Source of the DNA: Spiribacter halobius
GTDB lineage: Bacteria > Pseudomonadota > Gammaproteobacteria > Nitrococcales > Nitrococcaceae
DNA: 64,000 nt
Assembly: GCF_020883455.1 (NCBI RefSeq)
Contig: NZ_CP086615.1
Span: 1,488,001 to 1,552,000, forward strand
Direction of reading: 5' to 3'
Below are positions 1-64,000 of this stretch, piece by piece. Made by a program: the position numbers and the translations under genes. Within the stretch, counting starts at the first letter, position 1. The number at the start of each line of letters is the position of its first letter. Below the pieces are notes generated by a model. It saw only the letters and a program-made list of their open reading frames with translations, was not told the origin of the DNA and ran no database searches.

Positions 1-9
1 ACCTCCCGC

Positions 10-28
10 CGGGACACGCCGTGTCCCG
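10..28. other. Short perfect hairpin near the window edge
   Basis: An 8-bp perfect stem (10-17 with 21-28) around a 3-base loop. No T-run follows it, so it is not a clear intrinsic terminator. The rest of 1-277 contains nothing else I can support; it is presumably the leader of the channel gene at 278. Confidence 0.35.
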
Positions 29-277
29 CCGCCCCGGACACGATGGCGGCCCTGGCACCGCGGCTACCGACGCTGACGCCGCCGCGGGCATGACCCGCTG
101 CCCCGCCGCATTCTGGCCGCAGTAGGAGAATCCGCGAGCCCGCGTGCGACCTCCCCTGAATCCGCATGCCCTCGCGGACCGCCCTTGGCACCACGACCTG
201 CCCGCGCTGTCAGTCTTGCCAGGGTTGCCGGCTCCGCGCACCATCAGCGCGGTTCATCTTCATAGGGTCGACCTCAC

Positions 278-1117
278 ATGGCCTCACTGGCGGCAGCGCG
301 CGAACGCGCTGGCATCTGGATCGAGTCCCCCGGTCCCCACGGCTTCATTATCGGGCTGATCGTGCTCAACGCCATCACCCTGGGCCTGGAGACCTCGGCC
401 ACGGTGACGCGCCTGGCCGGTGTCTGGCTGGATGCCATCGAGGCGGCCGTGCTCGCGGTGTTCGTGGTGGAGATCCTGATCAAGCTCTTCGCCTGGGGGC
501 CGCGTTTCTTCCGCAACGGCTGGAACGTCTTCGACCTCGCCATCGTGGGCGTGGCGCTGGCGCCGGCCAGCGGGCCGCTGAGCATCCTGCGCTCGCTGCG
601 TATCCTGCGCGTGCTGCGCCTGCTGTCCACCGTGCGCCGGCTGCGCCAGCTGGTGGAGGCGCTGATCACGGCCATCCCGAGCATCGGCTGGATCGCGTTC
701 CTGCTGGGGCTGGTGTTCTACATCTTCGGCGTCATGGGCACCGAGCTGTTCGGCCCGACCTTTCCGGAGTGGTTCGGCACCCTCGGGGCATCGATGTATA
801 CCCTGTTCCAGGTGATGACCCTGGAAAGCTGGTCCATGGGCATCGCGCGCCCGGTGATGGAGACCCACCCGTTCGCCTGGCTGTACTTCGTGAGCTTCAT
901 CCTGGTGACGGCGTTCACGATCCTGAATCTTTTCATCGGCATCATCGTCAACACGATGCAATCGGCCCACTGGGAGGAGCAGGATGAGCGCCGTGCCGAA
1001 ACCGAGGCGCGGGCGCACCGGGAGCGCGAGGAGATCCTCAGCCTCGTGCGCAGGATCAGCGCCCGGCTGGACCGGCTGGAGGCGGAGAGCACCGGGGCGG
1101 ATGGCGCCACCCGCTGA
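278..1117 (+). CDS. Single-domain bacterial voltage-gated sodium channel (NaChBac/NavAb family)
   Basis: 279 residues, the usual size for BacNav channels, which form homotetramers in the inner membrane and conduct Na+ on depolarisation. The sequence has S1-S3 hydrophobic segments (about residues 22-95), an S4 voltage sensor with arginines at every third position (R105, R108, R111, R114 and beyond), S5 (about 135-155), the pore loop with selectivity filter TLESWSM at 181-187, and S6 (about 203-227). The filter matches the Nav type rather than aspartate-rich calcium-selective mutants. A charged, helical C-terminal tail (about 231-275) is the expected tetramerising coiled coil. In alkaliphiles such channels support Na+ re-entry for pH homeostasis and motility; that role here is inference. 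It appears monocistronic. Confidence 0.93.
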   Translation: MASLAAARERAGIWIESPGPHGFIIGLIVLNAITLGLETSATVTRLAGVWLDAIEAAVLAVFVVEILIKLFAWGPRFFRNGWNVFDLAIVGVALAPASGPLSILRSLRILRVLRLLSTVRRLRQLVEALITAIPSIGWIAFLLGLVFYIFGVMGTELFGPTFPEWFGTLGASMYTLFQVMTLESWSMGIARPVMETHPFAWLYFVSFILVTAFTILNLFIGIIVNTMQSAHWEEQDERRAETEARAHREREEILSLVRRISARLDRLEAESTGADGATR

Positions 1118-1197
1118 CGCCTGCTTCTGGTGTAGCCTGCGGCAACGGAGCACGGTGCGTGGGGACCGGGTCGAAGGCGAGCGCAGTGAGGCAGCCA

Positions 1198-2859
1198 ATG
1201 GACGCGCGAGACGCTGACACGCCGCAGGCCGCCGGCCTGCTCGAGGAGATGGGCTTCCTCGTCGGGGAGGTGCTGACCGAGGCGGGCGAGGCCCCGCCGG
1301 ATCTGGGCGCCCTGTTGGACGCCGGTGACGAGTTCGCCCGCCGCCGGCTGGTGCCGCTGGGGCGTGAGCTCGAGGGCCGGGAGCCGCGGCTCGAGGCCGG
1401 GCGGGTGCTGCTGCCGGAAGGCGTGGCGGCCGCCTGGAGTGACTTCGCCGCCGAGGGTTGGGCCGGGCTCGCTGCGCCGGGTGCCCATGGCGGCGGGCAG
1501 CCGGAGCGGCTCGCCATGCCGCTGCGCGAGCTCTGGCACGGTGCGGCCCCGGCCTTCGCCATGCTGCCCATGCTCAATGCCGCGGCCATGGAGGTGCTGG
1601 CCACCGAGGGCAGTGCCGAGCAGCAGGCACGCTGGCTGCCTGCCCTGGCCCAGGGGCGCTGCACCGCGGTGCTGGCCCTGGAGGACGTGCCCGGCGCGCC
1701 GCCGGTGACCGCCGAGCAGGCGGATGGCGGCCTGCGCCTCAGCGGGCACAAGGGGGATGTGGCCTATCCGGCGCACGACCTCGGCACGGAGTTGCTCTAC
1801 CTGGTGCGCGCCGCTGGCCCGGCGGGGGACGCCGTCTATCTCGTCGCCGACGGCGACGGCAGTGCCGTTCACTGTACGGAGCTCGCTCCCACGCTCGGGC
1901 TGCGCGGTGCGCCGCGGGGCGAGATCGCCCTCGGCGGCGACGCCGGCGTGCCGGCGGAGGCCGTGGGCGAGGGTGACGGCACCGCCGCGGTGTCAGTGCT
2001 CCAGGGCGCGCTCGCCTACCATGCGGGGGTTCAGGCCGTCGGCCTGAGTCAGCGCGCCTACCGGCGGGCACGCCGGGAGTTTCTGCCCGCGCTGGCGGAG
2101 ACCGATCCCGCCGCCCCGGAGCGCCGGCGGGCGCTGGCGCACCTGCGCGTGGGGGTGGATGCGATGCGCGCGCTCTGCGCCCTGCTCGCCAGCGAACGGG
2201 ACCGTGCCGGGGCGAGCCACCACGCCCGGCGTGCGGCGCTGCTCGCCCCCGTGGTCAAGGCCTGGTGCACGGCGCAGGCCCGTGAGCTCGCTGCTCAGGG
2301 GCTGGACCTGCGGGGCTGGCCGGGGCTGGCGCTGCAGAGCGGTCCGGCCCGGGCCTTCCGCGATGCCGCCGGCGGACCCGTGCGGGATGTCTCCAACGCA
2401 CGCCAGGCCCGGCATCTGGTGGAGGACTGCCTGCTCGGCGACCGCGGCGAGACCATGACCGAGCTGCTGGCGGACCTCAGCGAGACCGTCAAGGCCGTGG
2501 AGGCCGGGCCGGTGGGTGCGTTGGCGCGGCCCCTGGACGAGGCGGTGAGCGCGCTGCGCACGGCGACCGGGGCGCTGCTCGAGCGCCACCCGCGCTATCC
2601 GCTGGCGATCGCCGCCGGGGCCTCGCCCTACCTCGATCTGGTGGGACGCACGCTGGCGGGCTGGCTGTTCACCCGTGGTGCCGTGCTCGCCGCACAGCGT
2701 CTGGGGGAGGCGGACGAGGTGGAGCGCGACCGCCAGCGCGCCCGGCTCGCCCGCGCCCGCTTCTACGCCGAGCACTGGCTGCCCCGGGCCACGGCCCTCG
2801 CGGCCGCGGTGGGCGATGGCGTGGGCAGCGTCCTCGGCATGCGCGACGAGTGGCTCTAG
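1198..2859 (+). CDS. Acyl-CoA dehydrogenase-like flavoprotein (FadE5/AidB-type length)
   Basis: 553 residues if started at the ATG at 1198, which has GAGG six bases upstream; an in-frame GTG at 1159 would add 13 residues without support. The order resembles the acyl-CoA dehydrogenase superfamily: a helical N-terminal domain, a middle beta domain containing ALEDVPGAPP and a hydrophobic segment around residues 195-215, then a helical C-terminal domain and a further helical extension typical of the ~570-600 residue members. These enzymes use FAD to desaturate acyl-CoA at C2-C3 and pass electrons to ETF. The catalytic glutamate cannot be assigned confidently by eye, and the sequence is rather divergent. 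It stands alone, so its substrate is unknown. Confidence 0.72.
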   Translation: MDARDADTPQAAGLLEEMGFLVGEVLTEAGEAPPDLGALLDAGDEFARRRLVPLGRELEGREPRLEAGRVLLPEGVAAAWSDFAAEGWAGLAAPGAHGGGQPERLAMPLRELWHGAAPAFAMLPMLNAAAMEVLATEGSAEQQARWLPALAQGRCTAVLALEDVPGAPPVTAEQADGGLRLSGHKGDVAYPAHDLGTELLYLVRAAGPAGDAVYLVADGDGSAVHCTELAPTLGLRGAPRGEIALGGDAGVPAEAVGEGDGTAAVSVLQGALAYHAGVQAVGLSQRAYRRARREFLPALAETDPAAPERRRALAHLRVGVDAMRALCALLASERDRAGASHHARRAALLAPVVKAWCTAQARELAAQGLDLRGWPGLALQSGPARAFRDAAGGPVRDVSNARQARHLVEDCLLGDRGETMTELLADLSETVKAVEAGPVGALARPLDEAVSALRTATGALLERHPRYPLAIAAGASPYLDLVGRTLAGWLFTRGAVLAAQRLGEADEVERDRQRARLARARFYAEHWLPRATALAAAVGDGVGSVLGMRDEWL

Positions 2860-3103
2860 CTAGCCCGCATATCTCGCCGATTCACGGCTGCGCGCGCTTT
2901 GCAGCCCCGCAGGGCGCTTCAGAGCGGCGCCCTGGAGTGCGTTGGCGTTCTTGCAAAGGGCTACGGCCATTCGCTGCGAACGCCGCCTTGCCAGGCCGTC
3001 GCTCTGAAGCGCAGAGGCCCGCGGGAAGGGCTCCGCGCTGCCCATCTCCTGCCCGCCATCTCCACGCCCTCGCTTCGCGAATCGGCGAGATATGCGGGCT
3101 AGC
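2859..3103. repeat. Inverted-repeat-bounded intergenic element, family 1, copy A (intact, 245 bp)
   Basis: Perfect 25-bp terminal inverted repeats (2859-2883 and 3079-3103; left end begins GCTAGCCCGCATATCTCGCC). A second perfect 12-bp inverted repeat is nested inside (2915-2926 with 3000-3011). The left end starts on the last base of the acyl-CoA dehydrogenase stop codon. The last 35 bases before the right repeat (3047-3080) are identical to copy B at 5346-5380, while the middles differ. No credible protein is encoded. It is a MITE- or REP/BIME-like element of unknown mobiliser. The remaining 80 bases to the next gene hold only its leader. Confidence 0.85.
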
Positions 3104-3185
3104 GTCCCGGGGTTGAATTGGCGAGGCCCGGCCGCATTTCCCCGGCACCACCCCGGAACACCGCAACCCCAGACGAGGTATCACC

Positions 3186-3884
3186 ATGGCGACGCCGAAA
3201 GGCCGCATTCTGTTTGTGCTCACCAGCCATGACCGGCTCGGCGACACCGGCAAGTCCACCGGCGCCTTCCTCTCGGAGGTGGCACATCCCTACGACGTTC
3301 TCACCCGGGCCGGCTACGCCGTGGACTTCGTCAGCCCGCGTGGCGGCGAGGTGCCGTTCGATCCGGGCAGCCTGCAGGAGCCGGACGAGGTCTCCCGGGC
3401 CTTCTGGGAGGACGAGGCCATCCGTGCCCGGCTGCGTGCGACCACCACCCCGGACGTCCTGGATGCCGGGGACTACGACGGCGTGTTCTACGCCGGCGGT
3501 CACGGCACGATGTGGGACTTCCCCGACAGCGAGGCGCTGCAGCGGGTCACTGCCGCCGTGTACGAGGCGGGCGGGGTGATCGGCGCCGTCTGCCACGGCC
3601 CGGCCGGCCTGCTGAACGTGACTCTCTCCGACGGCAGCGCCCTGGTGGCGGGCCGGGAGGTGAGTGCCTTCACCACCGAGGAGGAGAAGGCGGTGGAGCT
3701 GGACCGGGTTGTGCCCTTTCTGCTGGACCAGGCCCTGCAGGAGCGCGGCGCGCGCCACACCAAGGCCTCCCCGTTCCAGCCGCATATCGTGCGGGACGGC
3801 CGCCTGGTGACCGGGCAGAACCCGCCTTCGGCCACGGGCGTCGGTGAGGCGATGGTGGCCGCGCTGGAGGAAGCGGGGCGTTAG
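3186..3884 (+). CDS. DJ-1/PfpI superfamily protein (Hsp31-like, type 1 glutamine amidotransferase fold)
   Basis: 232 residues, preceded by GAGG seven bases before the ATG. The nucleophile elbow AVCHGPAGLL places the reactive cysteine at Cys136, and the upstream YAGGHG motif supplies the usual backbone and glycine environment of this fold. The N-terminus (ILFVLTSHD, then a TG-S-GAF stretch) matches the Hsp31/YDR533C-like class, whose members act as glyoxalase III, deglycases or chaperones and protect against carbonyl or heat stress. Which activity applies here is not readable from sequence. No signal peptide, so cytoplasmic. It converges on the EAL-HDOD gene with 27 bases between them. Confidence 0.88.
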   Translation: MATPKGRILFVLTSHDRLGDTGKSTGAFLSEVAHPYDVLTRAGYAVDFVSPRGGEVPFDPGSLQEPDEVSRAFWEDEAIRARLRATTTPDVLDAGDYDGVFYAGGHGTMWDFPDSEALQRVTAAVYEAGGVIGAVCHGPAGLLNVTLSDGSALVAGREVSAFTTEEEKAVELDRVVPFLLDQALQERGARHTKASPFQPHIVRDGRLVTGQNPPSATGVGEAMVAALEEAGR

Positions 3885-3895
3885 CATCCGCGCCC

Positions 3896-3917
3896 GTAGC
3901 CGGGAGACGTTCTACGC
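3896..3917. repeat. Right-end fragment of inverted-repeat element family 2
   Basis: The stretch GCCGGGAGACGTTCTACG also occurs at the right side of the large family-2 element near 23288-23306. Here only this fragment is present, and it overlaps the stop codon of the EAL-HDOD gene (3912-3914). It looks like a decayed copy. Confidence 0.5.
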
Positions 3918-5138
3918 CGAGGCGCTGCCGGCGAGCAGGGTCACCTGCTCGTCCGCCCACTCGCAGGCCTCGATATGGGCGCGGGTATGGGCGGCGACGT
4001 CCAGCTCCCGTGCCTCCAGCGCTGCCCACGCCCCGCGCTCGTAGCACAGGGTCCGTGCCAGCAGCTCGCCCAGCGGGCCGGCCTGGTCGGTGAGGGCGAG
4101 CTTGACCTCGGCACTGAGCGGGGTGCTGTCCAGCAGATCCTCCAGCGGCTGGTCCAGCAGCGCGTCCAGCGTCGAGAACAGGCCGACCGTGAACGCCCGC
4201 CCCGGCTCGGCGTCCTCCCGGTCCCGGGCCAGCAGCTCCGCCATGCGAGCGCGCACGAGGGCCGTGCGCATGAGGGTGCGCCGAGGGCGCTCCTCTTCCA
4301 TGCGCGCGTAGAGGATCAGCGTCGCCCAGCTGCGGATGGCGCGCAGGCCGAGCATGACGATGGCTTCGCGGATCGAGCTGATCTCGCGCCGCAGGGCGAA
4401 CGTGGCACAGTTGATGTAGCGCAGCAGCCGGTAGGCGAGGGCGGCGTCGCGCTCGATCAGCTGCTCCAGGCGCTGGGTCGTGATCTCCGGGTCGTCCAGC
4501 TCGCCCACCAGGGCCAGCGCGCTCCTGCGCATGCCGGGCAGGGCGCGCCCGCGCACGATCTGCGGGCGGCAGAAGAAGAAGCCCTGAAAGCCGGTGCAGC
4601 CGAGCTCCCGGCAGTGCTCGAACATGTCGGGTGTCTCCACGCGCTCGGCGATCACCCGCAGCCCCCGTCCGCGCAGCGCGTTGACCAGCCCGGGCAGTTC
4701 CGCCGGCGGCACTGCCAGCACGTCCAGCTTGACCTCGTCCGCGTACGGCAGCAGCCGCTCGCTGCCGGACCCGGGGGCGTAATCATCCAGGGCTATGCGG
4801 TAGCCCCGGCGACGGAGCGCCTCGATGCCGGCCAGCACTTCAGGGTCGGCGGCGACGTCCTCCAGCACCTCGAGGGTGACCTGCTCCGGCGCCATTGGCA
4901 GCGGCACCGCACCGGTGAGAAAGGCGCGGGTCATGTTCAGGTAGGCCCGGGCGCTGCCGACGATGCGCTCCAGCCCCACCTCCAGGAAGGTGTTGACCAG
5001 CACCTGGGAGCTGGCCAGGTCGCCGTCCTCGAAGCGGGCCTCGGCCTCGTCGCCGGCCCGGTAGAGGAGCTCGTAACCGAGCACGGTCAGATCCGCGGCG
5101 ACAATGGGCTGGCGGGCGAGATAGAGATCCGTGGACAA
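3912..5138 (-). CDS. EAL-HDOD domain signalling protein (YuxH/CdgJ type)
   Basis: I start it at the TTG at 5138, because AGGAG (5147-5151) lies eight bases upstream and the family begins close to the LYLARQPIV motif; an ATG at 5210 would add 24 unconvincing residues. 408 residues. The N-terminal half is an EAL domain but with altered catalytic motifs: YELLYR in place of EALLR, LEVLED in place of the ExxE site, and IALDDY for the DDFG loop, so cyclic-di-GMP hydrolysis is doubtful. The C-terminal half is HDOD (around RLLRYINCATFALRREISSI), a domain of signalling scaffolds. In Vibrio CdgJ, this architecture affects motility and biofilm. No membrane segment. Gene of a stand-alone unit. Confidence 0.88.
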   Translation of the reverse strand: MSTDLYLARQPIVAADLTVLGYELLYRAGDEAEARFEDGDLASSQVLVNTFLEVGLERIVGSARAYLNMTRAFLTGAVPLPMAPEQVTLEVLEDVAADPEVLAGIEALRRRGYRIALDDYAPGSGSERLLPYADEVKLDVLAVPPAELPGLVNALRGRGLRVIAERVETPDMFEHCRELGCTGFQGFFFCRPQIVRGRALPGMRRSALALVGELDDPEITTQRLEQLIERDAALAYRLLRYINCATFALRREISSIREAIVMLGLRAIRSWATLILYARMEEERPRRTLMRTALVRARMAELLARDREDAEPGRAFTVGLFSTLDALLDQPLEDLLDSTPLSAEVKLALTDQAGPLGELLARTLCYERGAWAALEARELDVAAHTRAHIEACEWADEQVTLLAGSASA

Positions 5139-5217
5139 GCGCGATTCTCCTGCCGGCGAGAGGGTTCCATGGCGGCCGGCGCGGGGCGACGTCCGCCCAC
5201 CGGTCGCCACGCGAAGC

Positions 5218-5401
5218 CTAGCCCGAATATCTCACCGATTCACGGCTGCGGTCGCGGATCTGGCGGGCAGGCCGGCGTTGCGCTCGGTCCGGGTGCTCGA
5301 CGTACTTTCGAGTACGCCTGCGCGCCCGGACTCTCCCGCGCCTTGTCCTGCCCGCCATCTCCACGCCCTCGCTTCGCGAACCGGTGAGATATCCGGGCTA
5401 G
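5218..5401. repeat. Inverted-repeat-bounded intergenic element, family 1, copy B (184 bp)
   Basis: Terminal inverted repeats at 5218-5241 and 5378-5401 match at 22 of 24 positions. The left 30 bases and right 55 bases correspond to copy A at 2859-3103; the interior is different and shorter and includes a hairpin with a TTCG loop (CGTACT/AGTACG). It sits between the divergent EAL-HDOD and HPF/macro genes. The rest of 5139-5485 contains only leader sequence. Confidence 0.83.
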
Positions 5402-5485
5402 CAGGGGCAGACTGCAACGTCCCCGCAATGACGTGGGCCTAGCCTGCCATCCCGACTACCTGTGGCCAGTGCGTCGAGGCCGCCC

Positions 5486-6388
5486 ATGCGCATCGTCATC
5501 CGGGGGGATCAGATCCTGGTCGACCGCCGTCTGTATCGGCTGGTGCGTCGCCGGGTAAAGGCGCTGCTGCGCGGCCGCGGCGGCGATACCCGCGTGGAGG
5601 TCAGCCTGCGCGCCGCGTCCGACGCCGTTTGCTGCGGCCTCGAGCTGCATCTGGCGGGGCAGGCGGCGTTGCGTACCCGTGCCTCGGCGCCGGATGCCGC
5701 CGCGGCCCTGGCAGCGGCGCTGCGCAATCTCGCGGACTGGTTCGGACCGACGGTCCCGCGCGCGGCCGGTGAGGATGGCTTTCCCGGCGGGCCGCCGGCT
5801 TGCCAGACTGGGCCCGGAGAGGCAGATCCGCGGAGGGACGGGACCATGGCGGAGATGGATGAAGGTGCGACAGCGCCGGAGCTGGTTGTCGGAGATATCA
5901 CCGGTCAGGGCGATCTGGATGCCGTGGTCAACGCCGCCAATGCGGCGCTGATGCCGGGCGGCGGCGTGGCCGGGGCCATCCACCGGGCGGCCGGACCGGA
6001 GCTTGCCGAGGCGTGCCGGCCGCTCGCCCCGATCCGCCCCGGTGAGGCGGTGATCACCCCGGCGTTCGGGCTGCCCAACCAATGGGTGATCCACTGCCTG
6101 GGGCCAGTGTACGGGGTGGACGAGCCGGCTGCAGAGCTGCTCGCGCGTTGCTACCGCGAGGCGCTGCGCCTCGCCGCGGAGCAGGGCGCTCGCGGGGTCG
6201 GGCTGCCGGCACTGTCCACGGGGGCTTTCGGCTATCCCATGGACGAGGCGGCCGCGGTAGCGGTGCGCACCGTGCTCGCGGCGCTGGCGGACTATCCCGA
6301 CGTGGCGCCCGTGCGCTTCGTGCTCTTCAGCGAGACCGCCCGGCAGGTTCACGAGCAGGCACTCACCGCCGCCCGCGGAGAGGCTTGA
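5486..6388 (+). CDS. Fusion: HPF/RaiA-like domain plus macro (ADP-ribose-binding) domain
   Basis: 300 residues from the ATG at 5486 (GAGG six bases upstream; an ATG at 5462 is possible). Residues 1-85 resemble a divergent ribosome hibernation factor (HPF/YfiA) fold: MRIVIRGDQI, a basic helix, then alternating strands and a final helix ending in LADWFG. Residues about 130-300 are a macro domain, with VVGDIT, DAVVNAANAAL, GGGVAGAIHRAAG and PALSTGAFGYP, matching the ADP-ribose/O-acetyl-ADP-ribose deacetylases such as YmdB. Between them lies a low-complexity linker. A strong GGAGG site precedes an in-frame ATG at 5846, exactly at the start of the macro domain, so a separate macro protein may also be made. 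The macro call is firm, the HPF call moderate. Confidence 0.8.
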   Translation: MRIVIRGDQILVDRRLYRLVRRRVKALLRGRGGDTRVEVSLRAASDAVCCGLELHLAGQAALRTRASAPDAAAALAAALRNLADWFGPTVPRAAGEDGFPGGPPACQTGPGEADPRRDGTMAEMDEGATAPELVVGDITGQGDLDAVVNAANAALMPGGGVAGAIHRAAGPELAEACRPLAPIRPGEAVITPAFGLPNQWVIHCLGPVYGVDEPAAELLARCYREALRLAAEQGARGVGLPALSTGAFGYPMDEAAAVAVRTVLAALADYPDVAPVRFVLFSETARQVHEQALTAARGEA

Positions 6389-6476
6389 AACTTTCCGCGC
6401 CTGGCGCCATCTGAAAGGTAGATGCGGTGCAGCATCTGTGTCGCCGAAGCACAGCAGATAGGCTTCGCCGGCACTA

Positions 6477-6504
6477 GTGACAGGAAGCGCAGCCCTGCTA
6501 TACT
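6477..6504 (+). promoter_or_regulatory. Sigma70-type promoter for the candidate sRNA
   Basis: GTGACA (6477-6482) and TATACT (6499-6504) separated by 16 bases, each one or two bases from consensus. There is no coding sequence downstream on this strand before the terminator at 6543-6570. Confidence 0.55.
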
Positions 6505-6510
6505 GCATCG

Positions 6511-6570
6511 CAACACAGGGTTTTCTCTCTCTCCTCCTCTTGGCCGACCGCCTGGTCGGCTTTTTTTTTT
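6511..6570 (+). ncRNA. Candidate small RNA, about 60 nt, pyrimidine-rich with intrinsic terminator
   Basis: Predicted start about seven bases after the TATACT box and end at the T-run. The body has an unpaired TTTTCTCTCTCTCCTCCTCT stretch, complementary to purine-rich Shine-Dalgarno regions, followed by a strong terminator hairpin. This is the layout of a short Hfq- or ProQ-dependent trans-acting sRNA. The alternative is that the hairpin simply terminates the macro-domain transcript that stops at 6388; the independent promoter argues against that being the only role. Confidence 0.5.
6543..6570 (+). terminator. Strong rho-independent terminator
   Basis: Perfect 7-bp stem GCCGACC/GGTCGGC (6543-6549, 6554-6560) with a 4-base loop, followed by ten T residues (6561-6570). 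Opposite strand reading enters the aminotransferase 3' end at 6582. Confidence 0.93.
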
Positions 6571-6581
6571 GCCCGCGAGCC

Positions 6582-7868
6582 TCAGACCTGCACCCAGTCG
6601 GCCAGCCGGTGGGCGGCGGTCACCATCGTGGGGCAGTAGCGCTGCAGAAACGCCGCGTCCGGCTCGACGTCCGCGGCGGCAAGGGCGGCGGCGCCGTCGA
6701 AGTCCACGTAGGCGAGCCGCAGCGACAGGTCCTCTTGTGGGCGGCCAAACACGCTCCCGGGCAGCGTGGCGACGCCGGTGTCTTCCAGCAGGCGCTCGCA
6801 GAGCGCCGGCCCGGTATCGATGCCGCGGCGGGCCAGCCGCTCACGGTGTGCCTCGAAGCGCGGGAACAGATAGAAGCCGCCCTGGGCCGGAGCGCAGGTG
6901 GCGCCGGCGTCCGTGAGCACGCCCTGAAAGTGCGCGGCCAGCGCACGCAATACCCGGCGGCTGCGAACCAGGTAGTCGTCGAGCCAGTCGCCGCCACGGA
7001 ACGCCGTGACCGCCGCGTGCTGGATGGGGGCGCTGGTGGAGGTGAAGGTTTCGCTCGCCACCGCGGCCATGCCGTCCCGCAGCCAGCCGAGCTGGGAGGG
7101 AAAGGCCACGGCGCCGAGGCGCCAGCCGCCGGCGCCGCACCACTTCGACAGACCGTTGCTGATGATCGTGCCCTCCGGATAGTAACGGGCGATGGAGACA
7201 TGCTCCCCGTGGAAGCGCGTACCGCTGTAGATCTCGTCCGCGAGTACGAGGACGCGATAGCGGCGGGCGACGGCCGCGATCGCCTCGAGCTGCGGCGGGT
7301 CATAGGCCACGCCGGTCGGGTTGCCCGGGTAGTTCAGGATCAGCAGGCGGGGGCGCTCCGGGTCCTCGCGGCAGAGGCCCTCGAGTGCCTCGGGCGTTAC
7401 CCCCAGGGCATCCTCGGGCCGCGTGGGCAGCCAGCGAATGTGGCGGCCGATGATGTGTGCCTGGGGCGCGTAGGACACCCAGCTCGGCGTCGGGATCACG
7501 AGATCGCCGTAGTAGACCAGCTGCAGCAGGAACATCAGCTCCTTGGTGCCGGGTCCGACCAGCACGTGGTCGGCGCGATAGTGCAGGCCCTCGGTGCGCT
7601 CGAGATAGCCGCTGATTGCCTCGCGCAGCGCCGGCAGCCCCTTCACCGGCAGGTAGTCCTTCTCGGCTGCGTGCTGGCGCAGGGCCTCGACCACCGGTGC
7701 CGGAACGGGAAACGGCGACTGGCCTAGCCCGAGCCGGAACACCTCGCGGCCGGCGGCGCTCAGCTCGGCCGAGCGCTCGTTGATGGCCAGCGTCGCCGAG
7801 GGGCCGAGCCCGCGGACGTTGAGGTTGAGATGGACATGGGGGGCGCTGGCGGGCGCATCCTGCTGCAT
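6582..7868 (-). CDS. Class I/II PLP-dependent aminotransferase
   Basis: 428 residues from the ATG at 7868, which has GGAGG five bases upstream (an ATG at 7910 has none). Fold type I aminotransferase of the aspartate/aromatic/alanine transaminase group: the substrate loop FRLGLGQSPFPVP, the PLP-pocket NYPGNPTG motif, LADEIYSGTRFHG, and the Schiff-base lysine in SNGLSKWCGAGGWRLG. The C-terminal arginine for the alpha-carboxylate lies in LSLRLAYVDFDG. It would move an amino group between an amino acid and a 2-oxo acid in the cytoplasm. Substrate cannot be told. No operon partners: DUF423 is divergent and the sRNA converges. Confidence 0.9.
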   Translation of the reverse strand: MQQDAPASAPHVHLNLNVRGLGPSATLAINERSAELSAAGREVFRLGLGQSPFPVPAPVVEALRQHAAEKDYLPVKGLPALREAISGYLERTEGLHYRADHVLVGPGTKELMFLLQLVYYGDLVIPTPSWVSYAPQAHIIGRHIRWLPTRPEDALGVTPEALEGLCREDPERPRLLILNYPGNPTGVAYDPPQLEAIAAVARRYRVLVLADEIYSGTRFHGEHVSIARYYPEGTIISNGLSKWCGAGGWRLGAVAFPSQLGWLRDGMAAVASETFTSTSAPIQHAAVTAFRGGDWLDDYLVRSRRVLRALAAHFQGVLTDAGATCAPAQGGFYLFPRFEAHRERLARRGIDTGPALCERLLEDTGVATLPGSVFGRPQEDLSLRLAYVDFDGAAALAAADVEPDAAFLQRYCPTMVTAAHRLADWVQV

Positions 7869-7952
7869 GGTGGCCTCCGAGGCTGGGCGGAGAACCCTCC
7901 GCCTATGCATTAAATAGTTGCGCGATTATAGCCATACGCAATTGGAGGATGC

Positions 7953-8363
7953 ATGAGCCTGCGATTGACGGCGCGCCAGCGGATCGTCGCCCTCACCGGG
8001 GCGCTGCTGGCCGGCTCCGGTGTCGTGTTCGGCGCGTTCGGCGCACACGCGCTCCGGGCCCGACTGGACGCCGAAGGACTGGGCGCGTGGGAGACGGCCG
8101 TGCTGTATCAGCTGGTGCATGGGCTCGCGCTGCTGGCGATGGCCGCGCTTGCGCCGGCTGCCCCGCGCGGGCACTGGCTGGATCGGGCGGCCCTGGCCCT
8201 GGCGCTGGGCACGCTGCTGTTCAGCGGCAGCATCTATGCGCTCAGTCTGGGCGCACCGGGCTGGCTCGGGCCGGTAACGCCCATCGGCGGGGTATTGCTC
8301 ATCCTGGGCTGGCTGGGCGCGGTGTTGGCGCTCATCGGCGGCCACGCGCCGCGGCGCGTGTGA
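7953..8363 (+). CDS. DUF423 inner-membrane protein (YgdD family)
   Basis: 136 residues with four hydrophobic segments (about 12-32, 48-67, 73-93, 100-128) and the family hallmark GAFGAHALR near residue 27-35, followed by a conserved tyrosine/histidine stretch AVLYQLVHGLALL. Function unknown in all members; it is widespread in proteobacteria. GGAGG lies just upstream of the ATG. Divergent from the aminotransferase, with about 85 bases of shared upstream DNA. Confidence 0.92.
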   Translation: MSLRLTARQRIVALTGALLAGSGVVFGAFGAHALRARLDAEGLGAWETAVLYQLVHGLALLAMAALAPAAPRGHWLDRAALALALGTLLFSGSIYALSLGAPGWLGPVTPIGGVLLILGWLGAVLALIGGHAPRRV

Positions 8364-8365
8364 GC

Positions 8366-8375
8366 ATAACGTTAT
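8366..8375. promoter_or_regulatory. Palindrome upstream of the ABC/IscU/DsrE cassette (possible operator)
   Basis: Perfect 10-bp palindrome ATAACGTTAT in an AT-rich island (8364-8380) of otherwise very GC-rich DNA, 84 bases before the cassette's first gene. It could bind a dimeric regulator, but no regulator gene is adjacent. Confidence 0.3.
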
Positions 8376-8458
8376 AAAACTAGAGCCGATCAGTCTTTCT
8401 GGTTTGGGCGCTTTGGCCCTATCCTTTCAGCATCCCTTGCTGTCGAGATTGAACCGCC

Positions 8459-9526
8459 ATGTCCAACTGCTGCAATGATCTCGGCCCGCTCGGGCGGGGC
8501 GAGGTGGAGGTGCTCCACGTCAGCCGCGGCGTCAGCCGCCGCTCCCTGCTCAAGGGCATGGCCGGCGTCGCGGGCCTCGCTGCCCTGGGCGGCGTTCGCC
8601 CGGCCTTCGGCCAGCAGGAGCGGGTGCGGCTCGCCTTCTGCAGCCAGCTGCTCTGCGTCGTGCCCTACGAGGCGACCCGCGCCGCCGGCTTCTTCGCCGA
8701 GGAAGGCCTGGACGTCGAGCTGGTCTACACCCGGGGAGGCAGCGCGGCGCTGCAGGCCCTGAACGGGGGCGCCGTGGACTATGCCGCGACCTCGTTCGAC
8801 GCGGCCCTGAACGCGTTCGCGAGCGGTGCGGATATCGTCCGCGTCGCGACCACCGGGCGGCTGCCGCTGTTCGCGCTTGCCACCAGCGTGGAGCAGGCCG
8901 ACAGCATCACCTCGGTGGCCGACCTGGAAGGCCGCACCGTCGGTGTTTCCGCCCTCGGCAATGCGGACCATGCGTTCCTGCGGTATCTGCTGGGGCGCGC
9001 CGGCGTCGATGTGGACAGCGTCTCCTTCGCCACCGTGGGCACCAATCTCTACGACGCCCTGCGCCTCGGCCAGCTCGATGCCGGCATGGTCCAGGAGCCG
9101 GCGCTCTCGCTGCTGCAGGAGCGCGGCGCCCGCGTGCTGGTCAACGGCATGGACATCGAAGACGTGCGCGAGTACCTGGGCGGCGCCTACGAGTTCATGG
9201 GCGTCGCCGTGCGCCGCGAGGAGCTGGAGGCGAAGCGCGACCAGATCCGGCGCCTCGCCCGGGCGCTGGAGAAGGGACTGGGCTTCGTCCAGGAGGCGGA
9301 GCCGGAGGCGCTGGTGGACGCGCTGCCGCGGGAGATCATCACCGGCGGCGACCGCGAGCTCGTCGCCCGCAGCCTGGAGCGCTACCGGGCCTCACTGTAT
9401 CCGCGGGAGGTGACCCTGGACCTCGACGCCATGCGCCGCGTCATCGAGGTGCAGAAGGCGGCGGGCGGCCGCGGCGGCAGCGTCGATCTGGAGGCCATCG
9501 CCAGGCCGGACGTGGTGGCGTCCTGA
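8459..9526 (+). CDS. Tat-exported ABC transporter substrate-binding protein (SsuA/ThiY/NMT1 type)
   Basis: 355 residues. A twin-arginine signal lies unusually far in (SRRSLLKG at about residues 26-33, then a hydrophobic stretch to about 50), preceded by an odd N-terminus with a vicinal cysteine pair, MSNCC. The mature part has the NMT1/SsuA-like pattern: G-FFAEEGLDVELV, a GG-AALQAL-GG ligand loop, DLEGRTVGVS, and GQLDAG. Such proteins deliver sulfonates, thiamine precursors, nitrate or similar small ligands to a permease. The two cysteines in RLAFCSQLLCVV are also unusual for the family. It is the first of five overlapping genes; the context (IscU-like and DsrE-like proteins) suggests a sulfur, metal or metalloid ligand rather than taurine. 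Confidence 0.88.
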   Translation: MSNCCNDLGPLGRGEVEVLHVSRGVSRRSLLKGMAGVAGLAALGGVRPAFGQQERVRLAFCSQLLCVVPYEATRAAGFFAEEGLDVELVYTRGGSAALQALNGGAVDYAATSFDAALNAFASGADIVRVATTGRLPLFALATSVEQADSITSVADLEGRTVGVSALGNADHAFLRYLLGRAGVDVDSVSFATVGTNLYDALRLGQLDAGMVQEPALSLLQERGARVLVNGMDIEDVREYLGGAYEFMGVAVRREELEAKRDQIRRLARALEKGLGFVQEAEPEALVDALPREIITGGDRELVARSLERYRASLYPREVTLDLDAMRRVIEVQKAAGGRGGSVDLEAIARPDVVAS

Positions 9527-10305
9527 TGCTCCGCATTCGCGACCTGGAGATGAGCTATGGCGCCGAGCCGGTGCTTCAGAACGTCGACCTCGACGTCGCC
9601 GCCGGCGAATTCGTGAGCCTGATCGGCCCCTCCGGCTGCGGCAAGAGTACGCTGCTGCGCGCGGTCATGGGGCTGCAGGCGCCGAGCCACGGCAGCGTGG
9701 ACCTCGCGGTCGACCGCAACCACGTCGGCTTCCTGTTCCAGGACGACGCCCTGCTGCCCTGGCGTTCGGCCCGGGACAATGTCGCCCTGGGTTTGCGCAT
9801 TCGCGGCCGGCGCAAGGCCGAGGCGCGGGACGAGGCCATGCGCTGGCTCGAGTCCGTGGGCCTCGGCAGTTTCGGCGACCGCTACCCCCGGGAGCTCTCC
9901 GGCGGCCAGCGCAAGCGCGTGGCGATCGCCCAGGTCCTGGCGCTGCGACCGAAGCTGCTGCTGATGGACGAGCCCTTCGCCTCGCTCGATGCCATTGTCC
10001 GTCACTACCTCACCGAGGATCTTCTCAGCTGGGTGGAGGGCGAGAACCTCACCGTGCTCATGGTTACCCACGACCTGGAGGAGGCCGTGGCGGTTTCGGA
10101 CCGGGTGGTGCTGCTCGGCAATGGGCCGCGGGCGCAGGTCAAGGGCCGCTGGGAGATCGACCTGCCGCGCCCGCGGGATCTGCTGCAGGTCAAGGAGCAG
10201 CCCCGCTTCGCGGCCATTGCCCGTGAGCTGTGGAGCTCGCTCTCGGAAGAGGTGCGCACGCCGACGGTTCGCCGTCGGCCCGACCTGAAGGTGGTGAACC
10301 AGTGA
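9526..10305 (+). CDS. ABC transporter ATP-binding protein
   Basis: 259 residues; its ATG overlaps the previous stop by one base (TGATG). Walker A GPSGCGKST at 34-42, Q-loop LFQDDALLPW near 70-79, signature LSGGQ at 124-128, Walker B LLLMDEP at 144-150, and switch histidine in VTHDLEEA. It belongs to the nitrate/sulfonate/taurine (SsuB/TauB) subfamily that pairs with NMT1-type binding proteins. It powers the permease encoded next. Confidence 0.95.
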   Translation: MLRIRDLEMSYGAEPVLQNVDLDVAAGEFVSLIGPSGCGKSTLLRAVMGLQAPSHGSVDLAVDRNHVGFLFQDDALLPWRSARDNVALGLRIRGRRKAEARDEAMRWLESVGLGSFGDRYPRELSGGQRKRVAIAQVLALRPKLLLMDEPFASLDAIVRHYLTEDLLSWVEGENLTVLMVTHDLEEAVAVSDRVVLLGNGPRAQVKGRWEIDLPRPRDLLQVKEQPRFAAIARELWSSLSEEVRTPTVRRRPDLKVVNQ

Positions 10306-11063
10306 ATCGCGGGCAACTCGGTCTCGCGCTCCGGCGCGCCGCCTCGCTGACGCTGGTGCTCCTGCTCTGGGAGGGCGTCAGCCGCATGGGCTGGGTGGAT
10401 CCCTTCTACGCGCCGCCGCCCTCGGCCATCGCCGGCTCCATCGGCGCGCTGTTCGTGGACGGGGACATCTACCAGCATCTGGAGGCGACCTTCGGCGCCG
10501 CCCTGCTCGGTCTGGGACTCGGCCTCGCCGGCGGTGCGCTGCTCGGCTTCATTGCCGCGCTGGCGCGCCCGGTGGCGGAGCTGCTGGAGCCGGTGATGGC
10601 CATGCTGAACGCCATTCCGCGGGTGATCCTGGCGCCGCTGTTCATCATCTGGCTCGGGATCGGCCTGGCCTCGAAGGTGGCGCTGTCGTTCATCCTCGTG
10701 GTGGTGCTGACCTTCTTCGCCGTCTACAACGGTATTCGCGACGTCGACAGCCGGCTGGTGGAGCGGGTCCGTACCCTGGGCGGCGGGCCGCTGGTGCTGC
10801 TGCGCGAGGTGTATATCCCCTCGGTGGTGGCCTGGGTCATGGGCAGCCTCAAGGTGGCCGTGGGCTTTGCCTTCACCGGGGCCGTGGTGGGCGAGTTCGT
10901 GGCCTCCAGCCGTGGGCTCGGATACCTTCTCGCCTTCGCCCAGAGCACCTACAACGCTGAGCTGACCTTCGCCCTGATCTTCCTCGTGCTCACCTTCGTC
11001 ATGCTGCTGTTCGGGGCCGCCGGGGCCCTGGAGCGGCACCTGCTGCGCTGGAAATACCGGTGA
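10302..11063 (+). CDS. ABC transporter permease (SsuC/TauC family)
   Basis: 253 residues from the GTG at 10302, which overlaps the ATPase stop by four bases; a longer frame from 10230 would run through the ATPase gene and is not credible. About six membrane spans, and the cytoplasmic EAA-type loop at RTLGGGPLVLLREVYIPSVVAWVMGSLKVA. Inner-membrane channel for the cassette's unknown substrate. Its stop overlaps the next gene. Confidence 0.93.
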   Translation: MNRGQLGLALRRAASLTLVLLLWEGVSRMGWVDPFYAPPPSAIAGSIGALFVDGDIYQHLEATFGAALLGLGLGLAGGALLGFIAALARPVAELLEPVMAMLNAIPRVILAPLFIIWLGIGLASKVALSFILVVVLTFFAVYNGIRDVDSRLVERVRTLGGGPLVLLREVYIPSVVAWVMGSLKVAVGFAFTGAVVGEFVASSRGLGYLLAFAQSTYNAELTFALIFLVLTFVMLLFGAAGALERHLLRWKYR

Positions 11064-11455
11064 GCTGCTGCGGTGGGGACGAGCGGTCGTCGTTTCAGGC
11101 CCAGGCCTGCGTTGAACGGGGCCTGCGCACCCGCCGCGAGCTGCCCCTGCCGATGGCGGGGGCCTGGCTGACCAATGCCGAGGGGCTGCGGGCGCGTTTC
11201 AGCCTTGGCCTCGATGAACAGGGGCGGATCGCGGCGGTCCGCTTCCAGTGCAGCCCCTGTGTCACGCTGATCGCCTACTGCCAGGCCCTCGCCGAGCTCG
11301 AGGCCGGCCATCCGCTCTCCGTGAGCCCCACCTGCGATACCGAGGATCTCGTTGCCCGGGTGGCCGGGGTGCCGCCGTTCCGCCAGGACCGCGCCGCGCT
11401 GGCGACCGCCGCGTGGCGCGCCGCCCTTCTGCAAGCCAGTACGGAGTCCGCCTGA
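11060..11455 (+). CDS. IscU/NifU N-terminal-like cysteine-rich protein
   Basis: 131 residues, GTG start overlapping the permease stop by four bases. Begins MSCCGG, so a vicinal cysteine pair at residues 3-4. The body resembles the IscU/NifU-N scaffold fold: LTNAEGLRARFSLGLDEQGRIAAVRFQC, a hydrophobic helix, then RVAGVPPFRQDRAALATAAWRAAL. Cysteines at 17, 64, 67, 74 and 92 do not follow the canonical IscU trio (the FKTFGCGSA loop is replaced by FQCSPC). It is therefore probably not the housekeeping Fe-S scaffold but a specialised metal, sulfur or metalloid carrier for the neighbouring transporter. Confidence 0.75.
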   Translation: MSCCGGDERSSFQAQACVERGLRTRRELPLPMAGAWLTNAEGLRARFSLGLDEQGRIAAVRFQCSPCVTLIAYCQALAELEAGHPLSVSPTCDTEDLVARVAGVPPFRQDRAALATAAWRAALLQASTESA

Positions 11456-11793
11456 TGAAGGTCGCCTACATCTTCGCCACGCAACGCCATAACGTCTCGT
11501 ACGTGCTCGCCAGGATGATCCTGCCGCAGCTGGAGGAGGACCGGCACGGCGTCGAGGTGGTGGGCATGTTCTTCTTCGAGGACAACAACTACGTGCTCGT
11601 CGACGGCAACCCCATCGGCGAGCGCCTGCGCGCGGTGGCGGAGCGCAGCGGCATGCTGCTCATGGGCTGCGACCAGTGCTGCTACGAGCGCGAGATCGCC
11701 GACCGGCTCATGCCCGGCGTGCCCATCGGCTGCTTTCCCGACCTCTACGGCGCGCTCTCCGGCAACATGCCGGATCAGGTGATTACCCTGTAA
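11455..11793 (+). CDS. DsrE-like small protein with CDQCC motif
   Basis: 112 residues; start overlaps the previous stop by one base. N-terminal MKVAYIFATQ, then FFFEDNNYVLVDG and a C-terminal PDQVITL give a DsrE/F-like alpha/beta fold as in sulfur-relay and multimeric persulfide carriers. The distinctive feature is GCDQCC with cysteines 72, 75 and 76, plus Cys93 in PIGCFPDLYGAL. The arrangement recalls SaoD, the DsrE-related component of selenocysteine-assisted organometal (SAO) loci, but there is no selenocysteine codon here. Likely carries a persulfide or thiophilic metal for the cassette. Last gene of the operon; converges on pdeM. Confidence 0.72.
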   Translation: MKVAYIFATQRHNVSYVLARMILPQLEEDRHGVEVVGMFFFEDNNYVLVDGNPIGERLRAVAERSGMLLMGCDQCCYEREIADRLMPGVPIGCFPDLYGALSGNMPDQVITL

Positions 11794-11946
11794 CCCCCTG
11801 GCTGTGCCCGGTGTCCTTGACCGCCGTGGCCCCGCATCTGCGCCTCCTGCGTGTCGAGTCAGCCGGCCCCGGGCAACCTGTTGGGCCTCCAGGGCCGGAG
11901 CGCAGCGCGTGCGCGCGCCCGGCGCTCCCTCCGGATCCGGGGAATT

Positions 11947-12618
11947 TCAGGAATCCAATGGCACCACCCGGTCCGGGATGGCGGCGTAGCGCCGGCGGCC
12001 CCGGCCGGGGCCGACCAGACGGCCGCCGGTGAGCTCGCCGAAGGCGGGGAGGGTCAGTCCCCCCCCTTCCAGCACGAAGGCGGGGAGGCGGAGCGTGTCC
12101 CGGGCCGGGCCTTGCAGGCGCACCGCCGGGTGCAGGTGGCCGGCGAGCACCGGACCCTCGGGGTCGGGGCAGGGGTGATGGCGCAGTACGAACGGCGCCA
12201 CTGGCAGCCGCTCGGCGTGCCATTCCAGCAGCCCCGCGAGGGGCTCCGGGGTACGGTCATGGTTGCCGCGCACCGCCCGCAGGGCCGGGCCCGGATAGCG
12301 CTCGCGCCAGCGGGCGATGATTCCGGGCAGCGGGTCCTCCGGCGGCAGCGCGGCGTGGAGGACGTCCCCGAGGATCACGATCTGCCGTGGGGCGAGTTGC
12401 TCGACGAGACCGCCAAGGCGTGCCAGCGTCTGCGCGGAGCTGCCCCTGGGCACGGCCATGCCGGCGCGGCGGAAGCTCGCCCCCTTGCCGAGGTGGGTGT
12501 CCGCGATCAGCAGCGTGCCGCCGCCCGGCCACCAGACGGCGCGCTCCGGCAGCAGCCAGAGCGGCTCGCCCGCGAGCTCCAGGGTCAAGGCGCCGGTCGG
12601 CGGGTCGACGCCGCTCAT
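11947..12618 (-). CDS. pdeM: Ligase-associated DNA damage response metallophosphoesterase PdeM
   Basis: 223 residues. Calcineurin-like metal-binding motifs in order: DTHLGK, GDVLHAAL, RGNHDR, and a C-terminal GHLHP. These bind two metal ions, typically Mn2+, for DNA or phosphodiester cleavage. The ATG at 12618 overlaps the helicase stop by four bases, placing it last in the exonuclease-ligase-helicase-PdeM operon. This four-gene set is known from Pseudomonas putida and many other bacteria as a DNA repair module. The upstream reading through in frame (to 14259) is antisense-type noise inside the helicase gene. Confidence 0.92.
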   Translation of the reverse strand: MSGVDPPTGALTLELAGEPLWLLPERAVWWPGGGTLLIADTHLGKGASFRRAGMAVPRGSSAQTLARLGGLVEQLAPRQIVILGDVLHAALPPEDPLPGIIARWRERYPGPALRAVRGNHDRTPEPLAGLLEWHAERLPVAPFVLRHHPCPDPEGPVLAGHLHPAVRLQGPARDTLRLPAFVLEGGGLTLPAFGELTGGRLVGPGRGRRRYAAIPDRVVPLDS

Positions 12619-15059
12619 GCCGGCCCCGCCGCTTTCTCGAGCCGCGCCACCATGCGCGCCACCCGGTCCTCCCAGCGCTCGGTGCTGAGACGGTTGCGCA
12701 GCCGGTCGGCCCAGAGCGGGAAGGCGAGCGGTGTGAGCCGCTCGGGCTCGTGGTAGCGCACCCGCCAGTCGCTGATGTCGCCAAGCACCCGGCGCAGCCG
12801 CTGCAGCTCCAGCTGGCGCTCCAGTACCTCGTCCCGGGCCTGGCCGAGCAGCCGGTTGTCCGGGTCGTAGCGGGCGAGGGTGTCGTAGATGAGGCCGCTG
12901 GAGGCCTGCAGCTGACGCGCCGACTTGCCGCGGCCGGGATAGCCCTGGAACACCAGCCCGGCGATGCGGGCGATGTCCCGGAACTGGCGGCGGGCGAGCT
13001 CGCTCGCGTTGACGCAGGCGAGCAGGTCCTCCACCAGCGCCTCCGGGTGGAACAGGCTGCGCACTGTCTCGGCGTCCAGCGCCGGGAGCTCGTCCGCCAG
13101 CAGCTCGAAGCCGTAGTCGTTCACCGTGATGCTGAAGGTGGCGGGCTGACGCCGGCCGAGTCGCCAGGCGATCAGCGCCGCCAGGCCCTCGTGCACCAGC
13201 CGCCCGGCAAAGGGATACAGGAACAGGTGCGCCCCCTCGCGGCTGTCCACCCGTTCGGCGAGCAGCTCGCCGGGACCCGGCAGTGCGGACCAGCGCTGCT
13301 GGATGGCGAGGACGTCCGCCACCGCACGGGTCTCCGGGTCCCGCAGATGGCCGGCACGCACCTCGGCAAGGATCTCGCGCACGCCGTCGGCGAGCTCCGT
13401 GGACAGCGGCAGTCGTCCGCCCTGCCAGCGGGGCACCGCGCGGCGGCTGCCCCGGGCGCGGCGGACGTAGGCGGTGAGATCGCGCACCCGCACCAGCTCC
13501 AGGGCGCGTCCGGCGAACAGGAAGGTATCGCCGGGCCGCAGCCGGGAGATGAAGCTCTCCTCGATGGTGCCGAGATGGCCGCCGCCCTGGAAGCGCACGG
13601 CGATGGCCGCGTCGCTGGTGATGGTGCCGATGCTCATGCGGTGCCGGGCCGCGTGGGCGCGGCCGGCGATCCGGTAGCGGCCGTCGTCGCCGCGCAGCAC
13701 GCGCCGGAAATCGGGGTAGGCCGCCAGCACCGGGCCTCCGCCGGTGACGAAGTCCAGCACCCATTGCCAGGCCTCGTCGCCGAGGTCGCGGTAGGCGTGG
13801 GTGGTGCGGACCTCGGCCAGCAGCGCCTCCGGCTGGAAGCCGTCCCCGGCCGCCAGCGTGACCAGATGCTGGGCGAGGACGTCCAGGCAGCCGCGCAGCG
13901 GCGTCCGACCCTCGATGCGCCCGGCGTCCCAGGCACGGCGGGCGGCGGCGATCTCCACCAGCTCCAGGGCATGGCTCGGCACGCACAGCACCTCGCTCTC
14001 CGCGCCCGGCTGGTGGCCGCAGCGCCCGGCACGCTGTGCGAGCCGGGCCACGCCCTTGGGGCTGCCTACCTGGACCACCCGGTCCACCGGGCTGAAGTCC
14101 ACGCCGAGGTCGAGGCTCGAGGTGGCCACCACGCAGCGGAAGCGCCCCTCGCGCAGGCCCGCCTCGATGCGGTCGCGCAGCGCCCGGTCGATGGAGCCAT
14201 GGTGCAGGCCGAGGCCCTCGAGCCAGTCGCTGCGGGCGCGCAGGATCGCCTCGAACCACAGCTCCGCCTGGGAGCGGGTGTTGGTGAAGAGCAGACAGGA
14301 GCGCGCGCTCCCCAGGTGCTCGAGCACTTGCGGCAGCAGGCTGACGCCGAGATGTCCCGCCCAGGGGAAACGCTCGTGGCGCCCGGGCAGCAGCCCGCGG
14401 ATGCGGATGCGCTTGGCCTCGCTGCCGCGGATGAGCTCACCACGGGGATCGCCGGCCAGCAACACGTCCTGCGCTTCCGCGGTGTTGCCGAGGGTCGCGG
14501 ACAGCCCCCAGACGCGCAGCCCCGGTGCCAGCGCCCGCAGGCGCGCGAGGCAGAGCTCGAGCTGAACGCCGCGCTTGCTGCCGAGGAGCTCGTGCCATTC
14601 GTCCACCACCACCGCTCTCAGCCCGCGAAAGGCCTCGCCACCGCGCCGGTAGGAGAGCAGCAGCGACAGGCTCTCCGGGGTGGTGACCAGCGCCGCCGGG
14701 GGCCGCCGGCGCTGGCGGGCGCGGGCGCTGGCGCCGGTATCCCCGGTGCGCTTCTCCACCCGCCAGCGCAGGCCGACGCCGTCCGTCGCCGCCTGCAGGT
14801 TGGTCACCGTGTCGCTGGCGAGTGCCCGCAGCGGCGTCACCCAGAGCACCCGCAGGGGCGGGTCATGGTCGGCGCGGGCCAGACCCTCCAGCAGCGGGCC
14901 GCCCCAGGCGGCCAGCGACTTGCCGGAGCCGGTGGCCGAGTGCACCAGGCCGCTGCGCCCGGCGAGGTAGGCGGCCCAGGTGGCCCGCTGGAAGTCTGCC
15001 GGCGTCCAGCCCTGGCCGGCGAACCAGTCGCCCAGCGCGGTCCCGGCCTCAGGCTTCAT
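12615..15059 (-). CDS. lhr: Ligase-associated DEXH-box helicase (Lhr-core type)
   Basis: 814 residues, the length of Lhr-Core. Motif I SATGSGKSLA near residue 63, motif II VVVDEWHELLGSKRG, motif III LSATLGN, and motif VI QRAGRCGHQ define a superfamily 2 ATP-dependent 3'-5' DNA helicase. The C-terminal half carries the winged-helix and Lhr-specific regions (FLFAGRALELVRVRD, PGPGELLAER). It overlaps the ligase gene by 11 bases. It would unwind or remodel DNA ends for the partner nuclease and ligase. Confidence 0.95.
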   Translation of the reverse strand: MKPEAGTALGDWFAGQGWTPADFQRATWAAYLAGRSGLVHSATGSGKSLAAWGGPLLEGLARADHDPPLRVLWVTPLRALASDTVTNLQAATDGVGLRWRVEKRTGDTGASARARQRRRPPAALVTTPESLSLLLSYRRGGEAFRGLRAVVVDEWHELLGSKRGVQLELCLARLRALAPGLRVWGLSATLGNTAEAQDVLLAGDPRGELIRGSEAKRIRIRGLLPGRHERFPWAGHLGVSLLPQVLEHLGSARSCLLFTNTRSQAELWFEAILRARSDWLEGLGLHHGSIDRALRDRIEAGLREGRFRCVVATSSLDLGVDFSPVDRVVQVGSPKGVARLAQRAGRCGHQPGAESEVLCVPSHALELVEIAAARRAWDAGRIEGRTPLRGCLDVLAQHLVTLAAGDGFQPEALLAEVRTTHAYRDLGDEAWQWVLDFVTGGGPVLAAYPDFRRVLRGDDGRYRIAGRAHAARHRMSIGTITSDAAIAVRFQGGGHLGTIEESFISRLRPGDTFLFAGRALELVRVRDLTAYVRRARGSRRAVPRWQGGRLPLSTELADGVREILAEVRAGHLRDPETRAVADVLAIQQRWSALPGPGELLAERVDSREGAHLFLYPFAGRLVHEGLAALIAWRLGRRQPATFSITVNDYGFELLADELPALDAETVRSLFHPEALVEDLLACVNASELARRQFRDIARIAGLVFQGYPGRGKSARQLQASSGLIYDTLARYDPDNRLLGQARDEVLERQLELQRLRRVLGDISDWRVRYHEPERLTPLAFPLWADRLRNRLSTERWEDRVARMVARLEKAAGPA

Positions 15060-16647
15060 CCAGCAGGGCCCGTACCTGGTTCAGGGAGTCGGCGTCGGCC
15101 GGGCCGAGATCCTCCCGCCAGCGGGCGATGCGCGGGAAGCGCAGGGCAACGCCGGACTTGTGCCGGCGCGAGGGGGCGATGCCCTCGAAGGCCAGCTCGA
15201 ACACCTGCACCGGCTCCACCGAGCGCACCGGACCGAAGCGCTCCACCGTGTGCCGGCGGATCCAGCGGTCCAGACGCCGGATCTCGGCGTCGTCCAGACC
15301 GGAGTAGGCCTTGGCTACAGGCACCAGGCCCTCGCCGTCGGGGACGGCGAAGGTGTAGTCGGTATAGAGGTTGGCGCGCCGGCCGTGGCCTGGCTGGGCG
15401 TAGATCAGGATGGCGTCGAGGGTGAGCGGGGCGACCTTCCACTTCCACCACGGCCCCTTGGGCCGGCCGATGCCGTAGGGGCTGTCCCGGCGCTTGAGCA
15501 TCACGCCCTCGACGCGCCGCGCCCGCGCCTCCGTGCGCAGGCGGTGCAGTCTGTCCCAGTCGCCGGCCTCGATCAGCGGCGAGAGTCGCAGCGGCGGCTC
15601 GACCCCGGCGAGCAGCCGCTCCAGCCGCTGCCGCCGCGCAGCGAGCGGTTCATGGCGGACGTCCTCGCCGCGGTCCTCGAGCACGTCATAGGCCAGCAGG
15701 TGCACCGGCACCTCCCGCCGCAGCTGCCGGCCCACGCGCTTGCGGCCCAGGCGGCGCTGGAGCTGGGAGAAGGGCAGCACCTCGCCGTCCCAGGCCAGCA
15801 GCTCGCCGTCGAGCACGGTATCCTCCGGCAGCTGCCAGGCCGCCTCGGCGACCTCGGGGAAGGTGTCCGTGATCATCTCCTCGCCCCGCGACCAGAGGAA
15901 CACCGCATCCTCCCGGCGCACCAGCTGCCCGCGGATGCCGTCCCACTTCCACTCGCACTGCCAGTCCGCGAGGGGCCCGAGCTGCGGTGCCGGGTCGGCA
16001 TCCAGCGGATGGGCGAGGAAGAACGGGTAGGGGCGGGAGGCGTCCTCGCGCCCGGAGCGCTCGTCGAACAGGCTGGCGAAGAACCCGGCATCCGGCCGCC
16101 AGTCGCCCATGAGCCGGTGGGCGATCACCGGCCGCGGCAGGCCGCTCGCCCGTGCCAGCGCACGCTCCACCAGGGTCTGCGAGACGCCTACCCGCAGCGC
16201 GCCGGTCAGGAGCTTGTTGTAGAGGAAGCAGGCCGGCCGCGGCAGGCCGCGCCAGGCGCTGCGCACGCGCCGGGCCTGCTCGTCTTCGGGCAGCTCCCGC
16301 AGGCTCAGCAGCTCCTCCTCCACCCAGGCCGCAAGGCCGCGCACATCGGCATCGGCGTCGCGGCGCTCGGGGTCCTCCAGCATCAGCGCGATGGTCTCGG
16401 CCAGGTCGCCGACGTGCTGGTGGGTCTCCTCCACCAGCCACTCCGGCAGGCCGCTCTCCGCCACCAGCCAGGCCCGCAGGCGGGCAGCACCGATGAGACG
16501 CTTGAGCCGCCGTCCGGAGAGGAAGTACACGGCCCAGGCGCCGTCCGCCGGCGGCACGCTGGCGAAGTAGTCCGCCAGCGCTGCCACCTTCTCGTTGGTG
16601 GCGTTGGTCTGGTCCAGGCGCTCGAAGAGCTCGCCGAAGCGCCTCAC
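15049..16647 (-). CDS. ATP-dependent DNA ligase (Lhr-associated type)
   Basis: 532 residues with three parts: an N-terminal helical DNA-binding domain (1-190), an adenylation domain with motif I EWKWDGIRGQ carrying the AMP-accepting lysine, motif IIIa LLAYDVLE and motif IV EGVMLKRRDSPY, and a C-terminal OB domain with motif VI near ALRFPRIARWRED. Seals nicks with ATP. It is a non-replicative ligase; the NAD-dependent LigA would be elsewhere. Overlaps the helicase by 11 bases and the exonuclease by four. Confidence 0.95.
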   Translation of the reverse strand: MRRFGELFERLDQTNATNEKVAALADYFASVPPADGAWAVYFLSGRRLKRLIGAARLRAWLVAESGLPEWLVEETHQHVGDLAETIALMLEDPERRDADADVRGLAAWVEEELLSLRELPEDEQARRVRSAWRGLPRPACFLYNKLLTGALRVGVSQTLVERALARASGLPRPVIAHRLMGDWRPDAGFFASLFDERSGREDASRPYPFFLAHPLDADPAPQLGPLADWQCEWKWDGIRGQLVRREDAVFLWSRGEEMITDTFPEVAEAAWQLPEDTVLDGELLAWDGEVLPFSQLQRRLGRKRVGRQLRREVPVHLLAYDVLEDRGEDVRHEPLAARRQRLERLLAGVEPPLRLSPLIEAGDWDRLHRLRTEARARRVEGVMLKRRDSPYGIGRPKGPWWKWKVAPLTLDAILIYAQPGHGRRANLYTDYTFAVPDGEGLVPVAKAYSGLDDAEIRRLDRWIRRHTVERFGPVRSVEPVQVFELAFEGIAPSRRHKSGVALRFPRIARWREDLGPADADSLNQVRALLDEA

Positions 16648-17663
16648 GCCGCCGCCTCGTCGTCCTCGCCCTCGCCCTCGCCGTAGAGGGTGGCGAGGGG
16701 GCGCGCCGCGAGCCCGTGCTCGCGCAGGTAGCGCACCAGCTCGTCGGCGCGGCCGTGGGTGGTGAGCACCTCCCGCGCCCCGGTATCGCGGATGGTGGCG
16801 AGCAGGTCCGGCCAGTCGACGTGGTCCGAGAGCACGAAGCCCCGGTCATGGCCGCGCCGCCGGCGGTTGCCGCGGATGCGCATCCAGCCGGAGGCGAAGC
16901 CCGTCAGTGGCCGGCGAAAGCGTCGCATCCAGGTGGAGCCGCCGGCGCTGGGCGGCGCCAGCACCAGCGCCCGGGAAAAATCCTCGTCCCTGGGTGCGGC
17001 GGAGACGGCGCGGGTCTCCAGTAGCCGTACCCCGGCCTCACGGTAGGCCTCGGTCAGAGGCACCATGGCACCGTGCAGATAGGCGGGCTCATCGGTAAGC
17101 GCCGCAAGCTCCGCCAGCACCCGTTGTGCCTTGCCGAGGGCGTAGCAGAACAGGACGCTGGTGCGCCCTGCGGCGGCGTTCTCCTGCCACCAGGCGTGGA
17201 TGCGGGCCACTTCCGAGGCCACCGGCGGCCAGCGGTAGACCGGGAGCGCGAAAGTGGCCTCGGTGATGAAGGTGTCGCAGGGCACCACCTCGAAAGGCTC
17301 GCAGGTCGGGTCCGCGCCGCGCTTGTAGTCGCCGGAGGCGACCCAGACCCGGTCGCCGTGAGCGACCCGTATCTGGGCCGATCCGAGGATGTGCCCGGCG
17401 GGATGGAAGCTGACCCGCACCGGTCCGAAGTCGAGGGGTTCGCCCCAGCCGACCCCGCGGATGTCGGCATCCGCCCCCAGGCGACGCTGCAGCAGGGGCA
17501 CCGCCGGCGCCGCGGCCCAGTACACGCGGCTGCCCGGCCGGGCGTGATCGGCATGGGCATGGGTGATGACGGCCTGGTCAACCGGGCGCCACGGGTCAAT
17601 GTGAAATCCGCCGGGCGGGCACAGCAGGCCCCGCTCGGCGGGCTGGATCAGAGGTTCCGTCAT
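16644..17663 (-). CDS. Ligase-associated exonuclease, metallo-beta-lactamase fold (Pso2/SNM1-like)
   Basis: 339 residues from the ATG at 17663; a TTG at 17678 would add five residues. Zinc-binding motif HAHADHARPG (HxHxDH), then DFGPVRVSFHPAGHILGSAQ, the GDYKRGADPTCEPFE stretch and a late histidine in LSDHVDWPD. These are the landmarks of the beta-CASP-like exonucleases of the ligase-associated repair operon. First gene of the operon. There are 16 bases between it and the stop of the DUF502 gene, so both could share an upstream promoter. Confidence 0.92.
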   Translation of the reverse strand: MTEPLIQPAERGLLCPPGGFHIDPWRPVDQAVITHAHADHARPGSRVYWAAAPAVPLLQRRLGADADIRGVGWGEPLDFGPVRVSFHPAGHILGSAQIRVAHGDRVWVASGDYKRGADPTCEPFEVVPCDTFITEATFALPVYRWPPVASEVARIHAWWQENAAAGRTSVLFCYALGKAQRVLAELAALTDEPAYLHGAMVPLTEAYREAGVRLLETRAVSAAPRDEDFSRALVLAPPSAGGSTWMRRFRRPLTGFASGWMRIRGNRRRRGHDRGFVLSDHVDWPDLLATIRDTGAREVLTTHGRADELVRYLREHGLAARPLATLYGEGEGEDDEAAA

Positions 17664-17679
17664 GACCCTAGTGTACAAA

Positions 17680-18387
17680 TCACGTCGAGGTCTTGTCCCG
17701 GGTATGTACGGAGACGCTGCCCGCCTCGCGCGGCGGTTCCCCGAAGCTCACCTGCTCCGGCGCCACCGAGCCGCCGGAGATCACGAAGCTCATCGCCTCC
17801 TCGAAGGTCCAGTCCGTGGGCACGAGGTCGTCAACGGGCACGATCTCCAGATAGCCCGAGGTGGGGTTGGGAGTAGTGGGCACGTAGACCGCGGCGAGCT
17901 GCTGGCCGTTGCTGGCGTCGGTCAGTGTGCGCATGACGAAGCCGACCGTCCTCATTCCGGGATGCGGAAAGGCGATCAGCACCACCTGCTGGGCGCCCTC
18001 GGGCTGCTGCTGCAGCGCCCCCAGCAGGGCCTTGCTCGCGCCGTAGATCTTCTCCACCAGCGGAATGCGCGCCAGCATTCGCTCGGCCAGCGCGATCAGG
18101 CGCCGTCCGACCACGAGCGTCGCCAGCCAGCCGAGCAGAATGAGCGAGCCGAGGGTGACGAACACCGCCAGCAGGTTCTGGAACCAGGGCAGCCCCAGGG
18201 CCTCCGAGACGCCCGGCGCGTAGCGGCGGAGACCCTCCGAAAGGGCGGCCGCGCCGGGGCGGCCGAGGTCCGAGAGCTGGGTCACGACGAACTCGAAGAT
18301 CACCCAGGTGATCCACACCGGAATGGCAGTGAACACGCCGGCCAGCAGGTAGTTGCGCAGTCGGCTTGGCTTCGGCGCCGCGCTCAT
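17680..18387 (-). CDS. DUF502 family inner-membrane protein
   Basis: 235 residues with GGAGG seven bases before the ATG. Two membrane segments: residues 12-36 (YLLAGVFTAIPVWITWVIFEF) and 73-95. The conserved IPLVEKIYGASKAL stretch and the C-terminal VPTTPNPTSGYLEIVP are hallmarks of DUF502, whose molecular role is unknown (plant relatives are LIKE COV). The protein projects a soluble beta-rich domain. It precedes the repair operon in the same direction. Confidence 0.93.
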   Translation of the reverse strand: MSAAPKPSRLRNYLLAGVFTAIPVWITWVIFEFVVTQLSDLGRPGAAALSEGLRRYAPGVSEALGLPWFQNLLAVFVTLGSLILLGWLATLVVGRRLIALAERMLARIPLVEKIYGASKALLGALQQQPEGAQQVVLIAFPHPGMRTVGFVMRTLTDASNGQQLAAVYVPTTPNPTSGYLEIVPVDDLVPTDWTFEEAMSFVISGGSVAPEQVSFGEPPREAGSVSVHTRDKTST

Positions 18388-18402
18388 CGTCTTTCCTCCG
18401 GT

Positions 18403-19668
18403 TCAGGCGACGGGGGTGGCCGGGAGATCGTCAGGCTGCACGACCCGGCCACTGTCGAAGCTCAGCACCTCGGCATCGGCGAGGCTGCGCTCGATCAGGC
18501 CGGCGTAGTCCGGCAGCAGCCTGGCCTCGATCGCGCTGAGCTGCTCATCGCGCGAGCGCGTGCGCGGGTGCCGGGCGATCAGGGCGCAGCAGTCCTTGTA
18601 GGGCTCCGCGGAGAGCTCGAAGGTGCCGATGCGGCGGGCCCGGTCCACGATTTCCTGCTTGTCCAGCCCGATCAGCGGCCGGAGTACGGGCATCTCCGTG
18701 GCCTGGCCGGTGGTCAGCAGGTTGTCCAGGGTCTGCGAGGCCACCTGGCCCAGGCTGTCGCCGGCCACCAGGGCCCGCGCACCGGTTTCTGCGGCGATGC
18801 GCGCACCCAGCCGCGCCATGAAGCGGCGCAGCAGGATCAGGCCGTAGCCGCCCTCGGCGCCGCCGGCGAGGGCCAGGTCGAAGTGCGTGTAGGGCACCAG
18901 CCACAGCCGCGACTGCAGCGTGCTGGTGCTGAGGCGTCGGGCGATCCGGGCCACCAGGTTTTCCGCCCCGCCGCTCGCTGCCGGATGGCCGGCGGTGAGA
19001 TGCAGAAAATCCACGCAGCAGCCGCGCCGCGCCAGCATCCAGGCGGCCACCGGGGAGTCGATTCCGGCGGAGAGCAGGGCGAGCACGCGACCGCCCGAGC
19101 CCACCGGCAGGCCACCCGGCCCTGGCTCGCGGCCCGCGTAGAGGAAGGCGCCGTCGGGGTAGAGGTCGACATGGAAGGTCTCGTCCGGGCGCTCCAGATC
19201 CACCTCGGACCAGTCGGTCTGGTCGATGATGTGGCGGCCCAGGCGGCGGGCGAGCGCCTCGGAGCCGAGCGGGAAGCCCTTGTCGCCCCGGTTGACGCGC
19301 ACGGCGAAGCGGGCACGGGGCCGCCACCGCTCCGCGGCGAAGCCCGCCAGCAGCGCACAGAGCGTGGCCACCGCCGGGGCACCGTCGGCGGCGCGCAGCT
19401 CGCGCTGGGGCAGGTGCAGGGCATCCGCCACCGAGGAGACGCCCGGGGTCTGCGCCGCCGCGGTCACGGCCTGGCGGCGGCGCGCCGGGTCAGCCGCCTC
19501 CGGCACCTCGACCGTCAGGCGATCGTGGCCGCGGTGCACGGGCCAGTCCAGGCCTTCCGCCAGCAGCCGATGCCGCAGGTTGCCCTGGAGCACGGTCTCG
19601 AACTCGAGGCGGTTATGCCCCTTCAGCGCCAGCTCGGCATAGTGGATCAGCAGTCGCGGTCTCGGCAT
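18403..19668 (-). CDS. thiI: tRNA 4-thiouridine synthase/thiamine thiazole sulfurtransferase ThiI
   Basis: 421 residues, lacking the C-terminal rhodanese domain that E. coli ThiI has. Order: N-terminal ferredoxin-like domain (LLIHYAELALKGHNR), THUMP domain (to about residue 170, with FAVRVNRGDK), then the PP-loop ATPase with SAGIDSPVAAW and a cysteine in YKDCCALI. It adenylates U8 of tRNA and transfers sulfur from IscS. Without the rhodanese domain it is expected to act in tRNA thiolation (as in archaeal and Bacillus forms) rather than in E. coli-style thiazole synthesis. The start has AGGAG only two bases upstream. Confidence 0.93.
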   Translation of the reverse strand: MPRPRLLIHYAELALKGHNRLEFETVLQGNLRHRLLAEGLDWPVHRGHDRLTVEVPEAADPARRRQAVTAAAQTPGVSSVADALHLPQRELRAADGAPAVATLCALLAGFAAERWRPRARFAVRVNRGDKGFPLGSEALARRLGRHIIDQTDWSEVDLERPDETFHVDLYPDGAFLYAGREPGPGGLPVGSGGRVLALLSAGIDSPVAAWMLARRGCCVDFLHLTAGHPAASGGAENLVARIARRLSTSTLQSRLWLVPYTHFDLALAGGAEGGYGLILLRRFMARLGARIAAETGARALVAGDSLGQVASQTLDNLLTTGQATEMPVLRPLIGLDKQEIVDRARRIGTFELSAEPYKDCCALIARHPRTRSRDEQLSAIEARLLPDYAGLIERSLADAEVLSFDSGRVVQPDDLPATPVA

Positions 19669-19836
19669 TGCTCCTCGGCGGCAGATTCACGGGCTGGCAG
19701 CAGGCGTGACACCCCAGTCTAACCCCTGCCGGACGGAGGCGCGGCGGTCGCGGAACCGTTACGGCTGCAAGGCAGTCCGCTGGAGGCAGGGCGGGCGTCC
19801 GTCCACGTGGTAAACGATGAGTGAGGGAGCCTCTGC

Positions 19837-20604
19837 ATGAACCACCTTCCCGACGCCGCCGAGGTCCTGGTGATGGGCGCGAGTGGCGGCATTGGCCTGG
19901 AGTTCTGTCGCCAGCTGCTGGCGCAGCCGCAGGTGAGCCGTGTCTGGGCCGGCGCGCGCCGGCCGGATGCCGAGGGGCTCGCAGCCCTGGCCGAGGCCCA
20001 TCCGGACCGCCTGCAGACGCTCGCCGTGGACGTCACCAGCGAGGCGGATATCGCCGCTGCCGCGGAGCGCATCGGCGCCGGGACGCCGCGCCTGCATCTG
20101 GTGGTCAACGCCTTCGGACTCCTGCATGACGAGGACCGCGGGATCTGGCCGGAAAAGCGGCTCGAGGACGTGCGCCTGGAGAGCCTCGAGGCCAGCTTCC
20201 GGGTCAACGCCTTTGCGCCCATCCTGATTGCACGGCATCTGCTGCCCTTGCTGACGCACCGGGAGCGCGCGGTGTACGCGAGCCTCTCGGCGCGGGTGGG
20301 CAGTATCGGCGACAATCGCCTGGGCGGCTGGTACGCCTACCGTGCGGCCAAGGCGGCGCAGAACATGTTTACCCGGGGCCTGGCGGTGGAGCTGGGGCGC
20401 CGCGCCCGGCAGGTGATCTGCCTCGCGCTGCACCCCGGCACTACGGACACCCCCCTGTCGCAGCCCTTCCAGGCCCGGGTCCCCGAGGGCAAGCTGTTCT
20501 CCACGGAGTACGCCGTGGGCTGCCTGCTGGCGGTTATCGACGGCGCCGGCCGCGAGGACAGCGGCCGCTTTTTCGGCTGGGACGGGGAAGAGGTCCCCTG
20601 GTGA
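19837..20604 (+). CDS. Short-chain dehydrogenase/reductase (SDR, C-factor-like)
   Basis: 255 residues. Cofactor loop VMGASGGIGLEF (TGxxxGxG variant) near the N-terminus, VVNAFGLLHDE in place of NNAG, and the catalytic YAYRAAK with a preceding SLSARVGSI serine. NAD(P)H-dependent oxidoreductase of the cytoplasm; the closest shape is the CsgA/C-factor group. Preceded by a GAGGGAG ribosome site. Substrate unknown, no operon partners. Confidence 0.9.
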   Translation: MNHLPDAAEVLVMGASGGIGLEFCRQLLAQPQVSRVWAGARRPDAEGLAALAEAHPDRLQTLAVDVTSEADIAAAAERIGAGTPRLHLVVNAFGLLHDEDRGIWPEKRLEDVRLESLEASFRVNAFAPILIARHLLPLLTHRERAVYASLSARVGSIGDNRLGGWYAYRAAKAAQNMFTRGLAVELGRRARQVICLALHPGTTDTPLSQPFQARVPEGKLFSTEYAVGCLLAVIDGAGREDSGRFFGWDGEEVPW

Positions 20605-20626
20605 GAGCGCCTGCTGTCGCAGGCGA

Positions 20627-20654
20627 GTTCCAAGTTCGACGTTCAAGGTTCAGA
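20627..20654. repeat. Degenerate heptamer array (four units) upstream of the lipoprotein gene
   Basis: Four consecutive 7-base units related to GTTCAAA/GTTCAAG: GTTCCAA, GTTCGAC, GTTCAAG, GTTCAGA. The same unit, inverted, forms a five-unit array on the far side of the lipoprotein gene (21283-21317), so the gene is flanked by facing arrays. Confidence 0.6.
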
Positions 20655-20689
20655 GTGGCGGTCCTGCGGCAGCCGTCACGAGGTCACCA

Positions 20690-21139
20690 ATGATTCGAGT
20701 CGTCGCCCTTGCGCTGATGCTTGCCCTGCTGGCCGGCTGCGCGGCGCTGCAGCGGGATGTCGAGCCGCCGAGCGTGCGGCTGGTGGGCGTCGAGCTGCTG
20801 CAGCTCGGGCTCATGGAGCAGCGTTTCGAGCTGGCGCTGCGGGTGGCCAACCCGAACGACTTCCGCGTGCCGATCAAGGCCCTTGAGTATGCGGTCTTCG
20901 TCAACGAGCAGGAGTTCGCCAGCGGGCTCAGCAGCGAGTCCTTCGAGCTGCCGGCCCTGGGCGAGGAGGTGATCCGCGTCCAGGTGGGCACGCAGCTGCT
21001 GGACAACCTCCAGCAGCTCGCCCGCTGGCAGCGCGACCCGCCGCAGGCACTGGACTACCGCCTCGAGGGCCGCGCGCGGCTGTCCAGCCTGCCGGTCTGG
21101 CTGCCGTTTGAGCAGGCCGGGCGGGTAGCCTTGCGGTAG
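20690..21139 (+). CDS. LEA type 2 / WHy-domain lipoprotein
   Basis: 149 residues. Signal peptide with lipobox LLAGC, lipidated cysteine at residue 17. The mature part is a single LEA14-like beta-sandwich: VGVELLQLGLMEQRFELALRVANPN, the conserved NPNDFRVPIKALEY stretch, then ELPALGEEVIRVQV. Related small lipoproteins are linked to desiccation or envelope stress, but the role is not established. It is probably outer-membrane anchored because residue +2 is Ala. Flanked on both sides by inverted heptamer arrays. Confidence 0.88.
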   Translation: MIRVVALALMLALLAGCAALQRDVEPPSVRLVGVELLQLGLMEQRFELALRVANPNDFRVPIKALEYAVFVNEQEFASGLSSESFELPALGEEVIRVQVGTQLLDNLQQLARWQRDPPQALDYRLEGRARLSSLPVWLPFEQAGRVALR

Positions 21140-21282
21140 CCCCGCTGCGGGGGCCAGTTTCGCGTTTCGGGTCTAAGGAAGGTTGCGCCTCCGGTGACCT
21201 GCCTCTGCCACCCGTCCTCGCGAGGCACGCGCCGTACCGTTACGAGGGCATCGAGTACTCGTAATATCAATCGGTTGTGCGC

Positions 21283-21317
21283 AACTTTGAACTTTGAACA
21301 TTAAACCTTGAACTTCA
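21283..21317. repeat. Heptamer array (five units) downstream of the lipoprotein gene
   Basis: Units AACTTTG, AACTTTG, AACATTA, AACCTTG, AACTTCA, the inverse orientation of the units at 20627-20654. It ends 11 bases before the M20 peptidase stop codon on the other strand. The rest of 21140-21328 has no gene. Confidence 0.72.
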
Positions 21318-21328
21318 GCGCTGGACCC

Positions 21329-22756
21329 TCAGCCGCGAGCCTGACCTCCGTGCGCCGCCAGGGCCTCCGCGACCACGCCGGTCAGTCGCTTGGCCGTCGG
21401 CACGTGCAGGAACTCGTTCGGGCCATGGGCGTTCGAGCCCGGGCCGAGGACGCCGGTGATCAGAAAGCGGGCGTCCGGGAAGCGGTCGCTGAGCAGGTTC
21501 ATCAGCGGGATGGTGCCGCCTTCGCCCATGAACACCGCCGGCTTGCCGAACCAGTGCCGCGAGGCCCGCTCCAGGCTGTCCCCCAGCCAGCCCTCGAAGC
21601 TCGGCGCGTTCCAGCCGTTGGAGGCCTGGGCCGGGTGGAACCGGACCCGTGCCCGGTGCGGCGGGCTGTCGGTGAGCGTATCGCCCAGGGCGCGGGTGGC
21701 GGCCTCGGCGTCCACCGTGGGCGGCAGCCGCAGCGAGAGCCGCAGGCGGGTTTTCGGGCGCAGGACGTTGCCGGCCTCGGCGAGGGGCGGCAGGCCGTCG
21801 GCGCCGGTGATCTCCAGCGCCGGCCGCCAGGTGCGGTTGAGCACGAGCTCGGTGGTGTCGCTGCTGAGCGGCTGGGTCTCGCCGGCGAAGGGGAACTTGC
21901 CCGCCAGCGCGTCGCCGATGACCTCCGCGGCCAGGCGCGCCTGGTCCTGACGTTCCGCCGGTATGTCGGCCTGCAGCGCCGGTAGCAGGATGTGGCCGGT
22001 GGTGGCCTCCTCGACCCGCTCCAGCAGGCTGCGGGCGATGCGGAAGCCCGAGGGCACCACACCGCTCGCGTCCCCCGAGTGGACCCCCTGCTCGAGGACG
22101 TCGATCTCCAGGTCGCCCGCGGCGATGCCGCGCAGCGACGTGGTGACCCAGAGCTGTTCATAGTTGGCGCAGCCGGAGTCCAGGCAGACCACGAGCTCGG
22201 GCCGACCCAGACGTTCGCCGAGATGGTCCAGGTAGTGGGGCAGGTCGTGACTGCCGCTCTCCTCGCAGCACTCGATCAGCAGCACGCAGCGGGCGTGGGG
22301 CACGCCCTGGGTCTCCAGGGTGGTGATCGCCTGCAGCGAGGCGAACACGGCGTAGCCGTCGTCTGCGCTGCCGCGGCCGTAGAGACGGCCGTCGGTAAGT
22401 ACCGGATGCCACGGGCCCTTGTCCGCGTCCCAGCCGCTGGCCTCGGGCTGCTTGTCCAGGTGGCCGTAGAGCAGGACCTCGCCGGGGGCCGAGCCCGGGA
22501 TCTCCACCAGCAGGAGCGGCGTGCGGCCGTGCAGGCGGATCACCTCGACCGTGCTGCCCCTGGGTGCGTGCTGACGGCACCAGTCCTCGGCGAGGTCCAC
22601 CGCCTCGTCGATGTAGCCGTGGCTGGCCCAGTCCGGGTCGAAGTGGGGTGATTTGGCGGGGATGCGGATGAACTCGCAGAGGGTGGGGAGGATGTCGTCC
22701 TCCCAGGCGGCCTCCACCTGTTCGCGGGCGGTCGCGGGGTCCAGCTCGCGGGTCAT
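21329..22756 (-). CDS. M20 family metallopeptidase (cytosolic nonspecific dipeptidase-like)
   Basis: 475 residues with GGAGG before the ATG. Dinuclear zinc site motifs: YGHLDKQPE, GRGSADDGYA, and ECCEESGS with the general-base glutamates. A dimerisation (lid) domain lies between about residues 210 and 330, and the final ligand histidine is probably in the GPGSNAHGPNEF region. The ~470-residue length and motif spelling match the M20 dipeptidase/carnosinase branch. Cytoplasmic. Overlaps the upstream DksA/TraR gene by four bases, so they are cotranscribed. Confidence 0.92.
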   Translation of the reverse strand: MTRELDPATAREQVEAAWEDDILPTLCEFIRIPAKSPHFDPDWASHGYIDEAVDLAEDWCRQHAPRGSTVEVIRLHGRTPLLLVEIPGSAPGEVLLYGHLDKQPEASGWDADKGPWHPVLTDGRLYGRGSADDGYAVFASLQAITTLETQGVPHARCVLLIECCEESGSHDLPHYLDHLGERLGRPELVVCLDSGCANYEQLWVTTSLRGIAAGDLEIDVLEQGVHSGDASGVVPSGFRIARSLLERVEEATTGHILLPALQADIPAERQDQARLAAEVIGDALAGKFPFAGETQPLSSDTTELVLNRTWRPALEITGADGLPPLAEAGNVLRPKTRLRLSLRLPPTVDAEAATRALGDTLTDSPPHRARVRFHPAQASNGWNAPSFEGWLGDSLERASRHWFGKPAVFMGEGGTIPLMNLLSDRFPDARFLITGVLGPGSNAHGPNEFLHVPTAKRLTGVVAEALAAHGGQARG

Positions 22757-23109
22757 CTCTGTCCTCCGGATTGTTCGGCGCAGTCGATGCAGAGGGTGGC
22801 GGCCGGGTCGGCCTGGAGTCTGCCGGGGGCGATGGGCTCTGCGCAGCGCAGGCAGTCTCCGAAGTCGCCGGCATCGAGCCGCCGCAGGGCGCTGTCGATG
22901 CGCAGCAGCTCTCGCTCGGCGCGCTGTCGCGTCGCCTGTGCCATGGCCTGGGACTGCAGCGCATCCATCCGGGTAAGGCGCCCGGTGCGCTGCTGGTCGA
23001 GCTCGACCGTGGCGGCAGCCTCAGCGCGGCCGTCGCTGCCGGCGGCGAGGGTCTCGCGGCGCCTAAGCAACGCGGCACGCAGTGCCTCGGGGTCGATGTC
23101 CTCTCGCAT
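22753..23109 (-). CDS. TraR/DksA-type zinc-finger protein
   Basis: 118 residues from the ATG at 23109; the longer frame to 23247 runs into a dispersed repeat and is rejected. N-terminal coiled-coil helices (about 8-80) followed by a C4 zinc finger of the form CxxC-N17-CxxC (CLRC and CIDC) and a short tail. DksA relatives insert their coiled coil into the RNA polymerase secondary channel and alter promoter kinetics. It lacks the typical DxxDxA tip sequence as far as I can see, so it may be a paralogue of unknown target. Cotranscribed with the peptidase. Confidence 0.86.
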   Translation of the reverse strand: MREDIDPEALRAALLRRRETLAAGSDGRAEAAATVELDQQRTGRLTRMDALQSQAMAQATRQRAERELLRIDSALRRLDAGDFGDCLRCAEPIAPGRLQADPAATLCIDCAEQSGGQR

Positions 23110-23151
23110 CCGTGGATGGTAGCGCCCGGGGCAGGGATGCGGCCAGTCGCG

Positions 23152-23321
23152 GCTAGGAGTCTGCGCCGTAGAAATCTTCCGAGCGAGATGGTCCCACGGC
23201 GAGGCGATTTGCCCGCTCGTGCGAGGCGCATAGTGGTGACTATGCAACGAGCGCGAGCGGTCAAAGCGGCCGCAGTGGGGCCGCCGCAGCCGGGAGACGT
23301 TCTACGGCGCAGACGCCTAAC
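23152..23321. repeat. Inverted-repeat-bounded intergenic element, family 2 (about 170 bp)
   Basis: Terminal inverted repeats 23154-23173 and 23300-23319 match at all but one or two bases (core GTCTGCGCCGTAGAA). Inside lie nested inverted repeats: CGCTCGT/ACGAGCG and, at the centre, GCATAGTGGTGACTATGC, so the whole element can fold as one long imperfect cruciform. No protein coding. It sits upstream of the DksA/TraR gene. A right-end fragment occurs at 3896-3917. Confidence 0.8.
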
Positions 23322-23345
23322 GCGCATCGGTGAGAAGTGCGGGCT
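23322..23345. repeat. Decayed right end of a family 1 element
   Basis: The sequence around GCATCGGTGAGA then TGCGGGCT resembles the right terminal repeat of the family 1 elements at 3079-3103 and 5378-5401 with a few differences. It abuts the family 2 element, so the two families are juxtaposed here. Confidence 0.5.
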
Positions 23346-23349
23346 GGGA

Positions 23350-23949
23350 TCAGGCGGTGAGATCGGCAGCGGCCGGGGTTGCCGGGATCCAGGGCGTATC
23401 CAGCACGTAGCGCTCCTGCTCCCGGTTCTGGATGGCCCCGGGTCGGGCGCTGCGCACCAGGGCGACGGCGTCCTCCGGCGTGCTGCCGAGCTCCACCAGC
23501 AGCCGTGCCGCCACAGTACCGCTGCGCCCGAGCCCTGCAAGGCAGTGCAGCACCACGTCCTCGCCGGCATCCAGATGGGCATGGATGGTCTGGCCGGTCT
23601 GCTGCCAGGCCCTCTCGAAGGCCGCACCCGGCGCCCGGAAATCGGCGATCGGGCAGTGGAACCAGGCCAGGCCCGCAGCCTGGCTCTGGGCCGCCAGGTC
23701 ATGCACCCCCATCAGGTCGAGCTCGTCCGCCTCCACCAGGGTGATCAGGGCCCGCGCGCCCCAGCGGCGAATGGCCTCGAGGTCCCGGCGGATGCCATCC
23801 GGCTCCACGCCCACCGAGCCGAACAGCCTCCAGCGGCCGGGGCAGGCGGTCATGCCGAGACGGGCCCCGGTGCGGAGGTGAAGGGCATCGATACAGATGG
23901 GCTGTGGCAAGTGTCGGCCCCGTCGCGGTTTGCGATGCTGCGTTGCCAC
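23350..23949 (-). CDS. Dual-specificity/tyrosine-type protein phosphatase (CDKN3-like)
   Basis: 199 residues. P-loop signature HCLAGLGRSG has the nucleophilic Cys136 and Arg142 (CX5R). The upstream helix-strand pattern (GARALITLVEADEL, then WFHCPIADFRAP with a likely general-acid Asp103) fits the cyclin-dependent-kinase-inhibitor-3-like/atypical DSP group in bacteria. It removes phosphate from Tyr or other phosphoesters in the cytoplasm. It starts 27 bases after the histidine kinase stop, so may be in the same transcript. Confidence 0.87.
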   Translation of the reverse strand: MATQHRKPRRGRHLPQPICIDALHLRTGARLGMTACPGRWRLFGSVGVEPDGIRRDLEAIRRWGARALITLVEADELDLMGVHDLAAQSQAAGLAWFHCPIADFRAPGAAFERAWQQTGQTIHAHLDAGEDVVLHCLAGLGRSGTVAARLLVELGSTPEDAVALVRSARPGAIQNREQERYVLDTPWIPATPAAADLTA

Positions 23950-23976
23950 AAGGGTAGGACACGCAGGCGGTTTCGG

Positions 23977-25344
23977 CTACAGCGGCGGGCGGTCCGGGAT
24001 CCCGGGCAGCTCGACGGTGAGGCGGGCACCGCCGAGCGCGCCCTCGGCGATGTGCAGCCGCCCGCCCCGGTCGCGAACCAGCTCGGCCACCAGGGCGAGG
24101 CCGATGCCCTGGCCGGGCACCTGCTGGTCCAGGCGCACGCCGCGCTCCAGGACACGCTCGCGGACCCCGTCCGGAATACCGGGGCCGTCGTCCTCCACCA
24201 CCACGGTCAGCGTACCGTCGTGCTCCTGCCAGCCGGTGACGCGCACCCGGCTGCGGGCCCATTTGAAGGCATTGTCCAGCAGGTTGCCGAGCAGCTCCAT
24301 CAGCTCGTCCTCGCTGCCGGCGAAACGCAGCTCCGGCCGGCAGTCCAGCTCGAGCTGGACGGGGGCGCCGCGGTGGCCGTAGGCGCGGGCCAGCGTCCGG
24401 CCGAGCCGCTCGGCCACGGCGCGCACCGCGGTCCCCTCACCGGTCACGGCGGCACCGAGGCTGCCCCGACGCACGTGGTAGTCGATGCTGCGGTCGATGC
24501 GCCCGATCTGCTCGCGGGCCTCCGCGAGCCCGCTCGGGTCGGGGTCGTCGAGCACGCCGCCGACCACGGCCAGGGGCGTCTTCAGGCTATGGGCGAGATT
24601 GTCCAGGTTCTCGCGATGACGGGTGGCGCGCCGTCGCTCCGAGGCCACCAGGGTGTTGATGCGCCGGGTGAGCTCGGCGATCTCCAGAGGGTAGTCCTCC
24701 GCCAGCCGCTCCCGCCGGCCCTGCTCGAGGGCGGCAAGGTCCCGCCGCACCCGCCGCAGTGGCGCCAGCGACCAGCGCAGCAGCCCCGCCTGGAACCCCA
24801 GCAGCAGCAGGCCGCCGGCACCGAGCCAGCCCCAGAGGCGGCGCCGGAAACCGCCCATCTGCGCGGCAAAGGCGCGGTCGTTCTCTGCCACCACCACGGT
24901 GAAGCGCTCGAGCTCGCCGTCGGCGGTCTCCCAGTCGAGTCCGTAGCGCAGGCGGAAGCCGCGGCCGGTCTCCGCCGGCAGCTCGAAGCGGCTCTCGCCG
25001 GCCGCCGCAGCCGGCGGCGCCCGGGTGTCGTGGCCCATGGTGGAAGTGGAGCGCCAGAGGATGCCGCCGTCCGGGGCCACCAGCCAGGCGTACAGGCCCG
25101 AGCGCGGCTGCCCGAGCCGGGGCTCCGGCAGGGGACCTTCCAGCGCCGGGCCCTGCGGCCCGATCTCGATGGCGGCCAGCAGCGTGTAGACCTGCCCGAG
25201 CAGGCGTTCGCGCTGGGCGTCCAGCGCGCTGGCCCGGAACGCCGCCTCCAGGGCGAGACCGATGGTGACCAGCGCGAGCAGGGTGACCGCGATGGCCGCC
25301 ACCAGCAGGCGCCGGCGCAGCGAGCCGCCGGCCGACGACGTCAC
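23977..25344 (-). CDS. PhoQ-like sensor histidine kinase
   Basis: 455 residues. Two membrane segments (about 11-33 and 170-190) enclose a ~135-residue periplasmic sensor. After a HAMP-like linker come the H-box NLAHSLKTPL with phospho-acceptor His252, N-box NLLDNAFKW, G1 DDGPGI and G2 GQGIGLAL. The LAHSLKTPL spelling and the periplasmic region size are those of PhoQ-type kinases, which respond to divalent cations, acid or antimicrobial peptides; the acidic cluster of enteric PhoQ is not evident. Start overlaps the response regulator stop by four bases. Confidence 0.92.
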   Translation of the reverse strand: MTSSAGGSLRRRLLVAAIAVTLLALVTIGLALEAAFRASALDAQRERLLGQVYTLLAAIEIGPQGPALEGPLPEPRLGQPRSGLYAWLVAPDGGILWRSTSTMGHDTRAPPAAAAGESRFELPAETGRGFRLRYGLDWETADGELERFTVVVAENDRAFAAQMGGFRRRLWGWLGAGGLLLLGFQAGLLRWSLAPLRRVRRDLAALEQGRRERLAEDYPLEIAELTRRINTLVASERRRATRHRENLDNLAHSLKTPLAVVGGVLDDPDPSGLAEAREQIGRIDRSIDYHVRRGSLGAAVTGEGTAVRAVAERLGRTLARAYGHRGAPVQLELDCRPELRFAGSEDELMELLGNLLDNAFKWARSRVRVTGWQEHDGTLTVVVEDDGPGIPDGVRERVLERGVRLDQQVPGQGIGLALVAELVRDRGGRLHIAEGALGGARLTVELPGIPDRPPL

Positions 25345-26018
25345 GTCCGCTCCAGCGCCAGCCGGTAGCCGCGCCCGCGCAGCGTCTCGATGGGCCGCAA
25401 CGTGCCGTCCGGGTCGAGCTTGCGGCGCAGGCGGGCGATGATCACCTCCATGACGTTGCTGTCACGCTGGTCATCGTCCTCGTAGAGGTGTTCCACCAGC
25501 TCGGTCTTCGAGACCACCTCCCCGGCGTGATGCATCAGGTAGGCGAGCACCCGGTATTCGAACGCGGTGAGCTCCAGCGGGGCACCGTGCAGGCGTACGC
25601 TCTGGTCGCGTGTGTCCAGTGCCAGCGGGCCGCAGGCAAGCACCGGATCGGCCCAGCCGCCGGCGCGGCGGAGCAGCGCCTGCAGACGGGCGCGCAGCTC
25701 CTCGCGCTGGAAGGGCTTCACGACGTAGTCATCGGCGCCGGCCTCGAGGCCGGCCACCTTGTCCTGCCAGCGCCCGCGGGCGGTGAGGATGAGAATCGGG
25801 TAGCGATGCCCCTCCGCGCGCAGGCTGCGGATCAGCGCAAGACCCTCGGTGCCGGGCAGGCCGAGGTCGACGACGGCGAGATCCAGCGGATGATGGCGCC
25901 CCATGGCGAGGCCGGCATCACCGTCGCCGGCCTCGTCCACGACGAAGCCCTCCTCGCGGAGCCAGGCCGCGAGCCGCTGTCGCAGCCCGGTCTCGTCCTC
26001 CACGATCAGCAGCCGCAT
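25341..26018 (-). CDS. OmpR/PhoP-family response regulator
   Basis: 225 residues. Receiver domain 1-118 with acidic pocket ED (7-8), phospho-acceptor Asp51 (VVDLGLPG) and the KPF switch lysine near 101. Winged-helix DNA-binding domain follows (LTAFEYRVLAYLMHHAGEVVSKTELVEHLY, RKLDPDGTLRPIETLRGRGYRL). The PhoP-like spelling agrees with the cognate kinase. A GTTCAG direct repeat at 26909-26926 upstream of the operon fits its expected binding site. Confidence 0.95.
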   Translation of the reverse strand: MRLLIVEDETGLRQRLAAWLREEGFVVDEAGDGDAGLAMGRHHPLDLAVVDLGLPGTEGLALIRSLRAEGHRYPILILTARGRWQDKVAGLEAGADDYVVKPFQREELRARLQALLRRAGGWADPVLACGPLALDTRDQSVRLHGAPLELTAFEYRVLAYLMHHAGEVVSKTELVEHLYEDDDQRDSNVMEVIIARLRRKLDPDGTLRPIETLRGRGYRLALERT

Positions 26019-26320
26019 CAGCGGATCTCGCCGGAGCGGGCGTCGACGTCGAACACCCGCACCCGACCCTGGGCGACGAGGACGCGGACCTGATGGATCT
26101 CCCGCCCGCCGCGGCGGATGGTGCGGGCGCTCAGCACGCGGCCGTCGGTGCGCTCGGCGACCCGACGGACCGCCTGGTCCAGGCTGATACCGCCGCTGCG
26201 GCTCGGCGCATACTCCTGGCGCAGCCCGCCATCGGGCTGGCCGAGGCCCTGGGCGACGACACCGCCCGGCAGCAGAAAGGCGATCAGCAGTACCAGGGCG
26301 AGGCCCCGCCAGCCCCTCAT
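26018..26320 (-). CDS. PepSY-domain periplasmic protein
   Basis: 100 residues: a signal peptide (residues 1-24, cleavage near VVAQG) and a single PepSY domain (about 45-100, AVRRVAERTDGRVLSARTIRRGG to VRVFDVDARSGEI). PepSY domains are proposed protease or metal modulators. One-base overlap with the response regulator start. Small PepSY genes next to PhoP/Q-like pairs suggest a feedback or sensing accessory. Confidence 0.88.
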   Translation of the reverse strand: MRGWRGLALVLLIAFLLPGGVVAQGLGQPDGGLRQEYAPSRSGGISLDQAVRRVAERTDGRVLSARTIRRGGREIHQVRVLVAQGRVRVFDVDARSGEIR

Positions 26321-26328
26321 GGCGCCCC

Positions 26329-26856
26329 CTAAAGCTCCGGCGTCACACCCACGCGCAGCCGCACGCGGTCACCGGGGCGGCGATCGGTGCGGACGACGTA
26401 CTCTTCGCCATCATAGCGGTAGTGGACGTCGTAGCCGATGGTCCGGCTCTCCCAGTGGACCTCCTCGACCACCTCGCAGCGGGTCTCCCAGCGATCGTGC
26501 ACCCGGGCATGGCGGTCGCGGTTGGCGAGCTCGTCGCCGATGCCGGCGCCGAGGATGGTGCCGGCGACCGTGGCCACGCGCCGGCCGTCCCCGCCGCCGA
26601 TCTGGTTGCCCGCAATGCCGCCGATGATGCCGCCGACCACCAGCCCCGCGCGGTTGCGCTCCGGCTCCTCGACGTAGGTGACGCGCTCATCCCAGCATTC
26701 CTCCCGCGGCGTTGTGACCCGCACGTCCCGTGTCACCGGCTCGACGTGGGTCACCGGCGCCCAGGTGTAGTGCACATGCCGATCCCCCCCGGCCAGCGCC
26801 GCCCCCGGCAACACCAGCGCCGCCGCGAGTCCGAGTACCGTAATGGGCCTGATCAT
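26329..26856 (-). CDS. Glycine-zipper 2TM-domain envelope protein
   Basis: 175 residues: a signal peptide (1-22, ending ALAG) and a glycine-zipper segment GLVVGGIIGGIAGNQIGGGDG then TVAGTILGAGIGDELA (about 71-110), the pattern of the 17-kDa surface antigen/SmpA-like family. A C-terminal beta-rich part (VVEEVHWESRTIGYDVHYRYDGEEYVVRT) follows. Probably outer-membrane associated. First gene of the two-component operon, just downstream of a PhoP-box-like promoter, so likely regulated by that system. Confidence 0.87.
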   Translation of the reverse strand: MIRPITVLGLAAALVLPGAALAGGDRHVHYTWAPVTHVEPVTRDVRVTTPREECWDERVTYVEEPERNRAGLVVGGIIGGIAGNQIGGGDGRRVATVAGTILGAGIGDELANRDRHARVHDRWETRCEVVEEVHWESRTIGYDVHYRYDGEEYVVRTDRRPGDRVRLRVGVTPEL

Positions 26857-26892
26857 GACAGCCTCCTGTTCTGGTTGCCGATCCGTGGCGTG

Positions 26893-26926
26893 AGTATCCG
26901 TTGCGGGGCCTGAACCGGGGCTGAAC
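26893..26926 (-). promoter_or_regulatory. PhoP-box-like direct repeat with adjacent -10 element
   Basis: On the minus strand: GTTCAG, CCCCG, GTTCAG (26910-26926, exact 11-bp period), then 11 bases, then GATACT (26898-26893). This is the geometry of PhoP-activated promoters, where two half-sites one helical turn apart replace the -35 box. It lies 37 bases before the glycine-zipper gene's ATG. Inference: autoregulation by the encoded response regulator. Confidence 0.5.
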
Positions 26927-26942
26927 GCGGCGCGTTGCGGCT

Positions 26943-27044
26943 AGTTGCAAGTTGCAAGTTGCAAGTTGCAAGTTGCAAGCGGGAACGGGAGCGCGCGGTA
27001 GCCTTTTTGCTTGCCACTTGCCACTTGCCACTTGCCACTTGCCA
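26943..27044. repeat. Facing heptamer arrays: (AGTTGCA)5 and (CTTGCCA)5
   Basis: Five perfect tandem copies of AGTTGCA (26943-26977), a 32-base spacer, then five perfect tandem copies of CTTGCCA (27010-27044). The second unit is the inverse of the first with one change per unit (TTGCAAG against TGGCAAG), so the arrays can form a 35-bp hairpin with one mismatch every seven bases. The right array ends one base before the transporter stop codon. Confidence 0.92.
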
Positions 27045-27045
27045 C

Positions 27046-28836
27046 TCAGAACTCCCAGACCCAGGGCACCATCCCCAGGGTCACCCCCATTACCAGGGCG
27101 TTCAGCGGCAGGCCGAAGCGGAGGTAGTCGGCGAAGCGGTAGCCGCCGGGGCCGTAGACCATGAGGTTGGTCTGGTAGCCGATGGGTGTGGCGAAGGCGG
27201 CGGAGGCGGCCATCATCACGACGACGACGAACGGGGTGAGGCCGGCGCCCAGCGTCTCCGCGGCCGAGACCGCGATGGGGAACACCAGCACCGCGGCCGC
27301 GTTGTTGGTGATGAGCTCCGTGCACAGGAGCGTGACCAGGTAGATCGCGGCGAGCACGAGCAGCGGCTCGCCACCGGCCAGGTCGACCAGCTCGCCGGCC
27401 GCCACCGCTGCGGCGCCGCTCTGGGCTATGGCCTCGCCGAGGCCGAGGGCGGCGCCGATCACCAGCAGCACGTTCCAGTCGACATGCCGGCGCGCCTCGG
27501 GGCCGGTGACACAGCCGGTGAGCACGAGCGTCCCGGCGGCGAGCAGCGCGGCGTTGAGCAGCGTCAGCACGCCGCTCGCCGCGAGGGTGACCATGCCGGC
27601 GAGCGTGGCAAGCGCGATCCAGGCGCGGTCGTGGCGCCGCGGCGTGGAGTCCTCGACGCCGCTCACGAGGAAGAAATCGCGGGCGTTGCGCTGGCGCTGG
27701 AGAAAGCTCGGATGGGTCTCCAGCAGCAGGGTGTCACCCGCCTGCAGGACGATGTCGCCGATCTTGCCCGGCAGCCGGCGGCCGCCGCGGGCCACCGCGA
27801 TCACCGCCGCCTGGTACTCGGCGCGGAAGCGTCCATCACGGATGCTGTGACCCACCAGCGGGCAGGCGTCGGAGACCACGGCCTCCACCAGGCAGCGCTG
27901 CTCCCGGGGGGCTGTCAGCCGGTCCACCCGGTCGGCCGCCGGCTCGATGCCGCGCATGCGGTGCAGATCCACCACGGATTCCAGCACCCCCACGAAGACC
28001 AGCCGGTCACCGCCGTGCAGGCGCTCGCTCGGGGCCACCGCCGGCAGCAGCTCGCCCTCGCGCTCGATCTCGGCGAGAAAAAGCCCGGGCAGGTGCCGCA
28101 GACCGGCGGCCTCGATGCTGCGGCCCACCAGGGGGCCGTCCCGCGCCACGCTCACCTCCACCGTGTAGCGGCGCGGATCCGGGGTCTCGCCGAGGGCGCT
28201 GCCGCCGGCGGGCAGCAGGCGCGGGCTGGCGAGCAGGATGTAGCCGATCCCCACCACCGTGGCGGGCACGCCGACCCAGGCGATGTCGAACAGGCCGAGG
28301 CCATCGAAGCCGGGCTGGGCCCGGGCCAAGCCGTCGACGATGAGGTTGGTGCTGGTGCCGATGAGCGTGCAGGTGCCGCCGAGGATGGCGGCATAGCTGA
28401 GCGGCAGATAGAGCCGTGAGGCGGGCAGCCGGCAGCGGCGGGCGAGGTCGTTCACCACCGGCAGGAAGACGGCGACGATGGGCGTGTTGTTGAGGAAGGC
28501 GCTGAGCCCGGCGACCGGCCCGAGCAGCCGCAGCTGGGCGGTGAAGAGCCGCCGTGGGCGCCCGAGCAGCGGGTCGGTGACCAGACCCACGGCGCCGGTA
28601 TGCACAAGCCCGGCTGCGACGACGAACAGCAGGCCCACGGTGATGAGTCCGCTGTTGCCGAACCCGGCCACCGCCTCTGCCGGGGCCACGAGGTGCTCGG
28701 AGCCGGTCAGGGCACCCACGGTGATGATGACGGTCAGGCCGCCGAACAGGCCGCTGACGGGCCGCGCGCGGCCGCTGGCCAGAGCGAGGAACACAGCCAC
28801 GACCACGGCGACGGTGAGCCAGGCCTCCCAGCGCAT
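27046..28836 (-). CDS. SLC13/ArsB-type permease with two RCK C-terminal (TrkA-C) domains
   Basis: 596 residues. About 10-12 membrane segments in two blocks (1-190 and 400-596) separated by two cytoplasmic TrkA-C domains (about 205-370, e.g. [22 protein letters not shown] and [17 protein letters not shown]). The paired [13 protein letters not shown] and [16 protein letters not shown] motifs are the SLC13/DASS substrate-binding hairpins. The family carries sulfate, dicarboxylates or other anions with Na+. In bacteria the RCK-containing branch is often called a sulfur-deprivation or SLC13 permease. Stands alone; its stop is adjacent to heptamer arrays. Confidence 0.92.
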
Positions 28837-28860
28837 CGGTGCTCTCCCTGGTGCCGGGTC

Positions 28861-29778
28861 TCAGCCGCGACGCCCGCCGAGCTCGTGGGGGGTGGCGCGG
28901 CGTGCCAGCGAAGGCGGCGGCGGGCTTCCCGCGAGCAGCGCCGAGAGCACCTCCACACCGGTCACGAGCCCGGGTCCGGGCCGGCTGAAGTGGCGATTGC
29001 CATCCACGGCATGGACCGCGCCCGTGCGGACCGCCGGCAGGGTGTCCCAGCTGGGTCGGGCGGTGAGGGCCGGCAGCGTCCGCGCCGCTGCCTCGAGCCC
29101 GAGGCCGCAGGGCATCAGAATGATGACCTCCGGGGCGAAGTCCCGAACCTCGTCCCAGGACACCGTCCGCGAGTGTGCGCCGGGCACCCCAAGCGGCTGA
29201 CCCCCAGCCAGCCGCACCATCTCCGGTACCCAGTGCCCGCCGATGAACAGCGGCTCCGGCCATTCCACCGTCAGCACCCGGGGGCGCCGGGTCGGCAGCC
29301 GGCGCGCCGCGGCCAGTCTGGCTCGCAGCTGCGCCAGCAGCCTGGGCCCGACGGACCCGGCACCGGCCGCCTCGGCAATGTGCGCGATCTCCGCGAACAC
29401 GCCCTGCAGGTCGCGGGCGTCCAGGGAGAGAACGCTGGCGCCGGCCACGGCCTCGGCGGTGAGCCCGCCCGGTGTCGGCGCGCAGACATCGCAGAGCGAC
29501 TGGGCGAGCACCAGGTCCGGTCGCAGCGCCGCCAGGGCGGCGGCATCGACCTGGTAGAGCGGCGCGCCGCGCGCGCTGCGCTCGCGAACCTCGCGGTCGA
29601 TGGCGGCAGGGGTCTGGGCGGGGTCGATCAGGGCCTGGCTGACGCGGGGCCGGTCCAGCACCGACGCCGGCGCGTCGCAGTCGGCGGAAATGCCCACGAG
29701 GGCGTCTTCCAGTCCCAGCGCGGCCACCGTCTCGGTGGCGCCGGGGAGCAGGGAGACGATACGCTCTGCCCTCGTCAC
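28861..29778 (-). CDS. Cobalamin-binding protein (BtuF/COG0614 family) without signal peptide
   Basis: 305 residues from the GTG at 29778; no good ribosome site is visible, so the start is uncertain. RIVSLLPGATETVAALGLEDALVGISADCDAP is the typical first half of the class III periplasmic binding fold used by BtuF, followed by RPDLVLAQSLCDVCAP and a long helix-linked second lobe (VLTVEWPEPLFIGGHWVPEMVRLAGG). No Sec or lipoprotein signal precedes the fold, as in the stand-alone cytosolic-looking members of this family. It may bind corrinoids; no cobalamin transport genes are near. Confidence 0.82.
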   Translation of the reverse strand: MTRAERIVSLLPGATETVAALGLEDALVGISADCDAPASVLDRPRVSQALIDPAQTPAAIDREVRERSARGAPLYQVDAAALAALRPDLVLAQSLCDVCAPTPGGLTAEAVAGASVLSLDARDLQGVFAEIAHIAEAAGAGSVGPRLLAQLRARLAAARRLPTRRPRVLTVEWPEPLFIGGHWVPEMVRLAGGQPLGVPGAHSRTVSWDEVRDFAPEVIILMPCGLGLEAAARTLPALTARPSWDTLPAVRTGAVHAVDGNRHFSRPGPGLVTGVEVLSALLAGSPPPPSLARRATPHELGGRRG

Positions 29779-29829
29779 GGCCGGGCCCGCCCGCGCCTGC
29801 AAGAGCTTTTCCCAGGATGGCGCGAGGCC

Positions 29830-30510
29830 ATGATCCCGCTCCGCGACGACAATCCGACCCGACGTACGCCGGTGCTCACGCCGGCGCTGCTCGGCGCCTG
29901 CGTGCTGGTCTTCCTCTGGCAGGTGAGTCTGCCGCCGGAAGCGGCCCGGCAGGCGGTATACGCCTTCGGCGTGACGCCGGCGGTACTCACCGGCGCCGCC
30001 CGGCTGCCGGCGGAGGTGGCGGCGGTTCCGGCCTGGCTGACGGTGTTCACGTCCATGTTCCTCCACGGGGGCTGGCTGCACCTGATCGGCAACATGCTCT
30101 ATCTGTGGATCTTCGGCGACAACGTCGAGGATGACCTCGGCCACGGCCGGTTCCTGCTCTTCTACCTGCTCTGCGGCGCGGCGGCGGTGGCGGCCCAGGC
30201 CGTGCCCGCCCCGGAGTCCACCGTGCCCATGATCGGGGCGAGCGGCGCCATCTCGGGGATTCTCGGCGCCTATCTGGTGCTGCACCCGCGGGCGAGGGTG
30301 CTGGTGTTGATTCCGCTCGGGCTGTTCAGTCAGCTGTTGCGGCTCCCGGCGATGCTGGTGCTTGGCCTCTGGTTCGGGCTGCAGCTGCTGTCGTCCCTGG
30401 GCCAGGGAGATGGCGGCGGCGTCGCCTTCCGCGCCCATGTCGGCGGATTCGTGGCCGGGCTGGTGCTGGCACCGCTGATGCGCCGTCGCGCCGTCCGGCG
30501 CGGGCGATAG
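29830..30510 (+). CDS. Rhomboid-family intramembrane serine protease
   Basis: 226 residues. Six to seven membrane spans. Catalytic serine in MIGASGAISGILGA (GxSG) and the partner histidine in RAHVGGFVAG, with the upstream FLHGGWLHLIGNMLYLWIFGDNVED signature of the large rhomboid group found in many bacteria and archaea. It cleaves membrane-protein substrates within the bilayer. Divergent from the cobalamin-binding gene with 51 bases between starts. Confidence 0.94.
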   Translation: MIPLRDDNPTRRTPVLTPALLGACVLVFLWQVSLPPEAARQAVYAFGVTPAVLTGAARLPAEVAAVPAWLTVFTSMFLHGGWLHLIGNMLYLWIFGDNVEDDLGHGRFLLFYLLCGAAAVAAQAVPAPESTVPMIGASGAISGILGAYLVLHPRARVLVLIPLGLFSQLLRLPAMLVLGLWFGLQLLSSLGQGDGGGVAFRAHVGGFVAGLVLAPLMRRRAVRRGR

Positions 30511-30567
30511 GAATCAGTCCTCATCGTCTCGCCGGGGTTCCGAGGCCTGGCAACGCGCCCGAAGCGA

Positions 30568-30759
30568 TCAGTAACGCCGGCCGCGGCGGCGCTGAGTCGT
30601 ATGGTGGCTCTCGATCCAGGCCTGCTTCTGCAGGTGCGACTGCACCTCGCGCTTGAGGTGGTCCTCGAAGGCGCGCGCCTCCAGCTCCAGCTCCACGCTC
30701 TGCAGTAGGGACTCCAGCTCCTCGCGGCTCATCTCGGAGAGATTGACTGACGATTCCAC
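30568..30759 (-). CDS. Small charged hypothetical protein
   Basis: 63 residues if started at the GTG at 30759; ATGs at 30732 or 30816 are alternatives, none with a clear ribosome site. It is a predicted amphipathic helix rich in Glu/Leu (MSREELESLLQSVELELEARAF) ending in a basic tail (QRRRGRRY). The pattern suggests a helical nucleic-acid- or protein-binding peptide. Third-position GC is consistent with real coding. Function unknown. It follows the ProQ gene in the same direction. Confidence 0.5.
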   Translation of the reverse strand: MESSVNLSEMSREELESLLQSVELELEARAFEDHLKREVQSHLQKQAWIESHHTTQRRRGRRY

Positions 30760-30876
30760 GGGTATGGCTCTGCGTCCTTGGTGGATGAATGATCGCCCAC
30801 TGCCCGTCTCCGGCACCGTTCGGGGCGGGCCGGCCGGGGGCGTGGACGGTTTCGGTGCGCAGACCCGGGGTGCGGG

Positions 30877-31326
30877 TCAGCGGCTGTTGAACTTCTCGGC
30901 CAGCTTCTCCAGCCGGGCCTGCTTGCGCTCGACCTGGCGCGACTGCTCACGGCTGCGGCGGCGCTCGGCGGCGCGGGCCTTCTGGGCCTCGCGCTGGGTG
31001 CCGGCGTGCTGGCGTGCCTCCTCGGTGACCTCGCCGGCCGGGCGCCCGTGGAGGTCGATCCGTGGCATGCCCGCCATGATCGCCTCAAGGTACGACGGCG
31101 AGCGGGTGTAGCGGGCGAGGGCCTGCTTCATCAGCCAGTTGGGCGTCTCCGCGAACTCGGGGTCCGCGTCCAGGGCGGCGCGCAGCTCCTTCTGGATGCC
31201 GATGGCGAGCGGCTTGACCTGCCGGCGGTCGGTAGTGAAGCACTCCGGGAACCGACGGGTCAGCTCGGTGACGAAATCCCGCGCACGCTCCGCACGACGC
31301 TGCTTCTGGCTCGGCGTGTTGGACAT
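30877..31326 (-). CDS. ProQ/FinO domain RNA chaperone
   Basis: 149 residues from the ATG at 31326 (AGGA nine bases upstream). FinO/ProQ domain at about residues 10-110: FVTELTRRFPECFTTDRRQVKPLAIGIQKELRAAL, then LARYTRSPSYLEAIMAGMPRIDLHG. A lysine/arginine-rich coiled tail (RRRSREQSRQVERKQARLEKLAEKF) follows and replaces the Tudor-like C-terminus of E. coli ProQ. Binds structured sRNAs and mRNA 3' ends. It could act on the candidate sRNA at 6511-6570, which is speculation. Confidence 0.93.
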   Translation of the reverse strand: MSNTPSQKQRRAERARDFVTELTRRFPECFTTDRRQVKPLAIGIQKELRAALDADPEFAETPNWLMKQALARYTRSPSYLEAIMAGMPRIDLHGRPAGEVTEEARQHAGTQREAQKARAAERRRSREQSRQVERKQARLEKLAEKFNSR

Positions 31327-31420
31327 CGGGGCCATTCCTGTCGCGGGCATGCGGTGCGGCGCGCGGCTTGCCGGTGGAGCATACCCCAAGCAGCGGTTCG
31401 GGGACAGCCCGTCGGCGCGG

Positions 31421-31451
31421 TTGTACGGCACGGCCGTCGAACGCATATGAT
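31421..31451 (+). promoter_or_regulatory. Possible promoter for the hypothetical gene at 31481
   Basis: TTGTAC (31421-31426) and TATGAT (31446-31451), both close to consensus but with a long 19-base spacer; ATATGA with 18 bases is the alternative. The gene starts 30 bases downstream. Confidence 0.35.
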
Positions 31452-31480
31452 GGGGTAACCAGCCCGTCGGCAGGAACGAG

Positions 31481-31909
31481 GTGAAGTCGATGAACGCCGA
31501 TCACCCGATCCGCAAGCAGCAGCTGCTGGAGATCCTCGAGGAGAGCCCCTTCGAGCATCTCACCAGCAGTGTCCACGTCATGGACCAGGATCACGGCGGA
31601 CGCCACGAACTGGCCGGCGTGTCCATTTACTCCAACGCCCGCGGCTGGATGGCACAGGTCAACTGGCGTGCCGTGGTGGATACCGACGAGATCACCCTGC
31701 GCGTGGGCGACGGTGACAGCGGCGAGCGCGCCTACGAGCTCCGGGACGAGCGGCGCATGCGCCTCAGCGTGGAGGACGAGGGCGGCCTCCCGGTGAGCGA
31801 GGACGAGGTCTCGGCCCTGGTCGCCCAGTCGCCGCTCGCCAAGAGCTGGGAAGAGGACGTGGTCGGCGTGCTCAAGGAGACGCGGGAGCGTCAGGCCACG
31901 GTGCACTGA
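31481..31909 (+). CDS. Conserved-looking hypothetical protein, acidic
   Basis: 142 residues from the GTG at 31481 (AGGA five bases before it) or 139 from the ATG at 31490. No family recognised. Acidic and soluble, no signal or membrane segment; helix at residues 8-25, then beta-rich centre (RHELAGVSIYSNARGWMAQVNWRAVVD) and a final helix. A high fraction of Asp and Glu is consistent with a salt-adapted cytoplasm. A clear terminator follows at 31938-31962, supporting a single-gene unit. Confidence 0.7.
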   Translation: MKSMNADHPIRKQQLLEILEESPFEHLTSSVHVMDQDHGGRHELAGVSIYSNARGWMAQVNWRAVVDTDEITLRVGDGDSGERAYELRDERRMRLSVEDEGGLPVSEDEVSALVAQSPLAKSWEEDVVGVLKETRERQATVH

Positions 31910-31937
31910 CCCCGAGGCCTTCACGACCGATCACCGC

Positions 31938-31962
31938 GGGCCCGCCATCGGCGGGCCCTTTT
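31938..31962 (+). terminator. Intrinsic terminator after the hypothetical gene
   Basis: Perfect 9-bp stem GGGCCCGCC/GGCGGGCCC with a 3-base loop (31938-31958) followed by TTTT. Confidence 0.88.
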
Positions 31963-32092
31963 GCGTGCGAGGCCCGGGCTCCCGTCGCGCCTGATGGCGA
32001 GGCATCCTGTGTGTGGTGCCGGTCACAGAACGCGCAGCCGGCCCTCAGGACCATGGAGTCTGCCAGGGAAAACGGCTGCCAGGAGGCCTGCC

Positions 32093-32824
32093 ATGAGCAA
32101 CACCCTCGTCGATTACAGCCTCACGCTCGTCCTGCTGTCCTACATCGTCTCCGTCGTCGGCGCCGGCTCGGCGCTTTTCGTCGCTCGCCACATCCGGGGC
32201 GGTGACGGCGGCCAGCGGCCGCTGTGGCTCGCGCTGTCCGCGCTGCTCCTCGGCGGCTGTGCCATTTGGGCGATGCACTTCGTCGGCATGCTGGCGTATG
32301 ACCCGGGGATCCCGGTCGCCTATGACGGGCCGCTGACCGCCGTCTCCTTTCTCGTGCCGGTGCTCTTCACCGGCGGCGCGCTCTACACCGTCCACCGCTG
32401 GGAGCATTCCCGCGGCGTCTGGCTCGCGGCGGGGACGGTCATGGGGCTCGGCGTGGCCGCAATGCATTACTCCGGCATGGCAGCCATGCGCATGGCTGCC
32501 ACCATGAGCTACAACCCGATCCTGGTTGCGGTCTCCATCCTCATCGCCATCATCGCGTCCATGGTGGCCCTGTACATCCTTCTGCAGTGGCGGGGCATGG
32601 CCCGCTACCTCAGCGCGGCCGTCATGGGCGTGGCGGTCTGCGGGATGCACTACACCGGGATGGCGGCGATGAATCTGGTGCCCTCGCAGGGCCCGGTGGA
32701 CTACTTTAGCGGGGCCCTGTCGCCGCAGCTGATGCTGCTGCTGGTGACGCTCACCGCCTTTGCGGCCTGCGTGATCAGCGTGTTCCTGGCGCTCAACGAC
32801 GATGGCGACATCGTGGCCGGCTGA
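32093..32824 (+). CDS. MHYT-domain integral membrane sensor without an output domain
   Basis: 243 residues; AGGAGG lies six bases before the ATG. Seven membrane segments with the three MHYT-type motifs: WAMHFVGML, AAMHYSGMA and GMHYTGMAA, each at the outer end of a helix. MHYT domains are proposed to bind copper and to sense O2, CO or NO. Most are fused to GGDEF/EAL or kinase domains; this one ends right after the seventh segment. A hairpin at 32830-32850 closes the unit. Confidence 0.92.
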   Translation: MSNTLVDYSLTLVLLSYIVSVVGAGSALFVARHIRGGDGGQRPLWLALSALLLGGCAIWAMHFVGMLAYDPGIPVAYDGPLTAVSFLVPVLFTGGALYTVHRWEHSRGVWLAAGTVMGLGVAAMHYSGMAAMRMAATMSYNPILVAVSILIAIIASMVALYILLQWRGMARYLSAAVMGVAVCGMHYTGMAAMNLVPSQGPVDYFSGALSPQLMLLLVTLTAFAACVISVFLALNDDGDIVAG

Positions 32825-32829
32825 GGGCG

Positions 32830-32850
32830 GGAGCCCCGCTCCGGGGCTCC
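32830..32850. terminator. Hairpin after the MHYT gene
   Basis: Perfect 8-bp stem GGAGCCCC/GGGGCTCC with 5-base loop, six bases after the stop codon. No T-run, so a weak or rho-assisted terminator or a 3' stabilising structure. Confidence 0.5.
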
Positions 32851-32954
32851 GAGACCGGACAATATTTCCGCAACGATCATTAAACGTGCGAGCATCGTAG
32901 ACCCCGCGACAGGCGCCCCGCCCGGGCGCCGCGCGCCGGATCAGGGGTAAAACG

Positions 32955-34253
32955 ATGACCAAGCATGTGTTCGTGATCGGGCTCGACGAGTTCAATCTGC
33001 GCGAGCTGCAGACCGTCCACAACGCCTCCGAGTACGAATTCCACGGCCTCGTCGACTACGACGTCATGGTGAACCCGCCGTCCTATCCGATGGCGGAGAT
33101 CATGGCGGACGCCCGCAAGACGCTGGCCGAGGCGCCGTCCGTCGACGCCATCATCGGCCACTGGGACTTCCCGACCACCTCGATGCTGCCGATCCTGCGC
33201 CGGGAGTACGGCCTGCCGACGCCGTCGCTGGAGAGCGTGCTCTACTGCGAGAGCAAGTACTGGTGCCGCATCGCCAACGAGGAGGCGGTGCCGGAGTGCA
33301 CGCCGCCGTTCCAGGGGCTCGATCCCTACAGCGACGATCCCGTCGCCGACCTGCAGATGGAGTACCCGTTCTGGCTCAAGCCGACCACGGCGTTCTCGTC
33401 CTATCTCGGCTTCCGCATCGAGGGCGAACCGCAGTTCCGCGAGGCCATGGACACGATCCGCGAGCACATACACGTGTTCGCCGAGCCCTTCGACTACATC
33501 CTGCAGTCCTGCGAGAACCGTGAGCGGCTGCCCGCCAAGGGCAGCGGGGCGACGGTCCTCGCCGAGGGGCTGATCGGCGGCAACCTGTGCACCCTCGAGG
33601 GCTATATCCAGAACGGTGAAGTGGTCACCTACGCCGTGATCGACTCGCTGCGCGGCTCCAACAACGTCAGCTTCCTGAGCTATCAGTACCCCTCGCAGCT
33701 GCCCGAGGGCATCCAGAACCGGATGAAGGCCCACGCCGAGAAAATCCTCACGCACATCGGCCTGGACCACACGCCGTTCAACATGGAGTTCTTCTGGGAT
33801 CCGCTCACGGACCGGATCTGGCTGCTGGAGATCAATCCGCGGATCTCGAAGTCCCACTGCCCGATCTTCCAGATGGCGACTGGTGCCTCGCACCACGAGG
33901 TGGCGATCGATATTGCACTGGGCCGACGGCCGGACTTCCCGCGCCCCGAGGGCCGCTTCCCCATGGCGGGCAAGTTCATGCCACGGGTGTACGGCGACGC
34001 CCAGGTCACGCGCGTGCCCTCGCCGGCGGAGATCGAGGCGATCCACCGGCACTACCCGGAGCTCATCGTCCACGTCTACGTGGAGGAGGGTATGTGGCTC
34101 TCGGAGCTGCGCGGGCAGGACAGCTACAGCTTCGAGATCGCCGATCTGTTCATCGGCGGTGCCAACGAGGAGGAGCTGCACGCCAAGTTCCGCGAGACGA
34201 TGCAGCTGCTGGACTTCCAGTTCTCGGCGGTGCTGCCCACCAACTACGGTTGA
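32955..34253 (+). CDS. ATP-grasp ligase-type enzyme of unknown substrate
   Basis: 432 residues. Starts with a Rossmann-like pre-ATP-grasp domain (KHVFVIGLDEFNLRELQ). The ATP-grasp core carries YPFWLKPTTAFSSYLGF (nucleotide lysine) and, near residue 280-300, MEFFWDP followed by LLEINPRISKSHCP, the Mg-ATP-binding Glu and Asn. Family enzymes join a carboxylate to an amine or thiol through an acyl phosphate. A C-terminal ~100-residue domain is not recognised. The GNAT, M20 and S15 genes next to it suggest amide or peptide chemistry. AGGGG precedes the ATG by eight bases. Confidence 0.85.
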   Translation: MTKHVFVIGLDEFNLRELQTVHNASEYEFHGLVDYDVMVNPPSYPMAEIMADARKTLAEAPSVDAIIGHWDFPTTSMLPILRREYGLPTPSLESVLYCESKYWCRIANEEAVPECTPPFQGLDPYSDDPVADLQMEYPFWLKPTTAFSSYLGFRIEGEPQFREAMDTIREHIHVFAEPFDYILQSCENRERLPAKGSGATVLAEGLIGGNLCTLEGYIQNGEVVTYAVIDSLRGSNNVSFLSYQYPSQLPEGIQNRMKAHAEKILTHIGLDHTPFNMEFFWDPLTDRIWLLEINPRISKSHCPIFQMATGASHHEVAIDIALGRRPDFPRPEGRFPMAGKFMPRVYGDAQVTRVPSPAEIEAIHRHYPELIVHVYVEEGMWLSELRGQDSYSFEIADLFIGGANEEELHAKFRETMQLLDFQFSAVLPTNYG

Positions 34254-34280
34254 GGCCGGTGGGAGGGGGTGGGAGGGTAG

Positions 34281-34348
34281 ACGGGGTCAAGTCTTGACAT
34301 GACAGTTGCGGCTGCAGCCGCAACTGTCATGTCAAGACTTGACCCCGT
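34281..34348. repeat. Perfect 68-bp loopless palindrome (REP-like)
   Basis: Two 34-base arms (34281-34314 and 34315-34348) are exact reverse complements with no spacer, centred on CTGCAG. The arm contains GGGGTCAAGTCTTGACATGA, close to the recurring GGGGTCA-GTCTTGA motif of palindromes associated with REP-associated tyrosine transposases. It lies between convergent genes (ATP-grasp and GNAT) and may double as a bidirectional terminator. No transposase gene is in the window. Confidence 0.95.
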
Positions 34349-34358
34349 GTCCCGGGCC

Positions 34359-34895
34359 TTATCCACGCCCTTTCCTGGCGTTCCGGTACTCCTGCTCCAG
34401 CAGCGAGAGGACCCGCATGGAGGCGAAGCCCTCGCCCTTGCGGACGCTCTCCCGGGCGATGCCCTCCTCGACGAAGCCGAGCCGGCGGTAGAGGCCCTCG
34501 GCACGGCGGTTGTCCAGGGCGACGTTGAGCCAGACCCGGTGGCAGCGGGCGACCTCGAAGCAGTAGCGCAGCACCAGCCGCACGCCGGTGCGCCCGTCAC
34601 CGCGGCCCTTGCCGGCGATGACGATCCGCCGCAGCAGGATGCTGCCGTTGGGGTCGTCCACATCCTCGAGCAGGGCATAGCCCACCGGTCCGTCCGGGCG
34701 CTCGAGGATCCAGTGGGCCGTGCCGGGTCGCTGCAGGCTTGCGCGGTGCTCTGCCTCGCTCCACTGCTCCACGTGCCGGGCATTGTCCGGCTGGCGCTCG
34801 AGGCCGACCACGAAGGCACAGTCGTCGGGACGGGTAGGGCGCAGGGTGAGGCCCCCGATGGTCAGGGGCAGTTGATCGCGTTCGAGTCCAGGCAT
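34359..34895 (-). CDS. GNAT family N-acetyltransferase
   Basis: 178 residues from the ATG at 34895; a longer frame to 34988 enters the neighbour's promoter region. RimJ/RimL-like GNAT: LTLRPTRPDDCAFV at the start, WILERPDGPVGYALLEDVD, the acetyl-CoA loop RRIVIAGKGRGDGRTG and the motif B LNVALDNRRAEGLYRRLGFVEEG. Transfers an acyl group from acyl-CoA to an amine. Divergent from the M20 gene with 91 bases between starts. Substrate unknown. Confidence 0.9.
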   Translation of the reverse strand: MPGLERDQLPLTIGGLTLRPTRPDDCAFVVGLERQPDNARHVEQWSEAEHRASLQRPGTAHWILERPDGPVGYALLEDVDDPNGSILLRRIVIAGKGRGDGRTGVRLVLRYCFEVARCHRVWLNVALDNRRAEGLYRRLGFVEEGIARESVRKGEGFASMRVLSLLEQEYRNARKGRG

Positions 34896-34986
34896 GATGC
34901 GAGGATATCCGGGTTGGTAGTGATCGGGTTTGACCAGCGGCCTCGCTCGGACAACTATGCAAACAGGCTCGCAAGGAGAAACCGGC

Positions 34987-36279
34987 ATGGTCAGACGTAC
35001 CGCCTTCGTGGACCCGGATCACGTTCGGGAGCGTCTCGTCTCACTGATTCGCATTCCCTCGGTCACCGGCCAGGAGGATGCCGCCGTTGGCCAGGTCGCC
35101 AACTGGCTGCAGCAGCTCGACGTCGAGGTCGACTACTGGAACGATGGCATCGCCTCGCTGCAGAAGGATCCGCGCTACCCCGGGCACGAGGTGGAGCGGG
35201 CCTGGGCGCCGGTGGCCGTCGGCGTGCTGCGCGGGGAGCAGCCGGGGCCGAGCGTGCTGCTGACCGGTCATATTGACGTCGTCCCGCCCGGTGACTACAG
35301 CCGCTGGCGCGACGAACCCTTTTCCGGGGTGGCCCGCGGCGATCGCATCTTCGGCTGCGGGGCCGGCGACATGAAGGCCGGCCTGGTGGCGGCCATGGTC
35401 GCCTTCGAGGCCTTCGCCGAGAGCGGTCGCAACTTCCCCGGGCGGGTGATCTTCGCGGCCGTGCCGGCGGAGGAGGACAGTGGCCTCGGCACTCTGGCCG
35501 CCATCCGCGGCGGCTGGGAGGCGGATGTCTGCATTGTACCCGAGCCGACGGTGCAGAACGGCTACCCGGAGCTCGTCATCGCCCACGCCGGGGCGATGTC
35601 GCTCAAGGTGGAGGTGCCGGGCAAGTCGGCCCACGCCAGCAAGCGTCTGCAGGGGGAGAGCGCCCTGGATCACTTTCTCACCGTCTACAAGGCCATGCGC
35701 GAGGACGAGCGGCGCGTCAACGAGGGCGAGACCCATCCGCTGATGAAGGTCCACCCGCTGCCGTACGCGACCAACGTCGGCACCATCCGGGGCGGACTCT
35801 GGTCCTCCAGCGTCATGGATTCACTCGAGGCCCAGGTGCGCGTCGGCGTCGCCCTGAACGAGACCATTGAGCAGGCCGAGCAGCGCTTCCGCAGCGTGAT
35901 CGACGAGTTCATTCGCGAGGACCCGTGGCTCAGCGATCACCCGCCGAAGATCAGCCGCCTGGCGTCGGGCTTCGGCTCCGCGCGTACGGCGGAGGATCAC
36001 CCGCTGGTGCACGCGCTGGGGGAGTCGGCGGAGGAAGAGTTCCGCCGCGCGCCCACCGTGGCCGCCGCCCCCTACGGCTGCGACATGTCCGGCTGGGTGC
36101 GGCACGCCAACACGCCCACCGTGGTCTACGGCCCGGGGGAGATCGATCTCGCCCATGCGCCGAATGAGTCGGTGTCACTGGAGACCACCTACAAGGTCGC
36201 GCGTACCCTGGTAAAGACCACCGAGCGGCTGCTGGAGATGGATGCCGACGACCTGCGCCTGCGGCGGCAGCCGGCATGA
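34987..36279 (+). CDS. M20 family deacylase (ArgE/DapE-like)
   Basis: 430 residues with AAGGAG eight bases before the ATG. Zinc-site motifs: LTGHIDVVPPGD, GCGAGDMKAG, VPAEEDSGLG (general-base Glu pair) and a late histidine in HAPNESVSL. Lid domain about 190-310 with the AHAGAMSLKVEVPGKSAHASK catalytic histidine. The ArgE/DapE group hydrolyses N-acyl amino acids or related amides. The next gene (S15 hydrolase) starts 16 bases downstream, so these two are an operon, probably for degrading an N-acyl or peptide compound. Confidence 0.92.
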   Translation: MVRRTAFVDPDHVRERLVSLIRIPSVTGQEDAAVGQVANWLQQLDVEVDYWNDGIASLQKDPRYPGHEVERAWAPVAVGVLRGEQPGPSVLLTGHIDVVPPGDYSRWRDEPFSGVARGDRIFGCGAGDMKAGLVAAMVAFEAFAESGRNFPGRVIFAAVPAEEDSGLGTLAAIRGGWEADVCIVPEPTVQNGYPELVIAHAGAMSLKVEVPGKSAHASKRLQGESALDHFLTVYKAMREDERRVNEGETHPLMKVHPLPYATNVGTIRGGLWSSSVMDSLEAQVRVGVALNETIEQAEQRFRSVIDEFIREDPWLSDHPPKISRLASGFGSARTAEDHPLVHALGESAEEEFRRAPTVAAAPYGCDMSGWVRHANTPTVVYGPGEIDLAHAPNESVSLETTYKVARTLVKTTERLLEMDADDLRLRRQPA

Positions 36280-36295
36280 ACGAGCGGGTGGCGCG

Positions 36296-38329
36296 ATGAA
36301 GGTAGTGCGCTCCTTCCCCGAGGGCGTGGACGTCATCGAGAACGTCTGGATCCCCATGCGCGACGGCGTGCGCCTCGCGGCGCGCCTGTGGCTGCCCGCC
36401 GGTGCCGAGAACGCGCCGGTGCCGGCGGTGCTCGAGTACATGCCCTACCGCAAGCGCGACTTCACCCGCCTGCGGGACGAGCCCCTGCACCATTACTTTG
36501 CCGGCCACGGTTACGCCGGCATCCGGCTCGACGTGCGCGGCACCGGGGACTCCGAGGGCATCCTGCGCGACGAATACCTCGCCCAGGAGCAGGATGATGC
36601 CGTCGATGCCATCGACTGGATCACCCGCCAGCCCTGGTGCGACGGCAGCGTCGGCATGATCGGGCTGTCCTGGAGCGGGTTCAACTCGCTGCAGGTGGCC
36701 GCGCGCCGGCCCCCGGCGCTGAAGGCGATCATCACCATGTGCTCCACGGATGACCGCTACGCCGACGACGCCCACTACAAGGGCGGCTGCCTGCTGAACG
36801 AGAACCTCGCCTGGGGCTCGGCCTTCTTCTCGCTCAACGCCTGCCCGCCGGACCCGGAGGTGATGGGCAAGGGCTGGCGCGAGCTCTGGCAGCAGCGCCT
36901 GGAGCACAACCGGCTGTTCCCGGCACTGTGGATGCGCCATCCCCACCGGGATGAATACTGGCAGCACGGCTCCGTCTGCGAGGACTACGACGCCATCGAG
37001 TGCGCCGTCTACGCCGTGGGCGGCTGGGCGGACGGCTACGTCAACGCCATCCCGCGGCTGATGGAGGGGCTGTCCTGTCCGCGCAAGGCGCTAATCGGCC
37101 CCTGGCCCCACGCCTTTCCCCATGCCGCCGTGCCGGGGCCGCGCATCGGCTTCTTCCAGGAGGCGGTGCGCTGGTGGGACTACTGGCTCAAGGGCGAGGA
37201 CAACGGGATCATGGACGAGCCGCCGTTCCGCGCCTGGCTGGAGGAGTGGATCGCGCCGGCGCCGGTGCACGACGAGCGCCCCGGGCGCTGGGTGGCGGAG
37301 GAGGCATGGCCGTCGCCACGGATACGCCCGCGGCAGTGGTATCTGAACGTCCTGTCGCTCGGCGAGCGGCCGGATGCGCAGGACGCCGTGCGGGTCCGCT
37401 CGCCCCAGACCTGCGGCCTGCGCGGCGGGGACTTCTACGGCTTCGGCGCCGAGGGCGACGCGCCGCTGGATCAGCGGGCCGACGACGGCAAGTCGCTGGT
37501 GTTCGATTCCGACCCGCTGACCGAGACGCTGGAGATCCTCGGCGCGCCGGTGGTGCACCTGGAGCTGAGCGCCGACCGGCCGGTGGCCCATATTGTGGTA
37601 CGGCTGAACGACGTCGCCCCGGCCGGGGCCTCCGGCCGGGTCAGCTACGGCGTGCTCAACCTCACCCATCGCAACAGCCACGAGCACCCCGAGCCGTTGC
37701 AGCCCGGTGAGCGCTACCGGGTGCCCGTGCAGCTTAACGACATCGCCTACTCCTTCGCCTGCGGGCACACGCTGCGCGTCGCCATCTCCACCACCTACTG
37801 GCCGATGATCTGGCCGGCGCCGGAGCCGGTGGAGATCACCATCCACACCGGCGCCAGCCGGCTCGAGCTGCCGGTGCGCCCGCCACGGCCCGAAGACGCC
37901 CAGCTGCGCGCCTTCGAGCCGCCGGAGCGGGGCCCGGAGCCCGAGCACACCCCGCTCGAGATAGTCGGCTACCAGCGCATGGTGGAGCTCGACCTCACCA
38001 CCGACGAGACCGTCTACACCACCTTCGGCGACGGCGGCGACTTCGGCGGCGCCGCGCTTGCCCGCATCGAGGACATCGACCTCACCCTGGGCTACACCGC
38101 CCGCAAGACCTTCCGCATCAACGAGCACGACCCGCTCACCGCCCGGGCCGAGATCGAGCAGAAAACCATCTTCCGCCGCGGCGACTGGAACGTCCGCCTC
38201 GAGGCCCGCACCGCCGTCACCAGCGACGCGGACAACTTCCGCGTCACCGCCATCCTCGAGGCCTGGGAAGCCGGCGAGCGCGTCTTCCAGCGCGAATGGG
38301 ACGAACAGGTCCCCCGCCGGCTGCTATGA
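36296..38329 (+). CDS. S15 family CocE/NonD-type hydrolase
   Basis: 677 residues from the ATG at 36296. Alpha/beta-hydrolase domain with DVRGTGDSEG, the nucleophile motif GLSWSG (Ser125), and likely Asp/His partners in the segments around DDRYADDA and GPWPHAFPHA. A beta-sandwich jelly-roll domain (X-Pro dipeptidyl-peptidase C-terminal type, about 320-560) follows. A further ~115-residue C-terminal part (residues about 560-677, VELDLTTDETVYTTFGDGG onward) is extra compared with the CocE model. Hydrolyses esters or amides. Operon with the M20 deacylase. Confidence 0.9.
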   Translation: MKVVRSFPEGVDVIENVWIPMRDGVRLAARLWLPAGAENAPVPAVLEYMPYRKRDFTRLRDEPLHHYFAGHGYAGIRLDVRGTGDSEGILRDEYLAQEQDDAVDAIDWITRQPWCDGSVGMIGLSWSGFNSLQVAARRPPALKAIITMCSTDDRYADDAHYKGGCLLNENLAWGSAFFSLNACPPDPEVMGKGWRELWQQRLEHNRLFPALWMRHPHRDEYWQHGSVCEDYDAIECAVYAVGGWADGYVNAIPRLMEGLSCPRKALIGPWPHAFPHAAVPGPRIGFFQEAVRWWDYWLKGEDNGIMDEPPFRAWLEEWIAPAPVHDERPGRWVAEEAWPSPRIRPRQWYLNVLSLGERPDAQDAVRVRSPQTCGLRGGDFYGFGAEGDAPLDQRADDGKSLVFDSDPLTETLEILGAPVVHLELSADRPVAHIVVRLNDVAPAGASGRVSYGVLNLTHRNSHEHPEPLQPGERYRVPVQLNDIAYSFACGHTLRVAISTTYWPMIWPAPEPVEITIHTGASRLELPVRPPRPEDAQLRAFEPPERGPEPEHTPLEIVGYQRMVELDLTTDETVYTTFGDGGDFGGAALARIEDIDLTLGYTARKTFRINEHDPLTARAEIEQKTIFRRGDWNVRLEARTAVTSDADNFRVTAILEAWEAGERVFQREWDEQVPRRLL

Positions 38330-38357
38330 CGCCGTAGCGCGTTTCTGCGCGGGGTTT

Positions 38358-38443
38358 CAACACAACGACACCACGACACAACGGATCACCACGTTCATGA
38401 CGCCTTCGTGGTGACCCGTTGTGTCCGTTGTGTCGTTGTGTTG
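38358..38443. repeat. Long inverted repeat built from short tandem units, between convergent genes
   Basis: Left arm 38358-38393 and right arm 38407-38443 are near-perfect inverse copies (about 33 of 36 positions) separated by 13 bases. Each arm contains repeated CACAACG-type units (right strand CGTTGTGT three times at 8-9 base intervals). It can act as a bidirectional terminator for the S15 hydrolase and RND genes, and repeats the facing-array design seen at three other sites. Confidence 0.85.
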
Positions 38444-38493
38444 CAAGTCGGCGCCGGAGCTTGCCGCGGCCGCGACACGGTGAGCTATCCGGG

Positions 38494-41400
38494 CTACACC
38501 TCTTCGCCGCGTTCCGATGCAAGACGACGGTAGAGGCGGAGGAGGGCGATGATTTCGGGGGTGTCGCCGGCGGCGCGGCGGGCTCGGACCAGGAAGCGGC
38601 GGGCGCGGTTGGCGTAGCCCTCGTCCCAGCCCATCTCCTCCACCACCGCCAGGGCCGCCTGGGCCGCGGCGCGGTTGGCAAGGCCGGACTCCGGCAGGCG
38701 CTCCGCCACCCACTGCAGCTGCTTCAGTGCGTCCTGCCGGCGCCCGGCGGCGAGGGCGAGGCAGCCGGTCTGGTAGGCGTCGGCGGTGCGGGCATCGGCA
38801 CGCAGGGCGGCCAGATCCGCGCGCCAGGGTGAGGCGGAGCGGCCGCTGCGCAGCCGGCCGAGCAGGCCGCGGAGCCCGCGCCGGCGCTCCAGCAGCGGCG
38901 GCGCCGGCAGCTCGGCCATGGGGTCCTCCGCCCGTGGCGCCACGGGGCGATAGAGCAGCGGCGTCACGAACAGCGTGAGCGGCGTGCTGACCGCCAGGCC
39001 GAAGACGATGGAGGCGGCCACCGGCCCCCAGATCAGGGACTCGCCGGCGAGCCCCGTGGCCAGCGCGAACAGCCCGGCGATGGTGGTCAGGGAGGTGATC
39101 AGCACCGGCACCACCCGCCGGCGGGCCGCCAGCACGATGGCCTGGCTCGGCGTCGCCCCGGCCCGGGCACGGGTGTTGGCCGTGCTCACCAGCACGATGC
39201 CGGCGTTGACGGCGATGCCGGCCAGCGCGATGACGCCGTAGAGGGTGTACAGGCTCAGCACGCTGCCGCTCGCCAGCAGCCCGAACACCACGCCGGTAAA
39301 GGCCATGGGGACGGCGGCGAGGATGATCAGCGGCTGCAGGTAGCTGCGGAACTGGGTGGCGAGAATCAGGTAGACCAGCCCGGTACCCGCCAGGAACAGC
39401 AGGGCGAGGCTCGACAGGCTCTCCTGGATGTCATCCAGCTCGCCGGTGAAGTCCAGCTGCACGTCCGGGAAGCGCTCCGCCGGCCCCGCGGCCCAGCGCT
39501 CGGCGATGGCGCGGTTGACGGAGACGGTGTCGGTCACCGCCTCGTCCAGCTCCGCCTGCACCGAGATGGCGCGGCGGAAGTTGTAATGGCGGATCACCGC
39601 CCGGCCGCGACCGGTATCGCTGTGCACCAGCTCGCTCAGGGCCACCGGCCGCCCGTCCGGGAGGCTCAGGGTGCTGCGGCCCAGATCCCGGATGCCGCCG
39701 GCGAGCTGGTCGCGATCGGCGCGTACGCGGACGTCCAGCGTGTCGCCCTGATCCTGCATGCTGGCGACGATCTCGCCGTCCACCAGCAGCCGGATGTCGC
39801 GGATCACCCGGGCCGGGTCCAGCCCGGTGCGCACCATGGCGTCGGCGTCCAGCCGCAGGCGGTATTCGAGGCGCCCCGGGGCATCGTCATCGCGGATCTC
39901 ACGCACGCCGGGGATTTCCGCCAGCAGGCTCTGCATGGCGTCGGCGGCGGCGGCCAGGCGCTCCAGGTCATCGCCCCGAAGCTTGACGTTCACCGGCGGC
40001 TCGGTGGGCGGCCCGGTGGTGACCTGCTGGAAGGAGAGGCTGGTGGGGCCGGGGATCTCCGCCAGCTGCGGCCGCAGATCGTCGACGATGGCCTCGACGC
40101 TGCGCCCGCCCCGTGTGCGCGGGTGCAGGCTCAGGGTCACCTGGCCGTACTCGTCGCCCACCAGCGGCTCGGCATCGGTGAACTGCACGCCGGCGACGCT
40201 CGCCGAGCGGCGCAGCTCGCCATCGCCGAGGCGACCCAGCGCAGCGGCCTCCAGCGCCCGGGTCACCTCCAGGGTCTTCTCCAGCCGGGTGCCGGCGGGC
40301 AGCTCGGCATCCACGTACACCAGCCGCGCCGAGTCGGTGGCGAAGAAGTCCACCCGCAACAGCCCCGCCTGCAGCACACCGATGGCGGCCACGAACAATG
40401 CCAGCACGGTGATGGCGGTGAGACGCGGCCGGCGCAGCGCCGCGACCAGCGCGCGCCCGTAGCGCAGGCGCAGCTGCCGGGTCCAGCGCTCGCGCAGGGC
40501 CTGGATGCGGCCGCCCGCCGCGGGATTGGGCCGCAGCGCCAGCAGGTGGCTCGGCAGCATCCAGAACGCCTCCAGCAGGCTCAGGGCCAGGGCGCAGACG
40601 ACGACGATAGGCGCGAGGCGCATGAAGTCCCCGAGCACTCCGGGGACCAGGGTCAGCGGCAGGAACGCCGCGCTGGTGGTGAGCACGGCGGCCAGCACCG
40701 GCGCTCCCACCTCCCGCAGGCCGCCGAGCACCGCCTCCAGAATGCTCTCGGCCCCGTGCACCAGCCGGTGGTAGACGGCCTCCACCACCACCACCGCGTC
40801 GTCCACCAGCATGCCCAAGCTGATGACGATGCCGAGCAGCACCACCACGTTGAGGCTGTAGCCCAGCACCAGCAGCAGCAGGAACACCCCGGCGAGCACG
40901 AACGGAATGCCGAGGGCGGCCAGCAGCGCGATGCGCCCGCCCAGGAACAGCCAGGTGGTGACCAGCACCAGTCCCAGGCCCACGAGGGCGTTGCCCTCCA
41001 TGACCGCCAGCGCGTTGCGGGTCACCCCCGTGCGGTCGTCGAGCAGAACCATGCGAACGCCGGTCCGCGCCGCTTCCGCGTTGACGCCCTCCTGGTAGGC
41101 GGAGATCTCGTCCACCAGGCGCAGGACGTTGCCGTCCGCGCCCCGGTAGACCGCGAGCATCACTGCCGGATCGCCCTGGTGGCGGATTCGCGCCTCCGCC
41201 TCGGCGAAGCCCTGGCGCACGGTGGCGACGCTGCGCAGCGGCACCTCGCCGGCGGCGGCGACGATGGGCAGGTCGCCGAGGTAGGCGGGATCGTTGGCGG
41301 TGCCGGTAAAGCGCACCAGCCAGCTCTGCTCGCCGATGCCCACGGTGCCGGCGGCCACGTCGCGGAAATAGGCGCTGACGGTATCGGCCAGGGCCGAGGG

Positions 41401-41994
41401 CTGCAGGCCCAGGCCCTGCATGCGTTCCGGGTCGAAGCGCACCTGCAGCTCGCGGTCGCGCAGGCCGAAGCTGTCCACCCGCTCGACCTGGGAAAAGCGC
41501 TCCAGCTCATCGGCAATGCGGCGGGCGCGGGCCCGCAGGTTGCCGTCGTAGGCCTCGCCCACCACCAGCACCATCGCCGCGGGCTTGAAGTTGTCGCTGG
41601 TGGCCTCGATGAACACCGGCTGCTCGGCGGCGTCCGGCAGCTCCGAGCGTTCCGCCTGCACCTCGCGGCGCAGGTCGGTCAGGCGCTCGTCGAACTCGTC
41701 CTCGTCGAGGTCGCGGAAGCGCACCACGATGCGCGAGAACCCGGCACGGCTGTCGCTCGCCGAGAAGCGGATGTCCGGAATGCGGGCCACGGCGTCCTCC
41801 AGCACCTCCGTGACGCGTCGCTCCACGTCCCGGGCCGAGGCCCCAGGGTAGGTGGTCTGCACCTCCACCCAGTTGAAGTTGACCGAGGGATCCTGCTGGC
41901 GGGGCAGCAGCAGATAGGCGGCGCTGCCGGCCGCGAGCACCAGCACCATGGCCAGCGTGGCCAGGATGTGGTTGTCGATCAGGCGGCGGTACAT
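38494..41994 (-). CDS. RND efflux transporter permease with cytoplasmic C-terminal extension
   Basis: 1166 residues, longer than the usual 1020-1050. Twelve membrane spans in two halves, each with a large periplasmic loop; TM4 has the proton-relay acidic pair in GMLVDDAVVVVEAVYH. The N-terminal MYRRLIDNHILATLAMV and PRQQDPSVNFNWVEVQTTYPGAS match the AcrB-like branch of HAE1/RND pumps that use two-residue-different filter loops. Residues about 1045-1166 form an extra helical region with TPR-like spacing (DAYQTGCLALAAGRRQDALKQLQWVAERLP). One-base overlap with its adaptor gene. Substrate unknown; the pump would need a TolC-type channel from elsewhere. Confidence 0.93.
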   Translation of the reverse strand: MYRRLIDNHILATLAMVLVLAAGSAAYLLLPRQQDPSVNFNWVEVQTTYPGASARDVERRVTEVLEDAVARIPDIRFSASDSRAGFSRIVVRFRDLDEDEFDERLTDLRREVQAERSELPDAAEQPVFIEATSDNFKPAAMVLVVGEAYDGNLRARARRIADELERFSQVERVDSFGLRDRELQVRFDPERMQGLGLQPSALADTVSAYFRDVAAGTVGIGEQSWLVRFTGTANDPAYLGDLPIVAAAGEVPLRSVATVRQGFAEAEARIRHQGDPAVMLAVYRGADGNVLRLVDEISAYQEGVNAEAARTGVRMVLLDDRTGVTRNALAVMEGNALVGLGLVLVTTWLFLGGRIALLAALGIPFVLAGVFLLLLVLGYSLNVVVLLGIVISLGMLVDDAVVVVEAVYHRLVHGAESILEAVLGGLREVGAPVLAAVLTTSAAFLPLTLVPGVLGDFMRLAPIVVVCALALSLLEAFWMLPSHLLALRPNPAAGGRIQALRERWTRQLRLRYGRALVAALRRPRLTAITVLALFVAAIGVLQAGLLRVDFFATDSARLVYVDAELPAGTRLEKTLEVTRALEAAALGRLGDGELRRSASVAGVQFTDAEPLVGDEYGQVTLSLHPRTRGGRSVEAIVDDLRPQLAEIPGPTSLSFQQVTTGPPTEPPVNVKLRGDDLERLAAAADAMQSLLAEIPGVREIRDDDAPGRLEYRLRLDADAMVRTGLDPARVIRDIRLLVDGEIVASMQDQGDTLDVRVRADRDQLAGGIRDLGRSTLSLPDGRPVALSELVHSDTGRGRAVIRHYNFRRAISVQAELDEAVTDTVSVNRAIAERWAAGPAERFPDVQLDFTGELDDIQESLSSLALLFLAGTGLVYLILATQFRSYLQPLIILAAVPMAFTGVVFGLLASGSVLSLYTLYGVIALAGIAVNAGIVLVSTANTRARAGATPSQAIVLAARRRVVPVLITSLTTIAGLFALATGLAGESLIWGPVAASIVFGLAVSTPLTLFVTPLLYRPVAPRAEDPMAELPAPPLLERRRGLRGLLGRLRSGRSASPWRADLAALRADARTADAYQTGCLALAAGRRQDALKQLQWVAERLPESGLANRAAAQAALAVVEEMGWDEGYANRARRFLVRARRAAGDTPEIIALLRLYRRLASERGEEV

Positions 41995-43004
41995 CAGCGC
42001 CCGGTCACTTCCACGGCCATGCCGTCGCGCAGGGCGTAGCGGCCGTCACGGACGATGTCCGCCGACCCCTGCAGCCCGGGCACGGCCGCGGGCAGTCCGG
42101 CGACGGCCTCGTCCAGGGCGTGGTGGCGGGCGCGCCCGTCCTCGACCACGAACACGCCGAGGGTGCCGTCGCGCTCCACCAGCAGGTCGCTGGGTACGTG
42201 GGGCAGGGCGGCGGCCCAGTCGATGCGCCCGCTCTCACCCGGCAGCGGCGCCCTGCCGGTGGGCTCAAGCCGCACCTCGTAGCTGCGCAGCCGGCTCTCC
42301 AGCACCGGGATGACCCGGCGCAGGCGCAGTGGATAGCGCTCGCCGCGGCTGACGAAGTCCACGCTGGCCGCCCCCTCGAGGGCGTCCAGGTCCTGCTCCT
42401 GTACCCGGGCGCTGATCTCCAGCAGGCTGACGTCCACCAGCCGCACCAGGGGCGTGCCCGGCTCCGCCAGCTCGCCGACGCTCGCCAGCCGCTCGACCAC
42501 CACGGCGTCGAACGGCGCCCGCACCTCGCAGCGCTCGATGTCACGCTCGCCCCGACGCACCTCCGCGCCCCGCCGCCGGACCTCGGCCGCGGTGCGCAGT
42601 GCCTCGGCCTCGCGCTCGCGATAGGCCTCCAGCGGCATCGCGCCCCGGTCCCGCAGCTGAGCGCCGCGTTCGCGGCGGAACTCGGCCAGGTCGCGCTGCG
42701 CCTGGGCAGCGGCGAGGGCGGCGCGGCTCGCCTCGAGGGCGATCTCGATATCCCGGCAGTCGAGCCGGGCGAGGACCTCGTCGGCGTCGATCCGGTCCCC
42801 GGGGCGCACCGGCAGCGCCTGCACCTCGGCCCCCACCTGCGCGGCGACACGAGTGTCGTTGAGGCTGACGGCAGTGGCCGGGGCGCTGCGCACGGGGTAG
42901 AGCGCGATCGCGTCCAGACGCTCGACGGTAACGGGCAGCGCCTCCTGGGCGAGCGCCGCCGTCGCCCAGCTGGCCAGCAGCAGTAGCGGGAGTGCCTTGA
43001 TCAT
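41994..43004 (-). CDS. RND periplasmic adaptor (membrane fusion protein)
   Basis: 336 residues from the ATG at 43004, with GGAGG six bases upstream. Signal peptide 1-20 (ending ALAQ). Biotinyl-lipoyl halves VAAQVGAEVQALPVRPGDRIDADEVLARLD and CEVRAPFDAVVVERLASVGELAEPGTPL flank a coiled-coil hairpin (about 75-145). Beta-barrel and membrane-proximal domains follow. It bridges the inner-membrane pump to an outer-membrane channel. It ends in a one-base TGATG overlap with the pump. Confidence 0.93.
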   Translation of the reverse strand: MIKALPLLLLASWATAALAQEALPVTVERLDAIALYPVRSAPATAVSLNDTRVAAQVGAEVQALPVRPGDRIDADEVLARLDCRDIEIALEASRAALAAAQAQRDLAEFRRERGAQLRDRGAMPLEAYREREAEALRTAAEVRRRGAEVRRGERDIERCEVRAPFDAVVVERLASVGELAEPGTPLVRLVDVSLLEISARVQEQDLDALEGAASVDFVSRGERYPLRLRRVIPVLESRLRSYEVRLEPTGRAPLPGESGRIDWAAALPHVPSDLLVERDGTLGVFVVEDGRARHHALDEAVAGLPAAVPGLQGSADIVRDGRYALRDGMAVEVTGR

Positions 43005-43041
43005 GCCGGCCTCCATAGCCGTGGACAGGCTGTGGCCCGGC

Positions 43042-43467
43042 TCAGCCGCGGCCGCCGAGGGATTCCAGGCGCCGGCCATGCCATGGCGAGTGGTAGCGGA
43101 TGTCCCCGGGCGCATGGCTGATCACGCCGGACAGGAGTACCACGGCGATCAGCATGGCCGGCCCGCTCTGCGGCCAGCGCAGCGCCGCGACGAGCAGCAG
43201 CAGCTTCACGCCGATGGCAAGGCCGCGCAGCTGCAGCAGCCAGACGCCGTTGCTCCAGAGCTGCAGCGCCACCATGAGCACCCCGGTGATCACCGTCAGC
43301 CAGAGGTAGGCCTGCCACTGCGCGGGCGACACGCCGAACAGCATGCCCGCCCCGGCGCCGGCCGTGCCCACCAGGTGCAGGCTGCGCAGGGCGATGTTCA
43401 CCCAGCGCTTGCCCGCAAAGCTGCGGCTCTCGGGCGGAAAGAGGGTACGCAACAGGCTCTCGGCCAT
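43042..43467 (-). CDS. Hypothetical inner-membrane protein, four predicted spans
   Basis: 141 residues. Hydrophobic segments near 26-46, 53-72, 84-100 and 103-120, with a conserved-looking RSLHLVGTAGAGAG at the first span and HAPGDIRYHSPWHGRR at the C-terminus. The histidine in the first span and the RYHSPWHG end could bind haem or metal. I do not recognise a named family. Separated from the adaptor gene by 37 bases, so it may head the RND operon. Confidence 0.75.
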   Translation of the reverse strand: MAESLLRTLFPPESRSFAGKRWVNIALRSLHLVGTAGAGAGMLFGVSPAQWQAYLWLTVITGVLMVALQLWSNGVWLLQLRGLAIGVKLLLLVAALRWPQSGPAMLIAVVLLSGVISHAPGDIRYHSPWHGRRLESLGGRG

Positions 43468-43591
43468 GGCATCGGCTCGGCGCAGCGAAGGACGGCGGGA
43501 AACGGTAGCATGTCCGCATGACCGCGAAGACTAGGACATTGCCGGGCCTGCTGCTGCGACCCAGTCGGCGCCTGGGGCGCGGGGTTGCGCC

Positions 43592-44302
43592 ATGAGCGGG
43601 CCGTTGCCGGCGGATCTGCTGGCTGCGTTCCGGCGCTGCGCCGCCGGGCTCACGGGTCTGGACGAGGCCGCCTATGCCGCGGCCGGGCGCGACCCGCAGG
43701 AGCCGGTGATCGGTCTCGGCCCGCCGACGGCCCCGGTGGCCTTTTTCGGGCGCGACCCGGGGCGCGAGGAGCTCGTCCACGGTGTGCCCTTCATCGGCGC
43801 CGGCGGACGTCAGGTGCGCGGCGTGCTGCACCGCCGGCGCCACGGCACCGCGCTGGCAGGCACGGAACAGGCCATTGCCGCGGGCGCGGACTACTTCTGG
43901 GCCAACACCGTTCCCTACAAGCCGTTCGGCAACAAGGCCTGGTCCATGGCCGTGAAGCGGCGCTTCCAGCCGCTGGTGGCGCGGCTGCTGCTGGCCGCTT
44001 GGCAGGGCAGGCATGTCATCACGCTCGGCCGCGAGGCGTTCCTTTGGTTCGGGCTGGGGCAGCCGCCGGCGACCCGGCAGCGGCTCGCGGCGCACTGGGC
44101 GGATCCGGAGCGGTTCGGGACCTCGGTGAGCCTGGACTATGGGCTCGAGGGCGTGGGCAGCCGGCGCCTGTGCCTGCATCCGCTGCCGCATCCCTCGCCG
44201 CTCAACGCCACCTGGTATCGGCGCTTCCCCGGGCTGCTGGAGGCGCGGCTGGATGCGCTGGAGGCGGCGCCGACGCGGGCCGCCGGAGGCGGGCTGTCGT
44301 GA
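43592..44302 (+). CDS. Uracil-DNA glycosylase superfamily protein
   Basis: 236 residues. FFGRDPGREELVHGVPFIGAGGRQVR carries the GxxPG-type first motif (here GRDPGR) and HPSPLNATWYRRF is the second active-site motif of the UDG fold. WANTVPYKPFGNKAW is typical of family members annotated as UDG family proteins of unknown substrate. The first motif lacks the GQDPYH catalytic Asp spacing of family 1, so activity on uracil is unproven. Its stop overlaps the creatininase gene by four bases. Confidence 0.85.
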   Translation: MSGPLPADLLAAFRRCAAGLTGLDEAAYAAAGRDPQEPVIGLGPPTAPVAFFGRDPGREELVHGVPFIGAGGRQVRGVLHRRRHGTALAGTEQAIAAGADYFWANTVPYKPFGNKAWSMAVKRRFQPLVARLLLAAWQGRHVITLGREAFLWFGLGQPPATRQRLAAHWADPERFGTSVSLDYGLEGVGSRRLCLHPLPHPSPLNATWYRRFPGLLEARLDALEAAPTRAAGGGLS

Positions 44303-45090
44303 CCGTGCAGCGCTGGGGGGAGCTGACCAGTGCCGAGCTCGGCGCCGCCGCGGCCCGTGACCCGGTGGCCGTGCTGCCCCTGGCAGCCGTCGAGCAGCAC
44401 GGCCCGCATCTGCCGCTGGAGACCGACTGCATCATCGGCGAGGGCCTGCTGTCCGCGGCGGCGTGGCGCCTGCCCCCGGACTGCCCGGTGCTGCGCCTGC
44501 CCGTGCTGAGCGTCGGCGACAGCCTCGAGCACACGCGCTTCCCCGGCACCCTCAGCCTGGATCCCGAGACCTTCCAGCGCGTGGTGGTGGAGTGGGGCGC
44601 CGGGGTGGCGCGCGCCGGCGTCCGCCGGCTGCTGCTGTTCAGCAGCCACGGTGGCAATCTCGCCGGCGCCGACGTGGCTGCGCTGCGCCTGCGCCATGAC
44701 CACGGCCTGCTGGTGGTGCGGGGCAGCTATTTCCGCTTTCCGCCGCCGGCGGATGCACTGCCGGCCGAGGAGCTGCGCGTGGGCCTGCATGGCGGGGCGC
44801 TGGAGACGGCGCTGATGCTGCACCTGGCGCCGACGCAGGTGCGCCGCCGCGCCATTGCGCCGGCCGGTTCGCTGGACGAGACCCTGATCGGGACGAACCG
44901 CTGGCTGAGCGCCGAAGGGCCGGCCGGATTCGCGTGGATGGCCGGCGACCTTGCCCCAGGCGGGGTGACCGGCAACGCCGCCCTGGCCACGCCGGCCCTT
45001 GGCGAGCGGTTGGTGGCGCATTTTGCCGAGGCGCTGGCCGGGCTCATTGCGGAGACGCGCGCGTTCCCGCTCCAGGCGCTGCAGGGCTAG
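44299..45090 (+). CDS. Creatininase-family amidohydrolase
   Basis: 263 residues, GTG start overlapping the UDG stop. Metal-binding motifs of creatinine amidohydrolase: LPLAAVEQHGPHLPLETD (Glu and His ligands), HTRFPGTLSL, SSHGGN and VGLHGGALETALML (final Glu). Relatives include creatininase, MftE, and the archaeal ArfB that deformylates a riboflavin/F420 intermediate. The next genes encode GTP cyclohydrolase II and a RibD reductase, so a hydrolytic step on a GTP-derived pyrimidine is a reasonable guess, not shown. Confidence 0.9.
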   Translation: MTVQRWGELTSAELGAAAARDPVAVLPLAAVEQHGPHLPLETDCIIGEGLLSAAAWRLPPDCPVLRLPVLSVGDSLEHTRFPGTLSLDPETFQRVVVEWGAGVARAGVRRLLLFSSHGGNLAGADVAALRLRHDHGLLVVRGSYFRFPPPADALPAEELRVGLHGGALETALMLHLAPTQVRRRAIAPAGSLDETLIGTNRWLSAEGPAGFAWMAGDLAPGGVTGNAALATPALGERLVAHFAEALAGLIAETRAFPLQALQG

Positions 45091-45097
45091 CTAGTGT

Positions 45098-45130
45098 CTG
45101 GCCCGCGTATCTCACCGATTCACGGCTGCG
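45098..45130. repeat. Left-end fragment of a family 1 element
   Basis: CCCGCGTATCTCACCGATTC followed by ACGGCTGCG matches the left end of the elements at 2859 and 5218; there is no right end. The fragment plus downstream bases also makes a hairpin CACGGCTG/CAGCCGTG that reaches the ribA stop (45137), so it may now act as a terminator between the convergent creatininase and ribA genes. Confidence 0.7.
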
Positions 45131-45136
45131 GGCCGG

Positions 45137-46252
45137 TCAGCCGTGCATGGCCTCAGTGCGCAGCACCTCCGCCAGCCAGTGCCCCGAGCGTTCCGCCTTG
45201 GCGGTCAGATAGCGCCGGTTGTGGACCGTGAGCTGACCGTGCAGGGCGTCGCGCCCAACCACCTCGATCCCGCCCTGCTGCAGGGCGCTGATCTTCTCAG
45301 GGTTGTTGGTGAGCAGACGGATACGGCGCACGCCCAGGTCCTCGAGCATGGCCACGGCCGCGTCGTAGCGGCGCTCGTCCTCCCCGAAGCCGAGCATGCG
45401 ATCGGCGTCGACGGTATCGAGGCCATCGTCCTGCAGGCCGTAGGCGCGAAGCTTGTTGGCGAGCCCGATGCCGCGCCCCTCCTGCGCCAGATACAGCAGG
45501 ATGCCACCGCCAGCGCGGGAGATGGCGGCGACGCCGCTGCGCAGCTGCTCACCGCAGTCGCAGCGCAGGCTGCCGAAGAGGTCGCCGGTAAGGCAGGCGG
45601 AGTGCAGGCGCACCGGCAGCGGATCGGGCCATTCTTCCGGCTCCCCGATCACCACCGCCACATGCTCCAGCAGCCCGTCGGTCTCGCGGTAGAGCACGAA
45701 GCGGCTTGCCTCCGCGCCCTCCAGCGGTACCCGGGCGTCACTGACGCGCACCGGGCGAACGCCCCGGTCGCTGGCGGCCTCCAGCGCACTGTGCGCCGGC
45801 ACGCTCAGCATCGTGCTCTGCTCGATGAGGCGGCCGAGCGTGCCTTGCGGGCGGGCCGCTACACTCACTGTCGCGACGGCGGGGAGCAGCCGCCCGGCGC
45901 GGGCCAGGGCGAGGGCCGCCCGCTGGGCGGTGTTCGCGGGCCGGCACGGCCCGGGGACGTCCTCCGGCGGGTTGCCGGCGGCCGCGGCGAGGGCCAGCAG
46001 ACGCCGGCAGTCGGCAGCCGGGCCGGGATCGACGGCCACACAGTCGGCGGAGCCGGCGTCAACCCCGAGTACGGAGGCACGGTGCGCGGTCAGGGTCAGT
46101 TGCAGATGCTCGTCGCTGAGGCGGCGCAGGCCCGCCAGGGCCGGATCGTCCAGGGCCTCAACCGGCAGCGCGATGACCGCACTGCGGCCATTGCGGATAT
46201 GAACCGGCTGTCCGCGACGAAGATCGAACAGGGCGCGATCTGTACCGTGCAT
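45137..46252 (-). CDS. ribA: GTP cyclohydrolase II with an unusual N-terminal domain
   Basis: 371 residues from the ATG at 46252 (GGAGG four bases upstream). The C-terminal ~200 residues are GTP cyclohydrolase II: zinc cysteines in SACLTGDLFGSLRCDCGEQL, LAQEGRGIGLANKL, and LLTNNPEKI. It converts GTP to 2,5-diamino-6-ribosylamino-4(3H)-pyrimidinone 5'-phosphate, formate and PPi. The first ~160 residues occupy the place of DHBP synthase (RibB) in RibBA, but the RibB acidic and histidine motifs are absent, so it is a degenerate or different domain. Divergent from the RibD-like gene. Confidence 0.92.
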   Translation of the reverse strand: MHGTDRALFDLRRGQPVHIRNGRSAVIALPVEALDDPALAGLRRLSDEHLQLTLTAHRASVLGVDAGSADCVAVDPGPAADCRRLLALAAAAGNPPEDVPGPCRPANTAQRAALALARAGRLLPAVATVSVAARPQGTLGRLIEQSTMLSVPAHSALEAASDRGVRPVRVSDARVPLEGAEASRFVLYRETDGLLEHVAVVIGEPEEWPDPLPVRLHSACLTGDLFGSLRCDCGEQLRSGVAAISRAGGGILLYLAQEGRGIGLANKLRAYGLQDDGLDTVDADRMLGFGEDERRYDAAVAMLEDLGVRRIRLLTNNPEKISALQQGGIEVVGRDALHGQLTVHNRRYLTAKAERSGHWLAEVLRTEAMHG

Positions 46253-46281
46253 GGCACCTCCCGTGTGTCGGCGTCCTGCAA

Positions 46282-46308
46282 TGGACCACGGCAGGTTGAA
46301 ACAATTCC
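46282..46308 (-). promoter_or_regulatory. Possible ECF-sigma-type promoter of ribA
   Basis: Minus strand GGAATT (46308-46303), 16 bases, GTCCA (46286-46282), resembling the GGAACTT-N16-GTCTAA pattern of group 4 sigma factors. Only two short matches, so weak evidence. Confidence 0.22.
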
Positions 46309-46345
46309 GCCATCTACACGTGGCTGCCCCGACGGGCGGTGAACG

Positions 46346-47218
46346 ATGCGCACTGACGACGACACGGCCTGGCGGCTGCTGCTCGCCCTCGCGGAAACCC
46401 CGGCCGCCGGCGATGGCATGCGCGAGGCCCGCCACGGCGAGGCCCTGCTCGCCGTGACGGGCGACGGCAGCTGGCGCTGCGAGCCGGATCCGGACGCGGC
46501 GGCTGCGACGCTGCTGGATCTTTACCTGCCGGTCTGCGCACCCCCGGGGCAGCGGTTCGCCCTCGCCCAGCTCGGGCAGAGCCTGGACGGCCGCATCGCC
46601 ACGCCCAGCGGGCACTCGCACTACGTCACCGGGGAGGCCGACCGCCGCCATCTGCACCGGCTGCGGGCGCTGGTGGATGCCGTGGTGGTTGGACCCGGCA
46701 CCGTGGCCGCGGACGATCCCCGGCTCACGGTACGCAGCGTCCCAGGGCCGAACCCGGTGCGGGTGGTGCTGGATCCGCGGGGCGCGCTGCCGGAGTCCAG
46801 CAGCGTCTACCGCGACCGGGCGGCGGCCACTCTGCGCATCGCGCCGCCGGGCGTTGCGGCGCTGCCTGGGGTCGAGCAGCTTGCGCTGGACTCACCCGGG
46901 CCGGCCGAGATTCTCGCCGCCCTGGCCGGGCGGGGGCTGCACCGGGTGCTGGTGGAGGGTGGCGGACGCACGGTCTCCGCCTTCCTTGCCGCCGGCGTGC
47001 TGGACCGACTGCACGTCACCGTGGCGCCGGTGCTCATTGGCTCCGGCCGCCCTGCGTTATCCCTACCGGAGATCGCCACCATGCAGGAGGCCCTGCGGCC
47101 GCCGACGCGGCGGTTCCCGCTGGGGGAGGACCTGCTGTTCGACCTTGCTCTGGCTAACGGCGCATCAGGAACAGGGCACCCGGCAGGCTCGCGATCAGTA
47201 CCACCGCGCCGTAGGTGA
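46346..47218 (+). CDS. Stand-alone RibD C-terminal (pyrimidine reductase) domain protein
   Basis: 290 residues. The DHFR-like reductase fold of RibD-C: FALAQLGQSLDGRIAT, VTGEADRRHLHRLRALVDAVVVGPGTV, DDPRLTVR, then VLVEGGGRTVSAFLAAGVLDRLHVTVAPVLIGSG. No zinc deaminase domain (no HAE/CxxC motifs); the first 65 residues are a different short domain. It would reduce the ribosyl group to ribityl with NADPH. Its last ~18 residues run 65 bases into the 3' end of the convergent flippase gene. Divergent from ribA, so the two may be co-regulated. Confidence 0.88.
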   Translation: MRTDDDTAWRLLLALAETPAAGDGMREARHGEALLAVTGDGSWRCEPDPDAAAATLLDLYLPVCAPPGQRFALAQLGQSLDGRIATPSGHSHYVTGEADRRHLHRLRALVDAVVVGPGTVAADDPRLTVRSVPGPNPVRVVLDPRGALPESSSVYRDRAAATLRIAPPGVAALPGVEQLALDSPGPAEILAALAGRGLHRVLVEGGGRTVSAFLAAGVLDRLHVTVAPVLIGSGRPALSLPEIATMQEALRPPTRRFPLGEDLLFDLALANGASGTGHPAGSRSVPPRRR

Positions 47219-48038
47219 CCGACGCCGCCACCCCGTCGGCGGCGGGCAGGCCGGCCAGTGGCCAGAGCAGCGCGGCGACGCCCTCGCGCAGCCCCCAGCC
47301 GGCGAAGCCGACGGGGATGAGCATGGCGAGCAGCACCAGCGGGATGAGCGGCAGCCAGTCCGCAGGCGCCCCCTCGATGCCGAGCGCCAGCGCGGCCAGC
47401 GCGAACACCCCGACGTAGCTCAGCGCCACCGCGAGCGAGGCCAGCAGCTGCACCGGCAGCACGGCGGGGCGCAGCAGCGCACGCCGGGCGTCGGCAAGCC
47501 AGGGCCGCAGCCAGGGCCGCCGGCGCAGACCGAAGGCGAGCCCTCCGAGCAGCAGCGCCGCGGCGGCGGCGCCGCCGCCGGCCCGGGCGAAGCCGGGCGG
47601 CAGCGCGGCCGCCTGCGGGCCCAGGCCGGACAGCAGCGCGGCCAGCACCAGAACGGCCATGGCGAGCTGGCCCGAGGCGCGTTCCAGGACCACGGCCCGC
47701 ACCGCCGGCCCGGGCTGCGCCGCATCCCGGGCGTGGCGCCAGGCGCGGCGGGCGTCGCCCAGCACACCGCCCGGCAGCGTCTGGTTCAGCAGGGTCGCCA
47801 CGTAGTACTCGCGCACCGCCGTGGCAAGGCCGAGCGGCAGGCCGAGACAGCGCGCCGTGTAGCGCCAGCGCCAGGCGGATAGCAGCACCTGGCCCACGGT
47901 CACGGCGAACGCGGCAGCCACCCAGGCGGGGGACAGCGCCGCCAGGCGGTCGGCGAGGGCCGTTGCGTCCAGCTGGGCGACGACGATGGCCAGCAGCGCG
48001 AGGCTGCTGCCGACCCGGACCCACGGCAGGCCGGTCAT
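47154..48038 (-). CDS. Lysylphosphatidylglycerol synthase/flippase-type membrane protein (UPF0104)
   Basis: 294 residues, seven to eight membrane segments. The AWRWRYTARCLGLPLGL segment and the NQTLPGGVLGDARRAWRHARD loop are the UPF0104/MprF-flippase and AglD-like signature. The family includes lipid flippases and membrane helpers of glycosyl transfer. Last gene of the five-gene minus-strand operon (dehydrogenase, PTPS-like, GT4, methyltransferase, this), overlapping the methyltransferase by four bases. Suggests that the pathway's product, or a precursor, crosses or sits in the membrane. Confidence 0.87.
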   Translation of the reverse strand: MTGLPWVRVGSSLALLAIVVAQLDATALADRLAALSPAWVAAAFAVTVGQVLLSAWRWRYTARCLGLPLGLATAVREYYVATLLNQTLPGGVLGDARRAWRHARDAAQPGPAVRAVVLERASGQLAMAVLVLAALLSGLGPQAAALPPGFARAGGGAAAAALLLGGLAFGLRRRPWLRPWLADARRALLRPAVLPVQLLASLAVALSYVGVFALAALALGIEGAPADWLPLIPLVLLAMLIPVGFAGWGLREGVAALLWPLAGLPAADGVAASVTYGAVVLIASLPGALFLMRR

Positions 48039-48841
48039 GGCACCGCGCCCGCCGGCAACGCCAGCACGTCCCGATGGCCCACGGTGACGCTACCCGCCGC
48101 CTTCCGGCGCCCGGCCCAGGCGCGAAACCGGTCCGCCGCCGCCGGCGCCTGCTCGCAGGCGGCGGCCACCCAGCCGTCGATCAGGGCATGGATGAGCGGG
48201 GCGTCCGCGGGGCCGAGCTGCCAGGGGCTGTCGGCCACGACCACCTCGCAACCGCTGGCGCGGAAGGCCGCGGCAGCGGTTTCCCACGCGGCCGGGCCCA
48301 GGGCCGGACCAAAGCCCTTGTCGCCCTGCTGATGTGCATTCAAGGCCGTGCGCAGACGCTCGTCGTCGGGGTCGGTGTCCGGCCACTGGATGCATCCGTC
48401 GTAGCTGAGGGCGAGCAGTGCCGGTACGCCGCGGGCGGCGCAGCCGTCGGCGAGGCGCTGCAGCCACTCCGCCGAGACGAGGTCCAGCAGCGCCGCTGCG
48501 GTCACCAGCTGCGCCTCGTCCAGCGCCCCCGGCAGGGCGCGGTCCAGGTCCGCGATCTCCCCGGCGAAAGTCACGGCGGTACCGTCGGCGGCCTGGGACG
48601 GAGCCGCGACGCCGGCGAGCAGCCGGTGGTCGTGATCCAGCAGCCGCCAGTGTTGCGGCCCGCGCAGGCGGGAGGCCAGATAGCGCAGGTTGCTGCCGCG
48701 GCCGGCGCCGAGGTCGAGAATGGTCAGCGGCCCGGTGGCGGGAAGATGCGCCCGCAGCCGGGGCAGGAGCCCGGCCGCGCGGGCGCGGTGGTCCGCCCCC
48801 TCGCGCAGGGCAAGCCAGTCCGCGGCGAAGGCCTCAGCCAT
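48035..48841 (-). CDS. Class I SAM-dependent methyltransferase
   Basis: 268 residues from the ATG at 48841. Motif I LTILDLGAGRGSNLRYLA, then LLDHDHRLLAG (motif II, ribose-binding acidic residue) and LVTAAALLDLVSAEWLQRL (motif post-II/III). The C-terminal half (PLIHALIDGWVAAACEQAPAAADRFRAWAGRR) is not a recognised substrate domain. The protein overlaps the glycosyltransferase gene by eight bases and the membrane protein gene by four, so translation is probably coupled. Target unknown. Confidence 0.88.
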   Translation of the reverse strand: MAEAFAADWLALREGADHRARAAGLLPRLRAHLPATGPLTILDLGAGRGSNLRYLASRLRGPQHWRLLDHDHRLLAGVAAPSQAADGTAVTFAGEIADLDRALPGALDEAQLVTAAALLDLVSAEWLQRLADGCAARGVPALLALSYDGCIQWPDTDPDDERLRTALNAHQQGDKGFGPALGPAAWETAAAAFRASGCEVVVADSPWQLGPADAPLIHALIDGWVAAACEQAPAAADRFRAWAGRRKAAGSVTVGHRDVLALPAGAVP

Positions 48842-49895
48842 CACCGGCCACCCCGCGCACCACCTCGGCAAAGCGCCGTGCGGCCTCGGGCCAGTCCGGC
48901 AGTGTCCGGCGCGCGCTGGCCGCGCCATCGGCCAGCTGCCGTCGCCGCGCCGGGTCGCGGATCAGCTCGGCGAGGGCCGCGGCCAGGGCGTCGGCGGCGC
49001 CCGCCGGCACGCTGACGCCGGCGCCCTCGGGCAGGGCCTCGGCCAGGGCGCCGCCGTCGGTGGTCACCACCGGCAGGGCGTGGGCAATGGCCTCGGCCAC
49101 GGCCATGCCGTAGCCCTCGTAGCGGGAAGGGAGCACGAACAGATCCGCCTCGTGATAGTGCCCGGCGAGGGCCTCCGGGGGTACTGGCCCGCACAGGCAC
49201 AGGCGCCCGCCGAGCCCGGCGCCGTCGATGGCAGCGGCCACCTCGGCGGCGAAGCCCGGCGCCTGGTCCAGCCGGCCGATGCAGTCGCAGCGCCAGGGCA
49301 GTTCCCGCAGCTGCGCCAGCGCCGCGACCAGCACGTCCTGGCCCTTGCGCGGGATCACGGCGCCGACGCAGAGCAGCCTCGGCGTGCCCCCGTCGCCGCC
49401 GGCGGCGACGGGGGCCGGATCGGTGCCCGGTGGCGCCACCCCCGCCGGACGCGGGTACAGATCCAGGGCCTGCAGCCGGCGTGCGGTGAAGGGGCTGGTC
49501 ACCACCACCCCGCGCACGGCAGCCAGGGACCGGCGCTCGGCGTCGAGCAGCGCGGCGTGCGCCGCCGCGTCCAGCCCCGACTCGTCCGCCAGCGGATGGT
49601 GTACCAGCGCGACCAGGCGCAGCCGCTTGGCGTGGCGTTCGGTGATGGCCGCGGCGTCCCCCAGGGCGAGGCCGTCGATCAGCGTCACGCGTCCGGCGGG
49701 GATGGCGGCGAGGGCGGCCTCCAGTCCGCTGCGGGCGGCGGCATCGGTGCGCGGAAACCGTCCGGGAAGCCCGTGCACGGTCACGGGCTGGCCCTGGGCG
49801 CGTAGCCCCTCGACCATGCGGCGGTCGTAGCGCGTGCCGCCGGTGACCACCTCGAGACCGCCAGGGACCAGCAGATGCCAGGGGGTGGGGGTCAC
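48834..49895 (-). CDS. GT4 family glycosyltransferase
   Basis: 353 residues, GT-B fold. N-terminal domain with [26 protein letters not shown]-terminal donor site with [15 protein letters not shown] and the EX7E-type ending [36 protein letters not shown]. Retaining transferase from a nucleotide sugar. Four-base overlap with the PTPS-like gene and eight with the methyltransferase, so the sugar transfer belongs to the same pathway. Confidence 0.93.
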
Positions 49896-50290
49896 AGCGG
49901 CCGTTCGTAGGCGGCCCAGGCGACGTGGGACTCGTGCAGCGTGACCCGGATGCGCTCGAGGCCCTGGGCGCCGTCACCGAGCTGGCCCGCCCTGACGGCG
50001 TCGGCGAGGCGGTCGGCGACGTGCCGGGCGAGAAACTCGGTGGTGGTGTTGTGCCCGGCGAAGGCGGGCTCGTCATCCAGGTTGCGCAGGTTCAGGGCGC
50101 CCAGCGTCCCGCGCAGGAGGTCGGTCGCCCGGGCGATGTCCACGACCATGCCGTTGGCGTCCAGCTCGGCGCGCTGGAAGGTGGCGTCCACCACATACGT
50201 GGCCCCGTGCAGCTGCTGGGCCGGGCCGAAGGCCTCGCCGCGGAAGCTGTGGGCGATCATGAAATGGTCACGGACGTTGACGCTGAACAT
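49892..50290 (-). CDS. PTPS/QueD-like protein with altered catalytic residues
   Basis: 132 residues, T-fold like 6-pyruvoyl-tetrahydropterin and 6-carboxy-tetrahydropterin synthases. Present: first zinc histidine (MIAHSF, His14), second (LHGATY, His28) and the glutamate in VTLHES. Changed: the third zinc histidine of the HGH motif is Ala30 and the catalytic cysteine position four before His28 is Ala24. Asn-rich LNLRNLDD and the [14 protein letters not shown] helix match the family. It therefore probably does not do the standard QueD reaction; it may bind a related pterin or catalyse a different step. Overlaps GT4 by four bases. Confidence 0.85.
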
Positions 50291-50305
50291 GGTGCTCCTC
50301 GGCGG

Positions 50306-51292
50306 TCAGTCAGTTTCGGCGGCGGGGTAGCGCACGCGATGGCAGAGGCCGGCCCCGGCGAGTACCCGGGGCAGCGTCTGCGGCAGATCGGCGAAGTCGC
50401 TCTCACCGTCGATCAGCGCTTCCCACTCCGGGTGGCAGGCGAGCAGGGCGAGGGCGAGGTCGAGGCGACGGGCGTGATCCCAGCGCGGGCGCTCGGCGGC
50501 TGCGATCTGGCCCACCTGGCTGGCGCGCAGGGTGAGCCGGCGGGCGTGAAAACCCTCGCCGAGCGGCAGGCTTATCTCGCGGTCGCCGAACCAGCTGAGC
50601 TCCACCACCTCGCCCTCGTTGCCGGCGAGCGCCAGGGCCTGGCGCAGCCCGGCCTCGCTGCCGCTGGCATGCAGGACGCGATCGGCGGGGCCGCGCACGG
50701 CGTCCGGACTGCTGAACGGTACCCCGAGGCGGCCGGCCAGGGCCGCGCGCGCCGGGTTGACGTCCACCAGCTGCACGTCGCTGCCGGGCAGTGACGCGCA
50801 CAGGGCCGCGACCAGGCAGCCCACCACGCCGGCGCCGATGATGACGATGCGCTCGCCGACCCGCGGGGCGGCGTCCCACAGGCCGTTTACAGCGGTCTCG
50901 ACGTTGGCGGCAAGCACGGCGCGCCCGGGCGGCAGGTCCGGCGGCAGCGGCCGCGCCGCGCCGACGGGGACGACGTAACGATCCTGATGCGGATGCAGGC
51001 AGAACACCGTGCGCCCGCGCAGGGCCTCCGGGCCGGCCTCCACGATGCCGACGCTGGCATAGCCGTACTTGACCGGCGCCGGGAAATCCCCCTCCTGGAA
51101 CGGTGCCCGCATGGCGGCATGCTGGCTCTCCGGCACGCCGCCGCGGTACACCAGCGCCTCCGTCCCCCGGCTCACCCCGGTATAGAGCGTGCGCACGAGC
51201 ACCTCGTCCGTCCCGGGATCGGCGAGGGCCTGACGCCGCAGGGCCACCTCACCGGGCGCGGTGATCCAGAGGGCGTAGGCGGTCTCGGCCAT
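50306..51292 (-). CDS. Zinc-type MDR dehydrogenase (threonine dehydrogenase-like)
   Basis: 328 residues from the ATG at 51292 (AGGAG five bases upstream). MDR fold: GVSRGTEALVYRGGVPESQ near the N-terminus, then a Rossmann domain with VIIGAGVVGCLVAALCASLPG (GxGxxG) and VQLVDVNPARAALA. The catalytic-zinc cysteine of classical ADHs (position of GVSRGTE) is a Ser, as in the bacteriochlorophyll C8/BchC-like and related 2-desacetyl-type dehydrogenases. NAD(P)H oxidoreductase on a secondary alcohol. First gene of the five-gene operon, 15 bases before the PTPS-like gene. Confidence 0.87.
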   Translation of the reverse strand: MAETAYALWITAPGEVALRRQALADPGTDEVLVRTLYTGVSRGTEALVYRGGVPESQHAAMRAPFQEGDFPAPVKYGYASVGIVEAGPEALRGRTVFCLHPHQDRYVVPVGAARPLPPDLPPGRAVLAANVETAVNGLWDAAPRVGERIVIIGAGVVGCLVAALCASLPGSDVQLVDVNPARAALAGRLGVPFSSPDAVRGPADRVLHASGSEAGLRQALALAGNEGEVVELSWFGDREISLPLGEGFHARRLTLRASQVGQIAAAERPRWDHARRLDLALALLACHPEWEALIDGESDFADLPQTLPRVLAGAGLCHRVRYPAAETD

Positions 51293-51378
51293 GAAGACTC
51301 CTCGCACAGGGCGGATGGAACCCGCATCCGCGGGCCGCGGTCGACTCCGACAGTGAACGACTGCAGGTTGACCTGTCG

Positions 51379-52116
51379 ATGGCCGCAAGCGCCGCAAGTT
51401 CCAGCCTGGCACGCGTACTCGCAGACCTCGCCGTCGCCGGTGCCGGCGTGGTGGCGCTCGCCTGGGCGGTGGCGGTGCTGGCGGCCCTGCCCGGGGTCAG
51501 CGTGCTGGCGGCCCTGGCGGCCTATGGTCTGGTGGCGCTGCCGCTGGGGCACTGGCATCGCGGATGGCCGCTGACGCCGGCGGACCGCATCACCCTGGCG
51601 CGGGCGGTGCCGGTGGCGCTGCTCGCCGGCCTGCTGCCCTGGAACGATGTCCTCGCCCCCACGGCCTGGTTCCTCGTAGCAGTGGCGGCGCTGGCGCTGG
51701 CCGCGGACGGCCTGGATGGCGCCGTCGCGCGGCGTACCGGTACCGCCACGGCGGCGGGGGCGCGCTTCGACATGGAGCTTGACGCCGCCTTCCTGCTGGT
51801 GCTCTGCGCCTGGCTGGTGGCGCTGGACAGGACCGACGCCTGGGTGCTCGGGATCGGTCTGCTGCGCTATCTGTTCCTGGCTGCCGGCGTCGTCTGGCCG
51901 CGTCTGCAGGCGCCACTGCCGCCGTCGTTCCGGCGGCGGCTGGTCTGTGCCCTGCAGGGTGTGGTGCTGGTGGCGTGTCTGGCGCCGCCGATGGCCGGCC
52001 TCGCCGTGCCGCTCGCGGCTCTGGCGCTCGTTCTGCTGATCTATTCTTTCGGGGCCGATGTGCTCTGGCTCAGTCGCCGGCCGGCCCCCACGGAGAGGGA
52101 GGCGCATCATGCCTAG
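51379..52116 (+). CDS. CDP-alcohol phosphatidyltransferase family membrane protein
   Basis: 245 residues, about six membrane segments. The complete CDP-AP motif D(x2)DG(x2)AR(x8)G(x3)D(x3)D is present with Asp110, Asp113, Asp131 and Asp135. It transfers a phospho-alcohol from a CDP-activated donor to an alcohol. It is divergent from the dehydrogenase operon (86 bases between starts) and overlaps YceI by eight bases. It could make a headgroup or a phosphodiester-linked form of the pathway product; substrate not evident. Confidence 0.92.
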   Translation: MAASAASSSLARVLADLAVAGAGVVALAWAVAVLAALPGVSVLAALAAYGLVALPLGHWHRGWPLTPADRITLARAVPVALLAGLLPWNDVLAPTAWFLVAVAALALAADGLDGAVARRTGTATAAGARFDMELDAAFLLVLCAWLVALDRTDAWVLGIGLLRYLFLAAGVVWPRLQAPLPPSFRRRLVCALQGVVLVACLAPPMAGLAVPLAALALVLLIYSFGADVLWLSRRPAPTEREAHHA

Positions 52117-52696
52117 AGCGTGCCTGATGGCGGCCGCACTGGTGCCGGCTGTGGTGGCCGGTACGGCGGCGGCCGAACCGCAACGTTTCGTTATCGACGA
52201 GTCCCACGTATCGGTGGGCTTTCTCGCCGGGCATGCGCGTTTCGCCGACGTGCTCGGGCAGTTCACGGAGGTCGAGGGTGAATTCGTCTACGACGAGGCA
52301 GACCGCTCACTGGAGTCCGGCCGCGTCGTGGTCGCGGCGGACAGCGTCTATACCGCGCACGAGGACCGCGACGGCCACCTGCGCGACGGTGACTTCCTGG
52401 CCGTGGACGAACACCCCGAGATTGTCTTCACCGCCACCGGTTACGAGCCGGACGGTGACGATGGCGGGACGCTGCGCGGGGAGCTGACCCTGCTCGGCAC
52501 CACGCGCCCGCTGACCCTCGACCTGACCATCAACCGCATCGGCGAGCATCCCATCGGCGGCGCCTACACCCTGGGTGCCTCGGCACGGGGCAGCCTGCAG
52601 CGCAGCGAGTTCGGCATGGACTATGCGCTGGAGGACGATCTGGTCAGCGACCGCATCGATCTCATCATCGAATTCGAGGCCATTCGCGAGGACTGA
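52109..52696 (+). CDS. YceI family periplasmic lipid-binding protein
   Basis: 195 residues from the ATG at 52109 (GGAGG seven bases upstream). Signal peptide 1-22 (ending AAAEP). Lipocalin-like YceI barrel: FVIDESHVSVGFLAGHARFADVLGQFTEVEGEF, VVVAADSVYTAHEDRDGHLRDGDFLAVDEHPEIVFTAT and the C-terminal RSEFGMDYALEDDLVSDRIDLIIEFEA. YceI proteins bind polyisoprenoids or fatty amides. Eight-base overlap with the CDP-alcohol transferase gene suggests that the two products act on or with the same lipid. Confidence 0.94.
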   Translation: MPRACLMAAALVPAVVAGTAAAEPQRFVIDESHVSVGFLAGHARFADVLGQFTEVEGEFVYDEADRSLESGRVVVAADSVYTAHEDRDGHLRDGDFLAVDEHPEIVFTATGYEPDGDDGGTLRGELTLLGTTRPLTLDLTINRIGEHPIGGAYTLGASARGSLQRSEFGMDYALEDDLVSDRIDLIIEFEAIRED

Positions 52697-52742
52697 ATCC
52701 CCGCAAGCCCGGCAGCTGAATAACAACCTTCAAGGAGTCCCC

Positions 52743-53381
52743 ATGGCCGACTACATCCTCTACGGAACTCCGCTCAGCACCTACGTGCGTACCGTGCGCA
52801 TGGCCTTCACCGAGAAGGGCGTGGACTACCAGCTGGCCGACGTGAACATCTTCCGCGGCGAGCATCAGTCTGAGGCCTATCTGGCCCGCCACCCCTTCGG
52901 CAAGGTGCCTGCGCTGGAGGCTGGCGACCTGTCGCTGTTCGAGACGGCGGCGATCCTGGAGCTCATCGAGGGCCGCCATCCGAAGCCCCCGCTCCAGCCC
53001 GCGCAGGCCGAGCCACGGGCGCTGATGCGCCAGTGGCAGAACGTGGTGGACCACTACGTCTACCCGACACTGATCGGGCAGGTGGTCTGGCAGCGGGTGG
53101 TGCGGCCGAACCTGCTCAACGAGGGGACCGACGAAGTGGTCGTCGAGCGGGCCATGCCCGCCGCCCGTCGGCAGATGCACCTGCTGGAACGCCATCTTGG
53201 AGGCGCGCGCTGGCTCTCCGGCGACACCATCGGCATCGCCGATCTCTACCTTGCGCCGATCATGGCGTATTTCTCCCAGACCCCCGAGGGGCGTGGCGTT
53301 CTGTCGGAAGCGCCAGCGCTGGGCCGATGGTGGGAGCACATCTCCGACCGGGAGAGCTTCACTGCTACCCAGCCGGGCTGA
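52743..53381 (+). CDS. Glutathione S-transferase family protein
   Basis: 212 residues with AAGGAG six bases before the ATG. N-terminal thioredoxin-fold domain (YILYGTPLSTYVRTVRMAFTEKGVDYQ, HPFGKVPALE, FETAAILELIE) and C-terminal helical domain. The first-helix Ser/Thr in TPLSTYV is the likely glutathione-activating residue. Detoxification or reductive conjugation; substrate unknown. Starts 46 bases after YceI, so possibly the same transcript. Confidence 0.92.
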   Translation: MADYILYGTPLSTYVRTVRMAFTEKGVDYQLADVNIFRGEHQSEAYLARHPFGKVPALEAGDLSLFETAAILELIEGRHPKPPLQPAQAEPRALMRQWQNVVDHYVYPTLIGQVVWQRVVRPNLLNEGTDEVVVERAMPAARRQMHLLERHLGGARWLSGDTIGIADLYLAPIMAYFSQTPEGRGVLSEAPALGRWWEHISDRESFTATQPG

Positions 53382-53527
53382 GATGGCCGCGGACCGGCGC
53401 TCCGGGGGCTAGCGGCGTCCTGTCAGGTCTCAGCGGGCCGATCCAGAGCCCCGAGGGCTGGCGATACGCTCGATGGGAGTCGCGTGGCAGGCGGGTAATT
53501 GGCGGTGATTTTTCCTGTCCCAACGAA

Positions 53528-53552
53528 AACGCCCGGCGCGAGGCCGGGCGTT
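53528..53552 (-). terminator. Intrinsic terminator of the RRM gene
   Basis: Perfect 10-bp stem AACGCCCGGC/GCCGGGCGTT (53528-53537, 53543-53552). On the minus strand a T-run (TTTTCG) follows directly, as expected after the stop codon at 53578. Confidence 0.9.
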
Positions 53553-53577
53553 CGGTGGGGTCAACCCGACCCGCCGC

Positions 53578-53862
53578 TTACCAGCGGCGGCCCTGACCCT
53601 GGCGGGGACCGGAGCCGCCGGCCCGCTCCTGCGCCTCGTTGATCCGCAGCGAGCGACCGCCGAGATCGGTGCCGTTGAGCCCCTCGATCGCCTTCTCGGC
53701 GTCGCTGGAACCCATGGTCACGAAACCGAAACCGCGCGGGCGGCCGGTGTCGCGATCGGAGATCAGTCGCACGGACTCGACGTCGCCATAGGCGGCGAAG
53801 AGGTCGCGGACCTCGTCCTCGGAGGCGGTGAAGGGCAGGTTACCCACGTAAATCGAAGTCAT
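53578..53862 (-). CDS. Single-RRM RNA-binding protein
   Basis: 94 residues from the ATG at 53862. One RRM domain: RNP2 IYVGNL at residues 4-9 and RNP1 RGFGFVTM near 43-50, with a short Gly/Arg/Gln tail (GGSGPRQGQGRRW) typical of cyanobacterial and proteobacterial Rbp proteins, often cold-induced. No clear Shine-Dalgarno; a GTG at 53874 is an alternative. A terminator follows, so a single-gene transcript. The stretch 53863-54169 is its leader and the promoter region shared with the patatin gene; it has several small GC hairpins, but no element I can name. Confidence 0.93.
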   Translation of the reverse strand: MTSIYVGNLPFTASEDEVRDLFAAYGDVESVRLISDRDTGRPRGFGFVTMGSSDAEKAIEGLNGTDLGGRSLRINEAQERAGGSGPRQGQGRRW

Positions 53863-54169
53863 AGGATCGTTCACACTCAGACATCTGTGTCGTAGACCGG
53901 CCGCCATAGGGCGGTCCGGCGCGCATCCGGGGCGACCACACGGCCCACCCGGCAGGGTCGTTGACCTGTCGCCACTGGAAACCCTGAGACGCTGTGGGGC
54001 GGATGCCCCGGAGTCGGCGGGAAGCAGAAGGCAAGCGGTGCCTGACCTGCCGTGGACAATATCCCAGCCGCCTTCCCACCGCAAGCGTTTTTTTTACCGC
54101 CACCGGCGGTGGCCGGACGGTGCCTCGTCACGCTGGCGGTGGGCCCGCCGCCGGTGCCAGAATCCTGCC

Positions 54170-55171
54170 ATGGCTAAGCCCTCGTCACGCAGGCTGCGCG
54201 TGGGCCTCGCCCTCGGCGGCGGGGCCGCCCGCGGCTGGGCGCACGTCGGCGTCATCCGCGGCCTCGAGGAGGCCGGTATCGTGCCGGACGTGGTAGCCGG
54301 GACCTCGGTGGGCGCCATCGTCGGGGCCATGTACTGCAGCGGGCACCTCGACGGCTTCGAGCACTGGGTGCGCCGGCTCGGGCGGCGGGAGATGCTGAGC
54401 TATCTCGACCTCGCCATGGCGAGCGGGGGCTTCTTCGAGGGCCGGCGGCTGGCGGATCGCTTTCGCAACGCCCTCGGCGATCTGGACTTCGAGGCCCTGC
54501 GCATCCCCCTCGGCATCGTCGCCACCGACCTATACAGTGGCCATGAGCGGTGGCTGCGCAGCGGCGATGTCTGCTCGGCGATCCGCGCCTCCATCTCCCT
54601 GCCGGGGCTGTTCACACCGGTGCGCCACGATGGCGAGTGGCTGGTGGACGGCGGGCTGGTGAACCCGGTGCCGGTCTCGCTGTGCCATGCCATGGGCGCG
54701 GACATCGTCATCGCCGTGAACCTGAACGGCGGGCTCGTCGGCCGTCATCTGCGACGGGAGGAGCCGGCGGAACCGGAACGACCGGATGCGACCTCCGGCG
54801 AGGGGCCGGCGACCTCCATCGAAGGCTGGTTCGAGCGGCTCTCCAGCGGCCTGCGGGATCGTGCCGGGCTGCTGCCGGCCCAGTTCCGGCGGGGGTCCGC
54901 CGAGTCGGCGCCGGGGCTGTTCGACGTCATCGCCACGGCGGTCAACGTCATGCAGGATCGGATCACGCGCAGCCGCATGGCGGGGGATCCGCCGGAGCTG
55001 CTGATCAGCCCGCGCCTCGCGCACATCGCGCTGCTCGAGTTCTACCGCGCCGCGGAGGCGATCGAGGAAGGCCATCAGGCGGTACGGCGGCTGCAGCCGG
55101 CGGTAAACGAGCTGGCCGATCAGCTGGGTGTGGCACCGCGACAGAGCGAGCAAACAGGAGAGGCGCCATGA
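54170..55171 (+). CDS. Patatin-like phospholipase (RssA family)
   Basis: 333 residues from the ATG at 54170. Catalytic dyad: GTSVG (GxSxG) serine near residue 43 and DGG aspartate in WLVDGGLVNPVPV. Oxyanion loop GGGAARGWAHVGV at the start. Cytoplasmic or peripheral membrane lipase/esterase acting on acyl lipids. Stop overlaps the next gene (ATGA). The final ~100 residues (DVIATAVNVMQDRI, LEFYRAAEAIEEG) are family-typical. Confidence 0.94.
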   Translation: MAKPSSRRLRVGLALGGGAARGWAHVGVIRGLEEAGIVPDVVAGTSVGAIVGAMYCSGHLDGFEHWVRRLGRREMLSYLDLAMASGGFFEGRRLADRFRNALGDLDFEALRIPLGIVATDLYSGHERWLRSGDVCSAIRASISLPGLFTPVRHDGEWLVDGGLVNPVPVSLCHAMGADIVIAVNLNGGLVGRHLRREEPAEPERPDATSGEGPATSIEGWFERLSSGLRDRAGLLPAQFRRGSAESAPGLFDVIATAVNVMQDRITRSRMAGDPPELLISPRLAHIALLEFYRAAEAIEEGHQAVRRLQPAVNELADQLGVAPRQSEQTGEAP

Positions 55172-55746
55172 GCCTGAGCGAATCCAGCATGCTGGCCCTC
55201 GGCACCGAGGCCCCGGATTTTGCCCTGCCGGACACCGAGGGCAACATCGTGCGCCGGGACGACTTCCGCGGCGCGCCGGGGCTCGCCGTGGCCTTCATCT
55301 GCAATCACTGCCCGTTCGTGCAGCACATCGCCGATGGGCTTGCCGCGTTCGGGCGCGAGTACGGCGAGCGCGGCCTTGGCATCGTGGCCATCAACGCCAA
55401 CGACCCCGGCAGCCATCCGGCGGACTCGCCGGAGAAGATGCGCGAGGAAAAGACGCGGCGGGGCTATCCGTTTCCGTATCTGTTCGACGAGAGCCAGGCC
55501 GTGGCCAAAGCCTACGGTGCCGTCTGCACCCCGGATTTCTTTCTCTTCGATGGCGACTTCCGCCTCGTCTACCGTGGGCGTTTCGACGGCAGCACGCCGG
55601 GGCGGGAGGTACCGGTCACCGGTGCCGACCTGCGCGCCGCCGCGGACGCGCTGCTGGAGGGGCGCCCGGTGCCGGAAGAGCAGCTCCCGAGCATGGGCTG
55701 CAACATCAAGTGGCGCGCCGGCAACGCCCCTCCCTACGCCCGCTGA
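55168..55746 (+). CDS. Peroxiredoxin-like/thioredoxin-fold protein (PRX-like 1 group)
   Basis: 192 residues, CAGGAG before the ATG that overlaps the patatin stop by four bases. AhpC/TSA-like thioredoxin fold: APDFALPDTEGNIVRRDDFRG, the redox-type FICNHCPFVQHI (CxxC), and VCTPDFFLFDGDF with the cis-Pro. The family is annotated as thioredoxin-family or PRX-like; a reductase for disulfides or hydroperoxides. Target unknown. Cotranscribed with patatin; 71 bases before the next gene. Confidence 0.9.
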   Translation: MSLSESSMLALGTEAPDFALPDTEGNIVRRDDFRGAPGLAVAFICNHCPFVQHIADGLAAFGREYGERGLGIVAINANDPGSHPADSPEKMREEKTRRGYPFPYLFDESQAVAKAYGAVCTPDFFLFDGDFRLVYRGRFDGSTPGREVPVTGADLRAAADALLEGRPVPEEQLPSMGCNIKWRAGNAPPYAR

Positions 55747-55817
55747 GCGCGCACCAGCCGCATGGGCCGGCGCGGCCACCGGCCAGCCGCTGGCAGGTGC
55801 CATAACGAGGAACTGCC

Positions 55818-56288
55818 GTGACCGACGTCGAAACGCTCCGCCGGATTCTCAAGGAGAACCACACCGTGGCCGTGGTGGGGCTCTCCGCCAAGTGGTATCG
55901 CCCGAGCTACTTCGCCGCCAAGTATCTGCTCGATCACGGCTACCGCGTGATCCCGGTGAACCCGGGGGAGGAGGAGATCCTCGGCCAGCGCTGCTACCCG
56001 AGCCTGGAGGCCGTCCCCGAGCGGGTGGACGTGGTGGACATCTTCCGTCGCCCGGCGGACGTGCCGCCCATCGTGGAGTCCGCCATAGCCATCGAGGCGC
56101 GGGTGGTCTGGATGCAGATCGGCGTCATCCACGAGGCCGCCGCCGCCCGCGCCCGCGAGGCCGGCCTCCAGGTGGTGATGGACCGCTGCATGAAGATCGA
56201 GTACGCGCGCCTCTTCGGCGGCCTCGGCTTCGTCGGCGTCAACACCGGCATCATCAGCGCCCGGCGTTCGCAGTACCTGCCCTACTGA
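55818..56288 (+). CDS. CoA-binding protein (YccU-like)
   Basis: 156 residues. Rossmann CoA-binding domain: HTVAVVGLSAKWYRPSY, GYRVIPVNPGEEEILGQRCYPSLEAVPERVDVVDIFRRP and VVMDRCMKIEY. Single-domain protein corresponding to the N-terminal domain of acetyl-CoA synthetase alpha chains. Role unclear; often linked to CoA or sulfur metabolism, as here with MetY downstream. Its stop codon lies inside the left arm of a hairpin (56281-56309). Confidence 0.92.
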   Translation: MTDVETLRRILKENHTVAVVGLSAKWYRPSYFAAKYLLDHGYRVIPVNPGEEEILGQRCYPSLEAVPERVDVVDIFRRPADVPPIVESAIAIEARVVWMQIGVIHEAAAARAREAGLQVVMDRCMKIEYARLFGGLGFVGVNTGIISARRSQYLPY

Positions 56289-56309
56289 GCCGCGTGGCGG
56301 CTCAGTAGG
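56281..56309. terminator. Hairpin that includes the CoA-binding gene's stop codon
   Basis: Perfect 13-bp stem (56281-56293 with 56297-56309) and a GTG loop; the TGA stop (56286-56288) is inside the left arm. A TAGTTTT follows about five bases later. It can be a terminator or an mRNA 3'-end protector. Confidence 0.6.
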
Positions 56310-56330
56310 GAAGGTAGTTTTCAGTCGGCA

Positions 56331-56416
56331 GTTCAAAGTTCAAAGACCCACTCAGCACGCGAGGGCTGCACCTCACAACGCTGCGGCCTCTGAACTTTGA
56401 ACTTTGAACTTTGAAC
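56331..56416. repeat. Facing heptamer arrays of GTTCAAA / TTTGAAC upstream of metY
   Basis: Two copies of GTTCAAA (56331-56344), a 44-base spacer, then four copies of TTTGAAC (56389-56416, first one TCTGAAC). The arrays are exact inverse complements, so a hairpin of at least 15 bp is possible. The right array is 14 bases before the metY start and thus includes or abuts its ribosome site. Confidence 0.88.
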
Positions 56417-56430
56417 TCGGAGCGAAGCTC

Positions 56431-57714
56431 ATGGACCACGAGTACGGCTTCGAAACCCTCTGCCTCCACGCCGGCCAGCAGCCGGACCCGGCCACCGGGG
56501 CGCGGGCGGTGCCGTTGCACCAGACCACGTCGTATGTCTTCGACAGCACCGATCACGCGGCGTCGCTGTTCAACCTGCAGACCTTCGGCAACATCTACGG
56601 GCGCATGACGAACCCGACCACCGCCGTGTTCGAGGAGCGCATGGCGGCGCTGGAGGGCGGGCGCGCGGCGGTGGCGGCGGCCTCGGGGATGGGGGCGCAG
56701 ACCGCCGCGCTGCTGACCCTGGTCGAGGCGGGGGACGAGATCGTCGCCGGGCGCACGCTCTACGGGGGCACATTCAGCCAGCTGGACGTCACCTTCCGGC
56801 GCCTCGGCATCACCACGCACTTCGTGGATGCCGACGACCCGCAGGCCTTCCGCGCCGCCATCACGCCGCGCACCAAACTGCTCTACGGCGAGACCCTGGG
56901 CAACCCCGTCGGCAATGTCCTGGACATCGAGGCGGTGGCTGCGGTGGCCCATGATCACGGCCTGCCGCTGGTGGTGGACAGCACCATGGCGACGCCCTAT
57001 CTGTGCCGGCCCATCGAGTACGGCGCGGATATCGTCGTCCACTCGGCGACCAAGTTCATTGGTGGCCATGGCACCGCGCTCGGTGGCGTCATCGTCGAGT
57101 CCGGGCGCTTCCCCTGGGACAACGGCAACTTCCCGGGCATGACCGAGCCCTCCGACGGCTACCACGGCGTGCGCTTCTACGAGACCTTCGGCGACTTCGG
57201 CTACACCATGAAGGTGCGCTGCGAGACGCTGCGCACCCTCGGCCCCACGCTTGCGCCGATGCACGCATGGCTCTTTCTGCAGGGCCTGGAGACGCTGCCT
57301 CTGCGCATGGAGCGCCACTGCGAGAACGCTCTGGCGGTGGCCGAGTTCCTGCGCGGGCACCCGCAGGTTTCCTGGGTGAAGTACGCCGGCCTCGAGGACA
57401 GCCCCTACGCCGAGCTATGCCGCAAGTATCTGCCGAAGGGGGCCGGCGGCATCGTCAGCTTCGGCATCCGCGGTGGCCACGAGGCGGGCGTGCGCTTCAT
57501 CGAGTCGGTGCAGTTCCTCTCCCACCTCGCCAATATCGGGGACGCGAAGACGCTGGTGATCCACCCGGCTTCCACGACCCACCGCCAGCTCAGCGAGGCG
57601 CAGCAGGTGGCCGCCGGCGTGCCGCCGGACATGATCCGCCTCTCGGTGGGACTGGAGACCCTGGACGATATCCTCTGGGACATCGACCAGGCCCTCGCCC
57701 GGGCCGACGGCTGA
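56431..57714 (+). CDS. metY: O-acetylhomoserine aminocarboxypropyltransferase (MetY)
   Basis: 427 residues from the ATG at 56431 (GGAG nine bases upstream). Cys/Met metabolism PLP enzyme: FETLCLHAGQQPDPATGARAVPLHQTTSYVF is the MetY N-terminus, PLP lysine in HSATKFIGGHG, and YGETLGNPVGNVLD. It makes homocysteine directly from O-acetylhomoserine and sulfide. The 427-residue length and the GNFPGMTEPSDGYHG insert separate it from MetB/MetZ. Its leader contains facing heptamer arrays; no SAM riboswitch fold is apparent. Confidence 0.96.
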   Translation: MDHEYGFETLCLHAGQQPDPATGARAVPLHQTTSYVFDSTDHAASLFNLQTFGNIYGRMTNPTTAVFEERMAALEGGRAAVAAASGMGAQTAALLTLVEAGDEIVAGRTLYGGTFSQLDVTFRRLGITTHFVDADDPQAFRAAITPRTKLLYGETLGNPVGNVLDIEAVAAVAHDHGLPLVVDSTMATPYLCRPIEYGADIVVHSATKFIGGHGTALGGVIVESGRFPWDNGNFPGMTEPSDGYHGVRFYETFGDFGYTMKVRCETLRTLGPTLAPMHAWLFLQGLETLPLRMERHCENALAVAEFLRGHPQVSWVKYAGLEDSPYAELCRKYLPKGAGGIVSFGIRGGHEAGVRFIESVQFLSHLANIGDAKTLVIHPASTTHRQLSEAQQVAAGVPPDMIRLSVGLETLDDILWDIDQALARADG

Positions 57715-57721
57715 CCGCCGC

Positions 57722-59164
57722 TCAGAAGGCTGACTGCAGGCCGTCGTCGAACAGCAGCCGATCCAGGGGCAGGGGTGCCTCGACGCCGGGGCCCTCGGTG
57801 ATGCGCGGCTCGGTGATCCGGCGCAGCAGCTCGTAGTAGCGGCGGATGCGCGCGACGTAGGCCACCGGCTCCGCGCCGCGGGCATAGCCGTAACGCAGCG
57901 TCGAGTAGTAGCGCTCCTGGGCCAGTAGCGGCAGGCGTTCGCGGACGTCGAACCAGGAGTCGGGGTCACCACCCTGGCGCTCGGTCAGCACGCGGGCGTC
58001 CTCCAGGTGCCCCAGGCCGACGTTATAGGCGGCGAGCGCGAACCAGGTGCGATGCGGCTCGGCGATGGACTCCGGCAGGCGCTCGAGCAGGCTCGAGAGG
58101 TAGCGCGCGCCACCGATGATGCTCTGCGCCGGTTCCAGACGATCCTCGATCCCGACCTGGGCCGCGGTGCTCAGGGTCAGCATCATCACGCCCCGGACCC
58201 CGGTAGGGGAGACGGCTTCCGGATCCCAGTGGGACTCCTGATACCCGATGGCCGCAAGCAGGCGCCAGTCCAGGTCGTGTTCCGCGGCGGCCTCCTGGAA
58301 CGCGGAACGGTAGCGCGGGAGCACCCGGGTGACATCGCGGATGAAACGCCGCGTGCCGACGTAGTCGAAGCGCCGCAGATGCCCGTGGTAGCGCTCGAAC
58401 AGGCTTGCCAGCTTGCCGCTCGCCTCGAACCGGTCCAGGAAGGCGTCGGCGCGTGCGCGCAGGCTGTCCTGCCCCGGGCGGAAGGCCCAGCGCAGGCCGT
58501 AGGGCTCCCCCAGCGTGAACGCGCTGCGGACCTCGGGGTAGAAGTGCTGGTTGACGGTGAGCTCGTTGGAGTCGGTGACGACGGCATCGGCCTGGCCACT
58601 CGTCAGGCGATAGAGGAGGTCGTCGCTGCTGGCGCGGGGCAGGCTCTCCCAACGGACCCCGGGATAGGGCTCGGCGGCCGCGCGCAGGCGGGCCTCATGC
58701 AGTGAGTCGGACACCACCAGCAGCCGCCTGCCTGCGAGCTCACCGATGCCCGTCGGCCGGTCGCCGCCATTGGCATAGACCACCCGGGGCTCGACGGTCA
58801 TGTACGGGCGCGAGTAGGCAAAGCGCTCCGCGTCCCCCGGGCGCTTGCCGAGGCCGCCCGCGGCCATGTCGATCTCGCCGCGCTCCAGCATGGCGAGGAG
58901 CGTGGCGATCTCCGCCACCGGCCGGAATTCCACCGCCAAGCCCAGCGCTTCGGCGAACCGGCGCACCAGCGCCTGCTCGAGGCCGTGGGCACCCTGCCGG
59001 GTCTCGTAATAGGTGGTGGGCCCATAGCGCGTGCCCACCACCAGCGTCCCCCGCGCGGTGAGCTCGTCGAAGGGTTCCCGTTCGGGCTGGGCCTGCAGCC
59101 AGGCGACGGCGAGCAGGGCGGCCAGCAGCAGCGCGATGACGGCGTGGGCCTGGAGTCGGCGCAT
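57722..59164 (-). CDS. mltF: Membrane-bound lytic murein transglycosylase F
   Basis: 480 residues. N-terminal signal/anchor (residues 7-24), then a solute-binding family 3 domain (about 37-265, RGTLVVGTRYGPTTYYE to YFERYHG) and a SLT domain (about 285-430): LLAAIGYQESHWDPEAVSPTGVRGVMMLT with catalytic Glu, and ALAAYNVGLGHLEDAR. Cleaves peptidoglycan to 1,6-anhydromuropeptides, localised at the outer membrane in E. coli. It converges on metY with seven bases between stops. Confidence 0.96.
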   Translation of the reverse strand: MRRLQAHAVIALLLAALLAVAWLQAQPEREPFDELTARGTLVVGTRYGPTTYYETRQGAHGLEQALVRRFAEALGLAVEFRPVAEIATLLAMLERGEIDMAAGGLGKRPGDAERFAYSRPYMTVEPRVVYANGGDRPTGIGELAGRRLLVVSDSLHEARLRAAAEPYPGVRWESLPRASSDDLLYRLTSGQADAVVTDSNELTVNQHFYPEVRSAFTLGEPYGLRWAFRPGQDSLRARADAFLDRFEASGKLASLFERYHGHLRRFDYVGTRRFIRDVTRVLPRYRSAFQEAAAEHDLDWRLLAAIGYQESHWDPEAVSPTGVRGVMMLTLSTAAQVGIEDRLEPAQSIIGGARYLSSLLERLPESIAEPHRTWFALAAYNVGLGHLEDARVLTERQGGDPDSWFDVRERLPLLAQERYYSTLRYGYARGAEPVAYVARIRRYYELLRRITEPRITEGPGVEAPLPLDRLLFDDGLQSAF

Positions 59165-59182
59165 GGAAGGTGGTGCGCCCCC

Positions 59183-59211
59183 TTCGACCAGCGGGACGAG
59201 TATTGTAGACT
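59183..59211 (+). promoter_or_regulatory. Likely promoter of tRNA-Ser
   Basis: TTCGAC (59183-59188), 17 bases, TAGACT (59206-59211), about 40 bases before the tRNA 5' end. A GC-rich stretch follows the -10, as is usual for stable-RNA promoters. Confidence 0.45.
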
Positions 59212-59250
59212 ACGCCTCACTCGCACAGGGCCCGCCCCTGTCCGAGCGCC

Positions 59251-59340
59251 GGAGAGGTGGCTGAGTGGTCGAAAGCGCCGCACTCGAAATGCGGAGTCCC
59301 TTAACGGGGACCGGGGGTTCGAATCCCTCCCTCTCCGCCA
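59251..59340 (+). tRNA. tRNA-Ser (anticodon CGA)
   Basis: 90 bases with encoded CCA. Acceptor stem GGAGAGG/CCTCTCC with G discriminator, D-arm AGTGGTCGAAAG, anticodon loop CTCGAAA (anticodon CGA at 59285-59287), a long class II variable arm (GTCCCTTAACGGGGAC) and T-arm GGGGGTTCGAATCCC. All landmarks of a bacterial serine tRNA reading UCG. Confidence 0.97.
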
Positions 59341-59343
59341 TAC

Positions 59344-59382
59344 CCACGAACAAGGGGGCCTCGCGCCCCCTTTTTCGTGGAT
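59344..59382 (+). terminator. Terminator after tRNA-Ser
   Basis: GGGGGC/GCCCCC stem with CTCGC loop, extended by A-T pairs and by CCACGAA/TTCGTGG outside; five T residues (59371-59375). The outer stem makes it usable in both directions, also for the PilZ gene on the minus strand. Confidence 0.85.
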
Positions 59383-59394
59383 ACCGGCAAAGCC

Positions 59395-59413
59395 GGGATT
59401 CGAACCCCCGGTC
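59395..59413 (-). repeat. Inverted partial copy of the tRNA-Ser T-arm
   Basis: The reverse complement GACCGGGGGTTCGAATCCC is identical to 59309-59327 in the tRNA gene. It is 19 bases long and lies 55 bases past the tRNA's 3' end. It could be a relic of an integrative element that used the tRNA T-arm as attachment site. Confidence 0.7.
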
Positions 59414-59446
59414 CGGCCATGCGCGGTTCGGCGGCGCGGCTGGGCG

Positions 59447-60130
59447 TCAGTGTCTGGCGCGAAGGCTGAGGTAACGGCGCAGCTGCTCGAAGAGAGCCTC
59501 CTGCTCCGCGTCAAAGCGGACTCCACCCTCCCAGCGGCTGGCCTCGACGCCGATGCGGCAGAGCTCACCGGTCAGGCTCACGGGGGGCTGCGTGCCCGGC
59601 AGGGGCAGCTGCACGGTGATCGGGCTGCCCGCGGCCGGCGCCTCGTCCTTGCTCGCCACCTGCCCCGCGAGCCCGCAGCCGGCGGCGCTGATGTCCAGCA
59701 TCAGCGCCTGCTGGGCGGCGCCGGCGAGGTCGATGTCGCAGGGGAGGGCACACGGCAGCCGCGGGTACTGGCGCACGCTCACCTGCTCCACGGTGTGGGG
59801 ATAGAGCACGAACAGCAGGTAGTCCGGCTCCGTGAGCAGGCGCGTAATGGTGGTACGAAAGCCGTAGATGATGCCGTCATACAGGCAGCGCACCAGCAGT
59901 GTGTCGTCGGCGCGGAGATCGAGTGCGGTCAGCGCGCTGTCGTCCTCGCCGTGGCCGCTGCGGAGAATGATGTAGGCATGGACGCCGCGGCCACCGTAGC
60001 CGACGACCTCGGCGGTGGCTTTTTTCGTGCTGCCTGCACGCTGCAGCCGAAGGCGCGAGCCGGCCGCGAGCAGAAAGCCGGTGGGTGTATCGCCTTCGGT
60101 GCCCTGCGATGGCTGCTGGTTCGTGCTCAT
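59447..60130 (-). CDS. PilZ-domain cyclic-di-GMP effector (YcgR-like)
   Basis: 227 residues. N-terminal YcgR-N-like beta barrel (about 22-115) and C-terminal PilZ domain: switch motif RQYPRLPCALP (RxxxR) and DISAAGCGL (D/NxSxxG). Binds c-di-GMP and would act on flagellar motor or other targets. It lies 26 bases after the GGDEF-EAL gene in the same direction, so signal source and receptor may be co-expressed. Confidence 0.93.
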   Translation of the reverse strand: MSTNQQPSQGTEGDTPTGFLLAAGSRLRLQRAGSTKKATAEVVGYGGRGVHAYIILRSGHGEDDSALTALDLRADDTLLVRCLYDGIIYGFRTTITRLLTEPDYLLFVLYPHTVEQVSVRQYPRLPCALPCDIDLAGAAQQALMLDISAAGCGLAGQVASKDEAPAAGSPITVQLPLPGTQPPVSLTGELCRIGVEASRWEGGVRFDAEQEALFEQLRRYLSLRARH

Positions 60131-60156
60131 GGGTCTCCCGTGGTGGTCTGTCGTGA

Positions 60157-62571
60157 TCAGCCCGCGGGGCTGCCGCCCGCGAACCGTGCCGGTGGCGTGG
60201 CCGCTGCGAGGAGCTCCTCGAACGGGCAGGGGTGGTGGACGCCGTAGCCCTGGGCGGAGTCGACGCCGATGCGGCGCAGGATTGCGAGCACGGCGTCATC
60301 CTCGACGAACTCGGCGATGGTGCGCTTGCCGAGCGCCCGGCCGATCTGATTGATGGACTCGACGATGGCGCGGTCAAGCTCGTCCTCGGCGATGTCGCGC
60401 ACGAACAGCCCGTCGATCTTGATGAGATCCACCGGAAGGTTCTTGAGATAGCCGAAGGAGGAGAGTCCGCTGCCGAAATCGTCCAGGGCGATGCGGCAGC
60501 CCCGCGCCTGCATGCGGGCGATGAATTCCCGCGCGTCCTGGAGGCTGCGCACGGCCGCCGTCTCGGTGATCTCGAGGCAGATCTTGTGGCCCGGGATGCC
60601 GTACTCGTCCAGCAGGCCCTCCAGCAGCGTGAGGTAGCGCGGGTTGCCGAGGGACTGGGCGGAGACGTTCAGATGGCAGAGATTGAGCGCCGCCAGGTGC
60701 TCGGGGTGCTCTGCGAGCCGGCGGAAGGCATGGCGGGCGACCCAGGTATCGATTTCCGTGGCCAGGTCGAACCGCTCCGCCGCCGGCATGAAGGCGCCCG
60801 GGGGGTGCTGCGTGCCGTCCGACCCGATCAGGCGCACCAGCAGCTCGTAGTCCAGGGGCGCCGGGCCCGGCATGACCGGCCGTATGCGCTGGCCATGCAG
60901 CACCAGCCGGTCCTCCGCGAGGGCGCTGCGGATGCTCTGCACCCACTGGATCTGGCCGTGATGCTCTACGACCGAGTGATCCTCCGGGGTGTAGGCCTGG
61001 AGGCGATCGCGGCCGCGGTCCTTCGCCATGTAGCAGGCGACGTCGGCGGCGCGCAGCACCCAGGGCACATCGCGCACGCCGGCGTCCAGCGTCACCACGC
61101 CGATGCTGGCGGTGAGCCGGAAGCGCTGGCCCTCCCAGCGGAACTCTTCGCTGCGCAGCCGCTGCAGCAGCTTGGCCGCGGTGCGCTCGCCGTCTGCCGG
61201 GCCGACGTCGTGCAGGATGGCGGCGAACTCGTCGCCGCCGAGGCGGCCGATGAGGTCGGAGTCGCGGACCGCGCGTCGCAGCGTGTCGGCGACGTGGGCC
61301 AGCAGCTGGTCGCCGGCGAAGTGGCCGCAGCTGTCGTTCACCACCTTGAACTGGTCCAGGTCGATGAAGCAGAACAGGTGCCGCCGCGCGGTGCCGTGGG
61401 TCTGAGCGAGCAGCGCCTCCAGGTGATCCTCCACGGCGTGCCGGTTGGCGAGCCCGGTGAGACGGTCGTGGGTGGCCTGGTGGCTCAGCGCGTTCGCCAG
61501 CTCCCGGGCCTCGGTGACGTCCTCCACCATGGCGAACAGCCGCTCCGCTTCGCGCCCCCTGCCCCGCACCATGGACAGGGTCACCCGTCCCCAGCCGGCG
61601 CGGCCGTCGCTGCGCTGGTAACGGCGCTCCGTCGCCACCGGCCGATGCGGGCCGGCTCCCGGGCCCGGCAGCAGGGTCTCGTCCTCGGCCGCCCGGGTCG
61701 GAAAGTAGTTCTGCAGGCGCTCGCCGATCAGGCGCTCGGGGCGTAGCCCCAGCAGCCGGCAGAGGGCGGCGTTGACGTTGCTGAAGCGGCCCTGGCGGTC
61801 GAGCTCGGCGAGGCCGATGGCGGCCTGCTCGAAGAGTGCGCGGAATTTTCGCTCGGAGCTCTGCACATGGCGGTGCACGGCGATGAACAGGAACACGCAG
61901 AGCGTGGCCATGAACAGAAACGCCATGGCGGCCCCCGCCACCAGCACCCGCTGCAGCCACTCGGCGCCGGCGGTGAGCGTCTCCGCAAAGGCCTGCTCGA
62001 TTTCCCGGTGCTGGGCCCCGATCTGGGCAAGGGAGGCCTGCAGCAGCTCGCGCAGGTTAGGATCGAAGCTGCGGGCATGCGCCGTTTCCAGGCGGTCGGC
62101 GACGCTCTCCAGAGCGAGCAGGTGGTCGTCGCCGGCGCGCCACAGCTCGATCGCCTCGCGGAAGTAGGGGGCATCCGCGAAGTAGCGGTGCATCCAGACC
62201 ATGCGGCGGACGTTGTCCGGGGCATTGGTGCCCTGCAGGAACTCGGCCCGTGCCCGCTCGATGTCCGGTGGCTCCGCCTCCAGGGCCATGCGTGCGCGCC
62301 GGTCGCTCAGCGGGTGGACCAGGGCCTCCCGCGCCCGTGCGAGGTACTGCGGGTCGCCGTGCTCGGCGAACAGGTACAGAAAGAGCACCGCGTCCTTGCG
62401 GGCGCGGGACCACTCGCTCTCGGCGAGGATGTAGGCGCGCGCACCCGCCTGAATCTCCAGCACCACCGCCGTCAGCAGCGCCGAGAGACCCGCCATGACA
62501 ATGAGCGCACCGCAGCTCAGGGCAAGCAAGCGGTTCGAGCGCCGACGGCGCTGAAGGGGGACTGCGGTCAA
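60157..62571 (-). CDS. Membrane-anchored PAS-GGDEF-EAL protein
   Basis: 804 residues. Membrane segments near 15-38 and 210-235 bracket a ~170-residue periplasmic helical sensor. Then PAS (about 250-370), GGDEF (about 375-535) with intact RLGGDEF, and EAL (about 550-790). EAL signature is YELLVR in place of ExLxR's EAL, but ITETAAV, DDFGSG and AEFVED are in place, so hydrolase activity is possible. Makes and/or degrades c-di-GMP. Next gene on the strand is a PilZ effector. Confidence 0.94.
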   Translation of the reverse strand: MTAVPLQRRRRSNRLLALSCGALIVMAGLSALLTAVVLEIQAGARAYILAESEWSRARKDAVLFLYLFAEHGDPQYLARAREALVHPLSDRRARMALEAEPPDIERARAEFLQGTNAPDNVRRMVWMHRYFADAPYFREAIELWRAGDDHLLALESVADRLETAHARSFDPNLRELLQASLAQIGAQHREIEQAFAETLTAGAEWLQRVLVAGAAMAFLFMATLCVFLFIAVHRHVQSSERKFRALFEQAAIGLAELDRQGRFSNVNAALCRLLGLRPERLIGERLQNYFPTRAAEDETLLPGPGAGPHRPVATERRYQRSDGRAGWGRVTLSMVRGRGREAERLFAMVEDVTEARELANALSHQATHDRLTGLANRHAVEDHLEALLAQTHGTARRHLFCFIDLDQFKVVNDSCGHFAGDQLLAHVADTLRRAVRDSDLIGRLGGDEFAAILHDVGPADGERTAAKLLQRLRSEEFRWEGQRFRLTASIGVVTLDAGVRDVPWVLRAADVACYMAKDRGRDRLQAYTPEDHSVVEHHGQIQWVQSIRSALAEDRLVLHGQRIRPVMPGPAPLDYELLVRLIGSDGTQHPPGAFMPAAERFDLATEIDTWVARHAFRRLAEHPEHLAALNLCHLNVSAQSLGNPRYLTLLEGLLDEYGIPGHKICLEITETAAVRSLQDAREFIARMQARGCRIALDDFGSGLSSFGYLKNLPVDLIKIDGLFVRDIAEDELDRAIVESINQIGRALGKRTIAEFVEDDAVLAILRRIGVDSAQGYGVHHPCPFEELLAAATPPARFAGGSPAG

Positions 62572-62620
62572 GAGCGCGCTCCGGATGGCCCTCTGATGCC
62601 GTGTGGCGGCACCTGTTATG

Positions 62621-62653
62621 TTCTCTGCGTCGGTTAACGGCCGACGCAGAGAA
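62621..62653. other. Inverted repeat between the GDPD and GGDEF-EAL genes
   Basis: Perfect 13-bp arms TTCTCTGCGTCGG (62621-62633) and CCGACGCAGAGAA (62641-62653) with a 7-base loop. No T-run on either side. Either a rho-assisted terminator for the GDPD gene or an operator in the leader of the GGDEF-EAL gene. The rest of 62572-62697 contains nothing else. Confidence 0.55.
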
Positions 62654-62697
62654 TGCTGAAGGGCCGCCGGGCCGCGGCGAAGGCGCCGCGTGCCCGC

Positions 62698-63978
62698 TCA
62701 GGGCAGGTTCAGGCAGCTCGCGTAGTAGCTCACCGTCGCCGGCCAGTCCGAAAAGACCCCGCGCACCCCGACATCATGCGCCAGCACATCGAGGACGAGG
62801 AAGCGGTCGCCGTCCCGGTCCACCACGCCATCCACGGTCTGGTGGTACCAGGCGCCGTCCTCCGTCAGCGGCGGCGAGCGCTCCAGGGTCCAGGTGATCA
62901 GATCGAGCCCGGCGGCCCGGGCACGCTCGGCATACACCGAGGGCACCACCGGGCTGGCCGGATTGTCCGGGTCGGCGGTCAGCAGCATCCACAGCGGCGG
63001 CGCGAGGATGTTCACACCGGCCTCGGCCAGCGCCTCCATCCCGGGATCCCAGCTCGCGGGATCGGTGACGTCGAAGCCTTCGTCGCCATAGCGGCCGTCG
63101 AGGAACACCGCCTGTTCGCCGAAGTCCGGATGTTCCTCGATCCAGTAGCGCACGTCGGCGAGCGAGAACGACTGCGGGAAGACCTGCTCGGGCGGCACGC
63201 CGGCGGCCTCGTACTCGGCGATGAGCTTGCTGGCGTAGTCCTCCTGGGAGAAGCCGTTGAACGGCATGTCCACGGATGGGGCCTTGAGCTCCGGGGTCAT
63301 CTTCACGCCGAGCGCCTGGAACAGCGCAATGCTCTCGGCGTGGGTCATGAGCGTGCCGCGGCTCGCATAGAGGTCCGTGCGCCAGTCCGGCGTCGCATCC
63401 AGATAGGCCTCGATGCTGCGTGCCTCGGGGTTGTAGCCCTCCATGCGCCCCTCCAGCCGACGGAACTCGGCGAGGGTGATGTCGCTGGTGCAGCAGCGAA
63501 TCTCGTCGCCGTTGACGAGCTCACCGGTGTCCTCGTCGAAGGCGGGCGGCACGCTGCACTGGCGGGCGAGGTCGGTCTCGAGGATGTTGGTGGTGTAGTG
63601 CAGATCGCACTGTGAGTGACGGCAGACCAGTGCCTCGTCCTCGGTAAAGGTGACGTCGCACTCGAGGATCCCGGCACCCATGCGCGCGGCGGCGAGGTAG
63701 GACTCGCGGGTGTGCTCCGGGAACTGAAGCGCCGCGCCGCGATGACCGATGGAAAAGTCGCTCGCCCGGAATGGCCCGTCGGCGCACTGCTGCAGACGTG
63801 CCTTGAGGTTGCGCTCGCGCAGCGAGTCGGTATCCATGTCGTCCACCAGGAAATGCGGGCGTGGACCGACCTCGATCCGCTCCGGCGGCATGACCTCCGC
63901 GACGTCCTGCGCGAGTACAGCAAACGGGACCGCGGCGATGAGGATGGCCAGGATGATTGGGATCGTTCTTGCCGACAT
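62698..63978 (-). CDS. Exported glycerophosphodiester phosphodiesterase
   Basis: 426 residues, complete in the window. Signal peptide 1-23 (ending VLAQD). GDPD TIM-barrel: [42 protein letters not shown] (His/Glu metal ligands), then a cysteine-rich insertion ([14 protein letters not shown] to IRCCTSD), and [15 protein letters not shown]. It hydrolyses glycerophosphodiesters to glycerol 3-phosphate and an alcohol in the periplasm, a phosphate-scavenging role. The insertion and the six to eight cysteines suggest disulfides. GGAG lies before the ATG. Confidence 0.94.
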
Positions 63979-64000
63979 GGCGTTGGTCTCCAGAGATGGG

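Follow-up and report, generated by a model that had tools for sequence, protein, structure and literature searches.

What do ten neighboring genes of Spiribacter halobius, combining riboflavin-type chemistry with a sugar transferase and membrane proteins, build together? The genes lie at 43592-52696 of the 64,000-nucleotide stretch that we analyzed (hereafter the window), and the answer that we favor, with somewhat better than balanced confidence, is a dedicated biosynthetic cluster that would turn GTP into a modified product through five proposed steps and place it at the cell envelope. The component families are known and the pathway is an orphan; the cluster brings together pyrimidine/pterin chemistry and genes for envelope glycans and lipids, a combination not found in our literature search.

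Evaluating open frames and profile matches, we found all ten genes listed in the initial annotation to be intact and to belong to the families named there. Five of them, on the minus strand from 51292 down to 47154, encode a medium-chain dehydrogenase (MDR, 50306..51292; NCBIfam bchC, 47.4 bits against a cut-off of 291), a PTPS-like T-fold protein of the SCO6650 type (49892..50290; PF01242, E 8e-25), a GT4 glycosyltransferase (48834..49895; PF13692, E 1.5e-27), a class I SAM methyltransferase (MT, 48035..48844; weak Pfam match plus an AlphaFold model) and an LPG_synthase_TM or flippase-like membrane protein (LPGTM, 47154..48038; PF03706, E 3e-35). These had been described as one tightly overlapping operon, and the single tight operon stands, with overlaps at three junctions (GT4/PTPS, 4 bp; MT/GT4, 11 bp; LPGTM/MT, 4 bp) but a 15-bp gap between PTPS and MDR. 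The other minus-strand gene encodes a GTP cyclohydrolase II with an N-terminal extension of about 165 residues (GCH2, 45137..46252; PF00925, E 2.6e-56). On the plus strand are a creatininase-family amidohydrolase that is a candidate BrbF-like deformylase (CREA, 44299..45090; PF02633, E 9.7e-61), a reductase-only RibD with an N-terminal extension (RIBDC, 46346..47218; RibD_C, E 1.2e-38), a CDP-alcohol phosphatidyltransferase (CDPOH, 51379..52116; PF01066, E 1.4e-11) and an accessory YceI-family protein (52109..52696; NCBIfam NF002994, E 4.1e-33, its 114.7 bits being below the cut-off of 232). RibD_C was the only domain found in RIBDC, with no deaminase domain, and its nearest solved relative (6p8c, E 1.8e-28) is named 2,5-diamino-6-ribosylamino-4(3H)-pyrimidinone 5'-phosphate reductase. 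The first 0.7 kb of the interval (43592-44302), absent from the earlier list, encodes a uracil-DNA glycosylase, whose gene shares 4 bp with CREA.

Conservation beyond this strain was a point on which the initial annotation had let its proposal depend, and in the sequences compared the genes do stay together in four phyla. Searching with the window PTPS as query gave 153 loci, from which three on contigs already counted, five under 9 kb and one identical duplicate were removed, leaving 144 non-redundant loci from Pseudomonadota, Actinomycetota, Acidobacteriota and Gemmatimonadota; the sample is rich in Micromonospora and Variovorax and many loci are best hits, such that the fractions given here are not population frequencies. 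MDR was present in 144/144 loci, GT4 in 143/144 and MT in 133/144, followed by CDPOH (114, missing from 30), RIBDC (113, missing from 31), LPGTM (92, missing from 52) and GCH2 (86, missing from 58), with CREA missing from 90 loci and YceI from 110, the latter gene occurring in 34 of 69 Pseudomonadota loci and in none of the 75 others. Similarity matrices of MDR against each of eight other proteins were correlated at r 0.64-0.85, values reached by none of 200 permutations. Plasmids also carry the cluster, as do 13 of 14 relatives of the host with small genomes (1.2-2.2 Mb), and it has probably spread by transfer; in three of eight plasmid loci examined (L211, L216, L217) the PTPS gene stood without any other cluster member. 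With a distribution that spans four phyla, plasmids and these small genomes, the set should yield a product of use to many bacteria.

The PTPS-like protein matched 3d7j_A (SCO6650 of Streptomyces coelicolor) over 132 of 132 residues (E 1.3e-54), and this full-length homology together with PF01242 places it in the SCO6650 type. Residues H14, A24, H28, G29, A30, T84, E85 and E120 were invariant in 144/144 loci (window motif AQxxHGA), bearing out the Ala24/Ala30 signature that had been suggested for this subfamily. With QueD (6-carboxytetrahydropterin synthase) and PTPS it shares the Pfam family, the substrate-anchoring Glu and a Thr-Glu pair, residues that we take to bind the ring, but where those enzymes have the catalytic Cys and the third zinc His, all 144 cluster proteins have Ala24 and Ala30. 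A further active-site state can be read from the alignments. Zinc alcohol dehydrogenases of the MDR family are marked by Cys and His ligands of the catalytic zinc; where the Cys would be expected, 143/144 loci have Ser (SRGTE motif, placed by eye), and the MDR, having no recognizable catalytic-zinc Cys, falls outside that group. For MT, the Pfam match (23.7 bits) is below the 27-bit cut-off, and the AlphaFold model (pLDDT 95.4; best VIA Z 19.0 to 3mgg, rmsd 3.3, 233 aligned) shows a predicted class I methyltransferase fold.

In GCH2, Cys residues C220, C231 and C233 with D292 and R294, presumably the three zinc ligands and the catalytic Asp and Arg, were found in 86/86 proteins, as in GTP cyclohydrolase II. 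At the position that we equate with E. coli Tyr105, where a residue other than Tyr is taken to mark the formylamino-pyrimidine (FAPy)-forming, SCO6655 type, 74/86 proteins have Tyr, among them the window protein (Tyr271), which by this residue is not FAPy-forming; non-Tyr residues occurred in 12 of 42 Actinomycetota GCH2 and in 0 of 44 from other phyla. Within Actinomycetota, CREA accompanied non-Tyr GCH2 in 12/12 loci and Tyr GCH2 in 0/30 (Fisher p 9e-11, relatedness ignored), and the three of eight plasmid loci with GCH2, examined afterwards, all fit this rule, a sequence pattern that suggests a two-step formylamino route in that phylum. As a general rule the pairing was rejected: outside Actinomycetota all 44 of 44 GCH2 have Tyr and 31 of those loci nonetheless carry CREA, and hence the deformylation rule breaks down in those phyla, as it does in the window. 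The putative metal ligands of CREA, which we assume to be E32, H34, D43, H117 and E169, are kept (the first three in 53/54 with one gap, the last two in 54/54). The available text of PMC9478397 describes a creatininase-family formamidase, BrbF, that acts on a formylamino compound in bacterial riboflavin synthesis, and CREA shares with it the family and, as candidate substrate, the same formylamino-pyrimidine, but CREA shares its locus in those 31 cases with a Tyr-type GCH2, for which no need of a deformylase is expected. The earlier description of CREA as a relative of the ArfB deformylase fares poorly, since the same text reports no sequence similarity of BrbF to archaeal ArfB. The GCH2 N-terminal extension was also considered as a degenerate RibB; the alignment to 4i14 starts at residue 104 and that to the genome's RibBA is poor.

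At locus L179 the PTPS, very similar to SCO6650, matches 3D7J at E 2.1e-78, and the gene order (CDPOH, MDR, PTPS, GT4, MT, LPGTM, CREA, GCH2) appears consistent with the numbering of SCO6650 to SCO6655. The switch residue of the L179 GCH2 is Met, which we take SCO6655 to have as well, and SCO6655 has reportedly been assayed previously. The window shares the full-length PTPS with this SCO6650/SCO6655 type, but differs in the Tyr and long N-terminal extension of GCH2, in a RibD reductase between GCH2 and LPGTM, and in YceI after CDPOH.

Among the neighbors of the cluster in other loci, we found a recurrent LtaS-like phosphotransferase (62/144) as well as FkbM (36), MdoH (22), cytochrome b561 (18) and MdoG (15), newly seen families pointing to the envelope; the LtaS-like, MdoH and MdoG genes were not found beside the window cluster. 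The model of the LtaS-like protein (pLDDT 89) combines membrane helices with an alkaline-phosphatase-type fold, as in LtaS, OpgB and EptA (LtaS, Z 21.5, rmsd 4.0, 275 aligned; full-length EptA, Z 19.2, rmsd 7.2, 437 aligned), and with plain sulfatases following at Z about 18 its reaction class is not fixed; a sequence search of solved structures returned no match to it. MdoH-like genes were counted in 22/144 loci; assuming two copies per 3.8 Mb and random placement, the 87 Pseudomonadota and Gemmatimonadota loci should together hold about 0.84. At L149 both MdoG and MdoH strongly match their own families, those of periplasmic glucan synthesis, but across the set these occur in only 15 and 22 of 144 loci. 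Moreover, MdoG was absent from 6 of 27 genomes examined, including three near relatives that have the cluster (G001, G006, G014), and the two MdoG genes of the window genome lie away from the cluster; the glucan is therefore not essential to the cluster, and as its general end point it was rejected. The MdoG count leaves out a secreted protein of three loci without a Pfam match (working label OPGGa), which is included in a separate OPGG count of 9.

GTP as the starting point, already proposed in the initial annotation, is supported by this gene content, from which we infer the reactions, their order and the product of the cluster. GCH2 would convert GTP to diamino-ribosylamino-pyrimidinone phosphate, and in one actinomycete cluster type it would halt at the formylamino intermediate, from which the creatininase-family enzyme would remove formate. 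The reductase-only RibD would then turn the ribosyl into a ribityl chain with no deamination, and the PTPS-like protein, in which the zinc and triad residues are missing, may bind the 2-amino-4-oxo ring and, with MDR, remodel it, possibly to a pterin. Glycosylation by GT4 and methylation by MT would follow. Finally, CDPOH and LPGTM in most clusters, and the LtaS-like phosphotransferase in fewer than half, would bring the product to the membrane or periplasm or use it there, a role that MdoH/MdoG, FkbM, cytochrome b561 and YceI may take in fewer clusters. That the product is glycosylated and membrane-linked is a plausible guess.

The strongest competing explanation, which we still judge rather unlikely, is that the cluster yields a simple soluble compound, either a cofactor or a secondary metabolite such as a pterin glycoside, and that the envelope genes are unrelated occupants of the same islands. 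Pterin glycosides do occur in cyanobacteria, near relatives have the cluster without MdoG, and four loci (L160, L162, L165, L167) from a class of Pseudomonadota other than the window's hold the core with RIBDC and GCH2 in the absence of CDPOH, LPGTM and the LtaS-like gene, all four having an MdoH-like gene. Against this, CDPOH shares the locus in 114/144 cases, spread over four phyla, and has diverged in step with MDR (r 0.78), and LPGTM, the last gene of the window's overlapping operon, follows MDR most closely of all (r 0.85).

A more specific version of the envelope-placed product, which we consider unlikely, is a nucleobase-headed phospholipid that is decorated and flipped. Here the reductase would equip an aminopyrimidine or pterin with a ribityl-5'-phosphate side chain, and this polyol phosphate would serve as the CDPOH acceptor, as glycerol phosphate does for PgsA and inositol phosphate for PIP synthase, and be joined to lipid; GT4 and MT would decorate the head, LPGTM would flip the lipid, and in some clusters the LtaS-like enzyme would hand the phospho-head to a periplasmic glucan. 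CDPOH does carry the signature of CDP-alcohol phosphatidyltransferases, DxxDGxxARx8GxxxDxxxD (D110, D113, G114, A117, R118, G127 and D131 in 114/114, D135 in 113/114), but its matches to solved structures are marginal (E 0.058 and above) and so lend no structural support to a polyol-phosphate acceptor. If true, this lipid would establish a new class of envelope lipids with redox or light activity.

We regard as more improbable still a spare or regulated riboflavin or flavin-secretion branch, in which GCH2, CREA and RIBDC would feed rib enzymes elsewhere and the other genes would serve an unrelated purpose. The chemistries of these three are indeed riboflavin-type, and GTP opening followed by a reductase-only RibD is shared, by family, with the early archaeal and fungal riboflavin pathway (reductase before deaminase; ArfB), but unlike that pathway the window cluster lacks a deaminase, RibB, RibE and RibH. 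An ordinary riboflavin operon, with a deaminase domain and RibB, RibE and RibH alongside RibA, was rejected, since the genome has its own rib genes apart from the cluster (RibH at 3.11 Mb, the best RibD at 3.12 Mb, ribA at 3.42 Mb, with further RibE-like and RibBA frames elsewhere), and this separate pathway makes the cluster a dedicated set, as the initial annotation had argued. Its statement that lumazine and riboflavin synthases are missing is right for the interval but not for the genome, where a lumazine synthase and a riboflavin-synthase-like frame lie elsewhere; nor was any FMN riboswitch found at 40000-57000 (RNA-family search, E up to 0.1), as it had stated, the sole match there, to mir-24, being far below the gathering score and taken as chance. 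Two flavin modules in one bacterium are argued for in the available text of PMC9478397, a proposal that concerns BrbF and RibBA in Sinorhizobium. However, the MDR-PTPS-GT4 core is accompanied more often by RIBDC (113 of 144 loci) than by GCH2 (86), no rib gene was among the annotated recurrent extra families near the cluster, and the available text of PMC2853524 lists a negative correlation (r -0.61) between SCO6655 expression and predicted riboflavin flux. It is very improbable that the core's task is to build or alter a lipid-linked sugar, with the GTP-derived part minor or regulatory, for although GT4, the flippase-like protein, CDPOH, the LtaS-like transferase, MdoH/MdoG and FkbM would, by family, suffice for an envelope glycan, the presumed ring-binding Glu of PTPS is kept in 144/144 and MDR accompanies PTPS in 144/144 loci, even where envelope genes are missing.

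The pathway had been called possibly undescribed, a term that holds for the product of the pathway, not found in the literature searched, but not for SCO6650, whose structure was already solved (3D7J) and deposited as 'uncharacterized'; for this protein the cluster supplies a likely substrate class, partners and a laboratory host. No cluster description was among the matches listed in the literature search, as far as their available text goes and with subscription journals thinly covered. In the available text of PMC5041015, PTPS-I, II and III (COG0720) have the motifs CxxxHGH, CxxxxxHGH or ExxHGH, and a PTPS-V subfamily is named there whose function is called unclear. Against these motifs, the AQxxHGA of the window protein led us to reject QueD and a queuosine role. 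Public records nevertheless name 10 of 15 of the matches listed 6-carboxytetrahydropterin synthase, and the cluster points to a recurring annotation error in which PTPS-like genes are labeled as the queuosine enzyme QueD.

The genes at 43592-52696 in the Spiribacter halobius window constitute a real, widely spread cluster for an uncharacterised pathway built from known kinds of parts. Evaluating gene content, we found 11 intact genes: the ten named in the initial annotation, whose family assignments Pfam and NCBIfam reproduced, plus a uracil-DNA glycosylase gene (43592-44302) with its end overlapping the creatininase-family gene (CREA) by 4 bp. A glycosylase gene similar to that of this pair (43592-45090) was seen in 10 loci among the first 100. 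The inner operon runs from 51292 down to 47154, its genes overlapping by 4, 11 and 4 bp apart from a single 15-bp gap, and encodes a medium-chain dehydrogenase (MDR), a PTPS-like protein (PTPS), a GT4 glycosyltransferase, a methyltransferase (MT) and an LPG_synthase_TM membrane protein (LPGTM). The CDP-alcohol phosphatidyltransferase (CDPOH) and MDR genes are divergent with starts 86 bp apart, as are those for the reductase-only RibD (RIBDC) and GTP cyclohydrolase II (GCH2; 93 bp apart), while RIBDC and LPGTM share 65 bp at their ends. No RNA family reached gathering score around the set.

Conservation extends beyond one strain, with loci in four phyla and a close PTPS copy (E 1.7e-49 or better) in 23 of 59 genomes searched, S. 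halobius included; six further genomes held weak, distant matches only. Among relative group g2 (1.2-2.2 Mb), 13 of 14 genomes carried a close copy, the exception being 74% complete. In evenly drawn samples, PTPS was found at E 1e-20 in 27/398 Pseudomonadota (S. halobius included), 10/396 Actinomycetota, 7/199 Acidobacteriota and 18/200 Gemmatimonadota, the last three counts each including the centre genome. From a scan of named genomes, among the matches listed, 80 loci were retained out of 375 stretches encoding a relative. Profiles were run against 153 loci, of which 144 were retained (PTPS 144 by construction), and found MDR in 144, GT4 in 143, MT in 133, CDPOH in 114, RIBDC in 113, LPGTM in 92, GCH2 in 86 and CREA in 54. 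The MDR similarity matrix correlated with that of each of eight other members (r 0.64 to 0.85; 0/200 permutations reached any), correlations explained in part by shared species history.

The MDR-PTPS-GT4 core also occurs on plasmids of Streptomyces fungicidicus, S. globisporus, Rhizobium sp. SL42, Methylosinus trichosporium OB3b and Candidatus Thiodictyon syntrophicum. Because occurrence is patchy yet identity is high across phyla, sequence comparison suggests that the cluster spread by transfer. The PTPS gene stood alone in 3 of 8 plasmid loci examined (8 of 20 records found); these Streptomyces plasmids (L211, L216 and L217, at 9001-9426) carry a lone SCO6650-type gene and no core, possibly as a captured copy with another role, and genes for MBL-fold and cupin proteins, a BTAD regulator and a sigma-70 factor lie nearby.

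The initial judgement that this is not ordinary riboflavin synthesis held, as the same genome (one 4.17-Mb contig) has separate rib genes at 3.1146-3.1175 Mb: lumazine synthase at 3.1146 Mb, RibD with the genome's best RibD_C score at 3.1175 Mb, and between them RibBA and a RibE-like frame beginning with the FTGIVQ motif. The window genes are therefore a second set, and their separateness from the riboflavin genes is well supported. Two more GTP cyclohydrolase II domains lie outside the set. Since the cyclohydrolase half of RibBA (about 3.1156-3.1167 Mb; 6567-7745 of L168, the rib region) aligns without the three zinc Cys, riboflavin supply probably depends on the separate ribA at 3.419 Mb. 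RibD_C also has a third match, a weak one (43 bits), at 2463879-2464523 on the minus strand. For Streptomyces coelicolor, PMC2853524 places SCO6655 among genes anticorrelated with predicted riboflavin flux, and a transcriptome of differentiation (PMC3610822) lists SCO6652, the methyltransferase if gene order follows the numbering, with values of 0.8, 4.3 and 4.1.

The sole solved-structure match of the PTPS-like protein at E 0.001 was SCO6650 (3D7J, 'Uncharacterized protein'), for which the 2008 structure paper reportedly described a pterin-type pocket with no zinc and no triad. All 144 copies have Ala24 at the catalytic Cys position and Ala30 at the second His of HGH, and retain H14, H28, T84, E85 and E120. 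The name 6-carboxytetrahydropterin synthase stands on 10 of 15 plasmid rows among the matches listed, and PTPS-like proteins in the annotated plasmid records opened bear a queuosine term (both name and GO term at L210:9001-9405, L212:8001-8399 and L214:9001-9399); the active site gives this label no support, and the naming is probably mis-annotation. A 2016 review describes COG0720 subfamilies and terms PTPS-V function unclear (PMC5041015). As for the other enzymes, the nearest solved relative of RIBDC (6p8c, E 1.8e-28) is named a reductase of a not-yet-deaminated compound, MDR has Ser at the expected catalytic-zinc Cys position in 143/144 and weakly resembles BchC, and CDPOH fully retains its signature. 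MT is, as modelled, a class I methyltransferase, and comparison of its predicted structure gave no informative close relative.

Gene content supports a predicted GTP origin of the product. Window GCH2 (45137-46252; ~165-aa N-terminal extension) aligns Tyr271 with E. coli Tyr105, a position at which SCO6655 is reported to have Met, its reaction stopping at the formylamino product. Non-actinomycete GCH2 members measure 368-385 aa, many Actinomycetota frames 216-280 aa (starts uncurated). Within Actinomycetota, CREA accompanied all 12 GCH2 without Tyr (Met 6, His 4, Leu 2) versus 0/30 with Tyr (Fisher p 9e-11, relatedness ignored), and three of three plasmid clusters examined later agreed (L214 and L215, Met with CREA; L212, from a non-actinomycete host, Tyr without). 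The creatininase-family formamidase BrbF deformylates this formylamino compound, and its matching bacterial cyclohydrolase was, according to that report, still to be discovered (PMC9478397); clusters with non-Tyr GCH2 and CREA are candidates for such a pairing. As a general rule this association is contradicted outside Actinomycetota, where Tyr occurs in 44/44 GCH2 and CREA nonetheless in 31 of those loci, the window among them; in these loci CREA could be a remnant, serve as a safeguard or be another kind of amidase.

New in this analysis is an envelope link, and our best guess is a glycosylated, envelope-linked product, as predicted from the genes. Neighbour families in the 144 loci included a sulfatase-family membrane gene (SULF, 62), FkbM (36), YceI (34), MdoH (22), cytochrome b561 (18) and MdoG (15), with FkbM and cytochrome b561 also recurrent near the cluster. 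In most actinomycete and Variovorax-type examples SULF is next to CDPOH or close by, and in Gemmatimonadota it adjoins FkbM, cytochrome b561 or MdoG. One copy (L104) has a predicted structure nearest LtaS/LtaP, GacH and EptA (Z 19-21.5; plain sulfatases about 18). MdoH-like genes (13/69 Pseudomonadota, 9/18 Gemmatimonadota loci) exceed an expectation of about 0.84, assuming two copies per 3.8 Mb. In L149, MdoG (Pfam E 4e-192) and MdoH (NCBIfam 829 bits) are both present, and mdoH is divergent from MDR in M. trichosporium OB3b. In seven Gemmatimonadota genomes, picked for a cluster-near MdoG, that copy is the only one. MdoG was not found in 6 of 27 genomes examined, three of which are near relatives that carry the cluster, and the window genome has its two MdoG genes at 2.06 and 3.51 Mb, so glucan is at most one use of the product. 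Beyond the cluster, L063 (14555-15421) and 11 other loci, mostly Variovorax, encode a conserved protein of membrane type that has no match in Pfam. A probably secreted protein (the L167 copy without Pfam match) lies beyond FkbM and MdoH at L165:13840-14952, L166:13962-14951 and L167:13659-14669, in clusters from Pseudomonadota of another class than the window's.
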